Source: an uncultured Opitutia bacterium
GTDB lineage: Bacteria > Verrucomicrobiota > Verrucomicrobiia > Opitutales > UBA953
Length of the DNA stretch: 64,000 bases
Assembly: GCA_903855995.1 (NCBI GenBank)
Contig: CAIOAN010000012.1
Coordinates: 62,001-126,000, forward strand
Direction: 5' to 3'
The translations under genes and the position numbers were made by a program. Position 1 is the first letter of the stretch, and every line of letters starts with the position of its first letter. The notes under the pieces were generated by a model, which was given only the letters and a program-made list of their open reading frames with translations, was not told where the DNA came from and ran no database searches. Below are positions 1-64,000 of the stretch, piece after piece.

Positions 1-3071
<3,071 letters not shown>

Positions 3072-3106
3072 GTCTTTTAAAGGTCGGGAGTTTGGTCGTG
3101 GGTCGT

Positions 3107-6904
<3,798 letters not shown>

Positions 6905-6990
6905 GGCTGGTGAAGGTGGGCTCGGAGTGTCGGGTGGATTCGGTGGTGCTGACTGGTTTGCCTGGTTGGTTCGGACTAGGCGGCCGTTGG

Positions 6991-7043
6991 GAAAGAAAAA
7001 GCGGGGAGGGTTGGGCGACCCGGGAGGGTGCTGCCCTCCCCGC
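6991..7043 (-). terminator. rplL-rpoB attenuator (terminator hairpin with a competing hairpin)
   Basis: On the transcript, GCGGGGAGGG (7043-7034) pairs perfectly with CCCTCCCCGC (7010-7001), directly followed by TTTTTCTTTC: a canonical intrinsic terminator located 23 nt after the rplL stop. The same 5' arm can instead pair with a nearer CCCTCCC (7028-7022) across a 5-nt loop, which would prevent the terminator from forming. An attenuator at this place, lowering rpoBC relative to rplJL, is established in Escherichia coli. The switch between the two hairpins is my inference. Confidence 0.85.
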
Positions 7044-7066
7044 TCTGAAATAGTTGCTTGATCGGA

Positions 7067-7444
<378 letters not shown>

Positions 7445-7557
7445 GGTATCTGTTTTCCTTGAATGGTTAGCGTCCGTTGAAGGACATTTGAGGGCGCGAG
7501 GCCCCTAACCGGGGTTCTTTGGATGTTGGGTTGTTTTGGGTTTGGATTCCCCCCGCT

Positions 7558-7585
7558 CGGATGCCGCCACATGGCGACACCTCCG
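7558..7585 (-). other. RNA stem-loop in the rplJ-rplL spacer
   Basis: In the transcript, 12 nt after the rplJ stop, TGTCGCC pairs with GGCGGCA across the loop ATGT, and an outer CGGA/TCCG extends the stem past a GG bulge. There is no U-tract, so it is not a terminator. It could be an RNA-processing site or a stabiliser that helps produce more L12 than L10. The structure is seen in the sequence; the role is a guess. Confidence 0.5.
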
Positions 7586-7597
7586 CGAGGAAAGGGG

Positions 7598-8086
7598 TTA
7601 GGCGGCCGTCTCGTCCTTTTGACGCTTGGCGTCCAGGAGGCGGACGACCTGCGAGGCGGGCGTGGAGAAGAGTGAGAGGAGCTGGGCGCGGATGCCGTCG
7701 AGAGAAGGCAGCTTCGAGAGGGCTTCCACTTCGGCCTTCGTGAGCAGCTTGGCGTCAAGGACGCCGGCCTTCACTTCGAGCTTGGAGAAATCCTTGAAGA
7801 AGGTCACCAGGACCTTGGCCACTCCGGTCGGATTGTTTCCGCCCGTGACGAGGGCCGTATGGCCGATCAGATGAGCGGCAAGATCAGGCAGGTTAGCCTG
7901 CTTGGCGGCGATGTTGAGGATGCTGTTCTTGACGACGTGATACTCGGCGCCGTGGACGCGAAGCTGGTCGCGAACGGAGGTGGAGTTCGCGACAGTTACG
8001 CCAGTGAAATTGGCGAGCAGCAGGTAATTGGAAGCAGCCAGCTGGGCGGCTACTTCGTCGACGAGGAATTGTTTTTCAGCGCGCAT
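7598..8086 (-). CDS. rplJ: 50S ribosomal protein L10 (uL10)
   Basis: Base of the L12 stalk, 162 residues, usual length. The N-terminus MRAEKQFLVDEVAAQLAASN and the motif HVVKNSILNIAA are typical of L10. The C-terminal helix (about 125-155) that binds the L12 dimers ends in the acidic/Ala tail KDETAA. It starts 30 nt after the rplA stop. That gap is too short for an E. coli-type L10 leader target, so any autoregulatory site would have to overlap the end of rplA. Confidence 0.97.
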   Translation of the reverse strand: MRAEKQFLVDEVAAQLAASNYLLLANFTGVTVANSTSVRDQLRVHGAEYHVVKNSILNIAAKQANLPDLAAHLIGHTALVTGGNNPTGVAKVLVTFFKDFSKLEVKAGVLDAKLLTKAEVEALSKLPSLDGIRAQLLSLFSTPASQVVRLLDAKRQKDETAA

Positions 8087-8116
8087 GTTCGTGTGTTCTC
8101 GGTTGCGTGGGGTTTA

Positions 8117-8827
8117 TTAGGCGGTCGCGACAGCGGCCGAGTAAGGCTTGAGGTCGACGCCGATGCCAGGGCTCATGCTTGCGCTGATGGTGATCGACTT
8201 GATGAAACGACCACCGGAGAAACCGGCGGGCTGGGCCTTGACGAGAGCGGCGAGGGCGGCTTGGGCGTTCTCAGTGAGCTGGATGACCGAAAAGGACTTC
8301 TTGCCGATCACGATTACAATGTTGCCGGTCTTATCCATCTTGAACTCAACGCGGCCTGCTTTGACTTCCTTGATGGTCTTCGGGATGTCGTCGGAAACCG
8401 TGCCCGACTTCGGGTTCGGCATGAGGCCTTTCGGACCGAGGACGCGGGCCACCTGACGGACGTCCTTCATCGCGGAGACGGTGGAGATGGCGACGTCGAA
8501 GTCGAGGAAGCCGCCGTTAACCTTGGCGATCAAGTCGGCGAGGCCGGCGTAATCAGCACCCGCGGCGAGGGCTTCGGCGGGGTTCTCGGTGAAAGCGAGG
8601 ACTTTGATCTTCTTTCCGGAACCATTCGGGAGGGAAACGGTGCCGCGGACCATCTGGTCCGACTGCTTGGGATCTACGCCCAGAAAGGCGGAGATCTCCA
8701 CGGTTTCGTCGAACTTAGCGCCGGGCATCTTTTTGATGATCTCGGCCGCTTGGGCGACGTCATATTTGGCCTTCAGATCGGCGACCTGGAGGGCAGCGCG
8801 GTAACGCTTGCTGGGTTTTTTGCTCAT
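8117..8827 (-). CDS. rplA: 50S ribosomal protein L1 (uL1)
   Basis: L1 stalk protein that binds 23S rRNA; 236 residues, normal length. The L1 signature GPKGLMPNPKSGT lies near residue 130 and the C-terminus carries the usual KSITISASMSPGIGVDL. It follows rplK by 58 nt; that spacer contains a tandem GGTTGGGTT repeat (plus-strand reading) and GCAGGAGACC, one of the few Shine-Dalgarno-like sequences in this cluster (12-nt spacing). In E. coli L1 represses the rplKA mRNA; no equivalent site could be assigned here. Confidence 0.98.
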   Translation of the reverse strand: MSKKPSKRYRAALQVADLKAKYDVAQAAEIIKKMPGAKFDETVEISAFLGVDPKQSDQMVRGTVSLPNGSGKKIKVLAFTENPAEALAAGADYAGLADLIAKVNGGFLDFDVAISTVSAMKDVRQVARVLGPKGLMPNPKSGTVSDDIPKTIKEVKAGRVEFKMDKTGNIVIVIGKKSFSVIQLTENAQAALAALVKAQPAGFSGGRFIKSITISASMSPGIGVDLKPYSAAVATA

Positions 8828-8857
8828 AGCGACTTTTGGTCTCCTGCGGGATGCAGT

Positions 8858-8881
8858 GGTTGGGTTGGTTGGGTTGGTTGG
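8858..8881. repeat. Tandem 9-bp repeat in the rplK-rplA spacer
   Basis: The plus strand reads GGTTGGGTT twice and then GGTTGG (2.7 copies). The rplA mRNA therefore has an AACCAACCC-type, guanine-free leader. Similar CCAACC runs occur before rplK and between rplJ and rplL. It may keep the leader single-stranded or be simple-sequence drift. Confidence 0.7.
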
Positions 8882-8885
8882 AAAA

Positions 8886-9311
8886 TTAACCGATGACTTC
8901 GATACCCATCGAGCGCGCGGTGCCAGCGATCATGCGGGCGGCGTTGGCAGGATTGACGGCATTGAGATCCTTCTTCTTCAGTTCGACGATTTCGAGAAGC
9001 TGCTTCTGCGTGACCTTGCCGACTTTGTCTCGATTCGGAACCTTGGATCCGCTCTCGATCTTGGCGGCCTTCTTCAGGAGCACCGAGGCGGGAGGGGACT
9101 TCAGGATGAAAGTGAAGGACTTGTCCTGGTAGACGGAAATGATAACCGGCAGGATCAGGCCGGCCTGGTCCTTGGTACGGGCGTTGAATTCCTTACAGAA
9201 CGCCATGATGTTGACGCCCTTAGCGCCCAGCGCTGGGCCGACAGGAGGAGCAGGATTAGCGGCACCTGCGGGGAGCTGGAGCCTGATTTCGCCGACGACT
9301 TTCTTTGCCAT
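8886..9311 (-). CDS. rplK: 50S ribosomal protein L11 (uL11)
   Basis: Part of the GTPase-associated centre; 141 residues, the family length. The N-terminal domain has [18 protein letters not shown], with the prolines linked to thiostrepton sensitivity. The C-terminal rRNA-binding domain ends [18 protein letters not shown]. It starts 34 nt after nusG in the usual secE-nusG-rplKAJL order. The leader ends CTACCACC-ATG with no Shine-Dalgarno sequence. Confidence 0.98.
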
Positions 9312-9345
9312 GGTGGTAGTTTAGATGGTTGGGTTGGAAAAATGA

Positions 9346-9915
9346 TCAGTCGCGGTCGTCGCGTTCGACCTGCCAGAACTCGAGCTCGACCGGCGTCGAG
9401 CGACCGAAGATATCGACGGAGACCTCGAGTTTGCCTCGATCGGCATCAATTTTGTCGATATTGCCCGCGAGGTTGGCGAAGGGGCCGTCGGTGATTTTGA
9501 CGCGTTCGCCGATGTTGAAATTGACCTTCGGGACGACCTTATCGGCGGCATCAGCCATCTGCTGGATGATCGTGTTGATCTCCTCGGTCTTGAGGGCGAC
9601 GGGATTCTGACCGCCGATGAGACCGATGACGCCATCGGTCTTCTTGAGGAAACTCCAGGGAGCTTCTAGCAGCATGCCTTCGTCATCGAAGAGACGCGCA
9701 CGCACAAACAGGTAGGAAGGGTAAAGCTTCATCTCGCTCTCGCGCTTCTTCCCGTTGCGGAAATCCTTAACGGTCTTTACCGGCATGAGAATTTCGGCGA
9801 CAAAGTCGCCCATCTCCTCGTCCCGGACGGCCTTGTCGAGGAGGCGCTTAACCTTGCTCTCATTATTGGAGAGGGTCTGGATTGTGTACCAGCGGAAATC
9901 GGAGGGAGAGGACAT
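9346..9915 (-). CDS. nusG: Transcription termination/antitermination factor NusG
   Basis: NusG binds RNA polymerase and couples it to Rho or to the ribosome; 189 residues. The NGN domain opens with RWYTIQTLSNNESKVKRLL and contains KLYPSYLFVRARL. The C-terminal KOW domain (about 130-189) has GERVKITDGPFANLAGNID and ends in EFWQVERDDRD. Its start lies 8 nt after the secE stop. Single-copy-type NusG; nothing suggests the RfaH or LoaP variant. Confidence 0.98.
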   Translation of the reverse strand: MSSPSDFRWYTIQTLSNNESKVKRLLDKAVRDEEMGDFVAEILMPVKTVKDFRNGKKRESEMKLYPSYLFVRARLFDDEGMLLEAPWSFLKKTDGVIGLIGGQNPVALKTEEINTIIQQMADAADKVVPKVNFNIGERVKITDGPFANLAGNIDKIDADRGKLEVSVDIFGRSTPVELEFWQVERDDRD

Positions 9916-9923
9916 GGGGGCAA

Positions 9924-10130
9924 TCAGCGAACGAGCTTAGTCGCGAACTGGACGAAGTTGGAGAGAGAGAAGTCGCAGAAAAAAACCACGGCACCCAGAA
10001 GGGCGACGGCGGCGATGACGACCAAAGTGGAGTCGACCAGCTCCTTGGCGGTAGGCCACGAGGCCTTGACGAAGACCTCGTTGATGGTCTCGTTCCAGAA
10101 GGCGCGAAGGCGTCCGAGAAAGCTAAGCAT
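9924..10130 (-). CDS. secE: Preprotein translocase subunit SecE
   Basis: Short single-span SecE that clamps SecY; 68 residues, like the small SecE of most bacteria. An amphipathic helix (NETINEVFVKASWPTAKELV, about 13-32) is followed by one transmembrane helix (about 33-53). SecY is encoded in this window at 37332-38885. It lies between tRNA-Trp and nusG, the classical position, and the leader ends in CACC-ATG. Confidence 0.97.
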   Translation of the reverse strand: MLSFLGRLRAFWNETINEVFVKASWPTAKELVDSTLVVIAAVALLGAVVFFCDFSLSNFVQFATKLVR

Positions 10131-10155
10131 GGTGACTGGTGTTTGGTTTGGAGAG

Positions 10156-10231
10156 TGGCAGGACGGGAGGGAGTCGAACCCACAACCAACGGTTTTGGAG
10201 ACCGCTACTCTGCCAATTGAGCTACCGTCCT
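10156..10231 (-). tRNA. tRNA-Trp (anticodon CCA)
   Basis: A 76-nt cloverleaf with acceptor stem AGGACGG/CCGTCCT, D-arm GCTC..GAGT, anticodon stem CGGT/ACCG around the loop CTCCAAA (CCA = Trp) and T-loop TTCGACT. The discriminator is G and the 3' CCA is encoded. The T stem GTGGG/CCCTC has one U-U mismatch. It lies between tuf and secE, as in many bacteria, and was probably excised from the tuf-secE transcript. Confidence 0.96.
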
Positions 10232-10255
10232 GTACGGGTGGTTAAAGAGACGAAT

Positions 10256-10283
10256 GCCGGGGCCCTTTTTAGGGGGCCTCGGC
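10256..10283 (-). other. Stem-loop between tuf and tRNA-Trp
   Basis: Transcript arms GCCGAGGCCC (10283-10274) and GGGCCCCGGC (10265-10256) form nine pairs plus one A-C mismatch around the loop CCTAAAAA, 29 nt after the tuf stop. No proper U-tract follows (ATTCGTCTCTTT comes next), so it is at best a weak terminator. A processing or mRNA-stabilising hairpin that separates tuf from the tRNA-secE part is equally likely. Confidence 0.5.
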
Positions 10284-10312
10284 ACCGTAGTAGGTCATTT
10301 GTGGTCAGGAAA

Positions 10313-11500
10313 TCACTTGATGATTTCGAGGATCTGGCCGGCGCCGATGGTCTTGCCACCTTCGCGGAGAGCGAAGCGCTGGCCCTTTTCCATCGCGACG
10401 GGCTTCTGGAGCTCGATCGTGATCGTGACGTTGTCGCCAGGCATCACCATTTCCACGCCTTCCGGGAGGATCACGGTGCCGGTGGCATCGCAAGTTCCGA
10501 AGAAGAACTGAGGGCGGTAGTTGTTAGCAAACGAGGTGTGGCGGCCGCCTTCATCCTGCTTGAGGACGTAAATCTGGGCCTTGGCGACGGTGTGGGGCTT
10601 GATGCTGCCGACCTTGGCGAGAACCTGACCGCGTTCGACCTGGCTCTTTTCAACGCCACGGAGGAGGAGACCAACGTTATCTCCGGCCTGGCCCTGATCG
10701 AGTTCTTTACGGAACATTTCAACACCGGTACAGGTGGTCTTGATGGTATCACGGAGACCGACGACTTCGATTTCTTCGCCGACCTTGATGACACCGCGTT
10801 CGATACGACCGGTAGCGACAGTGCCGCGGCCGGTGATGGAGAAGACGTCTTCAACGGCCATCATGAAGGGCTTGTCGATTTCGCGCTTAGGCTCAGGAAT
10901 TTCAGAATCCAGGGCAGCGAGGAGGTCCTGGATGGACTGTTCGCCCTCCGGGGTGCCTTCGAGAGCCGCAGTGGCGGAGCCACGGACGATCTTGGCGGTG
11001 TCGCCTTCGTAGTTGTACTTGTTGAGGAGGTCGCGGACTTCCATCTCGACGAGGTCAATCAGGTCAGGCTCGGAAAGGTCGACCTTATTGAGCCAGACGA
11101 CGATCTTCGGCACGCCGACCTGGCGGGCGAGGAGGATGTGCTCCTTGGTCTGGGGCATGACGCCGTCAGCGGCGGAGACCACGAGGATGGCACCATCCAT
11201 CTGGGCGGCGCCGGTGATCATGTTCTTAACGAAGTCGGCGTGGCCCGGGCAGTCGACGTGAGCGTAGTGACGGTTGATGGACTCGTACTCGACGTGCGAG
11301 GCGGCGATGGTCACGGTCTTGGTGGCGTCGCGCACGGTACCACCCTTGGTGATTTCCGCGTAGGACTTGTTCTCAGCCAAGCCACGACGGGCCTGGACCG
11401 CCACGATGGCAGCGGTGGTGGTCGATTTACCATGGTCAATGTGACCGATGGTACCGACATTGACGTGAGGCTTGGTGCGATTGAACTTCTCTTTGGCCAT
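10313..11500 (-). CDS. tuf: Translation elongation factor Tu with divergent switch I
   Basis: GTPase that delivers aminoacyl-tRNA to the ribosome; 395 residues, normal length. The P-loop is GHIDHGKST (19-27), G3 is DCPGHADF, G4 is NKVD and G5 is GSA, followed by beta-barrel domains 2 and 3 ending in [10 protein letters not shown]. Switch I is unusual: the nearly invariant RGITIN-T/S-HVEYE is replaced by [13 protein letters not shown], preceded by KGGTVRDAT, although the Mg-binding Thr is retained. It is flanked by tRNA-Thr and tRNA-Trp, and no other tuf lies in the window (none between fusA and rpsJ). The leader CACCACCAAAAACC-ATG has no Shine-Dalgarno sequence. Confidence 0.97.
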
Positions 11501-11547
11501 GGTTTTTGGTGGTGAGGAGGTGGTTTAGGTTGGTGTGTGGAAAGTGG

Positions 11548-11623
11548 TGGAGCCCCCGACTGGAATTGAACCAGCGACCTCGTCCTTACCAAGGACGCGC
11601 TCTGCCAACTGAGCTACAGGGGC
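11548..11623 (-). tRNA. tRNA-Thr (anticodon GGT)
   Basis: A 76-nt cloverleaf with acceptor stem GCCCCTG/CGGGGGC (one G-U pair), D-arm GCTC..GAGC, anticodon stem GTCC/GGAC around TTGGTAA (anticodon GGT = Thr), T-arm CTGG-TTCAATT-CCAG and encoded CCA. It is the first gene of the tRNA-Thr-tuf-tRNA-Trp-secE transcript, the same order as the E. coli tufB operon. Confidence 0.97.
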
Positions 11624-11660
11624 GAACCGTCAACGTACTTAAGACGCGAAGGGAAGGGTT

Positions 11661-11689
11661 TGAATGACCTTCCAAAACCCCACCGTCAA
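11661..11689 (-). promoter_or_regulatory. Candidate promoter of the tRNA-Thr-tuf operon
   Basis: Upstream of tRNA-Thr the minus strand has a perfect-looking -35 box TTGACG (11689-11684), then a 17-bp spacer and CATTCA (11666-11661) as a poor -10 box. An A-rich stretch GCAAAAAT just upstream of the -35 could be an UP element. The position (38 bp from the tRNA) suits a stable-RNA promoter, but the -10 match is weak. Confidence 0.35.
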
Positions 11690-11730
11690 GCGGATTTTTG
11701 CAAGGGTTTTACAGGCTGACTGGGGCTCGA

Positions 11731-12486
11731 TCAGGGCCCTACTTGGAGCCGATAACTGCCGGGCGCGAGCTGCCCCGCCCAATTGACCCCAGCGGCCCAA
11801 TCCAGAATCCTTTTATCCAGCGCCAAATCACCAGTGGAGCGTAATAAAGAGCCCAAAGCTGCTTTTCCCAGCGAATCTACCCCTAGAACAATCGCGGCAA
11901 CCGCATTGAATGAGTTATTTTTGGGATTAACTGAATTTTTAACATCTAAGTGGGGTATTTTCCCGTGTAAAACAGGCTTTAATGCCCCACCTAATTGATA
12001 TATTTCAAAATAGGCAACACGAGGAGCGATAGCTTGGCTATTAATCCGCTGAACTCCGAAGGTGGCAAACGGCTCCAGCTGGGACAAAGGGATGGCGGTT
12101 GCTGGCTTGGGGACAATCGGCTCGGGGGTCTTCAAGGCGGAAGCCGGACTCTTAAGTGGGTCCAACTGCAACACGGGCTCAGATTTCGGGAAAGGGGTGT
12201 CTTCGGGCTGGCCTATCTCCCCCTGCCCTCCTCCGCCTAAAGTATTACGGGAGGGGAAGAAGACGGCTGAGGTATCCAGTAGGACAAAACTCTCCGTCCG
12301 GGCATCCCCGGGCGGGACGAGGTAAACGCCGCCGGCCAAGACCGGGGCTGGCGGAACACCTCCGGCTGTTGGACGAAAAACCAAGAGGGTCAGGATGAAA
12401 AGGGCTAGTCCAGCCAACAAAGCCATCCGGGTGAGCGGCGGCAGGCGCCCGCCCGTCAGATTACGAAATGTCGTCAGGGCCTTCAT
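11731..12486 (-). CDS. Membrane-anchored protein of unknown function
   Basis: 251 residues, family not recognised. A basic N-terminus is followed by one transmembrane helix (about 21-39, MALLAGLALFILTLLVF), then a Gly/Pro-rich extracytoplasmic linker (about 80-135). The C-terminal half (about 140-251) reads like a small folded domain ending in NWAGQLAPGSYRLQVGP. Its repeated energy-linker-like Pro segments vaguely recall TonB or secretion-system pilot proteins, but no defining motif is visible. It begins 2 nt after the stop of the HtrA-type protease, so the two are surely co-transcribed. The stretch 11850-12010 is more A+T-rich than its neighbours. Confidence 0.8.
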   Translation of the reverse strand: MKALTTFRNLTGGRLPPLTRMALLAGLALFILTLLVFRPTAGGVPPAPVLAGGVYLVPPGDARTESFVLLDTSAVFFPSRNTLGGGGQGEIGQPEDTPFPKSEPVLQLDPLKSPASALKTPEPIVPKPATAIPLSQLEPFATFGVQRINSQAIAPRVAYFEIYQLGGALKPVLHGKIPHLDVKNSVNPKNNSFNAVAAIVLGVDSLGKAALGSLLRSTGDLALDKRILDWAAGVNWAGQLAPGSYRLQVGP

Positions 12487-12488
12487 GC

Positions 12489-13598
12489 CTACTCGCCCAG
12501 TCGACGCTCTTCCACCGTGACGCGCGTGATCGAACCGCGACCGTCCCGGATGAAGTTAAGTCCCATGACGTCGCCGGGCTTATGCCTGGAGATAGCCAGG
12601 CGAAGGTCGTTCCAGTTCTCGAAGGGCTTGCCATCAAGGGCTACGATAATGTCGCCCACCTTGAGCCCGGCCTTGGCCGCGGCACGTCCTTCGCTCACCA
12701 CTGTGATGCGCACTGCGCCGGACTTTGAAATCGAGAACTTCGTCGCCTCGGCCAGGGGCAAATCTTCGCCCTGCACTCCGATCAGCCCGCGGACGACCTT
12801 ACCCGTATTAGCCAAGTCGAGCGCGACGCTGACGATAAGGTTCGCGGGAATAGAATAACCAATACCCACGCTGCCGCCGTTCTCAGACTTGATAGCGGTG
12901 TTCATGCCGAGGAGACGTCCTTCGAAGTCCATTAAAGGCCCGCCGCTATTGCCTGGATTGATGGCCGCGTCCGTCTGGATGAAATCCTCGAAGAGCAGGC
13001 CCATGCCCTGCTTCCCAGAACGGCCGAGGGCGGAGACAATGCCAGACGTAACCGTCATGCCAGCATCAAGCGGATTCCCAATGGCAAAAACGACATCGCC
13101 CACGCGAGCCTTGTCGCTGTCCGCAAACTTAGCGGAAGGGAGATTCCGACCATCCACCTTCAACACAGCGATATCCGTGGTCGGATCAACCCCGAGAACC
13201 TTGGCCCGAAACTCGCGGCGGTCCTGTAGTTGCACAATCACGGTCTGGGAGATGGATTTCCCGTCAGAGCTCATCACGACATGTCGGTTGGTAATGACGT
13301 AGCCATCAGGGTGGATGATAGTGCCTGAACCGAGCCCCATAGGCATAAGGGTTTCGCCCGTCTGCGAATCCTTCATGACTTTATCGGGATTAATGCGCCC
13401 GCGGTAACGATTCAGCACGGACTGCGGGATGACTTCTGCCGTGCGGATGCTCACCACAGCCGGCATGACGCGCGCCAGCATGTCAGCGTAACTGGCCCCG
13501 GGGGCGGTGCGATTAATAGGGTGTGCGTCGGTCTCGAAACCGACGCCGGCGGCGGACGCAGCGGGGGCGAGCGCAAGGAGCAGGAACAATCGAACCAT
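12489..13598 (-). CDS. HtrA/Deg-type periplasmic serine protease, one PDZ domain
   Basis: Envelope quality-control protease of MEROPS family S1C; 369 residues. A signal peptide (about 1-16, ending PAASA) precedes a trypsin-like domain with the catalytic triad H106 (TNRHVV), D142 (DPTTDIAVLKV) and S218 (GNSGGP). A single C-terminal PDZ domain (about 275-360, VRGLIGVQGEDL and KAGLKVGDIIVALDGKPF) resembles DegS or short DegQ proteins more than two-PDZ DegP. Residues 66-85 form a longer-than-usual LA loop. It lies between smc and the membrane-anchored unknown gene. That neighbour may be a partner or substrate, which is only inference. Confidence 0.93.
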   Translation of the reverse strand: MVRLFLLLALAPAASAAGVGFETDAHPINRTAPGASYADMLARVMPAVVSIRTAEVIPQSVLNRYRGRINPDKVMKDSQTGETLMPMGLGSGTIIHPDGYVITNRHVVMSSDGKSISQTVIVQLQDRREFRAKVLGVDPTTDIAVLKVDGRNLPSAKFADSDKARVGDVVFAIGNPLDAGMTVTSGIVSALGRSGKQGMGLLFEDFIQTDAAINPGNSGGPLMDFEGRLLGMNTAIKSENGGSVGIGYSIPANLIVSVALDLANTGKVVRGLIGVQGEDLPLAEATKFSISKSGAVRITVVSEGRAAAKAGLKVGDIIVALDGKPFENWNDLRLAISRHKPGDVMGLNFIRDGRGSITRVTVEERRLGE

Positions 13599-13639
13599 GG
13601 GCGAACTTTAGGAGTCCGCCGGGCCAATGCAAGCCGACC

Positions 13640-16600
13640 TCAACGGGCCATCGTGAACCCACCGCCCGGCTGCGTCGGCTCAGCCTCATCGCGATCCTTA
13701 TTGAAACGCATCGAGAACAGACGGGTCACACCCTTCTCCTGCATGGTCGCCCCAAAGATCGCATCTGCCGCGGAGACGGTGCGCTTATTGTGCGTGATAA
13801 CGACAAACTGAGAGAAACGGGTGAACTCACGGATGATGTCCGTGAAGCGGGCGACATTCGCGTCGTCGAGCGGCGCATCCAGTTCGTCGAGCACACAAAG
13901 CGGCGAGGGCTTCACCATGTAAATAGCGAACAGCAACGCGACGGCGGTCATGGTGCGCTGGCCGCCGGAAAGCAGCGAGATGCCTCGGAGTTTGGTCCCG
14001 GGAGGCTGAGCGATGATTTCGATGCCACTCTCGAGCGGATCCTCGGCCTGGACCATCGTAAGATCGGCCGTTCCGCCCACGAACAGGCGCTCGAAGGTGA
14101 ATTTGAAATTCTTGCGCACCTGCTCAAAGGTGTCCGTGAAGAGCTTGAGCGAAGTCTCATTGAGCTCATCGATCGCCTTCGTGAGCTCTTCCTTGGCCTT
14201 CCAAAGGTCGTCGCTCTGCTTCGTAAGGAAGTCATGGCGGTCCCGTAGCGAGGAGTATTCCTCGACGGCGACGAGATTGACCGAACCCATACCCGACATA
14301 CGGTCGCGGAGTTCGGCGATTTCACGGACGAGAGGCGGCCAGTCCGCCGACTCCATCGCGGCAAGTTCTTCGGCCGTCGGCTCGCCGCGGCGAACGACGG
14401 TCTTCGGAGCGGGACGCGAACCCTCTTCTTCGGGCTCTTCGAGGTCGTCAAAGGTGGCGATGCCTTCAGGTTCGCCATCGGCGAGCCAAAGCTGCAGGCG
14501 CCAATCAACCGAGACGACATCCAGCTGATGGTCAGATTGAACTTTTTCGACAATGAAGCCGCACTGTGAAGTCTGTTCGGCGAGCGAGACCTCGAGATTC
14601 TTGAGACGGGAATCGACCACCCGAAGACGATCGCGATCGACGGAGAGGACCCGGTCTTCGGACTCGAGACGGGCGTCGACTTCCGAAAGATCGGAGCGCG
14701 ATTGCCCGAGCGTGACTACGCTGGATTCGATCTCCGCCGCCAGACGAGTGGAGTTTTCCTTAGCAGTTACAGAGGTCGCACGGAGTTCGCCGATTTGGCG
14801 CTCATTGTGCTGGGCCTCCTGTCGGCGGGAAACCAAGCGGGCAGAGGCCTCGGCCCGGCGAGACTCAAGCTCGGCAAGTTCGCGGCCGACGAGCTCGAGC
14901 CGTTGGCGCTGCTCGGCCAAGGAAAGTCTGACTTCACCGAGCGCGTTGCGACGTAGTTCGGCTTCGGCGCGCGCAGACTCCACCTGAGTCTCACCCGACC
15001 CGATGATGGCGCGCAATTCGGCAACCTGGGTGTCTTTCGCCGTGAGCGTCTCCTGCGCGCGATCGCGACGCTGGAGTGCCTCTGACTTGGAATTCTCAAG
15101 TTCATTGAGCTGGCGCTGCTCGCGGGCGATGCGCTCATCCGCGGCAACGAGAGTCTGGCGAGCAGAACGCTCATCCGCCTGCGCGATGGAAAGCTCTTGG
15201 GCGGCGAACTGGGTAGCGTCGCGGCACACGGCGACATCATTCTCATTGGCGTCCATCGAGGCCTGCAATCCGATGGCCTTTTCATTCAGAGTCGTGAGCT
15301 GATCATTTTCGGACTCGAGATTGGCGCGGACGGAGCGGATTTCGCTTTCACGCGAAAAGACCCCGGAACCGCTGCCGGAAGCGGCCTTGCGCGGACGGCC
15401 CGCATACACGAGACCACGGCGGTCGACGAGGTCGCCCTCGACCGTGGCCACAAGGAAAAATTCAAAACCTGGGTTAGCCCGCCACCACTTAATGTAATCG
15501 CCGAGCGAGGGACAGACGTAGCAGCCGTCGAAGAGGTTAGAAACTAGGCGGGCGTGAGCCGAAGACTTCGATTCAACCGCCGAAGCGGCCGGACGGAGCC
15601 ATGAAGGGGCGGCCGAGCCCGAGCGGGCCGCCGGAGGGGCATCGACTTGGAACACCGCCCGGCCGAGCTGACGCTCGCCCATCTTGGCGACGATGCCAGG
15701 GAGGAACTCCGCGTCTTCTAGGGCGACTGCCTCGGAGGCGGCCCCAAGGATATTCTCCAAAGCGGCGGCGACCGTTACATCGATCACCGTCACCAGGTCT
15801 GCCAATGCGGAGGCCTTGCCGGAGCGCATCTCATCGGCGAACTCTCCCCGCAGAACGGCCTTCGCCGCCTCCGAGAACCCTTCGAGGCGGGATTGCATCT
15901 GCTCTAGCAGGCCGAGCTGGGCGGAAAGTTTGGCGACCTTGCGGTCCTGCTCGGAAATCGTGAGCTGGAGGGCGCGGAATTCGGACAGGAAATCTCGCCC
16001 CTTTTCCGTCGTCTCCTGCTCCGTCGTGCGAGCTACCTGCAGTTCTCCATGGCGGGCGGTCACCACCGCGCCACACTCGGCGACGCGACGTTCGAGACCT
16101 TCGCGCTCTTGCTTGGCCTGAGTCAGCGAAGCGGAGACGTCGACGTGTCGAGACTGGTAGCCGCGCAGGTCGACCTCGAGATTGGTGACATCGCCGCGAG
16201 CACGGGTCATCTCGCCTTCAGCGATGAGGATATCCTGGCGGGCGCGGCGCAGACGATTCTCTGATTCAACGAGTTGACGGGCCGCATCTTCGACCTGGCT
16301 GGTTTTGTCGCGGTAAGCGGCATCGGTGGCGGAGACAGAGCCGGCGGCCGTAGATTTGGCGTCAGAGCTACCGCGCAGGCGCATTTCATATTCAGCGATG
16401 GCCTGTTCGGCCTCCTGGGCTTCCCGGCGAATATCGCCCAGACGGGAGGCCAGATCGTCGGCGCGTAAATCTGCCGTCCGGGCCTCGTTCTCGGCGTTTT
16501 CCCGCGCGGTGCGGATATCAAATAAAGCCTGCTGGGACTGCTGCACGCGTTCGGCGAGTTCCGTACGAAGGGCGCGGTTCTGCGTCAGAGCGGCCTCGCG

Positions 16601-17392
16601 GTCGCGCAAACCCTCCGTCAGCGCGGCCACTTCCGCGCCACAAGTGGCGGCTTCGGCTTCGAGCGCGGCGACCTGGGCCCGGCGATCTCCGAACTGCTTG
16701 GCATGCCAAGCAAGGTCGAGGTGGGTGAAACGATGGCGAAGGCGGCGGTAGCGAAGGGCCTTCGCGGCCTGACGGCGGAGGCTGGCGATCTGGCGACCAA
16801 CTTCGCTGACGACATCGGTGATGCGCGCCAGATTGGTGTCGACCCCCGAAAGTTTATTCAAGGCCTCGCGACGCTGCGCCTTATAACGGGTGATGCCCGC
16901 AGCCTCTTCAAAAAGATAGCGGCGTTCGGCGGGATTGGCGGAGAGGATCTGATCGATCTGCCCCTGCACCATAAAGGAGTAAGACATCCGTCCGATACCG
17001 GTGTCCATGAACAGGCGCTGAATGTCCTTCAGGCGCGACGGCTTGCCGTTGATGAAATAGTCGCTGGCGCCTTCACGGTGCAGGCGACGCATGACGGACA
17101 CCTCGGAAAACGCCGTGCCCAAATCCTTCTCACAATCGGCAAAAATCAACTCGACCTCGCACTGCGGGAGGGGCTTACGGCGATCGGTCCCTGCAAAGAT
17201 GACATCCTGCATGGCCGGAGCGCGGAGAGACTTCGCGCTCTGCTCCCCGAGCACCCAGCGGATGGCGTCGACGATGTTGGACTTGCCGCAGCCATTAGGG
17301 CCAACGACGGCCGTGACGCCGGGCCGGAGCTCAATGCGGGTCCGGTCGGCGAAGCTCTTAAATCCGTTGGCGACGATTTCCTTGAGGTACAT
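13640..17392 (-). CDS. smc: Chromosome partition protein Smc
   Basis: Condensin ATPase, 1,250 residues from the ATG at 17392, which gives the family start MYLKEIVANGFKSF; a longer reading adds 24 non-family residues. Walker A GPNGCGKS is at 31-38. Long Arg/Glu/Ala/Gln coiled coils flank the hinge (around 510-650, containing FADEMRSGKASALADLV). The C-terminal signature LSGGQRTMTAVALLFAI and Walker B LCVLDELDAPLDDANV complete the head. An acidic, Pro-containing insert (TFDDLEEPEEEGSRPAPK, near residue 980) interrupts the C-terminal coil. It is divergent from rpsU. ScpA and ScpB are not in the window. Confidence 0.96.
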   Translation of the reverse strand: MYLKEIVANGFKSFADRTRIELRPGVTAVVGPNGCGKSNIVDAIRWVLGEQSAKSLRAPAMQDVIFAGTDRRKPLPQCEVELIFADCEKDLGTAFSEVSVMRRLHREGASDYFINGKPSRLKDIQRLFMDTGIGRMSYSFMVQGQIDQILSANPAERRYLFEEAAGITRYKAQRREALNKLSGVDTNLARITDVVSEVGRQIASLRRQAAKALRYRRLRHRFTHLDLAWHAKQFGDRRAQVAALEAEAATCGAEVAALTEGLRDREAALTQNRALRTELAERVQQSQQALFDIRTARENAENEARTADLRADDLASRLGDIRREAQEAEQAIAEYEMRLRGSSDAKSTAAGSVSATDAAYRDKTSQVEDAARQLVESENRLRRARQDILIAEGEMTRARGDVTNLEVDLRGYQSRHVDVSASLTQAKQEREGLERRVAECGAVVTARHGELQVARTTEQETTEKGRDFLSEFRALQLTISEQDRKVAKLSAQLGLLEQMQSRLEGFSEAAKAVLRGEFADEMRSGKASALADLVTVIDVTVAAALENILGAASEAVALEDAEFLPGIVAKMGERQLGRAVFQVDAPPAARSGSAAPSWLRPAASAVESKSSAHARLVSNLFDGCYVCPSLGDYIKWWRANPGFEFFLVATVEGDLVDRRGLVYAGRPRKAASGSGSGVFSRESEIRSVRANLESENDQLTTLNEKAIGLQASMDANENDVAVCRDATQFAAQELSIAQADERSARQTLVAADERIAREQRQLNELENSKSEALQRRDRAQETLTAKDTQVAELRAIIGSGETQVESARAEAELRRNALGEVRLSLAEQRQRLELVGRELAELESRRAEASARLVSRRQEAQHNERQIGELRATSVTAKENSTRLAAEIESSVVTLGQSRSDLSEVDARLESEDRVLSVDRDRLRVVDSRLKNLEVSLAEQTSQCGFIVEKVQSDHQLDVVSVDWRLQLWLADGEPEGIATFDDLEEPEEEGSRPAPKTVVRRGEPTAEELAAMESADWPPLVREIAELRDRMSGMGSVNLVAVEEYSSLRDRHDFLTKQSDDLWKAKEELTKAIDELNETSLKLFTDTFEQVRKNFKFTFERLFVGGTADLTMVQAEDPLESGIEIIAQPPGTKLRGISLLSGGQRTMTAVALLFAIYMVKPSPLCVLDELDAPLDDANVARFTDIIREFTRFSQFVVITHNKRTVSAADAIFGATMQEKGVTRLFSMRFNKDRDEAEPTQPGGGFTMAR

Positions 17393-17544
17393 CGAGGGGT
17401 GAAATGGCACGATTGCCCCACCCCACCCCTGCCGCAAGCGTCTTGTGCCCTCCCGGGGCCCCACTTATTCACGGTCCAAAATCGGCGAGGATTCGGGGTT
17501 GACGAGAAGCCTCCCCCCTTGTTCTTTCGACCCTCCCAAAGCTC

Positions 17545-17745
17545 ATGTCCGTAGAAATCAAGATTCGCAAAGGCGAGACCGTCGACAAGGCTCTCCGCCG
17601 CCTCAAGAAGAAGATCGACCGAGAAGGCATCATCAAGGACGCCCGCGCTAAGCGAGGCTTCGAGAAGCCTGCCGAACGCCGTCGTCGCAAGAAGAAGGTG
17701 AAGAACTTCAATTCTTACCTCCGTAAGAAGTGGGATAACGCCTAA
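17545..17745 (+). CDS. rpsU: 30S ribosomal protein S21 (bS21)
   Basis: Small basic protein of the 30S platform near the anti-Shine-Dalgarno end of 16S rRNA; 66 residues. The start MSVEIKIRKGETVDKALRRL and the Arg/Lys-rich tail are typical. It is monocistronic: divergent from smc and followed by a strong terminator. TTGACG at 17499-17504 could be the -35 box, but no convincing -10 follows. The leader CGACCCTCCCAAAGCTC lacks a Shine-Dalgarno sequence. Confidence 0.97.
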   Translation: MSVEIKIRKGETVDKALRRLKKKIDREGIIKDARAKRGFEKPAERRRRKKKVKNFNSYLRKKWDNA

Positions 17746-17768
17746 GCGCCCCTCCCTCCCTTAAGCCC

Positions 17769-17802
17769 GAAGGCCCGTCATTCCGACGGGCCTTCTGCTT
17801 TG
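17769..17802 (+). terminator. Intrinsic terminator of rpsU
   Basis: Perfect 11-bp stem GAAGGCCCGTC/GACGGGCCTTC with the 5-nt loop ATTCC, followed by TGCTTT. It sits 23 nt after the rpsU stop. Confidence 0.9.
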
Positions 17803-17827
17803 GCCTGGTCGCCCCAATGCCAGGCAA

Positions 17828-17860
17828 CAAAAAGGGCCGAACCCATGAGGTTCGGCCCTT
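17828..17860 (-). terminator. Intrinsic terminator of glnN
   Basis: In the glnN direction, AAGGGCCGAACC pairs perfectly with GGTTCGGCCCTT around a 5-nt loop, followed by TTTTTGTT. It lies 22 nt after the glnN stop, back to back with the rpsU terminator. Confidence 0.92.
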
Positions 17861-17882
17861 GTCTCGGCAAAGCCGGTGAGGC

Positions 17883-20039
17883 TTAGCGCAGGAACAGGAT
17901 CTCCTGGTAGGAGGGCATCGGCCAATATTCGTCGGCGACGATCTCTTCGAGGGCATCGGCGGCGGCACGAACCTTGAGCATGGCCGGGAGGACCTTGTCG
18001 CAGGAGTGCTTGGCCTGGGCGTGCGTGTCCGACTTGCTGACATCGCGGGCCGAATCCAGGGCTTCGATGGCCGAGGCAAGTTCATCGGCCAGGCCGATGA
18101 CTTCCTTGCGGAGCTTGCCGCCGGACTTGGTCTTTTCAACCGGGGTCAAATCAGCCGCAAACTTCAAGGCAGCCGGCAGAAGCAGGGTCTTGGCGATATC
18201 GGAGACGAGCTTCGACTCGGTGTTCACCGTGAGAACATAGGAGTGCGTGTAGATCTCTTCGCGGGACTCGAGTTCAGCCTTGGATAGGACGCCCTGGCGT
18301 TCGAAGACGTCGACGGTGGACTTAGCGACGATCTCAGGGAGAGCATCGGGGGTCGTGCGAAGGTTCTTGAGACCGCGCTTTGCAGCTTCCTTGTGCCACT
18401 CTTCAGAGTAGCCATTGCCGTTGAAGACGATGCGTCCGTGCTTGCTGAGGATGTCCTTGAGGACGCCCTGCAGCGCGGAGTTGAAGTCGGCGTTCTTCTT
18501 GAGCGCGGCGGCGAGATCATCGGCCAACTTATCAAGGGAGTCGGCCATAATCGTGTTGAGCACGGTCAGGGGACCAGCCACCGAGAAAGCAGAACCCACG
18601 GCGCGGAACTCGAACTTATTACCGGTGAAGGCAAACGGGCTCGTGCGATTACGGTCACCGGCGTCCTTCGGGAGAACGGGCAGCGTGTCGACTCCCAGCG
18701 TCATGTGACCACCCTTGCGAGAACTGGAGGCGGAGCCGCTCTTCTTCACCTGCTCGATCACTTCGTTAAGCATGTCGCCGAGGTAGATCGAGATGATGGC
18801 GGGAGGAGCTTCGTTGGCACCGAGGCGATGGTCGTTACCAGCCGAGGCCACGGAAGCGCGGAGCAAACCCTGGTGGAGGTCGACGGCGCGAATCACCGCG
18901 GAGCAGAAGGTGAGGAACTGCGCGTTCTCGTGCGGGCTGTGGCCCGGTTCGAGAAGGTTACCGACGCCGGCACCACCGATGGACCAGTTCACGTGCTTGC
19001 CGGAACCGTTGACGCCCGCGAAAGGCTTTTCGGCGAGGAGGCAGACGAAACCATGCTTGGTGGCGACGCGCTTGAGCAGCGTCATCGTGAGCATCTGGTG
19101 GTCATGCGCGACGTTGGCGGATTCGTAGATAGGGGCGACTTCGTACTGCGAAGGGGCGACTTCGTTGTGGCGGGTCTTGATCGGGATACCGAGCTTGAAG
19201 CACTCGCGTTCGGTTTCCATCATGCAGGCAAGCACGCGGTCCGGGATGGTGCCGAAATACTGGTCTTCGAACTCCTGACCCTTGGCCGGCTTAGCACCGA
19301 AGAGGGAGCGACCGCAGGTGTAGAGGTCGGGACGGAGATGAAAAAGGCGAGTGTCGATCAGGAAGTACTCCTGCTCAGGTCCGCAGGAAGCGGAGATGTA
19401 ACCGTGCTTCTTGCCGAAGAGGGCGAGCACGCGAGTGGCCGCCTTGTTGACGGCAGCCATCGAGCGGAGGAGCGGGGTCTTCTTATCGAGGGCCTCACCC
19501 TTCCAGGAGACGAAGGCCGTCGGGATGCAAAGCGTCGAGCCGTTCTCGGTATCGAAGATGTAAGCCGGCGAGGTGACATCCCAGGCGGTGTAACCACGGG
19601 CTTCGAAGGTCGAGCGAAGGCCTCCGTTCGGGAACGAAGAGGCATCCGGCTCGGCCTGAATCAGCGCCTTGCCAGAGAACTGGGCGAGCGTTCCGTTGCC
19701 GTTAGGCTCGAAGAAGGTGTCATGCTTCTCGGCGGTGAAGCCAGTCAGCGGATAGAAGACGTGCGCGTAGTGCGTAGCACCGCGCTCGAGCGCCCAATCC
19801 TTAATCGCCGCGGCGACGACGTCGGCGGAAGCGGCATCGAGCTTGGTGCCGGATTCGATGTTAGCCTTAAGGGACTTGAACACGTCCTTCGGGAGGCGCT
19901 TCTCCATCTTATCTAGGGAGAAGACATTCTGTCCGTAGATCAGATCAATCTTCTCGTTGCGGAAGTCGAACGTGCCCGCGAGGCGAGGCTGTGAGGCAAT
20001 CGCTTCGATGGCGTTGCGGCGTGCTGGGTTGGTGCTCAT
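17883..20039 (-). CDS. glnN: Glutamine synthetase type III
   Basis: ATP-dependent conversion of glutamate and ammonium to glutamine; 718 residues, the length of GSIII rather than the about 450-470 of GSI. The N-terminal GSIII extension contains [15 protein letters not shown]. Catalytic-domain motifs follow: [42 protein letters not shown] and [17 protein letters not shown] long C-terminal helical region ends in [15 protein letters not shown]. It is a single-gene transcript with its own terminator. The upstream region carries three TTAGGCAA-type motifs that may be a nitrogen-control operator. Type III enzymes are common in Bacteroidota, cyanobacteria and PVC bacteria. Confidence 0.98.
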
Positions 20040-20129
20040 GGATTGGGGGATTAGGAAAGGTGATTAATTACGAACAGATGAAAAGCACCCCCCGTGCCAC
20101 GCTTCAACAGGTAACGATTCACACCCTAT

Positions 20130-20168
20130 ATTGCTTAATTTTAGGCAATTATGTTTATATTTAGGCAA
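20130..20168 (-). promoter_or_regulatory. AT-rich control region of glnN with three repeated motifs
   Basis: TTTAGGCAA occurs at 20140-20148 and 20160-20168, exactly 20 bp apart (two helical turns). ATTGCTTAA at 20130-20138 is an inverted copy with one mismatch. The block lies 91-129 bp upstream of the glnN start, in the most A+T-rich stretch nearby, and includes CATAAT (20153-20148, minus strand) as a possible -10 box. It looks like a multi-site operator overlapping the promoter; the regulator is unknown. Confidence 0.5.
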
Positions 20169-20179
20169 ATCACTCCTGA

Positions 20180-21187
20180 CTACTTCCACACATAGGTCGT
20201 CCGGAGGAAGTAAGCGGTGTCCAATTTAACCTGAGAAGGCAGGGGTTTTGACCTGAAATCGTTAGAAACCCCTAGTTTTAAGGATAACGGTCCCGTGCTC
20301 CGCAGGATATTTAGACTCGTCTCATGTCTAACGTAGAAATCTCCACCGTCCTGGAAGGAAGGCACGAAACTCAGGGATGAGTCCAGCGCCGCCCAGCCCA
20401 GTTCTCGCGTTAGGATCAAACCGAAGTCGGCCGAGGGGGCGCTAAGATTGGGATGCCCGGCGGAAGAGTAGCGCTCCAAGCGATGCGCAAGACCCGCCCG
20501 GGCATCAAGCTTTCCGCGGCCGTCTGTAAATAGGCGGAAGCCCAAGCCGGCGGCATTGACGGAAAAGAAATCAATCAACCTCGCGTTATCATAACCCGTA
20601 TCGCTGCGAAGATACCAAAACATCACTTCTGTCGGGTTTGTCTCGTAAGAGAGCGTGGCATGAAGGTCGTCGGCCGAAATCTGGCTGCCGGATTCAGCCC
20701 GCGTGAACCGGATGCTTGCAATAATGGTGTCCGCCTTGGTGGCTCCCTTGGTCGAATATCCCGCGCAGTATCCCGAGCCCTGGACGACGCCCGAACGGCC
20801 CGAGATATCTAAATCCGCCAGTGAAGTCCATTTGCGCAGGCCCGCGGTTTCCGCCGGTCGCAAAGAGGGATCGCGCCAAAGCTCCAGGCTGGAATTGAGC
20901 GGGTTCGTCTCGGCTCCGCCGGATGAGACTACTCGACCGCCCACCGCCGAGGCCACGCCGCGCTGCACGACGCCACCCGAGCTGACGATGACTGGATCAT
21001 CGGTCCGAAACGACTCCACAGAAGACAGCAAGAGCGTCTGCGAAGCAGTACCGAGCGAGGGTACCTTCATCTCCAGTACTCCGTCAGCCACCCGGATGAT
21101 CCGGCCGCGCAGAAAAGTCCCGTCCGTCATGGTCACGGTATCCGCCAGCACAAGGGCGGGAATGAGTAATAAGAAACTGCTCCGCAT
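20180..21187 (-). CDS. DUF481-type outer-membrane-like protein
   Basis: 335 residues. A signal peptide (MRSSFLLLIPALVLA) is followed by a small beta domain (about 17-65, MTDGTFLRGRIIRVADGVLEM) of the type that often precedes DUF481. After a variable linker, the C-terminal 220 residues form repeated amphipathic strands (ATLSYETNPTEVMFWYLRSD, RAGLAHRLERYSSAG) ending in an aromatic strand FLRTTYVWK, as expected for a beta-barrel. It is a single gene, divergent from protoporphyrinogen oxidase with only 41 bp between the starts. Specific function unknown; DUF481 proteins of enteric bacteria are salt-induced outer-membrane proteins. Confidence 0.85.
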   Translation of the reverse strand: MRSSFLLLIPALVLADTVTMTDGTFLRGRIIRVADGVLEMKVPSLGTASQTLLLSSVESFRTDDPVIVSSGGVVQRGVASAVGGRVVSSGGAETNPLNSSLELWRDPSLRPAETAGLRKWTSLADLDISGRSGVVQGSGYCAGYSTKGATKADTIIASIRFTRAESGSQISADDLHATLSYETNPTEVMFWYLRSDTGYDNARLIDFFSVNAAGLGFRLFTDGRGKLDARAGLAHRLERYSSAGHPNLSAPSADFGLILTRELGWAALDSSLSFVPSFQDGGDFYVRHETSLNILRSTGPLSLKLGVSNDFRSKPLPSQVKLDTAYFLRTTYVWK

Positions 21188-21213
21188 CGGTTCATAGAAA
21201 TGCGGAAGGACGG

Positions 21214-21228
21214 AGGGTTGCCAACCCT
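21214..21228. promoter_or_regulatory. Perfect palindrome between divergent DUF481 and hemG genes
   Basis: AGGGTTG-C-CAACCCT is a perfect 7-bp inverted repeat that abuts the first possible hemG ATG and overlaps the GGAGGG Shine-Dalgarno sequence. It fills much of the 41-bp divergent spacer, so it could be an operator for both genes or a translation-blocking hairpin in the hemG mRNA. Confidence 0.45.
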
Positions 21229-22596
21229 ATGATTGGCGGTTGGAATAAGCCCATGACCCATGACGCCGTCATCCTCGGGGCCGGCCCGGCAGGACTTGCC
21301 GTGGCGAATGCCCTCGTGCGCACCGGGGCCCGGGTGAAAGTGATCGATCCTGCCATGCGGGTGGGCGGATCAATCCGGACCACGCAAAAGGACGGGTGGA
21401 TTGTCGAGACGGGGCCCAACACCCTACAACTCGAAGGCGACGAGGACCTGGCGTTGCTCGCGGCCTATGGGCTGGGCGAAGCCACGCAATCCGCCGACAT
21501 GCAGGCAGCCCGGCGCTATATCTTCGCCCACGGTAAACTTCACGGACTGGGGTCAAGCCCTGCCTCGCTGTTCGGTTCAGATCTTATGACCTGGCGCGGC
21601 AAACTCCGCTTGGTCTCTGAAGTATTCCGGCAGAGAGGCGGCAGCCCCAATGAAACGGTGGAAGCTTTCGCGACCCGGAGATTCGGACCAGAAGCGGCGG
21701 CCCTGCTGATGGACCCCGTGGTCTCGGGCGTCCATGCCGGCGACCCCGCCAGGCTGGTGATGGCGAACTGCTTCCCGCGCATCTACGCCCTCGAACAAGC
21801 CCACCGTTCAGTGATTCTCGGGCTTACGCGGCAGCCGCCGCCCGCCCGCAAGGTCGTAGGATTCCCGAACGGCATGCAGCAACTCGCGGACGCGATGGCA
21901 GCGGCCATACCTTCCGCAGACCTCCGTCTGGGCAGCGTCGCTACCCTCATCCGACGTGATGCGCGCGGCTGGCATGTCGCTTGGCGCGAAGCCGACGGAA
22001 CGGAAGAGGGCGTCTGTGCCCGGAAACTTATTGTCACGGCACCCCATTGGAACTGGGCCTCCCTGCCCTTTGATGAATCACTCCGCCCAGCCCTGCGAGA
22101 CTGGGAACGCTCCGAAGCGCCGCCCGTGACCATCGTCGCCCGCGGATATGATAAGCGGCAGATTGCCCACCCGCTGGACGGCTTCGGATACCTAACCCCG
22201 GGCTCGGAGAAACGTTCCGTGCTCGGCTGCCTCTTCCCGTCCTCAGTCCTTCCACACCGGGCTCCCGACGGCAAGGCGTTGCTCTGTTGCTTCATTGGCG
22301 GAGCCCGGCAACCCGCGCTGGCGCGACTAACCGAGCCGGAGCTGCGCGCCATCGTCGACGCGGAACTTGCGACGACGCTCGGCGTCACTGGCTCGCCGGA
22401 ACAGGAATGGATTCGGCGGTGGGAGCGCGCCATCCCTCAGTACGGCGTGAACCAACAGCGGAAGGAAGAAGCTCTCTCTCAGGCTGAAGCGCAAAACCCA
22501 GGCCTGCATTTCCATGGGGCCTTCCGCGGTGGCATCTCCCTGATGCACGTCATCCGCGAAGGCGATTCTCTGGGTAAAAAACTCTCCCAATCTTAA
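21229..22596 (+). CDS. hemG: Oxygen-dependent protoporphyrinogen oxidase (HemY type)
   Basis: FAD enzyme oxidising protoporphyrinogen IX to protoporphyrin IX in heme synthesis; 455 residues. The dinucleotide-binding motif AVILGAGPAGLAVA is at about 13-26, then GGSIRTTQKDGWIVETGPNTLQ. The middle contains MDPVVSGVHAGDPARL, characteristic of this family, and the C-terminus is GAFRGGISLMHVIREG. The first ATG has GGAGGG 11 nt upstream; the ATG at 21253 (MTHDAVIL) is an alternative that avoids the palindrome. Its stop overlaps the stop of the convergent MFS gene. Later heme steps (ctaB, ctaA) are encoded at 54261-56171. Confidence 0.92.
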   Translation: MIGGWNKPMTHDAVILGAGPAGLAVANALVRTGARVKVIDPAMRVGGSIRTTQKDGWIVETGPNTLQLEGDEDLALLAAYGLGEATQSADMQAARRYIFAHGKLHGLGSSPASLFGSDLMTWRGKLRLVSEVFRQRGGSPNETVEAFATRRFGPEAAALLMDPVVSGVHAGDPARLVMANCFPRIYALEQAHRSVILGLTRQPPPARKVVGFPNGMQQLADAMAAAIPSADLRLGSVATLIRRDARGWHVAWREADGTEEGVCARKLIVTAPHWNWASLPFDESLRPALRDWERSEAPPVTIVARGYDKRQIAHPLDGFGYLTPGSEKRSVLGCLFPSSVLPHRAPDGKALLCCFIGGARQPALARLTEPELRAIVDAELATTLGVTGSPEQEWIRRWERAIPQYGVNQQRKEEALSQAEAQNPGLHFHGAFRGGISLMHVIREGDSLGKKLSQS

Positions 22597-23939
22597 GCGA
22601 CCGGACGCTCTGATTCAGGATCAGGCAAACCGCGGACAATCCAGATTGCCGGCAGCATCAGGAGCGCCCCAACGATATAAACCCAGAAATGGGACCCGAA
22701 ATGAAAATAGAGCAAGGCGGCCGTAATCGGGCCGATGACTCGAGCAAGCGAGCCTGCCGAGCGCAAGATGCCGAGATTGCGACCTTGTTCAGTTGAGTCG
22801 GAGTAAAGTGAGACGAGTGCCGATACGCTCGGCAAGATGAGGCCGGTCGCGAAAGAAATCAGGCCGAGCCCTAGATAGAACCAGGTCTTGGCGCCGTCCC
22901 CGGGCATGGCAGGAGTCGCCGGGATAAGGGCCACCAACACGAAGGCGGCGGCGGCGATCAACATGCCCAGCATGATGACGCGCCGTTGGCCCATGCGCTT
23001 GACGAGCTGCCGGGCGAGCCCTTGCGCGAAAATCATGCAGGCGCCGTTGAAGAGGAAGAGCCAGGCGTTGTCCCGCGGGCTGTAGGCAAAGAGCGCCAAG
23101 GTTAGGAAAACAATCGTGTTCTCCATACCCGTGAAGGCGACCTGATAGACGAGATTGGCAAATGAAGTCCGCCGAACCGGCGCCGAACGAACTGTCGCCA
23201 AATCGAAGACCGAAGGACGCTTCGCGTCGGCCGACGCCCGGCGCTCGACCGCGAGCGTCTCCGGAAAGAGTTTTACGACCAGCAGATAATTCAGGAGGGC
23301 GAGCGAGGCCGCGATGACCGCGGGCACCGAGAAAGGGTTTAATCCGAAGGAGCCCACGGCAGGCGAATGCGCAAAATGGTATGATGAGGCGAGTCCGCCG
23401 ATCACCGGCCCGAAGACGAAGCCGAGGCCGATGCCAATGCCCACGATGGCCATTCCTTTGGTGCGTTCCTTCTCATCCGTGACATCCGCCGCGGCGGCAC
23501 TGGCGACGGCGATATTCCCAGCCATCATGCCGGAAACGAGCCGGGTTAGGACGACCACCCAGAATTGGGCGGCAAATATCCAGAGAAAATATGAGAGGGC
23601 ATTGCCGGCCAGCGTAATCGTCAGAATGCGACGACGACCCAGCCGATCCGAGAGCGCCCCCCAGATAGGTGAGAAAATAAACTGCAGGAGCGAGTAGAGG
23701 GTACTGAGCAGGCCTCCGAACAAGACCGTCTTCTTGAAGACCGTGTCGCCCCCCATCCATTCCGCCGCCGCATTCAAAGAGCCAATCAATGTACCAGCCG
23801 AGCCTTCTGTCCGGATATAATGGTCCAGTAAATGCGGGAACAGCGGGATGATAATACTGAAGCCCACGATATCCATGAAGACCGTCAGGAAGATGAGTCC
23901 GAGGATGCGGCGCTGCGGGAGGACGGCTAGGGCGGACAT
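22593..23939 (-). CDS. MFS transporter, DHA1/TetA-like
   Basis: About 448 residues from the ATG at 23939 (MSALAVLPQRRILGLIFLTVF); a longer reading adds 66 charged non-family residues overlapping the opposite gene. There are roughly 12 hydrophobic helices. The first holds FMDIVGFSIIIPLFPHLL, and the loop 2-3 signature GALSDRLGRRRI and helix 5 GIGLGFVFGPVIGG resemble drug:H+ antiporters. The substrate cannot be told. It is convergent with hemG and their stop codons share bases (TTAA at 22593-22596), with no terminator between them. Divergent from the DUF362 gene. Confidence 0.92.
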   Translation of the reverse strand: MSALAVLPQRRILGLIFLTVFMDIVGFSIIIPLFPHLLDHYIRTEGSAGTLIGSLNAAAEWMGGDTVFKKTVLFGGLLSTLYSLLQFIFSPIWGALSDRLGRRRILTITLAGNALSYFLWIFAAQFWVVVLTRLVSGMMAGNIAVASAAAADVTDEKERTKGMAIVGIGIGLGFVFGPVIGGLASSYHFAHSPAVGSFGLNPFSVPAVIAASLALLNYLLVVKLFPETLAVERRASADAKRPSVFDLATVRSAPVRRTSFANLVYQVAFTGMENTIVFLTLALFAYSPRDNAWLFLFNGACMIFAQGLARQLVKRMGQRRVIMLGMLIAAAAFVLVALIPATPAMPGDGAKTWFYLGLGLISFATGLILPSVSALVSLYSDSTEQGRNLGILRSAGSLARVIGPITAALLYFHFGSHFWVYIVGALLMLPAIWIVRGLPDPESERPVA

Positions 23940-24021
23940 GCGTCCAAGATGGGGTGAACCCGATTCTTCGCAAACAAAACAGCGGCTTGCGAACGGGGCG
24001 GGGGCGGATGAGATTGCCCCC

Positions 24022-25026
24022 ATGCGCCTGCCCTCCCTCCTTCTTCTGATCTTTGGCCTCGGCCTGGTCGATGGGCATGCCGCGATGGACCCCAAGCTCC
24101 TCCTCCTCGAACAGAAACTCAGCGGGTTCGAAGACAAAGACTACGCGGTCGCGGTCGAAAGGATGCTGGGGGAATTCGAACTGCGCACGGGCGTAAGCCT
24201 CAAGCCCGGCAGCCAACAGCGATGCGGGCTCAAGGTCTCTTCCGAATCCGGCGTCGGGCTCTCCACGCCCAAGCCGCTCGTCCGAGCGGTGAGCGCCGCC
24301 CTTCTGCGCCGTGGCTTTGCTCAGCGGGCGATCACCATCTGCGACTCTAAAACAGAGATGATGAAACAGGTGGGCTTCCTGCCTGCATTGTCGACCGCGG
24401 CCCAGAGCTTTGAAGGCTACCCGGTCATCGTCTGGGAGCAGTCCGCCGCCGCTTGGGCAAAAGAGCCGGGGCTACGCTACGAGAATCAAGTACTCCCCTC
24501 GCCCGGGTCTCCGCCCGTCGCCTGGGGTGACCCGCGCACGAGCATTCTACCAAAAACCCTCACCGATGAGGTGGATTTCTGGATCAACCTGCCTGTTCTC
24601 AGCGACAGCAAGTCACTCGGCGTGCACGGAGCGATGGCCGCCGCTTCCTTAGGCAATATTTCGAACGCCGACCGGTTCCTGGAGAACCCGGCCTCGGCCG
24701 CCAAGGCCGCCGTCGAAGTCTGCGCGATCCCAAAACTGGCCAAGCATAACTTTCTGACGATTCTCTCGCTCGAGCGTTATCAAGTGCTCGGCGGCCCGGT
24801 CTTTGATTCAACCTGGTGCCGATCCGAAAAGACGCTGCTCAGCAGCGCGAATCCGGTGATCATCGATTTTATCGGCCTGCAGAAGATCAACGCCGGTCGC
24901 TCGGCGAGCGGCGTTGAAACGATTCACCCGGAGCCGCCGATCTTCGAGCAGGCCAACGCGGGGGAAATTAGGCTGGGGACATGCCGGCCGGCCGATATCA
25001 CGTTGGTCCGACTGGCGGCCCCGTAG
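24022..25026 (+). CDS. Secreted DUF362-type protein
   Basis: 334 residues from the ATG at 24022, which gives the signal peptide MRLPSLLLLIFGLGLVDGHA; an upstream in-frame extension is antisense to the MFS gene and not credible. The core DEVDFWINLPVLSDSKSLGVHGAMAAASLGNISN and the later AIPKLAKHNFLTILSLERYQVLGGP match the DUF362 pattern (iron-sulfur-associated proteins of unknown chemistry), but no ferredoxin-like cysteine cluster follows. It is a lone gene ended by a bidirectional terminator shared with mdh. Confidence 0.8.
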   Translation: MRLPSLLLLIFGLGLVDGHAAMDPKLLLLEQKLSGFEDKDYAVAVERMLGEFELRTGVSLKPGSQQRCGLKVSSESGVGLSTPKPLVRAVSAALLRRGFAQRAITICDSKTEMMKQVGFLPALSTAAQSFEGYPVIVWEQSAAAWAKEPGLRYENQVLPSPGSPPVAWGDPRTSILPKTLTDEVDFWINLPVLSDSKSLGVHGAMAAASLGNISNADRFLENPASAAKAAVEVCAIPKLAKHNFLTILSLERYQVLGGPVFDSTWCRSEKTLLSSANPVIIDFIGLQKINAGRSASGVETIHPEPPIFEQANAGEIRLGTCRPADITLVRLAAP

Positions 25027-25032
25027 ACCCAA

Positions 25033-25066
25033 AAAAGCCGCGAGCCCACGCGGGTCCGCGGCTTTT
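25033..25066. terminator. Bidirectional terminator between DUF362 gene and mdh
   Basis: Perfect stem AAAAGCCGCG/CGCGGCTTTT with a 14-nt loop that can pair further (CCC..GGG). The A-rich start and T-rich end make it work in both directions. It lies 6 nt after the DUF362 stop and 11 nt after the mdh stop. Confidence 0.93.
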
Positions 25067-25077
25067 CATGGAATACC

Positions 25078-26079
25078 TTAGAGTTTCAGGCCGAGCGCCT
25101 CCGAGGCGGTGGCGCGCTCTTCGAGTAACTCCTTTTCGGTGATTGCGATCTTCTCTTTGGAGAAGGCATCCAGTGGCAGGCCCGGCACGATTTCCCAGGA
25201 GCCATCGGCTTTCGTGCGCAAGGGGTAGCCGAACATGATGCCGACGGAAATACCGTAGTCGCCCTTGGAAAGAACGGCGACGGAATGCCAATCGCCCGCG
25301 GGCGTTGGGAAATGCAGGCTGCGCAGAGTATCAAGCGCGGCATTCGCGGCGGATGCGGCCGAAGAAGCGCCACGGGCTTTGATTACGGCCGCACCGCGCT
25401 TCTGGACATCGGCGACGAAGGCATCCTTCAGCCAGGCATGATCGGTGATCACCTGCATCACGGGCTTTCCGCCGATGGTGGCATTTGTGAAATCAGGATA
25501 CTGGGTCGATGAATGGTTGCCCCAGATGGCGACATTCTTCACGGCGGAATTATGCGCTCCGGCCTTACCCGCGAGCTGTGACTTGGCACGATTCTCGTCG
25601 AGACGGGTCATCGCGAAGAAATTCTCGACCGGCAGGTTGCCCGCGGAACGTAGGGCGATGAGCGCATTGGTGTTGCAGGGATTGCCGACGACCAGAACCT
25701 TGACCGTCTTCTTCGCGCTGCGGGCGATGGCCTCGCCCTGGCCGATGAAGATCTTGCCGTTGATGCCGAGAAGGTCCTTGCGCTCCATGCCATCCTTGCG
25801 AGGCACGGCACCGATAAGCAGACACCAGTCGGCATCCTTGAAGCCGACATCAAGGTCGCCAGTGGCGACGACATCAGTGAGCAAAGGGAACGAGCAGTCC
25901 TGCAGCTCCATCACCACGCCAGCCAAGGCGTTTAGGCCAGGCCCAACCTCGATCAAGTTCAGCGCAACCGGCTGGTCGGGCCCGAAGACGGCGCCGGAAG
26001 CGAGACGGAAGATGGCGGCGTAACCGATGTTGCCGGCGGCGCCGGTGACCGCGACGCGAATGGGGGACTTGGAAGCCAT
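25078..26079 (-). CDS. mdh: Malate dehydrogenase
   Basis: NAD-dependent interconversion of malate and oxaloacetate in the TCA cycle; 333 residues. The Rossmann motif is [12 protein letters not shown] (10-21), the substrate-loop arginine is in [15 protein letters not shown], then [25 protein letters not shown] and the catalytic histidine in [11 protein letters not shown]. It is the cytosolic-MDH-like subgroup (longer, 325-333 residues), not the short LDH-like type. It is last in the minus-strand run, 48 nt after the exonuclease gene, and ended by the shared bidirectional terminator. Confidence 0.97.
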
Positions 26080-26127
26080 AGAGGGACGCCTATCTAGGTT
26101 GACCGACCCCTCGGAGTGAAGCGGAAA

Positions 26128-26808
26128 CTAAAGTCCCAGTTCACCCTGCATCAAATCATCGGCCGCGGGGGCGGACATACTATCCCGGACCAACTGGTGC
26201 AGCGGGGCGGCCGAACGACCGTCCTGCCCGCAGAGGGCGCGTAAGACCAACGCGGCCGCCAAGGCATCATACAATGCACAATGGTAACGTCGGCGGGCGG
26301 GCGGACAATGTTGAGCCGCCAGGACTTCCAGCTTGGGGCCGAGCCTCAGGCTGGAAATCAAGGACGAGAGGCGGAATTCGCCCAAGCTCGGTGCCCAGGC
26401 CCGGGCAAGGCGGCAGGTGTCTATCCACGGCCCCCACTCAGCAATGGAGGCCGCCTCGCCCACGAAGGCCGGGACCGCCGAGGGTCGCGACCAGGTCGCC
26501 CGGAGCAGGCCCGTCTCGACCGAGGCGTTGTGGGCGGCCAATAATCCTGTCCGTCGCAAAGAGACCCAGTGATCCCACTCGGACTCAAAAGGCGGCAGAC
26601 CTTTGAGATCCTTGGCGACCAGTCCATGGCACTGCGTGTCGATGGGCGGCACGGGCTGACGCGACGCATGCAGGCGGGTTGAAGCCGTGACAATCTCCCC
26701 TCCGTATAGAGTCGCCACGCCGAACTCAACGACGCCCGTCGCCGCGCTCCCTTCGAAATCAATGACGTGGATCGGAATCTCTGACCAGATGGGGCAGGCG
26801 TTGCTCAT
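26128..26808 (-). CDS. DnaQ-like DEDDh 3'-5' exonuclease
   Basis: 226 residues. Exo I is VIDFEG with D17 and E19. Exo II is AAHNASVETGLL, where the usual Asp is E98. Exo III is H176-x4-D181 in YHCALYDALAA, with the family's HxxxxDA pattern. The fold resembles the proofreading epsilon subunit or RNase T-like nucleases. The C-terminal 40 residues have no recognisable domain. It starts 4 nt after the hrpB stop in the dnaX-phosphoesterase-hrpB run, suggesting a nucleic-acid role, possibly proofreading. Confidence 0.88.
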   Translation of the reverse strand: MSNACPIWSEIPIHVIDFEGSAATGVVEFGVATLYGGEIVTASTRLHASRQPVPPIDTQCHGLVAKDLKGLPPFESEWDHWVSLRRTGLLAAHNASVETGLLRATWSRPSAVPAFVGEAASIAEWGPWIDTCRLARAWAPSLGEFRLSSLISSLRLGPKLEVLAAQHCPPARRRYHCALYDALAAALVLRALCGQDGRSAAPLHQLVRDSMSAPAADDLMQGELGL

Positions 26809-26812
26809 CGGT

Positions 26813-29344
26813 TCAGCGCCACTCGTGTTTGGGATAGCGACCTTTGAGCTCTTTCTTCACGCCCTCGTAAGACCCTTTCCAGAATGCATCCAGATCAACG
26901 GTGCGCTGCTGCGTCCGCCGAGCGGGTGACTGGATGCAGATGACCATGGGGACCTTACCTAGGCAGACACGCAGTTTACTCCCAGGGAAATCATAAAGCT
27001 CTTGGACCGTGGCTTCGATCTCGGCCTGGCCGTCGGCGGTATATTCGATGCGCGCCGGGTGCTTCTTGCGGGGCAGAATCATCTTCTCGGGGCAATACGT
27101 CTCCAGCGCCATGGCCTGCTCATGGGTCAGCCAGCCGCGCACGACGCCGAAGACGGGACGCTCCCGGATGTCACGATAGGCGACCGCCCCGGCGCACACT
27201 TCTTCGATAACCATACGGCGGGCCTCTTCGTCGAAGAGCGGTATGCCGAGCTCGGGACAGTGTTTGGAAAGGAAATTGACGCGGCGAATCCAAGCGTCGA
27301 CCGAGCCGTCCCATTTCTCCAACTCCAGCCGACCGGCGGCGACTTCGGCGGCGAGGAGGCGACTGGCGGCGTCGGAGGGCGCGTCATCGCGCTCCTTAGC
27401 CTCCAGCACGAGATCGCGGAAGCGGCGTTCGGTGCGGGTCACCACGCGCCGTTGGCTTGCATCATACCGGACCTGATGGACGGTGGAGAAATCTTCTGGG
27501 AATAATTCCTGCAACCAGCTTTCTTCAATCGCCGTCGCCAATGAGAGGTACGTCGTGACACCTCCGCGGGCCTGAATCTCATCCACCTCGGACGCGACCA
27601 ATAGTTTTGCGTTCCGAATGGAGGATTCCCGGCGAAGTTCACCGCTGCGGCCATGCACCAAAGCGCAGCGTAAAGTGCCGGCATCCAAGCGGACGGCCAA
27701 CCGGTCGGAAAATCCGAGCAAGATACAACGGCGCACCGCTGCCGGATCCGCAATTCGGTCGGTGACGGGGAGGCCCTGCCCTTCCGCCAGGCGAAGGAAC
27801 TGCCTGGCAGCTTGATCGGCCTGACGCGCCGCCTGACCATGAACACCGAACCGGTCGCAAGCATCTGCGTCGAATTTCATCTCGCCGGCACGTTGCAACA
27901 AGGCGAGTCGCGGAAAGAAATCGGAGCCATCTTCCTGCTCCACGGAATCGCGCGCATTCTCGGTGCGGTCATCGACTTTTCGGAAAAGAATATCCCTGCC
28001 CTGTGCCAGACCAGCGATGCGGCAGACTTCGTAGACGCAGTCCAGTTCGCCGGCTGCCAGCAACATGCGGGCGTAACGAGGATGAGCAGGAAAGACCGAC
28101 ATACGCCGCCCGATCGAGGTCAGCCGGCCGGCCGCATCGACCGCACCAAGATCGCCCAAGACGGAAAGGGCTCTCAACAGGGCCTTGTCGTCCGGCTTTT
28201 CATACCAAGGGAATGTGGCCGCATCACCCCACCCCGAGGAAAGCAAAAGCAGAATCGTCTCCGAAAGGTCTACCCGACGAATTTCTGGCACCTCGCGGAG
28301 CGGACGTGCTTCGTGATCGGTCTGCGACCAAAGGCGGATGCAGCGGCCGGGGCCGGTGCGGCCGGCACGGCCGGCGCGCTGCTCCGCCGAAGCCTGGGAG
28401 ACAGGCTCCACCAGCAGCGTGTCGATGCCGCGATGCGCATCGAAGCGGGCGATGCGGGCCAGTCCTGCGTCGACGACGGCACGGACACCGGGAATAGTAA
28501 GCGAGGTCTCCGCCACGTTGGTCGCGACGATTACCTTGCGCCCGGAACTCGGCTTCACCGCCCGATCCTGTTCTTCTGGCGGAAGTTCGCCGTAGAGAGG
28601 GAGAATATCCACGCCGCCAGATTCCGGAAGGTTCCTCACGGCTCCGATTGTGCGCATGATCTCGTAGGAGCCGGGCATGAAGACGAGCACATCGCCCTCG
28701 GCTTCCTCGCGAAGCAGCCGCCTCACCTGTTCGGCCGCCGCATCCCAAATCGGCCGCGTGGAGTTGCGAGGAAGATGCGTGTATTCGATATCAACCGGGA
28801 AAGCCCGTCCATCGGCCGCAAGCGTTTCCGCCGAGCCCAGCCATCTGGCGACTGCTTCCGTGTCCAAGGTCGCGGACATAGCCATGATCAGCAGGTCCGG
28901 ACGCCGCGTCTCCTGCAGTCTTCGCGAGAGAGCTAATGCCACATCTGAATGGAGATTCCGTTCATGAAATTCATCGAATACGACTGCGCCGACGCCCTTA
29001 AGCTCGGGATCGGAGGCCATCTGCCGGAGAAGTAATGCCTCCGTCACGAATTTGATCCGGGTCTGGGCCGATTCCACGCGCTCAAAGCGAATCTGATACC
29101 CTACTTCACCGCCAAGTCGGACGCCGCGCTCCTGAGCGATGCGCGCCGCCAGCAGGCGAGCGGCGATTCGCCGGGGCTGTAAAACAACGATCTGCCCCTC
29201 GACGAGACCGAGGTCCAAGAGCATCTGCGGGATACGTGTGGATTTGCCGGAACCCGTAGGTGCACGCAGAACAATCCTGCGCACCCGACCGCAGGCGGCG
29301 ACTAGGCCGTCGGACAAGGCATCAATAGGCAACGGTTGCTTCAT
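26813..29344 (-). CDS. hrpB: ATP-dependent helicase HrpB (DEAH/RHA family)
   Basis: 843 residues, family length about 810-850. Walker A is APTGSGKST (28-36), followed by the DEFH variant of the DEAH box (124-127, VVFDEFHERNLHSD), motif III MSATLD, motif V ATNVAETSLTIPGV and motif VI QRAGRAGRTGPG. A helicase-associated domain and the bacterial HrpB C-terminal domain (ending KELKGRYPKHEWR) complete it. Its start codon overlaps the phosphoesterase stop by 4 nt (ATGA), so expression is translationally coupled. The cellular role of HrpB is poorly defined. Confidence 0.96.
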   Translation of the reverse strand: MKQPLPIDALSDGLVAACGRVRRIVLRAPTGSGKSTRIPQMLLDLGLVEGQIVVLQPRRIAARLLAARIAQERGVRLGGEVGYQIRFERVESAQTRIKFVTEALLLRQMASDPELKGVGAVVFDEFHERNLHSDVALALSRRLQETRRPDLLIMAMSATLDTEAVARWLGSAETLAADGRAFPVDIEYTHLPRNSTRPIWDAAAEQVRRLLREEAEGDVLVFMPGSYEIMRTIGAVRNLPESGGVDILPLYGELPPEEQDRAVKPSSGRKVIVATNVAETSLTIPGVRAVVDAGLARIARFDAHRGIDTLLVEPVSQASAEQRAGRAGRTGPGRCIRLWSQTDHEARPLREVPEIRRVDLSETILLLLSSGWGDAATFPWYEKPDDKALLRALSVLGDLGAVDAAGRLTSIGRRMSVFPAHPRYARMLLAAGELDCVYEVCRIAGLAQGRDILFRKVDDRTENARDSVEQEDGSDFFPRLALLQRAGEMKFDADACDRFGVHGQAARQADQAARQFLRLAEGQGLPVTDRIADPAAVRRCILLGFSDRLAVRLDAGTLRCALVHGRSGELRRESSIRNAKLLVASEVDEIQARGGVTTYLSLATAIEESWLQELFPEDFSTVHQVRYDASQRRVVTRTERRFRDLVLEAKERDDAPSDAASRLLAAEVAAGRLELEKWDGSVDAWIRRVNFLSKHCPELGIPLFDEEARRMVIEEVCAGAVAYRDIRERPVFGVVRGWLTHEQAMALETYCPEKMILPRKKHPARIEYTADGQAEIEATVQELYDFPGSKLRVCLGKVPMVICIQSPARRTQQRTVDLDAFWKGSYEGVKKELKGRYPKHEWR

Positions 29345-29805
29345 TTCACGTCGAGTTGGAGCAGGCGAGCGGAGGCCTTACCGTCGATGATAGTAATTCT
29401 AGCAACAGTGACGGGAAGATTAAATCGGCGTGGACCCGCGCTGCCGGGATTAAGCCGGAGGACCGTGCCATCGAGACATATCATCGGCACATGGGTGTGC
29501 CCTGTGATGACGATTTCCGGCCGAAAATATGCTTCATCGACAGGGCGATGCCCGTGATGGACGAGCACCCTCAACCCGCCCACCAGTTGCAGGCAGGTCA
29601 GCGGCAGCGATTCATCGTCGTCGCAATTCCCGGCCACTGCATGGCAGGTGGCAATCTCAGCCAACTGCGGCAGGATCAGCGGACCGCAGACATCTCCCGC
29701 ATGAAAAATGAGATCACACCCCTCCAGCGCAATCAACGCTTCGGGTCGGAGCTGACCATGAGTATCGGAGATGACGCCGATTTCCAGAGACGCCGACACG
29801 TTCAA
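29341..29805 (-). CDS. YfcE/MJ0936-type metallophosphoesterase
   Basis: 154 residues, the size of the small YfcE family. Metal-binding motifs appear in order: SDTHG (D14, H16), HAGDVCG, AGNCDD, VHHGHRP and GHTHVP, then LNPGSAGPRR. Family members are Mn-dependent phosphodiesterases; the substrate cannot be predicted. It overlaps dnaX by 4 nt at its start and hrpB by 4 nt at its end (ATGA both times), so the three genes are tightly coupled. Confidence 0.93.
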   Translation of the reverse strand: MNVSASLEIGVISDTHGQLRPEALIALEGCDLIFHAGDVCGPLILPQLAEIATCHAVAGNCDDDESLPLTCLQLVGGLRVLVHHGHRPVDEAYFRPEIVITGHTHVPMICLDGTVLRLNPGSAGPRRFNLPVTVARITIIDGKASARLLQLDVK

Positions 29806-31364
29806 AGAGGACGATGAAGTTTTCCGGCAGGGACTGCGCGCAAGGAGGTGAACTCCGCGCCAATGGTCTCCTTCAGCTTTTCTTTCAGGCCGGGCGGAAG
29901 CGCCTTAACCGCATCATGAAACTCCTTGTCGCCCGGGAAGGCCGACTTGCCCGCCTCGGCTACCGGCAGGGGCTCACCCGCGATGTCAGGAAAAGAGAAT
30001 GGCGTGCTGGCGGGCGAAGGGGGCGCCTCCTCTTCAGGTGCGCCCACGTCCAATGGAGGCAAGGAATCCTCGAACGTGACCGTGTCCTCAATCGGGACGT
30101 CCGCGATACGTGAAACCGTCGGCATGACGACTTCGGCGGCGGCGACCACGATCGGCGCCGGCTCAGGCGCCGCCGACGATGTCTTTATTTTTTTTTGGCC
30201 GGGCTCCCGAGGGAGTCCAGCTGCGGCAGCGGAGATATCTTTGATGAGGCTATCTATTGACCTCGATCTACTTTGCTCGATCGCCTTGAGCAAAGTAACC
30301 TCGAAGTTCGCCCTCGGCGAAAGGCCATGGCGGATGCCCTGCTCTCCCTCCTGCAGGCATTCGAGGAGGCGAACGAGCTGCTCGGTGGCCAATGATCCAC
30401 CCAGCTGGGCGCTGACTCCACCCGACTTGACGGAATCAAGCACCGCAGTACGGACGCGAATCTGGAGATCGGCCAGGACCCGCATGAGGTCACGCCCTTC
30501 GGTATGGAACGCATCACAGAGGGTCAGGACGTCCTTACCTTCGCCGGTCGAGATGGCTCTGCTGAGGTCCGAAATCTGTTGGGCGGAAGCGAGGCCGTAA
30601 ATCGAGAGCACATCCGCTTCGACGATTTTCTTTCCAGAAAAAGAAATGATTTGATCGAGGATCGACTGGGAATCGCGCATCCCACCGTTGGCGAGGCGGG
30701 CGATGGCTTTCAACGCCTCGATATCGGCGATCACACCGTCGGCTTTCACAATACGGGTCAACTGCGCGGCGATGACCTCTTCGGAGATCGGATGGAATTC
30801 CAACCGCTGACAGCGCGAGGTAATCGTGGGGAGAATTTTGTCCGCCTCGGTCGTGGCCAAGATGAACTTTACCCAGGGCGGCGGCTCTTCCAGCGTCTTA
30901 AGGAGCGCGTTGAACGCATCTTTACTTAGCTGGTGGACTTCATCGATGATAAAGACCTTGAAGGGGCAATTGGCTGGTGAGAACTGACACTCATCGCGGA
31001 TTTTCTTCGCGTCCTCGATGCTACGGTTGGAGGCGGCGTCGATTTCGATAACATCGAGGCAGTTGCCCTGCTCGATGGCGAGACACACCGGGTCCTCTAG
31101 GGAGAAATCTGGTTTCGGTCCTCCTGCGCAATTCAAGGCCTTAGCGAGGATGCGCGCCGTCGTGGTCTTGCCGGTGCCACGCGGCCCCACGAAGAGATAA
31201 GCGTGCGCCATACGCTTCGTCTCAAGGGCGTTGCGCAGCGTTTTGACGATGTGTTCCTGTCCGACGAGTTCGTCGAAACGGCGGGGGCGCCAGCGGCGCG
31301 CGATAACCTGGAAGCCGGGATCAGACACTGGCTTCTTGGTAAGGTCGGGCAGTCGGAGTGTCAA
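29802..31364 (-). CDS. dnaX: DNA polymerase III subunit tau (and probably gamma)
   Basis: Clamp-loader ATPase, 520 residues. Domain I starts RRWRPRRFDELVGQEHIV, with Walker A GPRGTGKTT (60-68), Walker B FIIDEVHQLS and sensor 1 LATTEADKI. The zinc module is degenerate: only C79 and C94 remain of the usual four. Domains II-III run to about 370. A Pro/Ala/Glu-rich tail (about 395-490) and a short terminal segment form tau. At codons 390-393 an A9 tract could produce a truncated gamma of 392 or 400 residues. It lies 15 nt after guaA and overlaps the next gene by ATGA. Confidence 0.97.
   Translation of the reverse strand: MTLRLPDLTKKPVSDPGFQVIARRWRPRRFDELVGQEHIVKTLRNALETKRMAHAYLFVGPRGTGKTTTARILAKALNCAGGPKPDFSLEDPVCLAIEQGNCLDVIEIDAASNRSIEDAKKIRDECQFSPANCPFKVFIIDEVHQLSKDAFNALLKTLEEPPPWVKFILATTEADKILPTITSRCQRLEFHPISEEVIAAQLTRIVKADGVIADIEALKAIARLANGGMRDSQSILDQIISFSGKKIVEADVLSIYGLASAQQISDLSRAISTGEGKDVLTLCDAFHTEGRDLMRVLADLQIRVRTAVLDSVKSGGVSAQLGGSLATEQLVRLLECLQEGEQGIRHGLSPRANFEVTLLKAIEQSRSRSIDSLIKDISAAAAGLPREPGQKKIKTSSAAPEPAPIVVAAAEVVMPTVSRIADVPIEDTVTFEDSLPPLDVGAPEEEAPPSPASTPFSFPDIAGEPLPVAEAGKSAFPGDKEFHDAVKALPPGLKEKLKETIGAEFTSLRAVPAGKLHRPL
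30188..30196 (-). other. dnaX slippery A9 tract (candidate gamma-producing frameshift/slippage site)
   Basis: The dnaX coding strand reads GGC CAA AAA AAA ATA AAG in the normal frame. Losing one A gives TAA immediately after the tract (392-residue product); gaining one A or shifting -1 reaches TGA after AAT AAA GAC ATC GTC GGC GGC GCC (400 residues). A GGGAG element lies 7 nt upstream, and CTCCC-TC-GGGAG can form a small hairpin. The cut falls just after domain III, where E. coli and Thermus gamma end. Slippage on A9 is established for Thermus dnaX; here it is predicted. Confidence 0.75.
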
Positions 31365-31379
31365 CGGGGCAAACCCGGA

Positions 31380-32936
31380 TTATTCCCACTCGATGGTCGC
31401 CGGCGGCTTCGAAGAGACGTCGTACACCACGCGGTTGATACCTTTCACCTCGTTGATGATGCGAGTCGAGGCCCGCTGCAGGACATCGTAAGGAAGACGA
31501 GCCCAGTCGGCGGTCATCGCATCGGAGGACGTCACCGCACGGAGAGCGCAGACATTGTCGTAGGTACGACCATCACCCATCACGCCCACGCTGCGGACCG
31601 GCAGGAATACCGCGAACGCCTGCCACACCTTGGCGTACTGCCCAGAGGTGCGCAGCTCGCTGATAAAGATGTCGTCGGCCTTGCGAAGCACTTCCAATCG
31701 CTCCTTGGTGATTTCACCGCAGACGCGCACGGCGAGGCCCGGCCCCGGGAATGGGTGACGCCAGACCATGTCATGAGGCAGGCCGAGGGCTTCGCCCAAG
31801 GCGCGCACCTCATCCTTGAAAAGTTCGCGCAAGGGCTCGAGTAACTTAAGCTTCATGTGCTTGGGAAGGCCGCCGACGTTGTGGTGGCTCTTGATGGTCG
31901 CGGCGGGTCCGCCGTTCGGTGAAAGCGACTCGATCACGTCCGGGTAGAGCGTGCCTTGGGCGAGGAATTCAACCTTACCCTTTTTCTTGCTCTGGACCTC
32001 TTTGATCGAGCGCTCGAAGACCTTAATGAACTCGTGTCCGATGATCTTCCGCTTGCGTTCGGGGTCGGTGACGCCCTTGAGTTCGCGCAAGAAGACGGAC
32101 GAGGCATCGACGACGCGCAGGTCGACCTTGAATTTGCCGCGGAACATCTTCTCAACCTGGGCACGCTCGTTCAAGCGCAGCAGGCCGTTGTCCACGAAGA
32201 CGCAGGTCAGCTGCTTGCCGATGGCACGCTGGATAAGCGCTGCTGCGACCGAGGAGTCGACGCCGCCGGAGAGACCCAGAATGACCTGAGCATCGCCCAC
32301 TTTCTCCCGGATTTCGCGGACAGCGGTGTCGACGTAGTCATCCATTTTCCACGTGGCCTTGCAGCGGCAGATGCGGAAAAGGAAGTTGCGCAGGATATCA
32401 ATCCCGCGCTCGGAATGGGCGACTTCCGGGTGGAATTGGATGCCGTAGAAGCGGCGCTGCTTGTCCTCGATAACGGCGCACTCGGAATTTTCGGTGGCGG
32501 CGACGGCCTTGAAGCCGCGCGGCAGGCGCGTGATCTTGTCGCCGTGCGAATTCCAGACACGCAACGGAGACTTGAGCCCTTGCAGAAGCTGCGAGCCCTT
32601 GCGGAACGATAGAACCCCGTGGCCGTATTCACGGTGGCTGCTGCTGGCGACATTGCCGCCGAGCATCTGGCCCATCAGTTGGACGCCGTAGCAAATACCC
32701 AGCACGGGCAGGCCCATATCGAATATCGCTGGATTAGGGTGAGGCGAGCCCTTGGCTTTCACGCTATCCGGGCCGCCAGAAAGAATCACTCCGACGACTC
32801 CGTCGGCGCGCAGCGTCTCCGGCGACACGCCGAAAGGATAGATGCGGGAGTGTACGTTGCATTCGCGGACCCGGCGGGCGATGACCTTGGTCAACTGAGA
32901 GCCAAAATCGAGAATAGCGATGGACTGGGGAGCCAT
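31380..32936 (-). CDS. guaA: GMP synthase (glutamine-hydrolysing)
   Basis: Converts XMP to GMP with glutamine as nitrogen donor; 518 residues, standard length. The class I amidotransferase domain has the nucleophile C82 ([10 protein letters not shown]) and H169/E171 ([11 protein letters not shown]). The ATP pyrophosphatase P-loop GLSGGVDSS is at 221-229. The dimerisation domain ends with the typical [18 protein letters not shown]. It follows the small zinc-ribbon gene by 19 nt and precedes dnaX by 15 nt. No purine-riboswitch-like leader was found. Confidence 0.98.
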
Positions 32937-32955
32937 AGTGGGAAGTTAGGAGGAT

Positions 32956-33192
32956 TCAGAACTTGAGGCGAACATTGTTCCATCCACAACGCGGGCAAAC
33001 CGCCTCTTCGCGACGGCGGGGGCGGACATAGATTACGTTGCAGCGGACACAGGAAAAGGAGGAGTTAATCCGGCGATGGTCAGCCAGCAGGACATCCCGG
33101 CGATCATACCAGGCCTGGAGACCCAGGAGCACCAACGCGGCCAGTCCGGCCAGGAAGGCCAGGAAGACACCGAGGTCGACGGTCTGGAGCAT
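32956..33192 (-). CDS. Small membrane protein with a zinc ribbon
   Basis: 78 residues, family not recognised. One transmembrane helix (about 8-28, GVFLAFLAGLAALVLLGLQAW) is followed by a basic segment and a C-terminal rubredoxin-like zinc ribbon with two cysteine pairs, CVRC and CPRC, 15 residues apart. The cytosolic ribbon probably binds zinc. It begins 20 nt after the rplQ terminator and 19 nt before guaA, so it is either served by readthrough or by a promoter hidden in rplQ. The tight spacing and intact motifs support a real gene. Confidence 0.8.
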   Translation of the reverse strand: MLQTVDLGVFLAFLAGLAALVLLGLQAWYDRRDVLLADHRRINSSFSCVRCNVIYVRPRRREEAVCPRCGWNNVRLKF

Positions 33193-33212
33193 GAAAGGCG
33201 GGGGCAGGTTCT

Positions 33213-33251
33213 AAAAAGGCGAGACGCGCCGCCTGGGGGCGGACGCGTCTC
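33213..33251 (-). terminator. Terminator ending the ribosomal protein super-operon
   Basis: On the transcript GAGACGCG-t-CCGCC pairs with GGCGG-c-GCGTCTC (13 pairs around one T-C mismatch) with the 5-nt loop CCCAG, then GCCTTTTTAG. It lies 24 nt after the rplQ stop and marks the end of the rpsL-to-rplQ array. Confidence 0.9.
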
Positions 33252-33274
33252 GGGTTCAAGCCTGGCTGGGAAGC

Positions 33275-33745
33275 TTAGGCCTGAGCGGGAGCCGCGGCGG
33301 CTTCTTTCTTGGCCTTGGGCTTGCGGGCGGTCTTAGCCTTCGGAGTCATGGCCGGGGACTTGTCGTCCTTAGCCACCAGCTCGATGAGGGCGGTTTCAGC
33401 CGCGTCACCCTTACGGGCGCCGAGCTTGTAGATACGAGTGTATCCACCGTTGCGGGAAAGGAACTGCTGAACGTGCTTCTTAAAAAGCAGCTGGCAGGCG
33501 TCTTCGTTGCGCATCTTGGCGAGCGCGAGGCGGTAGTAGTGCAACTTAACGGACTTGTCCGTAGACTGCTCGGCCTTCTTAGCGAAGGTGACCAGATGCT
33601 CGGCGTAGGGACGCAGTGCCTTGGCCTTCGATAGGGTCGTCGTGATGCGCGCATTGGTGAACAACGCGGCAGCAAGATTGGCGATAAGCGAGCGGCGGTG
33701 AGCCGTCTTGACGCCGAGAACGTGATTGTGGGAGCGGTGACGCAT
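33275..33745 (-). CDS. rplQ: 50S ribosomal protein L17 (bL17) with Lys/Ala tail
   Basis: 156 residues; the core (1-118) is normal (MRHRSHNHVLGVKTAHRRSL). About 38 extra C-terminal residues rich in Lys, Ala and Pro (TPKAKTARKPKAKKEAAAAP) make it longer than the usual 117-130. It follows rpoA by 21 nt, ends the alpha-operon part and is followed by a strong terminator. The tail is probably disordered and may contact rRNA or partners. Confidence 0.96.
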   Translation of the reverse strand: MRHRSHNHVLGVKTAHRRSLIANLAAALFTNARITTTLSKAKALRPYAEHLVTFAKKAEQSTDKSVKLHYYRLALAKMRNEDACQLLFKKHVQQFLSRNGGYTRIYKLGARKGDAAETALIELVAKDDKSPAMTPKAKTARKPKAKKEAAAAPAQA

Positions 33746-33766
33746 GAGTGTAGGGTGCGGTCCGGA

Positions 33767-34783
33767 TTATGCGTTGACGCCCTTGTCGAGCAGGCCCTCG
33801 TTGATTTTCTGTCCGAGGGACAGGCCAAGCTGTTCGAGCTTGGCTTTGATCTCATTGAGGGACTTCTTGCCGAAGTTACGGTACTTGAGCATCTCCTGCT
33901 CGGTCTTCATCGCCAGTTCGCCGACCGTATTGATGTTGGCGTTGTTGAGGCAATTGGCAGCACGGACGGAAAGCTCGATTTCATTGACCGACATGTTGAG
34001 CAGCTTGCGGAGACGGTTGGTCTCTTCGCTGATTTCCTTGTGGCCAGTTTCGAATTCGACGGAGTCGGCAGCGACGGTGTCAAACACTTCGAGGTGATGG
34101 CGCAGAATCGCGGACGCTTCCTTGAGGGCTTCGTCTGGGGTGATGCGGCCGTCCGTCGAGATTTCGAGGACGAGCTTATCGTAGTCGGTCTTGTCACCCG
34201 AGCGGGTGCTTTCGACGGAATACTTCACGAGGGTGACAGGAGAGAAGAGCGAGTCGACGGGGATGGAACCGATGGCCTGTTCGGCCTTCTTGTTCTCCTC
34301 GGCGGAAGCCCAGCTGCGACCTACGGTGACTTCGAAGTCAGCGTAGAAACGACGCTTGCGATCCAAGGTGCAGATCACCTGGTCAGGATTGACGAGGCTG
34401 ACGGTGGCACCCTTGGTTTCAAACTTGATGTCCGAAGCCTTCACGGCGCCGGTCTTATTGACGTCGATCGTACCCTTGAAGGCCTCGCGCTTATTGGCCT
34501 CGGTGCGAATGCGCACCTTCTTGAGGTTGAGGACGATTTCGGTGACGTCTTCGACCACGCCCTCGATGGGCTGGAATTCGTGCTGGACGCCTTCGATTGT
34601 CACCGCGGAGATCGCGGCTCCTTCGATGGAGCTGAGCAGGATGCGGCGAAGGGAGTTGCCGATGGTGTGGCCGAAGCCGGTCTCGAAAGGATCGGCGAAA
34701 TACTTGGCGTAGGTGGTCGTGGCCGAAGATTCCTCTTTCTTGAGGTTCTTGGGGCGTTGGAATTGTCCGAGGCGCTTGGTCAT
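33767..34783 (-). CDS. rpoA: RNA polymerase subunit alpha
   Basis: 338 residues from the ATG at 34783 (MTKRLGQFQRPKNLKK); the reading frame continues 114 residues further upstream, but that part is antisense-like to rpsD. The N-terminal dimerisation domain contains GFGHTIGNSLRRILLSS. The C-terminal domain (about 255-338) contains LSVRAANCLNNANINTVGEL and FGKKSLNEIKAKL, the UP-element and activator-contact region. Normal alpha-operon order rpsM-rpsK-rpsD-rpoA-rplQ. Confidence 0.98.
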   Translation of the reverse strand: MTKRLGQFQRPKNLKKEESSATTTYAKYFADPFETGFGHTIGNSLRRILLSSIEGAAISAVTIEGVQHEFQPIEGVVEDVTEIVLNLKKVRIRTEANKREAFKGTIDVNKTGAVKASDIKFETKGATVSLVNPDQVICTLDRKRRFYADFEVTVGRSWASAEENKKAEQAIGSIPVDSLFSPVTLVKYSVESTRSGDKTDYDKLVLEISTDGRITPDEALKEASAILRHHLEVFDTVAADSVEFETGHKEISEETNRLRKLLNMSVNEIELSVRAANCLNNANINTVGELAMKTEQEMLKYRNFGKKSLNEIKAKLEQLGLSLGQKINEGLLDKGVNA

Positions 34784-34817
34784 ATCTGTAGTTCCTAGTG
34801 TGGTTTTGTTGGGGCGA

Positions 34818-35426
34818 TCAGCGGCTGTAGAATTCGACGATGATCTGGACGTTGACGTCCGAAGGCAGTTCTTCCTTGGCGGGCTCGCGGACGATCTGTC
34901 CGTTGAGTTGTTCAGGAGAGACGACGAGCCAAGCGGGAGCCGAACGACCCTGACCTTCTTCGACAGCGCGCGTCGCGAGCTGCTTGGAGGAGGTGCGGTC
35001 GCGGACTTCGATCTTTTCACCAGGGGACGTGGCGTAGCTGGCGACGTCGACCTTATGTCCGTTGATGCGGATATGACCGTGGGCCACGAGCTGGCGGGCG
35101 GCTGAGCGAGAATTGGCGAAACCAAGGCGGAAGACGACGTTGTCGAGGCGGGTCTCGAGAATGCGCAGGAAATTATCGCCGGCGACGCCGCCCATGCGCT
35201 TAGCGCGGGCGAACGAGAGACGGAACTGCTTCTCGGTGAGGCCGTACATCATGCGAAGCTTCTGCTTCTCATTGAGGCCGACACCGTATTCCGACACCTT
35301 GCGGCGCGTGGTCTTGCCGTGGATACCCGGAGGGTACGGACGACGCTCCTCACCCTTGGAGGTGGGGAAAATGTTCTGACCGAAGCGACGGTTAAGCTTC
35401 GTGGTGGGTCCAGTATAGCGGGACAT
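34818..35426 (-). CDS. rpsD: 30S ribosomal protein S4 (uS4), zinc-free form
   Basis: Primary 16S rRNA-binding protein; 202 residues. The N-terminus MSRYTGPTTKLNRRFGQNIF lacks the cysteines of the zinc-binding form. The S4 RNA-binding motif is LETRLDNVVFRLGFANSRSAARQLVAHGHIRING. In E. coli S4 represses the alpha operon. Here a stable stem-loop in the 86-nt rpsK-rpsD spacer is the best local candidate for a control site. Confidence 0.97.
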   Translation of the reverse strand: MSRYTGPTTKLNRRFGQNIFPTSKGEERRPYPPGIHGKTTRRKVSEYGVGLNEKQKLRMMYGLTEKQFRLSFARAKRMGGVAGDNFLRILETRLDNVVFRLGFANSRSAARQLVAHGHIRINGHKVDVASYATSPGEKIEVRDRTSSKQLATRAVEEGQGRSAPAWLVVSPEQLNGQIVREPAKEELPSDVNVQIIVEFYSR

Positions 35427-35465
35427 GGTTTGGTATTATTTGGATAGTTGGCGGATTGGGAGGAC

Positions 35466-35491
35466 CCGCCCGGTTTGCCATAGCCGGACGG
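35466..35491 (-). other. Stem-loop in the rpsK-rpsD spacer
   Basis: On the transcript CCGTCCGG pairs with CCGGGCGG (eight pairs, one G-U) around the 10-nt loop CTATGGCAAA. The spacer is unusually long for this array (86 nt). No U-tract follows, so it is not a terminator; it may be an S4 autoregulatory target or a processing site. Its function is unproven. Confidence 0.5.
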
Positions 35492-35512
35492 TGATGCGGA
35501 AAGCGGAAACGA

Positions 35513-36064
35513 TCAGACGCGGCGACGCTTGGGCGGGCGGCAGCCGTTGTGCGGAATAGGCGTCGTATCGAGAATGGAAGTGACGTTCAGGCCGAGGACC
35601 TGCAGGGCGCGGATGGCGCTGTCGCGGCCCATGCCCGGACCCTTGACGCGGACGGAGACATCCTTGAGTCCGTGGGCCATGGCGAGTTTGGCGGCCTCAG
35701 AGCAGACGACCTGGGCAGCGTAGGCGGTGGACTTACGGGAGCCGCGGAACTGGTGGCGGCCAGCGCTACCCCAGGAGATCACGTTGCCGTTGGCGTCCGT
35801 GATGGTGACCTTGGTATTATTGAAAGTGGCCAGGATGTGGCAGATGCCAGTGGTGATGTTCTTCGAGCCCTTGGCGCGACGAACCTTCACTTCACCGAGT
35901 TCTTCACCAAGCAATTCCTTGGCGGTGATCTCCTTGCGCTCAGGTGCGGCGCCTTCGACCGGAGCAGCCGCAGGTGCGGTGACTTCGGGCGCGGCGGCGG
36001 AAGCGTCGGCGGCAGGGGCCTTGGGCTTCTTCACCTTGGGGGTCTTGGGGGCTTCTTCGCTCAT
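35513..36064 (-). CDS. rpsK: 30S ribosomal protein S11 (uS11) with Ala/Pro-rich extension
   Basis: 183 residues against about 129 in most bacteria. The core begins near residue 62 ([19 protein letters not shown]) and ends in [15 protein letters not shown]. The first 60 residues ([18 protein letters not shown] and onward) are rich in Ala, Pro, Glu and Lys and are probably disordered. No internal start matching the core is obvious, so the extension is likely real. A similar extension occurs on S5. Confidence 0.95.
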
Positions 36065-36097
36065 CGTAAAATAATGTTAGTGTTAAAAATCTTCGGC

Positions 36098-36478
36098 TTA
36101 CTTGGCAGGCGCGGCGGCGACGCCGACGGTCTTGCGCTTGCCCTTGCGGGTACGGGCGTTGGTGCGCGTACGCTGTCCGCGAACCGGGAGGCCGCGGAAG
36201 TGGCGGAGACCGCGGTAGCACTTAATGGCCTGAAGGCGCTTCAAGTTCTGGGCGATGTCGCGGCGTAGGTCGCCTTCGCACTTATAGCCCATGCGCACGA
36301 TGTACTCGACGATCTTGTTCAGCTGCTCCTCGGAAAGGTTCTGAGCCCGCATGGCGGGATCGAAGCCTAGAGCATCGCAGATCTCTGTGGCGCGGCAGGG
36401 GCCGATGCCATAGATATAGCGGAGAGAGATCTCTACTTTCTTGTTATTGGGAATGTCTACGCCGAGGATTCGAGGCAT
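36098..36478 (-). CDS. rpsM: 30S ribosomal protein S13 (uS13)
   Basis: 126 residues from the ATG at 36478 ([19 protein letters not shown]); an upstream in-frame reading adds 23 residues not in the family. Core motifs [15 protein letters not shown] and [18 protein letters not shown] are present, with a basic C-terminal tail ending VAAAPAK. It follows map by 79 nt, the place where infA and rpmJ are found in other bacteria; neither is present. Confidence 0.97.
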
Positions 36479-36557
36479 GGTGTCCGTGCTGTTTGGAAGG
36501 TGGGAAAGAGGTCGGAACTTGGAGGTTCTGGTGGGATTTGAAAGCAAAAAATGAGGT

Positions 36558-37319
36558 TTAAACGAGGGTCAGGATTTCTGCCCCGTTTTCTGTGACTAAA
36601 ACGGTGTGCTCGAAGTGCGCCGAGACCTTGCCGTCAGCCGTCCGGGCGGTCCACCCGTCGGATGCCATGACGATCTTATGGGAGCCTAAATTTACCATAG
36701 GCTCAATTGCTAAAGCCATACCAGGTAACAGTTTAGGTCCAGTTCCTGCTTTGCCGTAATTGGGGATTTGCGGCTCCTCGTGCATTTTACGGCCGACGCC
36801 ATGGCCGACGAAATCACGGACAATGCCATATTCGCCGGCGGCCAGGGCCCCCTGAATGGCGGCGGAGATATCCCCCACCCTGTTGCCTGGTTTGACGGCG
36901 GCGATGCCAGCCATGAGGGATTTTTCTGTATCTAGGCAGAGCTGACGGGCCTGCGGCGCGACTGCCCCCACCATGATAGTACGAGCGTTATCACCAATGA
37001 AGCCATCGCGGCGGACGACCACATCCAGGGACACCAAGTCACCCTCGCGAACGATGCGATCGACGGCGCCGATGCCGTGGACGATTTCGTCGTTGAGCGA
37101 AATACAGACATAGCCGGGGTAGCTTAGGCGCCCCACGACGTAGCCATGGCAGGCGCTCTCGCAGCCGTGCCGGGCCATCAGGCCACGGGCGGCGGAGTCG
37201 AGTCCTGAGGTCGAGATACCTGGCACCACCAAAGTCGCAAGGTCGTGCAGCACGCGGGCGGCGGCCGCACAGGCGGCGCGCATGCGACTCACGTCCTCGG
37301 CCGACTTCAGATCAATCAT
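36558..37319 (-). CDS. map: Methionine aminopeptidase, type I
   Basis: Removes the initiator Met; 253 residues, standard type Ia length with no N-terminal SH3 or zinc-finger extension. The five metal ligands are visible: Asp in [11 protein letters not shown] and Asp in the following GDNAR, His in [13 protein letters not shown], Glu in [10 protein letters not shown] and Glu in [13 protein letters not shown]. It lies 12 nt after secY, the usual position, but adk, normally between them, is absent. Confidence 0.97.
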
Positions 37320-37331
37320 TGCCAGCTAAGC

Positions 37332-38885
37332 TTAGCGAGCGAACGCACCCCAATGGTTGAGGCCCCAGGCCACAACACCCAGCAGGAAAAGGATCAGGCA
37401 GGTCTTCTCGAGCGACCCCAAGGCGGAGTTCTCGGAATCAGAACGAAGGCTCGCGGCTGGAACTGGGACGCCCCCGATACGGCCCTTCTTCAAGAAGCCC
37501 TCGTAGTTACGCTGCAGAAGATACGTCTCCACCTGGCGCATAGTGTCGAGCATGACTCCGACGGTGATCAGGCCGCCGGTTCCGCCGAGGAAAGTGGCCA
37601 GACGCATCGGGAAGCCCAGCTGCGAGATGAAGAGATCCGGCATCAGTGCGATAATCAGCAGGAAAATCGACCCGGCCAGAGTCAGGCGGGTCATCACGAA
37701 ATCCAAGAACTGGGCGGTGTGCTCGCCCGGGCGAACGCCAAGGATATAGCCGTTATTCTTCTTCAGGTCATCGGCGATCTGCACCGGTCGGAACATGATG
37801 CTGATCCAGAAATAACTGAAGCCGAAGATGAGCACGGCGTAGACGCCGTAATAGAAACCGTTGTTGCGGGAGAAGAAAGCTGACCAGTCGTGCAGGAACG
37901 CGAGCGTGGGGCTCAGGGTGCTCAAGGGATTGAGCAACATGGGCGGGAAACTCATGATGGCACCAGCGAAGATCACAGGCATCACGCCCGCGTAATTCAC
38001 CTTGAGCGGGAGATAGTTCGTCTGCGCACCGTACATCTTTCGGCCGACCATGCGCTGAGCGTACTGAATAGGAATCTTCCGGACGGCCTGGTTAATGGCG
38101 ACCATCGCCGCGGTGACGGCCACGAAAAGGAGGATCATCCCGGCGGCCTTCTCCCAGCCGTGGGAATTGACCACACCGGCACCAACCTTTCCACCGAAAG
38201 TCATGTCGACGAAAGAAGTGAGCGCTCCAGGGATGTCGGCTAGAATACCGACCGTGATGAGGACGGACGTTCCGTTACCGATGCCGCGCTGGGTGATTTG
38301 CTCACCGAGCCAAAGCATGACGATCGCACCCGAAGTAAGGAGGCAGACGCCCAGGCAGACGAAGAGGGTCTTGCTCTGCATCACCACGATGGTTCCCGTG
38401 AAGCTTCCGAGACCGAGGGCCTGGCCGACCTGCTGAGGATTGCAGAACGCCCCCAGTAGCAAAGCTGACTGCACGACCGCGATGAGAATCGTCAGGTAGC
38501 GAGAGTATTGGGCGACCTTCTGACGTCCGACTTCACCTTCCTGCTGGAGGCGCGCGATGGAAGGAACGACGGCCGACATCAACTGCATGATGATCGACGC
38601 GCTGATGTAAGGCATGATGCCCAACGAGAAGACGGCTCCCTTGAGGAGTGCGCCACCCGTGAACATGTTATACATGGCCACCACACCACCCGACGACTTG
38701 TCAGCCATCGAGTGGTAGTAGTCCATGATGTCCTTCGGATCGATACCGGGCAACGGGATATTCGCGCCGATACGGGCCACGAAAACCAGTGCAACGGTCG
38801 CGATCAGCCGAGCCCTGAGCTCAGGAATCCTCCAGCAGTTGGCGAAGGCCGAGAACATCGAGGAGGAGGGCGAGCCGAGGCTCAC
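37332..38885 (-). CDS. secY: Preprotein translocase subunit SecY
   Basis: Channel subunit of the Sec translocon, about 517 residues (typical 430-460). There are ten hydrophobic helices; the first is preceded by FANCWRIPELRARLIATVALVF and the plug region by NIPLPGIDPKDIMDYYHSM. Later come GIGNGTSVLI, RKIPIQYAQRMVGRK and LKKNNGYILGVRPGEHTAQFL. The GTG at 38885 overlaps the rplO stop (GTGA); the ATG at 38858 (MFSAFANCW) is an alternative giving 508 residues. Extra length lies in the periplasmic and cytoplasmic loops and the C-terminal tail. Confidence 0.97.
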   Translation of the reverse strand: MSLGSPSSSMFSAFANCWRIPELRARLIATVALVFVARIGANIPLPGIDPKDIMDYYHSMADKSSGGVVAMYNMFTGGALLKGAVFSLGIMPYISASIIMQLMSAVVPSIARLQQEGEVGRQKVAQYSRYLTILIAVVQSALLLGAFCNPQQVGQALGLGSFTGTIVVMQSKTLFVCLGVCLLTSGAIVMLWLGEQITQRGIGNGTSVLITVGILADIPGALTSFVDMTFGGKVGAGVVNSHGWEKAAGMILLFVAVTAAMVAINQAVRKIPIQYAQRMVGRKMYGAQTNYLPLKVNYAGVMPVIFAGAIMSFPPMLLNPLSTLSPTLAFLHDWSAFFSRNNGFYYGVYAVLIFGFSYFWISIMFRPVQIADDLKKNNGYILGVRPGEHTAQFLDFVMTRLTLAGSIFLLIIALMPDLFISQLGFPMRLATFLGGTGGLITVGVMLDTMRQVETYLLQRNYEGFLKKGRIGGVPVPAASLRSDSENSALGSLEKTCLILFLLGVVAWGLNHWGAFAR

Positions 38886-39349
38886 TCAGCGGCGGTGGCC
38901 GACTTCTTGACTTCGATCAGAATCGCCTTTCCGCCGGCTTTCTCGATCTTCGCCTTGGCGGATTCGGAGAAACGGTGGGCCTTGACGGTCACGGCGCGAG
39001 TGATTTCTCCCGTGCCGAGGATCTTGAGAAGGAGGGCTGCGGAACGAAGCACCCCAGCGGCCTTGAGTTCTTCGAGACCGAAGGACTTGCCTTCGAGTTC
39101 TTCGAAGTCACGGACGTTCAGCACTTCGTAATCAATGCGGTTGACGTTGTTAAAGCCGCGCTTGGGCAGACGACGGTAAAGGGGCATCTGGCCGCCTTCA
39201 AAGCCGGGGCGATGACCGCCGCCGGAGCGGGCCTTCATGCCTTTGTGACCACGACCGGAGGTCTTGCCGTGACCCGAACCGCGACCGCGGCCGAGCACCT
39301 TATGGCGATGCGTTGAGCCCTTGATAGCGGGCAGAGAATGGAGCTTCAT
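38882..39349 (-). CDS. rplO: 50S ribosomal protein L15 (uL15)
   Basis: 155 residues. The Gly-rich N-terminus has RHKVLGRGRGSGHGKTSGRG and HKGMKARSGGGHRPGFEGGQ, both diagnostic of L15; the C-terminal domain has VTVKAHRFSESAKAKIEKAGG. It lies 15 nt after rpsE with no rpmD (L30) between, unlike most spc operons. Confidence 0.97.
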   Translation of the reverse strand: MKLHSLPAIKGSTHRHKVLGRGRGSGHGKTSGRGHKGMKARSGGGHRPGFEGGQMPLYRRLPKRGFNNVNRIDYEVLNVRDFEELEGKSFGLEELKAAGVLRSAALLLKILGTGEITRAVTVKAHRFSESAKAKIEKAGGKAILIEVKKSATAAE

Positions 39350-39364
39350 GTCTTTGGTTTTCGC

Positions 39365-40003
39365 TTAGGCGCGAAGGGCCTTGATTTGTTCGAGGGTGCG
39401 GAGCTTGGACAGACCGTCCAAGGTGGCCTTCACGATGGCCTGAGGGTTATTGGAACCCATGGACTTCGAAAGGACGTCCTTGTAGCCGGCAACTTCCAGG
39501 ACCGCACGAACGCCGCCGCCAGCGATCAGACCGGTGCCAGGAGCAGCCGGCCGAAGCATGACAACGCCGCCGTCAGCATGGCCGACAACTTCGTGAGGAA
39601 TGGTGTTACCGCGGAGATTAACGCGAACGAGGGCGCGGTGAGCACGATCGGTACCCTTGCGGATAGCATCAGGGACTTCCTTGGCCTTGCCGTAACCCAC
39701 GCCAACGCGGCCCTTGCCGTCGCCAGCCACGACGAGCGCAGCGAAGTTGAAACGACGGCCGCCTTTGACGACCTTCGAGCAACGGTTGATGTGGACGACC
39801 TTGTCGTTGTATTCAGACGCCGGAGCGTCGTTACGATTGTCGCGACGTGGACCACGGCCAGGTCCGCCAGGACCACTGCGTCGGCCACCAGGGCCACCAG
39901 GGCCGCCGGGACCACGACGATCGCCACCAGGACCGGAACGGCCAGGGGCGCCAGGGGCGGCGGGAGCGGCAGGGGCCGCAGGGGCTTTGATTTCTTCGCT
40001 CAT
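39365..40003 (-). CDS. rpsE: 30S ribosomal protein S5 (uS5) with Gly/Pro-rich extension
   Basis: 212 residues against about 166. The first 60 residues are Ala/Pro then GPGG repeats with Arg ([19 protein letters not shown]). The core starts [20 protein letters not shown] and carries [20 protein letters not shown] and the C-terminal S5 domain. The extension resembles RGG-type RNA-binding tails and is probably disordered. It starts 4 nt after rplR. Confidence 0.96.
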
Positions 40004-40007
40004 GAAA

Positions 40008-40370
40008 TTAGAAGCTCAGGCCGGCCTGACGGGCGGCTTCGGCGAACGACTTGACGGTTCCGTGGTAGCGGCGACCGGCGCGGTCGAAGACAACCGTGGT
40101 GACGCCGGCGGCCTTCGCTTTTGCGCCGAAGGCAGTGCCGAACGAGGTGGCACCCGCGACGGTCGGACGCAGCTTCTGGCCGCGGAGATCCTTCGAGGTG
40201 GTGGCGAGAGAGACGAGGGTCACACCCTTGTCGTCGTCGATAGCCTGAGCATAAAGATGCATGTGGGTCATCTTGAGGGCCAAGCGGGGACGAGCGGCGG
40301 TGCCGCGAACCGTCTTGCGGATGCGCCAGCGGCGCTTCTGCGCCAGGAGATTCTTCTTCTGCAGTTTCAT
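40008..40370 (-). CDS. rplR: 50S ribosomal protein L18 (uL18)
   Basis: Binds 5S rRNA; 120 residues, usual length. Motifs: [37 protein letters not shown] and the C-terminus [20 protein letters not shown]. It follows rplF by 20 nt in normal spc order. Confidence 0.97.
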
Positions 40371-40390
40371 GGAATGTGTGAGCTAGCGGA

Positions 40391-40957
40391 TTAGGCCGTC
40401 TTCTTGCCTTCCTTGCGGCGGACGTATTCACCTTCAACGCGGACACCCTTGCCCTTGTATGGCTCGACGGGCTTGTAGAGCTTGATGGAGGCGGCGACCT
40501 GGCCGACCATGTGGCAATCGGCTCCGGTGATGAGGAGTTTCGTACCATCGGTGACGACGACATTAACGCCGGGGGGGACGGTGTAGCGAATCGGGTGGGA
40601 ATAGCCCAGCGCGAGGTCGAGTACGTTGCCCTTGAGCGCGGCCTTGAAGCCGACGCCTTCGATGAGAAGGGTCTTGGAGTAACCGGTGGTTACGCCTTCG
40701 ACCATGTTACGGATGATCGCGCGGATCGTCCCGTGAAGGGCACCGGCGGAGCCGGGCTTGGTGATTTTTCCGTCCTTATCCTTGACCTCGGTGAGGTCAG
40801 TGACGTTGACGACCTTGGCGTCGGCGACGACGCCGACTTCCTTCGGGAAGGGCTTTGAGAGTTCGCCCTTGGGCCCCTTGACGACGACAACATTGCCTTT
40901 GACGGCAACAGTGACTTTGTCGGGGATATTGACGGGCTGCTTACCAATTCGGCTCAT
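40391..40957 (-). CDS. rplF: 50S ribosomal protein L6 (uL6)
   Basis: 188 residues, slightly longer than the usual 177-180. N-terminus MSRIGKQPVNIPDKVTVAVK; C-terminal signature PYKGKGVRVEGEYVRRKEGK. Two L6 folds with GVTTGYSKTLLIEGVGFKA between. Normal spc position between rpsH and rplR. Confidence 0.97.
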   Translation of the reverse strand: MSRIGKQPVNIPDKVTVAVKGNVVVVKGPKGELSKPFPKEVGVVADAKVVNVTDLTEVKDKDGKITKPGSAGALHGTIRAIIRNMVEGVTTGYSKTLLIEGVGFKAALKGNVLDLALGYSHPIRYTVPPGVNVVVTDGTKLLITGADCHMVGQVAASIKLYKPVEPYKGKGVRVEGEYVRRKEGKKTA

Positions 40958-40989
40958 GACGTTTCTTGTTTAGGGTTGGGGTCGGGTCT

Positions 40990-41388
40990 TTACCAGACCT
41001 TGGCCAGGAGTTCGCCACCGACCTTCTGGCGGCGGGCTTCGGCGTCAGTCATGACGCCGCGGGATGTGGTGAGGATGGAGACGCCCATGCCACCGATGAC
41101 TTTCGGGACAGAGGAGTAACCTGCGTAAACGCGGCGACCAGGGGTCGAGACGCGCTCGATACTCGTGATGGCAGGAACGCCAGCGACGTATTTAAGGGTG
41201 ATTTCGAGCACAGGGAGGCCTTCACGTTCACCCTTGCGGGCGTTGGTGATATAACCGGCGTCGACCAGGATCTTTGCGAGACCCTCGCGGAGACGGGACC
41301 ACTGGACGGTAATCGCGGCCTTGTTGGCCTGCGAAGCGTTGCGGATAGAGGTCAGGAAATCCCCGACGGTGTCAGTAGAAGCGGACAT
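40990..41388 (-). CDS. rpsH: 30S ribosomal protein S8 (uS8)
   Basis: 132 residues, standard. N-terminus TVGDFLTSIRNASQANKAAI; C-terminal signature VIGGMGVSILTTSRGVMTDAEARR. In E. coli S8 represses the spc operon at rplE; no matching site was identified here. It starts 20 nt after rpsN with leader CAAAACC-ATG. Confidence 0.97.
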   Translation of the reverse strand: MSASTDTVGDFLTSIRNASQANKAAITVQWSRLREGLAKILVDAGYITNARKGEREGLPVLEITLKYVAGVPAITSIERVSTPGRRVYAGYSSVPKVIGGMGVSILTTSRGVMTDAEARRQKVGGELLAKVW

Positions 41389-41408
41389 GGTTTTGTTTTT
41401 CTGTTGGA

Positions 41409-41714
41409 TTACCAGGAGGCCTTGGTGACGCCGGGAATCTGGCCGTTGAGCGCGAGCTCACGGAAGGTGATACGGGAGAGACCGAACTTGCGGATGAACG
41501 CACGAGGTCGGCCAGAGATGGAGCAGCGGTTCTTGTGTCGAACCTTGGAAGAGTTACGAGGGAGCTTAGCGAGTTTGCGCTGAGCGTCGTAAAACGCCTC
41601 CTCGGTGGTCTTCGGGTCGGACAGGATCTTCTTCAATTCGGCACGCTTGACGGCGTGCTTCTTGACGAGGCGGTCGCGCTTGAGGGCGCGCTGGATGACG
41701 GACTTCTTGGCCAT
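41409..41714 (-). CDS. rpsN: 30S ribosomal protein S14 (uS14), zinc-free form
   Basis: 101 residues, the long zinc-independent (C-minus) type: no CxxC pairs. N-terminus [21 protein letters not shown]-terminal [13 protein letters not shown]-type motif is present ([20 protein letters not shown]). It lies 20 nt after rplE. Confidence 0.97.
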
Positions 41715-41734
41715 GCTGGTAAGGAGTTGGAGGG

Positions 41735-42328
41735 TTAGGCCTTGACGGCGGCGGTGGCGGTGGCGGCGGCGTCAGCCGTGCTGGAGCGACGGAACGGCAT
41801 GCCGAGGAGGCGAAGCAGTTCACGGCCTTCATCATCGGTCTGCGCAGAGGTCACGATAATGACGTCCATACCGATGTTGGCGCGCTGGGAACCGTCGGCC
41901 TGGGTCTCAGGGAAGATCGTATGGTCCGCGATGCCGAGGGAGTAGTTGCCGCGACCGTCGAGGCGGTTGGAGGTGCCGCGGAAGTCGCGAATCATCGGAA
42001 GTGCCACCGCGGTGAGGCGGAGGTAGAACTCCCACATGCGGGCGCCACGAAGGGTGACGACGCAACCCAACGGCATGCCTTCGCGCACCTTAAAGGCGGC
42101 GACAGACTTGGAGGCCTTGGTGATAATCGGCTTCTGGCCGGAAAGCTTGGTGATATCCTTGACGACTTCGGCCATGTGGCCCTTGTCGGCTTCGGCTTTG
42201 AAAGCAGAATTGATGACGATCTTCTTCAGGTTAGGAACCTGGTGAACGTTCTTGTAGCCGCGGCTCTTGATGAGATCGGGGACGACCTTCTCGAGGTAGA
42301 CCTTCTTGAGGTAAGGGACAGTTGCCAT
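41735..42328 (-). CDS. rplE: 50S ribosomal protein L5 (uL5)
   Basis: Binds 5S rRNA and the P-site tRNA; 197 residues, longer than the usual 178-187 because of the tail [14 protein letters not shown]. Motifs: [40 protein letters not shown] and DRGR-like [17 protein letters not shown]. The C-terminal Ala/Thr tail is another low-complexity addition in this array. Confidence 0.97.
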
Positions 42329-42361
42329 TAGCGTATTAAATCTCGGGTGGTTTCGTCTGGA

Positions 42362-42634
42362 TTATTTCTTGGCGGCCTTGGCCGGCTTCTTGGCGCGACG
42401 GGCGTCCCAGAGGGAGCCGAGCATCACGTTGGAGCGATGGATGGGGGCTTCACGTTCGGTGATGCCGCCCTGCCCGTCCTGCGTGCGCTTCAGGTGGCGC
42501 TTGACGAGGTTGAGGCCTTCGATGGTGAGGCGTTCGTCAGCACGGTTATAGCTGACGACTTTGCCGCGCTTGCCTTTTTCGGCGCCGGCGATGACGACGA
42601 CTTCGTCACCTTTCTTGATGTCGGTCTTGGACAT
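42362..42634 (-). CDS. rplX: 50S ribosomal protein L24 (uL24)
   Basis: 90 residues, at the short end of the family. The KOW motif DEVVVIAGAEKGKRGKVV is at 10-27, followed by GLNLVKRHLKRTQDGQGGI. The C-terminus ends in the Lys/Ala sequence RRAKKPAKAAKK. It starts 5 nt after rplN. Confidence 0.96.
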   Translation of the reverse strand: MSKTDIKKGDEVVVIAGAEKGKRGKVVSYNRADERLTIEGLNLVKRHLKRTQDGQGGITEREAPIHRSNVMLGSLWDARRAKKPAKAAKK

Positions 42635-42639
42635 GGTTT

Positions 42640-43005
42640 TCAGAGTACCTCGGGAGCGAGGGAGATGATCTTCATGAAGTTCTTGCTGCGGAGTTCGCGA
42701 GCAACGGGCCCGAAGATGCGGGTGCCCTTGGGGTTACCATTTTCGTCGAGGATGACGACGGCATTGGTATCAAAGCGGAGATAACTGCCATCCGCGCGGC
42801 GGATGGGAGCGACGGTACGGACGATGACAGCCCGGCAGACGGAGCCCTTCTTCACCTGAGCGTCAGGAGTGGAATCCTTGACGGAGCAGATGATGATATC
42901 GCCCACGCCAGCGGTATCGGTCAGCTGACCGAGGCGGCGGATCATGCGGACCCTGCGGGCCCCGGTGTTGTCGGCTACTTCGAGCCGAGAAAGCATCTGA
43001 ATCAT
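42640..43005 (-). CDS. rplN: 50S ribosomal protein L14 (uL14)
   Basis: 121 residues, standard. N-terminus [20 protein letters not shown]; the L14 signature region VCRAVIVRT and [20 protein letters not shown] follow. It starts 32 nt after rpsQ. Confidence 0.98.
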
Positions 43006-43037
43006 GTTATAAAGGTCTTAGGAGGGTAGGCCTGGCT

Positions 43038-43322
43038 TCAGTCTTCGATGGACTGGGCGGCGATCTTCGCGGCTTCGACGACGCGGATCACGCGCCAGCG
43101 CTTGAGCTTCGAGAGGGGGCGGGTTTCCATGATTTCGACCTTATCGCCGGCCTTGCACTCATTCTTTTCATCATGAGCGTGCAGGACGGTGCGGCGCTTC
43201 ACTTCTTTCCCGTAGACGGGGTGAGGCACGGTGTACTGGAAGTTGACCTTGACGGTCTTGTCTCCGGAACGGGAGGCGACCAGACCCAGGAGGGTCTTAC
43301 GGTTGGAGCGGGACTCGGACAT
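43038..43322 (-). CDS. rpsQ: 30S ribosomal protein S17 (uS17)
   Basis: 94 residues. OB-fold motifs RKTLLGLVASRSGDKTVKVN, then HAHDEKNECKAGDKVEIMET and RPLSKLKRWRVIRVVE. It starts 24 nt after rpmC. Confidence 0.97.
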   Translation of the reverse strand: MSESRSNRKTLLGLVASRSGDKTVKVNFQYTVPHPVYGKEVKRRTVLHAHDEKNECKAGDKVEIMETRPLSKLKRWRVIRVVEAAKIAAQSIED

Positions 43323-43346
43323 CGGGAAATCGGTTCGGGTTATGGG

Positions 43347-43577
43347 TTACTTCTTCTTAACGGCAACGGACTTGCCGGAAAGGACGGTCATGCATCGAGC
43401 CACGTCGCGGCGCAGGGCGCGGAAGCGGGCGGGGTTCTCGACGGCGCCAGTAGCCTGCTTGAGGCGGAGGCTGAGGAGCTCTTCGCGGGCTTCGCGAATA
43501 CGCTTCTGCAGTTCGGCCGGCGCCAGAGGGCGGATGGCAGTGGCGGCGGTGGGCTTGTCTTTCCGGTAGTTGGACAT
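43347..43577 (-). CDS. rpmC: 50S ribosomal protein L29 (uL29)
   Basis: 76 residues, two-helix protein at the exit tunnel that docks trigger factor and SRP. The motif LRLKQATGAVENPARFRALR and the following RDVARCMTVL are typical. The N-terminus (about 18 residues) is longer than in most L29s. It starts 41 nt after rplP. Confidence 0.95.
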   Translation of the reverse strand: MSNYRKDKPTAATAIRPLAPAELQKRIREAREELLSLRLKQATGAVENPARFRALRRDVARCMTVLSGKSVAVKKK

Positions 43578-43618
43578 CGGTGAAAAGGGTCAGTTATGAG
43601 TGTTCAGGGCCGGAAGCA

Positions 43619-44047
43619 TCAATACTTTTCGAGCTCTTCGCGGGCGACGAAGCGGCAGCGGACCTGCAGCTTGGTGTCAGCGAGGCGCATGGCTTCGCGG
43701 GCGACGGTGATAGTTACACCACCGACTTCGAAGAGCATCGTGCCCGGCTTGACGACGGAGACGTAGTACTCGACGCTGCCCTTACCAGAGCCCATTCGGA
43801 CTTCGGCAGGCTTACGGGTCACAGGGGTGTGAGGGAAGATGCGCATCCACATCTTGCCCTTACGCTTCAGCGAACGGGAGATGGCGATACGGGCGGCTTC
43901 GATCTGATTCGCAGGGAGGCGGGCACGGTCCAGGGACTGGATGCCGAAATCGCCGAACGAAAGCGTGTTGCAGGCCGTGGCGTTGCCGCGGATCTTGCCC
44001 TTGCGGTGCTTGCGCCACTTGGTGCGGGCGGGTTGGAGATTGGCCAT
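43619..44047 (-). CDS. rplP: 50S ribosomal protein L16 (uL16)
   Basis: 142 residues, near-standard. L16 motifs: TKWRKHRKGKIRG at the N-terminus, RIFPHTPVTRKPAEVRMGSG and GKGSVEYYVSVVKPG in the core, helping to position tRNA at the A-site. It starts 36 nt after rpsC. Confidence 0.97.
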   Translation of the reverse strand: MANLQPARTKWRKHRKGKIRGNATACNTLSFGDFGIQSLDRARLPANQIEAARIAISRSLKRKGKMWMRIFPHTPVTRKPAEVRMGSGKGSVEYYVSVVKPGTMLFEVGGVTITVAREAMRLADTKLQVRCRFVAREELEKY

Positions 44048-44083
44048 GTTGGTCTAGTTAAAGTCGGAGGTGTACGTTGAGGC

Positions 44084-44725
44084 TTAGAACTCGGAGTCCT
44101 TGGCGCAGATCCAGCACTTGATGCCGACCTTACCAGCCAGGGTGCGGGCTTCCGTGAAACCATAATCGATGTTTTCGCGGAGGGTGTGGAGAGGGACGCG
44201 ACCGACGCGAGCGGACTCGACGCGGGCGATTTCAGCGCCACCGAGACGACCGCCGAGGCGGATACGGATACCATCGGCACCGTTGGTCATGGTGGTCTGG
44301 ACGGCCTTCTTCATGGCGCGACGGAAGGAGATGCGGCGTTCGAGCTGCAGGGCGATATTCTCGGCGACGAGCTGGGCCACGAGGTCGGGGCGCTTCACTT
44401 CGTTCACTTCGAGGATGATATCGTCGATGCGGGCCTTGCCGGCGACTTTCTGGATCTCGGCGCGGAGGTTCTTAAGTTCATCGCCCTTGCGGCCGATGAC
44501 AACACCCGGGCGGGCGGTCCAAATACGCACGCGGACCTTCTGGCCGGCGCGTTCGATGAAGATGCGGGGCACGGCAGCCTGGCGGAGCTTTTCCTTGAGG
44601 AACGTGCGGATGCGGTAGTCCTCCAGGATGTTGGCGGGGAAGTCGCGCTTGGTGGCGTACCAGCGGGATTCCCAGTTGCGACGGACGGCTAGACGGAAGC
44701 CGATAGGATTTACTTTCTGGCCCAT
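44084..44725 (-). CDS. rpsC: 30S ribosomal protein S3 (uS3)
   Basis: mRNA-entry protein; 213 residues, without the long C-terminal tail of some species. N-terminus MGQKVNPIGFRLAVRRNWES; the KH domain has VVIGRKGDELKNLRAEI; the C-terminal half has GADGIRIRLGGRLGGAEIAR and ends GIKCWICAKD. It starts 9 nt after rplV. Confidence 0.97.
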   Translation of the reverse strand: MGQKVNPIGFRLAVRRNWESRWYATKRDFPANILEDYRIRTFLKEKLRQAAVPRIFIERAGQKVRVRIWTARPGVVIGRKGDELKNLRAEIQKVAGKARIDDIILEVNEVKRPDLVAQLVAENIALQLERRISFRRAMKKAVQTTMTNGADGIRIRLGGRLGGAEIARVESARVGRVPLHTLRENIDYGFTEARTLAGKVGIKCWICAKDSEF

Positions 44726-44734
44726 TGTGCGAAA

Positions 44735-45073
44735 TTACTTGGTGGCAGAACCCAGGGAGACACGAATGTGGCTCATGGATTTGTGGATAGGGTGAGCGGA
44801 ACCGCGGGCAGCCGGCATCGAACGCTTGATGACCGGACCCTGGTTGACCGTAGCGGAGACGATCACGAGATCGCTGCTGGAAAGGTTGTGGTTGTTCTCG
44901 GCGTTAGCGATGGCGCTGGCGAGGGTCTTCCCGAGCAGGCGCGCGGACTTGCGAGGGATGAAGCGCAGGAGCTGGATGGCTTCCTCGGCCGGGAGGCCTT
45001 GGATCTGGCGCGCGACTTCTCGCACCTTCTGGGGCGACATGCGGGCGAAACGGGTGGTGGCGTGTACTTCCAT
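44735..45073 (-). CDS. rplV: 50S ribosomal protein L22 (uL22)
   Basis: 112 residues. Motifs: RFARMSPQKVREVARQIQGL, SAIANAENNHNLSSSDLVIV and the tunnel loop region IKRSMPAARGSAHPIHKSMS. Normally rplV follows rpsS directly; here a secreted-protein gene stands between them (20 nt upstream of rplV). Confidence 0.97.
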   Translation of the reverse strand: MEVHATTRFARMSPQKVREVARQIQGLPAEEAIQLLRFIPRKSARLLGKTLASAIANAENNHNLSSSDLVIVSATVNQGPVIKRSMPAARGSAHPIHKSMSHIRVSLGSATK

Positions 45074-45093
45074 GACGTTAGTTAAATGGGTGT

Positions 45094-45432
45094 TCAGATG
45101 CGGGGATTGGCGCGAGGGGAGACAAGGTCGCCAGAAGAAATCTGGGCGGAGGCGTCGAGGGAGAGGATGAGAGCGACCGAGCGGTGACGACCGGCTTCGG
45201 CGATGACGACGGCACCGAAGGCGCGTCCATCACGACTCACATTACAGACAGTGCCCGGGCGGAAGCCGCGGTCGTGTCCGCCATCCAAGACAACCAAATC
45301 CGTCGCGCGGGCGGTGATGACCGCAACGACCGGAGCCTTGCCGTCCGCTTCCGCCGAACCCAGAACGCGGACTTCCGCGCCGACCGCGGTGGCGGCGACG
45401 AGAAGGGCGGACATGGAAAAGGCGGCGCGCAC
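45094..45432 (-). CDS. Small secreted protein inserted in the S10 operon
   Basis: 112 residues, family not firmly recognised. A signal peptide (MRAAFSMSALLVAATAVGA, cleavage about 19/20) precedes an all-beta exported domain: VVLDGGHDRGFRPGTVCNVS, then AFGAVVIAEAGRHRSVALIL and ISSGDLVSP. The pattern G-x-x-x-G-x-x-x-G with a late GDxV recalls the C-terminal domain of FlgT-type flagellar proteins, but this is a weak likeness. The start is a GTG, 8 nt after the rpsS stop and 20 nt before rplV in the same direction, so it must be on the ribosomal mRNA. An inner ATG at 45414 would remove the basic N-region of the signal. Confidence 0.75.
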   Translation of the reverse strand: MRAAFSMSALLVAATAVGAEVRVLGSAEADGKAPVVAVITARATDLVVLDGGHDRGFRPGTVCNVSRDGRAFGAVVIAEAGRHRSVALILSLDASAQISSGDLVSPRANPRI

Positions 45433-45440
45433 GGTATGGC

Positions 45441-45719
45441 TTACTGGGCTTCCTTACGGGAAGGCTGGGTGTGCTGGCGGAAGGTGCGCGTAGGGGCGAA
45501 CTCTCCGAGCTTATGGCCGACCATGTTTTCCGTCACATAGACGGGAACGAAGGCCTTGCCGTTGTGAACCTCAAGATTGAGACCGATGAAGTCAGGGGTA
45601 ACCGTCGAGCGGCGAGACCAGGTCTTGATCGGCTTGCGACTGTTGGCCTTCTGGGCGACGGTCACTTTGTCGACGAGGTGAGCGTCGACATAGAAACCCT
45701 TTTTACGAGAGCGTGCCAT
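45441..45719 (-). CDS. rpsS: 30S ribosomal protein S19 (uS19)
   Basis: 92 residues, standard. N-terminus [19 protein letters not shown]; signature [19 protein letters not shown] and [18 protein letters not shown]. Located after rplB (21 nt) as in all S10 operons; followed by the inserted secreted-protein gene. Confidence 0.97.
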
Positions 45720-45740
45720 GGTGAGATTGCTTGGTAGGGG

Positions 45741-46601
45741 TTAGACCTGCTTCACCTTCCGGCCGTTACGGCGAAGGATGATCTGGTTGTTGGAGGCCTT
45801 CGCCTTGGTGCGCGTCGGGAAGCCCTTCGCGAGCTGTCCCCATGGGGACTTGAGGTGCTGACGACCGCCGCCGCCCTTTTTCTTACCACCGCCACCACCG
45901 TTCGGGTGATCGACAGGGTTCATGGACATACCACGCTGACGAGGGCGAATGCCCTTCCAGCGGCTACGACCGGCCTTACCGAGGCTGGCGTTATGGTGAT
46001 CGACGTTGCCGACGATACCGACAGTGGCGCGACAATCGGCGTTGAGATAACGCTGTTCACCGGAAGGCATGCGAAGAATCGCACGGCCGGCTTCAAGGCC
46101 GAGCAGCTGGGCGAAACCGCCAGCAGAGCGGGCGAGCTGTCCGCCCTTGCCAGGTCCGATCTCGATGCAATGGATGAACGTGGCCGGAGGGATTAGGCGC
46201 AGAGGCAGGGAAAGGCCCGGAGAGAGCTGCTCCTGCGGGGTGTTCGTGCTGACAACCTTATCGCCGACCTTGAGTCCATCCGGAGCAAGGATGTAGTTCA
46301 GGGTCTTGTCGGCGTACTCGATGAGGGCCAGGTGAGACGTACGGTTCGGATCGTATTCGATGCGAATGACGGTGGCCGGCTGATCGATGCGGTCGCGACG
46401 GAAGTCGATGGTGCGGTAAAGCTTCTTATGACCTCCGCCACGACGACGAGAGGTGATGCGGCCGTAGCAATTACGGCCCATGGCACGGTGATTGCTCTCA
46501 GTGAGAGTCGGTTCCGGGCGGCCTGCGTGCAGACCCTCGGTCTTGACGCGCACGAGGAAGCGCGTGCCGGGAGTGATGGGACGATGAGTGACGATGGGCA
46601 T
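45741..46601 (-). CDS. rplB: 50S ribosomal protein L2 (uL2)
   Basis: Peptidyl-transferase-centre scaffold; 286 residues (usual 273-280). Motifs: GRNCYGRITSRRRGGGHKKL, SAGGFAQLLGLEAGRAILRM and the C-terminal GMSMNPVDHPNGGGGGKKK. The conserved histidine in PVDH is kept, but the usual next His (DHPHGGGEG) is Asn and the acidic residue is lost. It starts 18 nt after rplW. Confidence 0.97.
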   Translation of the reverse strand: MPIVTHRPITPGTRFLVRVKTEGLHAGRPEPTLTESNHRAMGRNCYGRITSRRRGGGHKKLYRTIDFRRDRIDQPATVIRIEYDPNRTSHLALIEYADKTLNYILAPDGLKVGDKVVSTNTPQEQLSPGLSLPLRLIPPATFIHCIEIGPGKGGQLARSAGGFAQLLGLEAGRAILRMPSGEQRYLNADCRATVGIVGNVDHHNASLGKAGRSRWKGIRPRQRGMSMNPVDHPNGGGGGKKKGGGGRQHLKSPWGQLAKGFPTRTKAKASNNQIILRRNGRKVKQV

Positions 46602-46619
46602 GGCTGGTCGGCTCCGAGA

Positions 46620-46907
46620 TTAGGCGAGGGAAATGACGTCGCCCTTCTTGAGGGTGACGATGGCGCGGCGGGAGTTCGTCTCCGTGAAGATCGATCCACC
46701 GGAAAGGCGGCTGCGGCGCAGCTTGCCCTTACGGATGAGCATGTTGATCTTTTCGACGGTCACCTTAAAGGAGGCCTCGATGGCCTTCTTGATCTGAGCA
46801 CGGTCAGCGCCAGGAAGGACCTCGAAGACGTACTTGTTATGTTCGGCGAGTCCGGAGGCCTTTTCGGTCAGGATCGGGCGAAGGATGATTTCAGAAGCGG
46901 GCTTCAT
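46620..46907 (-). CDS. rplW: 50S ribosomal protein L23 (uL23)
   Basis: 95 residues from the ATG at 46907 (MKPASEIILRPILTEKASGL); the upstream in-frame reading overlaps rplD and is not family-like. Motifs NKYVFEVLPGADRAQIKKAI and VEKINMLIRKGKLRR. Tunnel-exit docking site for trigger factor. It lies 11 nt after rplD. Confidence 0.96.
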   Translation of the reverse strand: MKPASEIILRPILTEKASGLAEHNKYVFEVLPGADRAQIKKAIEASFKVTVEKINMLIRKGKLRRSRLSGGSIFTETNSRRAIVTLKKGDVISLA

Positions 46908-46918
46908 GTTAGTACGAC

Positions 46919-47545
46919 TTAGTTTTTGGCGCGCTCGAGGACCTTCTTGAGGCCTTCTTCCGAGATCAGGATGCGCGGGGTGCGCACAAGATCGAGAGCG
47001 TTGAGGTTGGAGGAATTGGAGAAGATGGCGCGGCTGATATTGCGGCTGGCACGCACCACGGAGTCGGACCAAGAGCTGTCGACGACGAGGAGTCGCTTGC
47101 CTGCCGGACTGACGTTGGAGAGGACCTTGACGAAGACCTTGGTCTTCGGCTGGGACACTTCGAACTTCTCGATGACCGAGATGCCGCCGTCGGCAGCGAG
47201 CTCGAAGAGAGCACGCTGGAGCGCGATCTTCTTAGCTTGGGCCGTGATCGTCTTGGACCAGTCGCGAGGACGGGGGCCGAAGACGATACCACCCTTGTAA
47301 AGCTGGGGAGCGCGCTTGTCGCCGTGGCGAGAGCCGCCGGAACCCTTCTGCGGGAGCATCTTCTTACCAGAACCGGAAACTTCGCCGTAGTCCTTGGTCT
47401 TGGAAGTGCCCTGGCGCTTGTTGGCCTGGTAGGAGACGATAACCTGCTTGAGCAGGGCCACGCCCTTGTCGCCTTCGAAAGAAGGGATGTCGAATTCCTT
47501 CTCGGTGAAGGCGGATCCGTCGGGCTTGTAAACTTTGAGCTTCAT
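46919..47545 (-). CDS. rplD: 50S ribosomal protein L4 (uL4)
   Basis: 208 residues, standard. Motifs: RQGTSKTKDYGEVSGSGKK and QKGSGGSRHGDKRAPQLYKG forming the tunnel loop, then GIVFGPRPRDWSKTI. In E. coli L4 also regulates the S10 operon at its leader; here a structured 145-nt spacer lies between rpsJ and rplC rather than before rpsJ. Confidence 0.97.
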   Translation of the reverse strand: MKLKVYKPDGSAFTEKEFDIPSFEGDKGVALLKQVIVSYQANKRQGTSKTKDYGEVSGSGKKMLPQKGSGGSRHGDKRAPQLYKGGIVFGPRPRDWSKTITAQAKKIALQRALFELAADGGISVIEKFEVSQPKTKVFVKVLSNVSPAGKRLLVVDSSWSDSVVRASRNISRAIFSNSSNLNALDLVRTPRILISEEGLKKVLERAKN

Positions 47546-47566
47546 AACGCTGAGATGCTGGATGGG

Positions 47567-48208
47567 TTACTTGGCGGCGATGGCCTTCTTGGCCGGACGA
47601 ACGAGGACAACCTCGCCGTTGGCGCCGGGGAAACTGCCCTTGATGAGCAGAAGGTTCTTCTCAGCGAGGACTTGAACGACGCGGAGATTCTGGACGGTAC
47701 GCTGCACCTGGCCCATGTGGCCCGGCATACGCTTGCCCTTAAAGACGTGACCAGGAGTCTGACGCATGCCGATCGAGCCGATTCGGCGGTGCATCATGTG
47801 ACCGTGGGAGTCAGGCTGGCCATCCATGTTATGGCGCTTCATGACGCCCTGGAAGCCGCGACCTTTGACGGTGCCGATGACGTCGACCATCTGGCCCGCG
47901 GTGAACTTCTCGACGGTAATGACGTCGCCGACCTTGGCCTCGGAGGCACCAGGCTGGCGAATTTCGTGAAGATGCGTGTGGGGGGCTACGCCCGCCTTGC
48001 GGAGGTGGCCGAGCTCGCCGCCGGACATGCGGCTCTCTTTCTGCGGACCAAAGGCAATCTGGACAGCATCATAGCCATCCTTGTCGACGGTCTTGACCTG
48101 GGTGACAGGACAGGGGCCGGCTTGGACGACCGTGACAGGGACGAGGTTGTTCTCCGCGTCATAGACCTGGGTCATTCCGATTTTTTTACCGAGTAGCTGG
48201 TGTTTCAT
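47567..48208 (-). CDS. rplC: 50S ribosomal protein L3 (uL3)
   Basis: 213 residues. N-terminus MKHQLLGKKIGMTQVYDAEN; core GRGFQGVMKRHNMDGQPDSH and GSIGMRQTPGHVFKGKRMPG, the L3 signature; the Gln usually methylated lies in this area. It follows rpsJ by 145 nt, the longest spacer in the array. Confidence 0.97.
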   Translation of the reverse strand: MKHQLLGKKIGMTQVYDAENNLVPVTVVQAGPCPVTQVKTVDKDGYDAVQIAFGPQKESRMSGGELGHLRKAGVAPHTHLHEIRQPGASEAKVGDVITVEKFTAGQMVDVIGTVKGRGFQGVMKRHNMDGQPDSHGHMMHRRIGSIGMRQTPGHVFKGKRMPGHMGQVQRTVQNLRVVQVLAEKNLLLIKGSFPGANGEVVLVRPAKKAIAAK

Positions 48209-48218
48209 TTTCTAAGAG

Positions 48219-48258
48219 GCAGGTGGCTGTTGAGGCCGTTTGGTCATTGCTGACCTGC
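48219..48258 (-). other. Structured spacer between rpsJ and rplC
   Basis: The transcript can form either GGTCA-GCAA-TGACC (48255-48242, perfect stem with a GNRA tetraloop) or GCAGGT..ACCTGC (48258-48219). Both use the same GGT, so they exclude each other. The 145-nt gap around it holds no ORF or terminator. It may act as an L4-type control element displaced from the operon leader; this is inference. Confidence 0.4.
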
Positions 48259-48353
48259 ATTAGGCTTGGGATTTCCTTGCGGAATCTTGGTCCTGATAGA
48301 GGGGCGTTGGCGGCCTGCGTTGGGTTAGAGGTTAATGTGGAAGGGTTGAGGAG

Positions 48354-48662
48354 TTAGACTACGATGTTGATGTCAACCCCAGAAGGTAGGTTGAGCTTCT
48401 TTAGCTCGTCCACGGTCTGGGCGTTGGGCTCCATAATCTCAATCAGACGCTTGTGCGTGCGGATTTCGAACTGGTCCATCGACTTCTTGTCGACGTGAGG
48501 GGAGCGATTGACAGTCAGGCGGGAAATGTCGGTCGGCAGCGGCACGGGGCCGGTGACGCGGGCGCCGGTGCGCTTAGCGGTGTCGACGATCTCATTGGCG
48601 GACTGGTCGACCATGCGATAGTCGAAGCCTTTGAGCTTGATGCGGATTTTGGTGCGGGCCAT
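48354..48662 (-). CDS. rpsJ: 30S ribosomal protein S10 (uS10/NusE)
   Basis: 102 residues, standard. N-terminus [20 protein letters not shown]; signature [20 protein letters not shown] with the long loop that enters the 30S head. As NusE it also takes part in antitermination with NusG and NusB. It follows fusA by 25 nt without an intervening tuf. Confidence 0.98.
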
Positions 48663-48687
48663 CGGGAAACGGGTGTGTTGGGGGTAA

Positions 48688-50853
48688 TTAGGTGCGGGCC
48701 GGGGCGCGCGAGGAGGTCTCGACGACCTGCTTCAGGATGCCGGCAGGCACCTGTTCGTAGTTGCCGGGCTCCATGGAGTAGGAAGCGCGACCCTTGGACA
48801 GGGAGCGGACGTCCGTGGAATAACCGAACATTTCAGCCAGCGGGACGCGGGCTTCTATATTGCAGAGGCCGGCCTTGGTTTCCATGCCCTGGATCTGTCC
48901 GCGGCGGCGGTTCAAGTCACCCATGATGTCGCCCTGGTATTCTTCCGGAGTAACGACTTCGACCTTCATGATAGGCTCGAGGAGGATTGGCTTGGCGTCC
49001 TTCATCGCTTCCTTGAAAGCGAAGATGCCAGCCATCTTGAACGCCATTTCATTGGAGTCCACTTCGTGGAAAGAACCGAAGACAATGCGGGCCTTGAAGT
49101 TGATGACGGGGTAACCCGCGACAGTTCCGTTATTGGCGGCTTCGCGGATGCCTTCAATCGCGGGCTTGATGAATTCCTTCGGGATAACGCCGCCGACGAT
49201 CTCGCTAATGACTTCCTCGCCTTTTTCGCCCGGAACTCGCGTGGCAACTGGGTTGGGTTCGAGCTTGATTTCGACGTGTCCGTATTGACCACGACCACCC
49301 GACTGGCGGATGAACTTACCCACGCCTTCGGAGGCCAAGTTGATGGTCTCGCGGTAGGAAATCTGGGGCTTTCCGGACTTAGCTTCGACTCGGAATTCGC
49401 GCTTAAGACGGTCAACGATGATTTCGAGGTGAAGCTCGCCCATGCCCGAGATAAGGGTCTGGCCCGTCTCAGGATTGGAGGTGACCACGAACGTGGGATC
49501 TTCCTGAGCAAGGCGCTGCAGGCCGATGGAAAGACGCTCCTGGTCACCCTTGGAATTCGGCTCGATGGACATCGAGATGACGGGCTCGGCGAAGGTGGTC
49601 TTCTCGAGGATCAAGTCGTCTTCGGCGGTCAGGGTGTCGCCCGTGGCGATATCCTTAGGTCCGATGATTGCGCAGATGTCGCCGGAGTAGGCGACGTCGA
49701 TTTCTTCGCGGTCCATGGCGCGCAGGAGGACGATGCGCGAGATGCGCTCGTTCTTGCGGGTGCGAGGATTGTAAAGTGCTTCGCCCTTCTTGAGCTGTCC
49801 GCGATACACGCGGTAGAAGACGAGCTGGCCGACGTGTGGGTCGGACCAAAGTTTGAAGCAAAGGCCGGTGACCTTGGCTTTGTCGTCCGGACCGATGGCG
49901 ATTTCCTTTTCGCCGTCGTCGGTGAACGCCTTCTGGGGGCGCATGTCGATGGGGGAAGGCAGGAAGTCGACGACGCAGTCGAGGAGCATCTGCACGCCCT
50001 TGTTCTTGAAAGCGGAACCGGGGATTACGCCGATGAAGTTAAGCGAGAGGGTGGCCTTGCGGATGCCCGTGCGCATTTCTTCGATGGTCACTTCCTGGCC
50101 GTCGAGATACTTGGAGGCGAGCACGTCGTCGAAGTCAGCGAGACCTTCGATGAGCTTGGTGCGCCAGAGTTTGGCTTCGGCCTTCTGATTCTCAGGGATT
50201 TCGATCGTGTCGAACTTCATGCCCTTCGGATCGGTTTCGTCGTAGAGGTAGGCGGTGTTCTTGATCAGGTCGATCATGCCCTTGAAGTCTTCGCCCTGGC
50301 CGATCGGGATGAAGAGAGGGTGTGCGTTGCCCTTAAGCTTTTCGCGGATGTCGTCGACGGCGCCGAAATAATCGGCACCGGTGCGGTCCATCTTATTGAC
50401 GAAGGCGACGCGGGGAACGCCGTACTTGTTCATCTGGCGCCAGACGGTCTCGGACTGGGGCTGCACGCCGGCAACGGCGCAGAAAACGGCGACCGCACCG
50501 TCAAGGACGCGGAGCGAACGCTCCACCTCGGCCGTGAAGTCCACGTGACCCGGGGTATCGATGATGTTGATACGGTGATCGATATTCGCGAAATGACCTT
50601 CCTTCGTCTTCCAGCCTGCGGAAATAGCGGCCGCGGTGATCGTGATACCACGCTCGCGCTCCTGCTCCATCCAGTCGGTAGTGGCGGTGCCGTCATGGAC
50701 TTCACCCATCTTGTGCACCACGCCGGTGTAGAAGAGGATGCGCTCCGTGGTGGTCGTCTTGCCGGCGTCGATGTGCGCGGCGATGCCGATGTTACGCGTG
50801 TGCTCCAGCGGGAACGCACGGGTCGGGGAATTGAGGGGAGAGAGGGTGGACAT
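48688..50853 (-). CDS. fusA: Translation elongation factor G
   Basis: Translocase GTPase; 721 residues, slightly longer than the usual 690-710. G1 is [16 protein letters not shown], switch I is [15 protein letters not shown]3 DTPGHVDF and G4 NKMDRTG. Domains II-V follow, with [18 protein letters not shown] in domain IV and a normal domain V ending [14 protein letters not shown]. Its switch I keeps the canonical RGITI, unlike the tuf product. It is in the str operon after rpsG (42 nt). Confidence 0.98.
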
Positions 50854-50895
50854 GGTCGGAACCAGGTATCGGCCTAAAATTAATTCAGTCGGAGA

Positions 50896-51369
50896 TTACC
50901 ACTTAAGGTGAGCGAAGGCGCGGTTCGCCTGGGCCATCTTGTGCGTTTCTTCGCGCTTCTTCACCACGTTGCCGGTGTTGTTGTAAGCGTCGACGACTTC
51001 AGCCGCGAGGGCTTCGGACATCGTGGTTCCCTTGCGGCCGGCGGCGGCGGCGACGACCCAGCGCAGCGCGATGCTGTTCTGGCGTTCGGGGGAGACTTCG
51101 ACCGGGACCTGATAGGTGGCGCCACCGACGCGACGGCTCTTCACTTCGAGCTTCGGACGGCAGTTCTCGAGGGCACCGAGCAGCAGCTCGACGGGGTTAC
51201 CCTTCATCAGCTTTTCGCTGACCTTCTCGATCGCGCCGTAAACGATACCCTGGGCGATGGACTTCTTGCCCGACTTCATCACGACGTTGATGAGCTGGCT
51301 GATGAGGGGGCTGCTATAGCGGGCGTCCGGGAGGTGGGCGCGCTTGGCTGCTTTGCGACGACGAGACAT
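50896..51369 (-). CDS. rpsG: 30S ribosomal protein S7 (uS7)
   Basis: 157 residues, standard. N-terminus MSRRRKAAKRAHLPDARYSS; signature MKSGKKSIAQGIVYGAIEKV and the C-terminal MAQANRAFAHLKW. Organises the 30S head; represses the str operon in E. coli. It follows rpsL by 29 nt. Confidence 0.98.
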   Translation of the reverse strand: MSRRRKAAKRAHLPDARYSSPLISQLINVVMKSGKKSIAQGIVYGAIEKVSEKLMKGNPVELLLGALENCRPKLEVKSRRVGGATYQVPVEVSPERQNSIALRWVVAAAAGRKGTTMSEALAAEVVDAYNNTGNVVKKREETHKMAQANRAFAHLKW

Positions 51370-51398
51370 ATTCTAAGGGAGTTGGGTGCGGAAACGGA

Positions 51399-51782
51399 TT
51401 AGGCCTTCTTTTCCTTCGGGCGCTTGACGCCGTACTTGGAACGGGAGCGACGACGCTTCTCGACGCCGGAGCAATCGAGGGGGCCGCGGACGATGTGGTA
51501 ACGGACGCCCGGAAGATCTTTCACGCGGCCACCGCGGACGAGGACGACCGAGTGCTCCTGGAGCTTGTGGCCTTCGTCGGGAATGTAGGAGATGACTTCC
51601 TGACCGTTGGTCAGGCGCACCTTGGCGACCTTACGCTGAGCCGAGTTCGGCTTCTTGGGCGTACGGATCATGACCTGCACGCAGACGCCGCGGCGGAAGG
51701 GCGAGTTGTTCAAGGCAGGCGACTTCGACTTGGCCTTGGGTTGGACACGCGGTTTACGGACGAGCTGGTTGATGGTAGGCAT
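51399..51782 (-). CDS. rpsL: 30S ribosomal protein S12 (uS12)
   Basis: Decoding-centre protein; 127 residues from the ATG at 51782 ([19 protein letters not shown]); a longer reading adds 12 non-family residues. The streptomycin-relevant lysines in [11 protein letters not shown] and [12 protein letters not shown] are wild type; the nearby Gln replaces the common Leu of NSALRK. It is the first gene of the rpsL-to-rplQ array. Confidence 0.98.
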
Positions 51783-51813
51783 GGACCTCGGTAAATAGGG
51801 AAAAGAGTGTTTG

Positions 51814-51841
51814 GGCATAGGGGTCGAGGCCCCTCATGCAA
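51814..51841 (-). promoter_or_regulatory. Candidate promoter of the ribosomal protein super-operon
   Basis: Upstream of rpsL, minus strand: TTGCAT (51841-51836), 16 bp, TATGCC (51819-51814), about 32 bp before the start codon. The spacer contains GGGGCCTCGACCCC, a partial inverted repeat. The boxes match sigma-70 consensus only partly. Some promoter must exist here because the divergent TPR gene lies directly upstream. Confidence 0.35.
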
Positions 51842-51954
51842 GAGGAAAGTGCTTAGGTTTTAAGGTTTCTTTACTCGGCTACCTCCAACCGCCCTCTCTC
51901 GCCTTTTTTGGCGGGACAATTCCAGTGCCCACGCCATTACTCAAAACCCCTCTC

Positions 51955-53751
51955 ATGCTCCCCGCTCGCCCCCTCTTCGCTCTTCTCCTCGGGATGTCAT
52001 GCCTTCAAGGGTGGGCCCAGTCTGCTCCGGCCCAGGGCGCGTCACCGGCGCTGCCGACCGCAACCAAACCCGTTGAAGGAGCTAAAAATGAGGATAATGA
52101 CGCCGAAACCATCATTTTAGCAGGCATTCCCTCGCTGAAAGACAAAGAGTCTGTGCTAAGCTATGCCCGCCAAACCTACATCAAGGCGGACTTAATCAAA
52201 GACCCTACAATCAAACAGATGGTTCGGCTCGCGCTGACCAAAATCGAGGACCAGCCGGACAAAGCCGCCACCCTTCGTCAGGAATACCTTAACCAACTCT
52301 CGGAATACTTCACGAAACAGGCAATGGAAGCCCAGGCGCTCAATCAGCAGGCTGACGCGCTTCGTTTGATCCAAATTGCGGTGCGGTGCAATCCGGCCAA
52401 TGCTAAGGCTAAACTATTCTACGCCAACTTCTTACATACATCCATGAATCGCACGGATGACGCGATTCAGACCCTTCAGCATGGTCTAGAGTTTCTCCCG
52501 ATCGACGATGCGCTCACCAAGGATTACCTGGATCGCTATTTCCAGTTACTCCAGGCTCGGGAGCGCGATCAAGAAGTCATTGATCAAGGCCTGAAGTTGC
52601 TCCGCGATACCAAGAATGTCCCGGCCCACCTCCGTGATTCGCTCTCCCTGGCGGTGGCCACCTCGCTTTACTGGACGGGCAAATATCCAGATTCCGTTAA
52701 TATCATCACTGCCAACAGGTTAGATGACAAGCCTAGCGGTCTTTTACTCAAAGCTCGCGCTCTTTTCGAAGGGGGCAAGACCCTGGAATCCATCAGCTTA
52801 CTTGAGTCGAAGACCTCCGCCTTCAAGGGCAGCGCCCGCGATGCCGTCCTTTCTCAGCTCGCTCGCTTCCATATCCTTCTCGGCCAGTCCAAGGTCGCCT
52901 TGGCCGTCACGGAAGAGCGTATCGCCGCCGACGAGAAGGCGCCCTTCCCTCATATTCAAAAACTCCAGCTGCTCGATCGTCTCCGCCTGAAAGATGATTT
53001 CGAAAAAGAACTGCGCCTGGTTTTTGAAAAATATGCCGGCAGCTCTTCGGCGATGATCGCGCTCGCGAATTTTGCAGCGGAAAAAGGCTACACCAACCTG
53101 ACCGTCGCAATCGCGACTTCAGCGGCCAATCATAATCTCGAACGCGCGACCTTCGCCGCCCTGCACTTGGAAGCGCTGCTCAACAGCGAAGATCCGAACC
53201 AGGTGATCATCCAGTATCAGCAGGTCGTCGCCGCGGACCGGGGATTCTTCAAATCCAACGAGCCGATCGTACAGGCACTTCTGGGCATCGCTTACCACTC
53301 GCGCCGCAAACAAGACGCCGCCTCGGAAAAGCGCGACCACGACATCGGCGACCGCTATCTCGCCGAATTCCTGAAGGCCAAAGATCTCGGGCCCGAGGCT
53401 TACCGCTCCGTCGGGCGCCATCTGCGTCAGGTTCGCGCCAGCGATTCCGCCGTACGCGTCCTGGAAGCCGGCGTCATCGCCCACCCGCGCCACTCCCAAC
53501 TGCGGGCCGACTATATCAGCGCGCGTATCCTCGCCGGCCAGACGGCTGAATACGGCACCCGCAAGTCCGTCGCCGACGAATTGGAGCTGCTGCTCAACAT
53601 GCGCCGCCCCTCCCCCGTCGTCTGGCAGGACGGCGTGGCATGGCTCCGCTCGGAATCAAAACTTCCGGCTGAACGCGTCCGCCGCCTCGAAGCCAGCATG
53701 ACGCCTTTGATCCGCAGCAACCTCGACCCCGAGGCCCTCGCTGGTCGCTGA
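51955..53751 (+). CDS. Secreted tetratricopeptide-repeat protein
   Basis: 598 residues from the ATG at 51955; earlier in-frame codons are not credible. A signal peptide (MLPARPLFALLLGMSCLQGWA) is followed by a Pro/Ala linker and then helical repeats with TPR spacing (EAQALNQQADALRLIQIAVR, then AKLFYANFLHTSMNRTDDAI and onward to about 560). Probably periplasmic or lipid-free outer-membrane-associated scaffold; ligand unknown. It is divergent from rpsL and 7 nt upstream of sufE. The first 450 bp are more A+T-rich than the rest. Confidence 0.87.
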   Translation: MLPARPLFALLLGMSCLQGWAQSAPAQGASPALPTATKPVEGAKNEDNDAETIILAGIPSLKDKESVLSYARQTYIKADLIKDPTIKQMVRLALTKIEDQPDKAATLRQEYLNQLSEYFTKQAMEAQALNQQADALRLIQIAVRCNPANAKAKLFYANFLHTSMNRTDDAIQTLQHGLEFLPIDDALTKDYLDRYFQLLQARERDQEVIDQGLKLLRDTKNVPAHLRDSLSLAVATSLYWTGKYPDSVNIITANRLDDKPSGLLLKARALFEGGKTLESISLLESKTSAFKGSARDAVLSQLARFHILLGQSKVALAVTEERIAADEKAPFPHIQKLQLLDRLRLKDDFEKELRLVFEKYAGSSSAMIALANFAAEKGYTNLTVAIATSAANHNLERATFAALHLEALLNSEDPNQVIIQYQQVVAADRGFFKSNEPIVQALLGIAYHSRRKQDAASEKRDHDIGDRYLAEFLKAKDLGPEAYRSVGRHLRQVRASDSAVRVLEAGVIAHPRHSQLRADYISARILAGQTAEYGTRKSVADELELLLNMRRPSPVVWQDGVAWLRSESKLPAERVRRLEASMTPLIRSNLDPEALAGR

Positions 53752-53758
53752 TTTTAAA

Positions 53759-54175
53759 ATGTCCCTCGCCGCCAAGCGTGCAGAGCTCATCGCCGAACTT
53801 GAACCATTCGGCGACCACCATGAGCGGTTCCAATATGTCATCGACCGGGCCAAATCCCTACCGGCGCTGCCAGCCGAACTGAAGCTCGAGATATTTCTAA
53901 TCGAGGGCTGCACATCGAACCTCTGGCTCATTCCGTCGGTCGAGAACGGCGTCTGCCGCTTTCGGTGCGACGCCGATTCTTTGATCACCAAGGGTGTGGC
54001 CTCGCTGGTCTGCGAATTCTACGACGGCGAAAGCCCGCAGGCCGTGGCCGACACGGACGCCGACTTCCTCGCCGCGGTCGGCATCACGCAGCACCTCTCG
54101 CCTAATCGCCGCAACGGGCTCACGAATCTGGTCGGGAAGATCCGCGCATTCGGTCGCACCGCCGTGAATCGCTGA
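53759..54175 (+). CDS. sufE: SufE-type sulfur acceptor protein
   Basis: 138 residues, family size. The active-site Cys is C51 in FLIEGCTSNLWL, after the substrate-facing RFQYVIDRAKSLPALP. SufE takes persulfide from the cysteine desulfurase SufS and activates it for Fe-S assembly; no sufS or sufBCD is in the window. It is in one operon with the upstream TPR gene (7 nt). Confidence 0.93.
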   Translation: MSLAAKRAELIAELEPFGDHHERFQYVIDRAKSLPALPAELKLEIFLIEGCTSNLWLIPSVENGVCRFRCDADSLITKGVASLVCEFYDGESPQAVADTDADFLAAVGITQHLSPNRRNGLTNLVGKIRAFGRTAVNR

Positions 54176-54207
54176 TAGGCCTCATCGGCGGCCCTAAAGA
54201 AAGGGTT

Positions 54208-54220
54208 GTTTCCGGGAAAC
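54208..54220. promoter_or_regulatory. Palindrome upstream of ctaA
   Basis: GTTTCC-G-GGAAAC is a perfect 6-bp inverted repeat in the 85-bp sufE-ctaA spacer, 41 bp before the ctaA start. It may be a regulator site. No promoter boxes could be fixed around it. Confidence 0.35.
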
Positions 54221-54260
54221 GGATTTGCGCCGCGGCCACTTCCCGCGTCATTCTTCGCCG

Positions 54261-55205
54261 ATGAGAGAGCCCGACCGTACCACGCCTAATCGCCGCTTGT
54301 TCGGCCTGTGCCTGTTTGCGCTCCTGTGGTCGATCCTGGTGCTCCAGGCGGGCGGCTTCACGACCAGCATCCACGCCGGGATGGCGTTCCTCGACTGGCC
54401 GCTCTCCAACGGCTCCGTCAATCCGCCCGGCTGGCTCACCGAAATCGATAAGTTCGCCGAACACTCCCACCGACTTGCCGCGACGGTACTGGGCCTTCTC
54501 GCCATCGCTATCGCCCTCGCGCACACCGTGCTCGAACCCCGCCGGTACGTCCGCCGGGCAGCGTATGGGCTCGTCACACTCGTCGTCCTGCAAGGCGGCC
54601 TCGGCGGGCTCCGCGTGCTTCTCGACAAACTGAACATCGGGGGCGACGGCAACTTCAAGGCGGTGGCTTTCGCGGTCGGGCACGCGGTGAACGCCCAACT
54701 GACCATCGCCCTGCTCGCCTTCATCGTGCTCACGCATAGCCTCGCCTGGCATCAGGCCGGGAAATGCACCCCGAGCTCCGTTCGACGCGGCGGGATCGCC
54801 GCTACCCTCCTCGTTTTCTCCGTCATCCTGGCCGGTGCTATCATGCGCCAGGGACATTTCACCGCCTGGGTCTCCGGGCCACAGGAAGGCCTATTCATCC
54901 CATCCATCGGTACGGGAATAGTTTGGTGGATTAATTTCCTGCATCGCAGCGGCGCCGTCCTCGCCGGTCTGGCGGTGCTGGGCTTTGCGGTGCAACTCGC
55001 CCGAAGGCGCTTCCCGTTGCTCCGCTGGGCCTCGCTGGTGGCGCTGGTCACATTTCAAGTGCTCCTCGGCATACTAAGCATCCAGCTGCCACATAACCCG
55101 CACGTCCGCACGGTCCACCTGGTCGTCGGCGCGGCTCTCTTCTCGACCCTCTGTGCGGCGGTCGCCCTGACCTTCCGCCAGGAAGGCCGCTTCGCCGAAG
55201 CCTAA
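54261..55205 (+). CDS. ctaA: Heme A synthase (CtaA/COX15)
   Basis: Oxidises the C8 methyl of heme O to give heme A for aa3-type oxidases; 314 residues from the ATG at 54261, integral membrane with about eight helices. Heme/haem-ligand histidines: H68 and H70 in AEHSHRLAATVLG, H141 in VGHAVNAQLTIAL, the His of FLHRSGAVLAGL and the His of VRTVHLVVGAALF. The upstream ATG at 54225 would add 12 residues. It precedes ctaB by 66 nt. Cytochrome oxidase subunits are not in the window. Confidence 0.94.
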   Translation: MREPDRTTPNRRLFGLCLFALLWSILVLQAGGFTTSIHAGMAFLDWPLSNGSVNPPGWLTEIDKFAEHSHRLAATVLGLLAIAIALAHTVLEPRRYVRRAAYGLVTLVVLQGGLGGLRVLLDKLNIGGDGNFKAVAFAVGHAVNAQLTIALLAFIVLTHSLAWHQAGKCTPSSVRRGGIAATLLVFSVILAGAIMRQGHFTAWVSGPQEGLFIPSIGTGIVWWINFLHRSGAVLAGLAVLGFAVQLARRRFPLLRWASLVALVTFQVLLGILSIQLPHNPHVRTVHLVVGAALFSTLCAAVALTFRQEGRFAEA

Positions 55206-55271
55206 TCCGGCTTTCCGAAGCACGGACGGATTTACCTTTAACCTTTCAGCCAAAACCGCCACCACCACTCC

Positions 55272-56171
55272 ATGAGCGAACGCGCCGGATCCCTGCCTGC
55301 CGCCTTCTGGGAGCTGACCAAGCCCCGGCTGTCGTTCCTTTCCGTGCTCACTTCGCTCGCGGGCTACTTCTGCAGCGCCCCGGAGCAGCCGACCGACGCA
55401 AAAGTCCTCGTCTCCCTGGCCATCGGCACGGCTCTCGCCGCCGGCGGCTGCGGCGCCATCAACATGTGGTGGGAGAGCGATGCCGACGCAAAGATGGAGC
55501 GAACGTGCAATCGACCCATTCCGGCTGGCATCCTAAAACCGGGCGCTGTCCTCCTCTTCGGCATGCTGCTGCTCTCGCTCGGCGTGGTTCTCGTCTGGCA
55601 AGGCACCAACCCGCTCGCGGGGGCCCTGACGGCCGCCACGGCAATTTCCTATCTGTTCTTCTACACGCCACTGAAGACGATGACATCTTGGTGCACGCTC
55701 GTCGGCTCGCTGCCAGGTGCGATTCCGCCCATCATCGGCACCGCCGCCAAACTCGGACAAAACGGCGCCGCTCACATCGACACGATGGGTTGGCTGCTTT
55801 TCGGCCTCTTGTTCTTCTGGCAAGTCCCCCACTTCATGGCCCTTGCGGTGATGTGCCGCGAAGATTATGCCCGCGGCGGCTTCAAGGTCGCAACGGTCGA
55901 CGACCCCTCCGGCCGTTCCGCCGCACGCTGGGCGCTCTTATTCATCATCCCGATGCTCTTCGTAGCCGGAGCAATCGCCACGAACTTCTTCCCGCGCTGG
56001 ACCAGCCCCTTCGTGTGGGTCTCCTTCCTCGCCGGGGCCTGGTTCTTCAAACTAACGCTCGACTTCGCCGTGCCCGAACGTCGCGCCGCCATCGCTAAGC
56101 CCTTGTTTCTGGCCTCGATCCTCTACCTGCCGCTGGTCCTGTTGACTCTGACGCTCAATCGTCTTTTCTAA
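55272..56171 (+). CDS. ctaB: Heme O synthase (protoheme IX farnesyltransferase)
   Basis: UbiA-family prenyltransferase that adds farnesyl to heme B; 299 residues, about nine helices. Catalytic Asp motif 1 is WWESDADAKMERTCNRPIPAG, and motif 2 with the family's YTPLKTMTSWCTLVGSLPGA and REDYARGGFKV is intact. It feeds CtaA encoded just upstream. 5-formyl-THF cyclo-ligase follows after 5 nt, in the same operon. Confidence 0.96.
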   Translation: MSERAGSLPAAFWELTKPRLSFLSVLTSLAGYFCSAPEQPTDAKVLVSLAIGTALAAGGCGAINMWWESDADAKMERTCNRPIPAGILKPGAVLLFGMLLLSLGVVLVWQGTNPLAGALTAATAISYLFFYTPLKTMTSWCTLVGSLPGAIPPIIGTAAKLGQNGAAHIDTMGWLLFGLLFFWQVPHFMALAVMCREDYARGGFKVATVDDPSGRSAARWALLFIIPMLFVAGAIATNFFPRWTSPFVWVSFLAGAWFFKLTLDFAVPERRAAIAKPLFLASILYLPLVLLTLTLNRLF

Positions 56172-56176
56172 AGCGC

Positions 56177-56758
56177 ATGGAAACGCGCGCCCAAAAGGCC
56201 CGCCTGCGCTCGGAACTGAAGGACCGCCGCACGGCGCTGACGCCCCGCGAACTGCAGGTCGCCGGCGACGCCGCCGCCCGCCTGATCACCCAGTTGCCGG
56301 AGTGGAAACAGGCGAAGACGGTCTGCCTCTACGCTTCGTTTGGCGGCGAGCTCCCCACCGACGCCCTAATGATGGTCGCGCTGCTCGAAGGCAAGCGACT
56401 GCTCCTTCCGCGCGTGACAAACAAGACCACGCTGGTCCTCCATGAAATCACGGACCTCGCGACACTCCAACCATCCCGCCTGGGCATCCGCGAGCCGAAG
56501 GCGACGGCCCCCATCGCCCCGCTGGCCGAGGCCGGCCTCGTCCTGCTGCCAGGCCTGGGCTTCGATGCCGGCGGCCGCCGGCTCGGCTTCGGCGGCGGTT
56601 TCTACGACCGGCTCCTGGCCAAATCGCCCCGAAAGACCTTCCTCCTCGGGCACGCCCACGCCTTCCAGCTCGTTCCACGCCTGCCGGAAGAGGCCCATGA
56701 TATTAAAGTTAAGGCGGTCGCCACCCCGCAGGGCGTGATTCGCTGCCGAGCGCGCTAG
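56177..56758 (+). CDS. 5-formyltetrahydrofolate cyclo-ligase
   Basis: Converts 5-formyl-THF to 5,10-methenyl-THF with ATP; 193 residues, family size. The signature GLGFDAGGRRLGFGGGFYDR is at about 131-150; the N-terminus has the basic ATP-binding KARLRSELKDRR. It starts 5 nt after ctaB. Folate salvage has no direct link with heme A, so it is probably co-located for expression only. Confidence 0.94.
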   Translation: METRAQKARLRSELKDRRTALTPRELQVAGDAAARLITQLPEWKQAKTVCLYASFGGELPTDALMMVALLEGKRLLLPRVTNKTTLVLHEITDLATLQPSRLGIREPKATAPIAPLAEAGLVLLPGLGFDAGGRRLGFGGGFYDRLLAKSPRKTFLLGHAHAFQLVPRLPEEAHDIKVKAVATPQGVIRCRAR

Positions 56759-56803
56759 CAAGTTTGCCAAGCGGGCGGATTTGTGTCCGTTGGAGGGTCG
56801 CCG

Positions 56804-59800
56804 ATGACCGCCCCCCGACCAGACGCCATTCGCCTCCGCGGCGTTCGCCAGAACAACCTGAAGGGCTTCGACGTCGACATCCCCGTCGGGAAACTGGTCG
56901 TGGTCACGGGCCTCAGCGGCGCCGGCAAATCTTCCCTGGTCTTCGACACGCTTCACGCGGAGGGCCAGCGACGCTATGTCGAGACTTTCAGCCCGTACGT
57001 CCGTCAATTCCTGGAACTGCTTCCCTCTCCGGCACTGGATTCGGCGGAGAACGTCCGTCCGTCCGTCGCCATCAAGCAAGGCAACGCCGTGCGCACCTCC
57101 CGCTCGACGGTCGGCACGATGACGGAACTCTGCGATTGGTTCAAAGTCTGGTTTGCCCACCGCGCCGACTTGATCGATCCCGCCAGCGGGCTCGCCATCG
57201 TCCCACGCGGACCGGATGCAGCCTGGGAAGATTCCCTCGCTCGCTTCACTGGCCAATCACTCTCACTGGCATTCGCGGTCAGCAAGCCGGAGACGCTCGG
57301 ATGGAAGACCATCGCGGAAGAATTCGCCCGCGCGGGCTTCAGTCGCGCCTTCGCCGGCCCACAACGCATCCGCCTCACGGAGGATGAGATTCCCGCCACC
57401 GCGAAGGAACTGCTGGTGATTCAAGATCGCGTGACCGTGGCGAAAGAGCAGGCCTCACGTTTCCATGAGGCAGCCCTCGCCGCATTTCGACTCGGCGGCG
57501 GACGTCTCCGCTTGCTCGACGATCAAGGCGCCGAGCTCTCTCGCTACAGTGAAGCCCTCGAATCCCCGGTCGATGGTCGCAAGTTCCGCCCCGCCTCGCC
57601 GGCGCTGTTCTCTTTCAATTCGCCCGTGGGCGCCTGCCCGGAATGTCGCGGCTTCGGCCGGGTCATCGGACTCGACTGGAATAAGATCATTCCGAATCCG
57701 GCGCTGACGCTCGCCGAAGGCGCCATCGCCTCTTTTCAAGGCACGGTCTATGGTGAGAGCCAGAAGGATCTCGTGCGCGCCTGCCGCAAGGCGGGCATCC
57801 CGCTCGATGTCCCATGGAAGAAACTCTCCGCGGCCCACCGCAAGTTCGTCGAGAACGGCGAGCCGGGCTACGTGCAGGGCGAATATGATTCGAAGTGGTA
57901 TGGCGTCCGCGGCTTCTTCCGCTGGCTCGAAGGCACGACGTATAAGATGCACGTGCGCGTGTTCCTCTCGCGCTGGCGCGCCTACGAACAGTGTCCGAAA
58001 TGCCAGGGACGCCGCTTCCGCGAAGAATCCCTCGCCTGGCGCTGGCAGGCTAAGACGCTGCCCGAACTTTACGCGATTCCAGTCACGGAGTTGCGCCGCC
58101 TGCTGGCACCGCTCGCCCCGAAGGATTCGCGCCACCCGGCCGACCACGCCCTGGAGGCCATCCTCGCGCGACTGGGCTATCTGGAGGCGGTGGGGCTGGG
58201 CTACCTCGCTCTCGACCGACTCTCTCGCACGCTCTCCGGCGGCGAAGTCCAGCGCGTCAATCTGACCTCGTGCCTCGGCGCCTGCCTGGCCGACACGGTC
58301 TTCGTGCTCGATGAACCGAGCGTCGGGATGCACGCCCGCGACCTCTCCCGCATGGTCGGCATTCTCCGCAGCCTGGTCGCCCAAGGAAACACAGTGGTGG
58401 TAGTCGAGCATGATGAATCCGTCATGCGTGCGGCAGATTGGCTGATTGAAATCGGCCCACGCCCCGGCGCCGAAGGCGGCCATCTACTTTATCAAGGCCC
58501 GCCGAAGGGGATCCTGAAAATCAAGAACTCCGCGACCGGCAACTGGCTCTCCGGCCGACGCCAGCCCGAGGTCCGTCAGCCGAGGCCCGTCGACGACACC
58601 ACGCCTCGCCTCCGCGTCTCGGGCGCCACGGTCAATAACCTGCGCGACTTCTCCTGCACGATTCCGCTCGGCCGACTAGTCGGCCTGTGCGGCGTCTCCG
58701 GCTCCGGCAAGTCCACCTTACTCCATCAGGTGATCGGCCGACGCGATCCGGAATCCGGCGATGAAGCCCTGGAAGTGAAGTGGCTCAAGTTCGACAAGGA
58801 TCCCGAAGAGGTGGCCTTGGTCGACCAATCTCCCGCCACACGCACGCCGCGTTCCAATCCCGCGCTCTATGTCGGCGCCTGGGACGCCATCCGTAATCTG
58901 CTCGGGAATTCGGCCGAGGCCAAGGCCGCCGGCCTCACGCCCTCGCACTTTTCTTTCAACGCCGGCGAAGGCCGCTGTGAACGCTGCGGCGGCGCGGGCT
59001 GGGAAACCGTCGAGATGCAGTTCGTCTCCGACGTCGCGCTACCCTGTCCTTCCTGCAACGGCAAGCGCTTCCGCGACGAGGTCCTGGCCTTCCAATATGA
59101 CGGCAAATCCGTCGGCGACCTGCTGGCGATGTCCGTGACGGAGGCCCGCCAATTCCTTGGTGCCCGCACCCCGGCCTCCGCGCAACTCGCCTGCCTGGAA
59201 GAGGTCGGCCTCGGCTACCTTGCGATGGGACAGCCGCTCACGACGCTCTCGGGCGGCGAAGCCCAACGGCTGAAACTGGTCCGCTACCTCGCCAAGATTG
59301 ATACCCGTAAGCGCGGCGCGCTCCTGTTACTCGACGAGCCGACCACCGGACTTCACCGCGAAGACGTCGCTCGCCTGATCGGTCTGCTCCACCGCCTCAC
59401 CGAGGCCGGCCACTCCCTGATCGTCGTCGAACATCAGCTCGATGTGCTCAAGGCCTGCGACTGGATTGTCGAGATGGGACCCGAAGCCGGCCCCGGCGGC
59501 GGCCTGCTCGTCGCCCAAGGCACGCCGACCGAAGTATCCCGCGCCGGCACGGTCACCGGCGATTTCCTGGCGAAGGGCGACGCGGCATTTGCCGACCCGG
59601 AGCAACAACCCACCCGGCCCCGCCCGACCGCCATCTCGCTCCGCGGCGCACGCGAGCACAACCTGAAGAATGTCTCGCTGGAGATCCCGCACGGTTCGCT
59701 GACCGTGATGACCGGCGTATCCGGCTCCGGTAAATCCTCCCTGGCTTTTGATATTCTCTTCGCCGAAGGGCAGCGCCGCTTCCTGGAGTGCGTCTCGGCT

Positions 59801-62320
59801 TACGCCCGACAATTCGTCGAACAGCTCCCGAAGCCCGACATCGATTCTCTCACCGGCCTGCCCCCGACGGTCGCCATCGAGCAGCGCGTGACCCGTGGCT
59901 CCGCGAAGTCGACCGTGGCGACCGTGACCGAGGTGGCCCAATACCTCCGCGTGCTTTACGCGCGCGCGGGCATTCTTCACAGCCCGACGACGGGTGAGCC
60001 GCTGGAAGAGATGACCGAAGATGCGGTCGTCCGCCTGGTCGGCAAAAAAGCCAAGTCACTCAAGAAGGGATCCCTGCTGGTCGCCGCGCCGTTGGTGCGG
60101 GCCCGCAAAGGACATCACCGCCCGCTCGCCGAATGGGCCGAGACCAAAGGGCTCCGTCAGCTCCGCTGCGACGGCAAGATGTTCAAGGTCGCCGGCTTCG
60201 AAGGCCTCGACCGCTACTCCGAGCATGACGTGGATGTGGTCTTCGGCGAAATCCGCGCCGACGGACTGATCTCGCTCCCCGACGAATCCGAAGAATCGGG
60301 CGACAAAGCACTTCGCTCCTTGGTCCGGCAGGCTCTGGCGGCGGGCAAGAACGCCTGCGTGCTGCTCGATCCGACCGGTCGCCAGCTCGCCTACCTCTCT
60401 ACCTCGCGTAGCGATCCGGCCACCGGCGAGTCCTTCCCAGAAGTGGACCCGAAACACCTGTCGTGGAACTCACCGCGCGGCTGGTGTCCGGATTGCCGTG
60501 GCCACGGACTGGAAGTGACGACCTTCTCCGCCGACGAAGAAGAATCCCTCAACGAGAACGCCATCGCCGACCGCGTGGGCGACCACCCCTGCCCGACCTG
60601 CCACGGAGAACGCCTCGGTCCGATTGGCCGCTCCGTCAAGCTGGCCGGCGCGAAAGGCCGCTCGCTCTCGCTCCCGGGCCTGCTCCGATTGCAACCCGAT
60701 GAATCCCTGACCTTCCTCTCGGGACTCAAACTGGGCCCACGTGAGAAGGCGATTGTCGATGCGCTTCTTCCCGAGATCGGCGCGCGCCTGCGCTTCCTTG
60801 ATTCGGTCGGCCTCGGTTACCTCGCCCTTGATCGCGGAGCGGACACGCTCTCGGGCGGCGAAGCCCAGCGCATCCGCCTCGCCGCTCAGCTCGGCTCCAC
60901 GCTATCAGGCGCACTTTACGTGCTCGATGAACCGAGCATCGGCCTGCATCCGCGCGACAATGATCGCCTGATCGAATCGCTTCAGAACCTGCGCAACCGC
61001 GGCAACACCGTGCTGGTTGTCGAACACGACGAAGACACGATGCGCGCGGCCGACCTGGTCGTCGACATGGGCCCGGGCGCCGGGGTGCACGGCGGCGAAA
61101 TCGTCGCCCAAGGCACCGCCAAGGCGCTCGAGAAAAGAGCCGACTCCATCACGGGACGCTTCCTGCGCGAAGCCATCCCGCACCCGCTCCGCGGCGCCCG
61201 CCGCCCGGTGGCGGGCAAAGGTGCTCCGGCGGAATGGGTGAAACTCAAAGGGGCGGCCTTGCGTAATCTCAAAGGCTTTGATGTCCAAATCCCCGTGGGC
61301 CGACTCTCGGTCGTCTGCGGCGTCTCCGGCGCCGGGAAAAGCACGCTCGTCACCGACCTCCTCGCTCCGGCCATCCGCGCCGCCCTCACCAAGAAGAAGG
61401 ATGGTATCAGCGGCAAGGATGCGCTCACCGCCGTCTCGCACGAAGGAAAGCCGGCGTTCACTGCGCTCTCTGGATTAAAAGGTTTCCGTCAGTTGGTGGT
61501 CGTCGATCAAGAGCCCATCGGCAAGACGCCGCGTTCCACACCGGCGACCTACATCGGCGCCTGGGATTTGATCCGCGAGCGCCTGGCCTCGCTGCCGGAA
61601 GCCGCGATTCGCGGCCACGGCCCCGGCTTCTTCTCGTTCAATACTTCGGGCGGCAGATGCGAAGCCTGCTCGGGCGCCGGCCGCATCAAACTCGAAATGA
61701 GTTTCCTGCCCGACACCTATGTACCCTGCGAAGAATGTGCCGGCACGCGTTATGGGGTCGCCGCCAAAGCCATCCAATGGAACGGCAAGTCCGCCGCCGA
61801 CCTCCTTGCGATGACCTTCGAGGAAGCCGCCGCCTTCCTGTCCTTCGACGCCAAGCTCGGCGATCTCTGCGGACTGATGGTGAAGACCGGACTAGGCTAC
61901 CTCACGCTCGGCCAAAGCAGCCCGACGCTTTCCGGCGGCGAAGCCCAGCGCCTGAAACTGGTCAGCGAACTCGCCCAAGGGCTGCCAACTTTCCGCGAAC
62001 GCTCCCGCGGCGAGATCCGCCCCAATCTCTACATTCTTGAGGAACCGACGATCGGACTGCACCAATCCGATTGCCGTCGCCTCATCGAACTGCTGCACGC
62101 ACTCGTCGACCAAGGCCACACCGTCGTGGTCATCGAGCACCATCCCGACGTGATCGCCGAAGGCGACTGGGTCATTGAAATCGGTCCCGAAGGCGGCAAC
62201 GCCGGCGGTCGACTCGTGCACTCGGGCGATCCGGAGTCCTTGGCCGCCCATCGAAAATCGCCGACCGCCCCGTCGCTGAAACTGACCCTCGAGCGTGGCA
62301 AGGCGGCCGCGAAGGCTTAG
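56804..62320 (+). CDS. uvrA: UvrA, double-length tandem form
   Basis: DNA-damage recognition ATPase of nucleotide excision repair; 1,838 residues from the ATG at 56804, which has GGAGGG 7 nt upstream (one of the few good Shine-Dalgarno sites in the window). It is two UvrA units in one chain with four Walker A motifs: GLSGAGKSS (36), GVSGSGKST (630), GVSGSGKSS (970) and GVSGAGKST (1505). Each module has an LSGGE signature (near 476, 815, 1348, 1708). Zinc-finger cysteine pairs begin near 277 (CPEC), 724 (CERC), 1227 (CPDC) and 1618 (CEAC). The last Walker B is LEEPTIG instead of LDEP. Chlamydiae have a UvrA of similar length. No uvrB or uvrC here. Confidence 0.97.
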   Translation: MTAPRPDAIRLRGVRQNNLKGFDVDIPVGKLVVVTGLSGAGKSSLVFDTLHAEGQRRYVETFSPYVRQFLELLPSPALDSAENVRPSVAIKQGNAVRTSRSTVGTMTELCDWFKVWFAHRADLIDPASGLAIVPRGPDAAWEDSLARFTGQSLSLAFAVSKPETLGWKTIAEEFARAGFSRAFAGPQRIRLTEDEIPATAKELLVIQDRVTVAKEQASRFHEAALAAFRLGGGRLRLLDDQGAELSRYSEALESPVDGRKFRPASPALFSFNSPVGACPECRGFGRVIGLDWNKIIPNPALTLAEGAIASFQGTVYGESQKDLVRACRKAGIPLDVPWKKLSAAHRKFVENGEPGYVQGEYDSKWYGVRGFFRWLEGTTYKMHVRVFLSRWRAYEQCPKCQGRRFREESLAWRWQAKTLPELYAIPVTELRRLLAPLAPKDSRHPADHALEAILARLGYLEAVGLGYLALDRLSRTLSGGEVQRVNLTSCLGACLADTVFVLDEPSVGMHARDLSRMVGILRSLVAQGNTVVVVEHDESVMRAADWLIEIGPRPGAEGGHLLYQGPPKGILKIKNSATGNWLSGRRQPEVRQPRPVDDTTPRLRVSGATVNNLRDFSCTIPLGRLVGLCGVSGSGKSTLLHQVIGRRDPESGDEALEVKWLKFDKDPEEVALVDQSPATRTPRSNPALYVGAWDAIRNLLGNSAEAKAAGLTPSHFSFNAGEGRCERCGGAGWETVEMQFVSDVALPCPSCNGKRFRDEVLAFQYDGKSVGDLLAMSVTEARQFLGARTPASAQLACLEEVGLGYLAMGQPLTTLSGGEAQRLKLVRYLAKIDTRKRGALLLLDEPTTGLHREDVARLIGLLHRLTEAGHSLIVVEHQLDVLKACDWIVEMGPEAGPGGGLLVAQGTPTEVSRAGTVTGDFLAKGDAAFADPEQQPTRPRPTAISLRGAREHNLKNVSLEIPHGSLTVMTGVSGSGKSSLAFDILFAEGQRRFLECVSAYARQFVEQLPKPDIDSLTGLPPTVAIEQRVTRGSAKSTVATVTEVAQYLRVLYARAGILHSPTTGEPLEEMTEDAVVRLVGKKAKSLKKGSLLVAAPLVRARKGHHRPLAEWAETKGLRQLRCDGKMFKVAGFEGLDRYSEHDVDVVFGEIRADGLISLPDESEESGDKALRSLVRQALAAGKNACVLLDPTGRQLAYLSTSRSDPATGESFPEVDPKHLSWNSPRGWCPDCRGHGLEVTTFSADEEESLNENAIADRVGDHPCPTCHGERLGPIGRSVKLAGAKGRSLSLPGLLRLQPDESLTFLSGLKLGPREKAIVDALLPEIGARLRFLDSVGLGYLALDRGADTLSGGEAQRIRLAAQLGSTLSGALYVLDEPSIGLHPRDNDRLIESLQNLRNRGNTVLVVEHDEDTMRAADLVVDMGPGAGVHGGEIVAQGTAKALEKRADSITGRFLREAIPHPLRGARRPVAGKGAPAEWVKLKGAALRNLKGFDVQIPVGRLSVVCGVSGAGKSTLVTDLLAPAIRAALTKKKDGISGKDALTAVSHEGKPAFTALSGLKGFRQLVVVDQEPIGKTPRSTPATYIGAWDLIRERLASLPEAAIRGHGPGFFSFNTSGGRCEACSGAGRIKLEMSFLPDTYVPCEECAGTRYGVAAKAIQWNGKSAADLLAMTFEEAAAFLSFDAKLGDLCGLMVKTGLGYLTLGQSSPTLSGGEAQRLKLVSELAQGLPTFRERSRGEIRPNLYILEEPTIGLHQSDCRRLIELLHALVDQGHTVVVIEHHPDVIAEGDWVIEIGPEGGNAGGRLVHSGDPESLAAHRKSPTAPSLKLTLERGKAAAKA

Positions 62321-62399
62321 CCGACCGGGTAATTCTCGCGGTCCGAGTGATGTTATTTTGACCCGCCGACTGGCGAGGTCATCATGACCATCGCTGCCC

Positions 62400-64000
62400 A
62401 TGGCCACCCCTTCGAATTCCCCGCGCAAACCTGCGCCGGTCATTGCTCGCCGCAGCAGCCAGACCAACTGGCCCGCCGTCGGGATCGGCCTCGTGCTTCT
62501 CGGCGGGGCCGGCTGGTTTATCTGGAAGGCGAATGAGCGCACCGAAGCACCGGCCGCCATCGTGAAAGAAAAACCCGCCGCGCGGGAAGTCGCCCGGGAG
62601 CCTGAACCGGAGAAGAAGCCGTTCGTCGCTGCGACGGAAACAAAGCCGAAGGCCGTCGACACGCCCAAGATGGTCGATGCACCGGTGGTAGTGGAGATGA
62701 AGACCGCCGTCAGCGAACTGAAGCCTTTCCTTTTTGAAGGCACCGCCCTGACCGACCCTAAGTTCTTTGCCGCCCTCGTGGAGGAGGCCCGCTTCCACCT
62801 GAAGGACGGCAAATGGGAGGATCATCTGACTCGCCTGCAGAAAGGATTACTGCCCGCCCTGCGCGCGACCTCCGCGACGGATGGCGTCGACCGCTACAAT
62901 CGCCTGTGGGAAAGCCGCCTCTTCGCCCTCGGCATGACGCAGGCGCTCTTCATCCGCCGGGTGACGCCCGACGCCCTGCGCGCTGCCGCCAGCGGCGACG
63001 AGAAACTTCAGTCATTGCTCATCGACCTGCTGAGCCGCCCAGAGCTCCTCGAAAAATTCGCCCTGACCTTGAAGGCCGAAGATAACGCCGCCGAAGCCCT
63101 CCACGTCTGGTCGCTGCTGGCCACCGATGACACCGCCGCCCAGCGCGGTAAATACGACAATCTCCAGATCGCCTGCGCCGTGGTCTTCGACCAGCCGCTG
63201 ACCTGGAGCCGCTTCGACGGCGGCGGCGACTTCTCCGCCGACGCCCTCACGCGCTATCGCTATTTCAAAACCAATGACGCCGCCGGACGCCTCTCCGGTG
63301 ACATCCGCAAGACCTCGCCGCGCGAACTGGTCTGGGTCGTGGGTGCCACTGCCACTGAAGAGGAGATGACCTGGGCGCTGTCGCAACCCCGGCTGCGCTC
63401 ACTTGGCGAATGGGCCCCGAGCTACGGCATGATCAAATACCGGATGGATTACGTAACCCACGAGAAGACCAAACTCCCCGCCCCCACTGAAGGCACGCTC
63501 AAGGAAATCCTCACCATCGGTGGCATCTGCATGCACCAGGCCCATTTCGCGGCCAACACCGCCCGGGCATTCGGCATCCCCGCGGCGTTCATCACCGGCG
63601 ACGGCAATCGCGGCGGCCACGCCTGGTTCGCCTATCTCCGCAAGGACCACGAATGGAACATGAACACCGGGCGCTACAATGACGGCTACGCCTGCGGCCA
63701 CACCACCGACCCGCAGACGCGCCTATCCGTCGGTGAGTTCGAAGTCCAGATTCTGGGCGACGCCCAGCGCCGCGGCGACCGCTTCCTGAAATGCGAACGC
63801 TTGCAGCTGGCGGGGCAGATCTACGCCGCCGCCGGCAATATCGACGGTCAGCGCGAATCCCTGCGGCTCGCGATCACCGCCGCCAATCACTGTCTCGAGG
63901 CGTGGCGCGCCTACGCGGCCTGCCTTGAAGCCATCGGCCCTTCGGTGAAGGTCGAAGAATGGAAAGGGTTTGTCGCCGACATGCGCCGAGCCTTCGACGA
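62400..64000 (+). CDS. Membrane-anchored transglutaminase-like protein (3' end outside window)
   Basis: At least 533 residues, open to the right edge. An N-terminal transmembrane helix (about 25-42, AVGIGLVLLGGAGWFIW) is followed by a Lys/Pro/Glu-rich linker (45-100) and a mostly helical region. A papain-like/transglutaminase core has C377 in GGICMHQAHFAANTARAFGI, H407 in GGHAWFAY and a possible Asp at 428 (GRYNDGY). The domain is then continued by helical repeats. It starts 79 bp after uvrA with no terminator seen. Catalytic activity is inferred from the Cys-His arrangement only. Confidence 0.82.
   Translation, partial: MATPSNSPRKPAPVIARRSSQTNWPAVGIGLVLLGGAGWFIWKANERTEAPAAIVKEKPAAREVAREPEPEKKPFVAATETKPKAVDTPKMVDAPVVVEMKTAVSELKPFLFEGTALTDPKFFAALVEEARFHLKDGKWEDHLTRLQKGLLPALRATSATDGVDRYNRLWESRLFALGMTQALFIRRVTPDALRAAASGDEKLQSLLIDLLSRPELLEKFALTLKAEDNAAEALHVWSLLATDDTAAQRGKYDNLQIACAVVFDQPLTWSRFDGGGDFSADALTRYRYFKTNDAAGRLSGDIRKTSPRELVWVVGATATEEEMTWALSQPRLRSLGEWAPSYGMIKYRMDYVTHEKTKLPAPTEGTLKEILTIGGICMHQAHFAANTARAFGIPAAFITGDGNRGGHAWFAYLRKDHEWNMNTGRYNDGYACGHTTDPQTRLSVGEFEVQILGDAQRRGDRFLKCERLQLAGQIYAAAGNIDGQRESLRLAITAANHCLEAWRAYAACLEAIGPSVKVEEWKGFVADMRRAFD

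Follow-up and report, generated by a model that had tools for sequence, protein, structure and literature searches.

Results

A gene between rpsS and rplV

The genes rpsS and rplV are adjacent in almost all bacteria. In the 64,000-nucleotide stretch of DNA analyzed here (hereafter the window), from an uncultured Opitutia bacterium, they are separated by a 112-codon ORF that runs in the same direction, on the minus strand, starts with GTG, and is spaced 8 nt from rpsS and 20 nt from rplV (Table 1). These coordinates match exactly those of the original prediction, which had proposed a gene for a secreted β-domain protein inside the S10 operon; conservation, signal-peptide features, purifying selection and the fold model described below all agree with that proposal. 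Pfam recognizes the two neighbors as S19 and L22 and has no family for the ORF between them.

Table 1. Features of the rpsS–rplV region, in window coordinates
Feature	Position	Strand	Evidence or remark
rpsS (uS19), upstream neighbor	45441..45719	-	PF00203, E 6e-35
Gene for a small, apparently exported β-domain protein, 112 codons, without family name	45094..45432	-	ORF, conservation, dN/dS
Signal-peptide-like N-terminus, ~residues 1–19, MRAAFSMSALLVAATAVGA/E	45376..45432	-	Hydrophobic core and small-x-small motif; cleavage site (slash) placed by eye
Mature β-barrel domain, residues 31–107	45112..45342	-	AlphaFold pLDDT >90 over most; fold matches FlgT C-domain, F1-ATPase N-domain, MreC
C-terminal tail RANPRI, just outside the barrel	45097..45114	-	In the genus, no stretch of the protein has lower entropy
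20-nt gap to rplV	45074..45093	-	No Shine-Dalgarno-like sequence or covarying RNA hairpin
rplV (uL22), downstream neighbor and the family's usual partner in broken operons	44735..45073	-	PF00237, E 2e-36

The codon adaptation index of the gene is 0.579, compared with 0.596–0.78 for the r-protein genes and 0.441 for a neighboring non-ribosomal TPR gene. Codon bias is only suggestive of expression; taken together, the tight same-strand spacing and the intermediate bias make it likely that the gene is co-expressed with the ribosomal proteins. Over the whole window, Rfam reported two tRNAs only, neither of them at this gene. An RNA element at the locus is unlikely, since Rfam has no match here and the rplV junction shows no covarying hairpin.

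Conservation and selection in the genus

The same ORF was found between rpsS and rplV in all 20 same-genus loci examined. Pairwise dN/dS against the window copy falls between 0.14 and 0.37 in every genus pair with finite dS but one (L096, 0.565), and the invariant residues of the 112-residue protein are encoded by several synonymous codons. This substitution pattern is that of a translated gene, a point on which the original prediction could have failed. A chance ORF or antisense artefact is thus ruled out by dN/dS and conservation.

Scanning GTDB genomes yielded 43 relatives, titled nearly throughout as Opitutae, Opitutales or Verrucomicrobia MAGs; the few with other titles, e.g. Polynucleobacter or Akkermansia, seem to be MAGs under a wrong name. 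At one locus (L008:1-475, G004:C82), rplV is 68% identical to the window copy and the adjoining rpsS 99%, a mismatch that possibly marks a mis-assembly or a recombination joint near the contig end.

Presence, loss and inheritance in Opitutales

Of 132 genomes from the order, 61 gave a match to the gene in a profile search. In the 119 genomes with rpsS and rplV on one contig, which form the basis of the comparison, the length of the rpsS–rplV interval is bimodal: 62 are enlarged (at least 250 nt) and 57 short. All 62 enlarged intervals hold the gene, 61 by match (G026 by separate searches) and one, in G072, as a diverged copy; none of the 57 short-interval genomes matches the genus profile. With a wider profile, a few of the latter give weak, distant matches elsewhere (e.g. 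G149, 1.5e-5), and a profile search for gene remnants in the short intervals found none. One family, f14 (G037, G059, G114, G137, G149, G241, G256, G279), has intermediate intervals of 91–221 nt, with no detectable domain in those fetched; these are perhaps remnants of a lost gene.

Distances between copies of the gene track those between r-proteins (Mantel r 0.82, 0/999 permutations). On the r-protein tree of the order, the root state is presence, followed by 10 changes under Fitch or 12 losses under Dollo parsimony. The gene is dispensable in the order, given these ~10–12 losses, and phylum genomes with short intervals likewise manage without it. Within the order, neither a relocation of the gene nor a detached copy was observed.

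Export signal, fold and tail

A signal-peptide-like start, called by a simple test of hydrophobicity and small-x-small motif rather than by SignalP, is present in 38 of 38 aligned members of the order, and the flanking r-proteins do not have it; the predicted signal peptide is to this extent upheld. AlphaFold models of 32 sequences give pLDDT >90 for approximately residues 31–100, arranged in six strands. The β-domain that had been anticipated is thus a confidently modeled, six-stranded small β-barrel of the kind seen in the FlgT C-domain, the F1-ATPase N-domain and MreC. With VIA-align 2, the N-terminal barrels of F1/V1-ATPases and the C-domain of FlgT come out side by side (Z 9.2–9.7); Foldseek ranks FlgT first and also lists MreC, with no match at E 0.001 or better. 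Families absent from the lists of these structure tools are not thereby excluded. The fold gives no function, because it is a common small barrel for which Foldseek has no match at that threshold. By sequence, no solved homologue was convincing.

In the genus, the RANPRI tail has a mean entropy of 0.24, compared with 0.99 for the core, in which one of 71 windows is as conserved. The motif is limited to the genus and one sister genus, with the variants RANSRI, RPNPRI and RVNPRL inside the genus; the C-terminal tails of other families are IKTxQNS-like.

Distribution in Verrucomicrobiota

The slot gene is carried by this lake bacterium and by much of the phylum Verrucomicrobiota. Outside the order, 34 genomes have longer relatives in the rpsS–rplV slot, in which a signal peptide or membrane anchor is followed by a coiled coil and then by the same C-terminal domain. 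In six more (L135, L204, L205, L207, L209, L210), the gene lies directly upstream of rplV and rpsS is not next to it. Among 155 phylum genomes sampled, the interval is short in 47 and enlarged in 50, and the operon is broken between rpsS and rplV in 51, where 'broken' in a draft genome can also mean a contig end. Seventeen broken-operon loci were fetched: the gene is just upstream of rplV in 12, one gives a weak match and four have none. Four enlarged intervals had no profile match; of those fetched, the wider profile finds the gene in L232 and L233, and not in L234.

The family defined here comprises genes directly upstream of rplV whose products have an export signal and a C-terminal barrel, and the window gene has all of these features. 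A lack of conservation in close relatives, which would have spoken against the original prediction, is clearly not what the rpsS–rplV intervals show: the gene is conserved in the genus, in the order and beyond. The prediction could not see the scale of the arrangement, which is phylum-wide and mostly takes the longer, coiled-coil form. Occurrence across order and phylum rules out a recent local insertion. In our best reading, the family has long resided in the S10 operon, next to rplV on its upstream side, and has been inherited vertically.

Two further observations may be added. In L217–L231, L235 and L236, and in families f41, f46, f47, f51, f52, f57, f59, f63, f65–f67 and f69, a break in the S10 operon separates rpsS from rplV, and the additional gene is usually the first on the side of rplV. 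Furthermore, coiled-coil and barrel paralogues are found at other loci (L177, L183, L184, L185, L186, L188, L190, L193, L213, L214, L136, L137), in tandem in L183 and L213.

Comparison with known systems

The C-terminal domain of FlgT (PF16538; FlgT, 3w1e, 8z5n) resembles the window protein in being a small exported β-barrel of similar size. The two align over 73–80 residues at 2.1–2.8 Å with 16–18% identity (Z 9.3 for 3w1e and 9.5 for 8z5n), scores that unrelated F1-ATPase barrels equal. FlgT has extra domains, and its role is in the flagellar basal body; the window gene lies in the S10 operon. At E up to 1, the window protein gives no hit to the FlgT_C Pfam model, and the best long relative reaches 16.7 bits against PF16538, below the gathering cut-off of 27. 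MreC (PF04085) shares with the long relatives its layout of anchor or signal peptide, coiled coil and periplasmic β-domain, whereas the window protein, consisting of a signal peptide and a single barrel, has neither coiled coil nor membrane anchor. Weak matches of relatives to the MreC (NCBIfam) and FlgT_C profiles agree with the fold but stay below the cut-offs, and Pfam MreC does not match the window protein. Identity with MreC is ruled out: the same genome encodes a separate, canonical MreC (E 2.9e-27), so the window protein is not simply MreC. The N-terminal β-barrel of F1/V1-ATPases has the same barrel arrangement (Z up to 9.7) but is a cytoplasmic part of a large enzyme, with 4–16% identity; the resemblance is one of fold only.

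Among small conserved proteins of the superphylum, the PVC signature protein CT421.2 was also considered. In the accessible part of its published account, CT421.2 is an uncharacterized protein of ~53 to >80 residues, conserved in the superphylum (PMC3444138), and in this respect it is like the window protein, which is likewise small and uncharacterized. Identity is ruled out by size, and that part of the account makes no link to the rpsS–rplV slot or to export (PMC3444138).

Discussion

The computed position, conservation, selection, signal-peptide features, fold prediction and phylum-wide linkage are the ground for interpretation; beyond them, we infer operon co-expression, a periplasmic location, a scaffold role and coupling to growth. 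Thus, we propose, with a probability of roughly 0.55, that the gene encodes an uncharacterized periplasmic scaffold-like domain protein, an old S10-operon resident co-expressed with ribosomes, whose dose tracks ribosome output. The product would be exported by Sec and reside in the periplasm as a stand-alone β-barrel domain, and the Opitutales gene would be the short form of an uncharacterized Verrucomicrobiota family whose other members carry a signal peptide or anchor, a coiled coil and the same barrel. Most likely, the gene and those of the ribosomal proteins are transcribed and translated together, in which case the dose of its product would follow ribosome output. Outside the inner membrane, the protein probably scaffolds envelope assembly or acts in it as an adaptor, like MreC or FlgT-type domains.

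The fold is already known; what is new is that a ribosomal operon houses, on the scale of a phylum, the gene of an apparently exported protein. No Pfam or NCBIfam model covers the window protein, and our literature search, for which most subscription journals were out of reach, found no account of a gene in the rpsS–rplV slot and no usable essentiality screen. The gene is also a candidate phylum marker and the representative of an uncharacterized family without a Pfam or NCBIfam model. It has long been asked how bacteria keep envelope growth in step with their ribosome content; the slot gene offers a natural experiment on this question, and the arrangement is testable in cultured Verrucomicrobiota.

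The scaffold reading has to be weighed against the possibility that the position means nothing. Ribosomal operons rarely rearrange, and an ordinary envelope gene that entered this stable operon early in the phylum would have stayed by default, with strong constitutive transcription and a position without functional meaning. Its many losses in the order, as well as paralogous coiled-coil/barrel proteins at other loci (L177, L183, L190 and L213), would be expected of such a frozen accident. However, in genomes with the operon split precisely between rpsS and rplV, the gene adjoins rplV in most cases examined, and some 10–12 losses in the order have left no detached copy in sight. We regard this alternative as tentative and, on balance, unlikely.

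On the other side, the fixed position in a ribosomal operon suggests a link between ribosome making and envelope building. In its strongest version, Verrucomicrobiota would possess a dedicated ribosome–envelope link, in which either the dose of the protein reports ribosome synthesis to envelope assembly, or rplV translation is under feedback from a nascent chain that depends on export; the second form, if true, would be a secretion monitor of a ribosomal-protein operon. We consider a link this specific doubtful.

Two narrower proposals fare less well. First, the protein, like secY further along the operon, might serve export itself, e.g. by partnering the Sec translocon in the periplasm. Indeed, secY lies in the same gene run (window 37332–38885), and in most of the phylum the exported domain comes with a coiled coil. 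Profile and structure searches, however, found no link in sequence or fold to any Sec component, and the gene is frequently lost in the order whereas Sec is universal, which leaves this role very unlikely.

Second, the nascent chain might act in cis as a secretion monitor of the SecM kind: it would pause at its R-A-x-P-like tail (RANPRI-stop), resume when export pulls on it, and in this way adjust rplV translation. SecM is encoded upstream of secA, and other arrest peptides precede sec or yidC genes; common to these and the window gene would be a small exported protein 5' of a possibly controlled gene, with an R-A-x-P-like C-terminus. The signal peptide, the small size, the position just upstream of rplV and a tail nearly invariant in amino acids despite synonymous codon variation are consistent with this. 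Unlike the SecM type, the window gene has a ribosomal gene downstream, encodes a conserved folded domain, and loses the motif beyond near relatives. Arrest peptides known so far have RAGP- or RAPP-like endings, and RANP is absent from the main text of both reports (PMC10987492, PMC12992588). RANSRI, RPNPRI and RVNPRL break the motif within the genus itself and the IKTxQNS-like endings replace it in other families, so that an arrest motif conserved near the C-terminus across homologues, as in the SecM type, is not found. Finally, the RNAalifold consensus over the rplV junction and start shows no covarying pair, and rplV has no Shine-Dalgarno-like site to unmask. We would judge a secretion monitor highly improbable.

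Apart from the scaffold reading and its alternatives, some features of the surrounding DNA may be recorded. In the ribosomal cluster (window 36098–51818), the gene start regions that were inspected are without Shine-Dalgarno-like sequence, and several have a CTTTA/TTTAA-like motif ~8–14 nt 5' of the start. Divergent from this cluster lie the genes for a weakly matched TPR-repeat protein (51811–53748) and a SufE-family protein (53759–54172).
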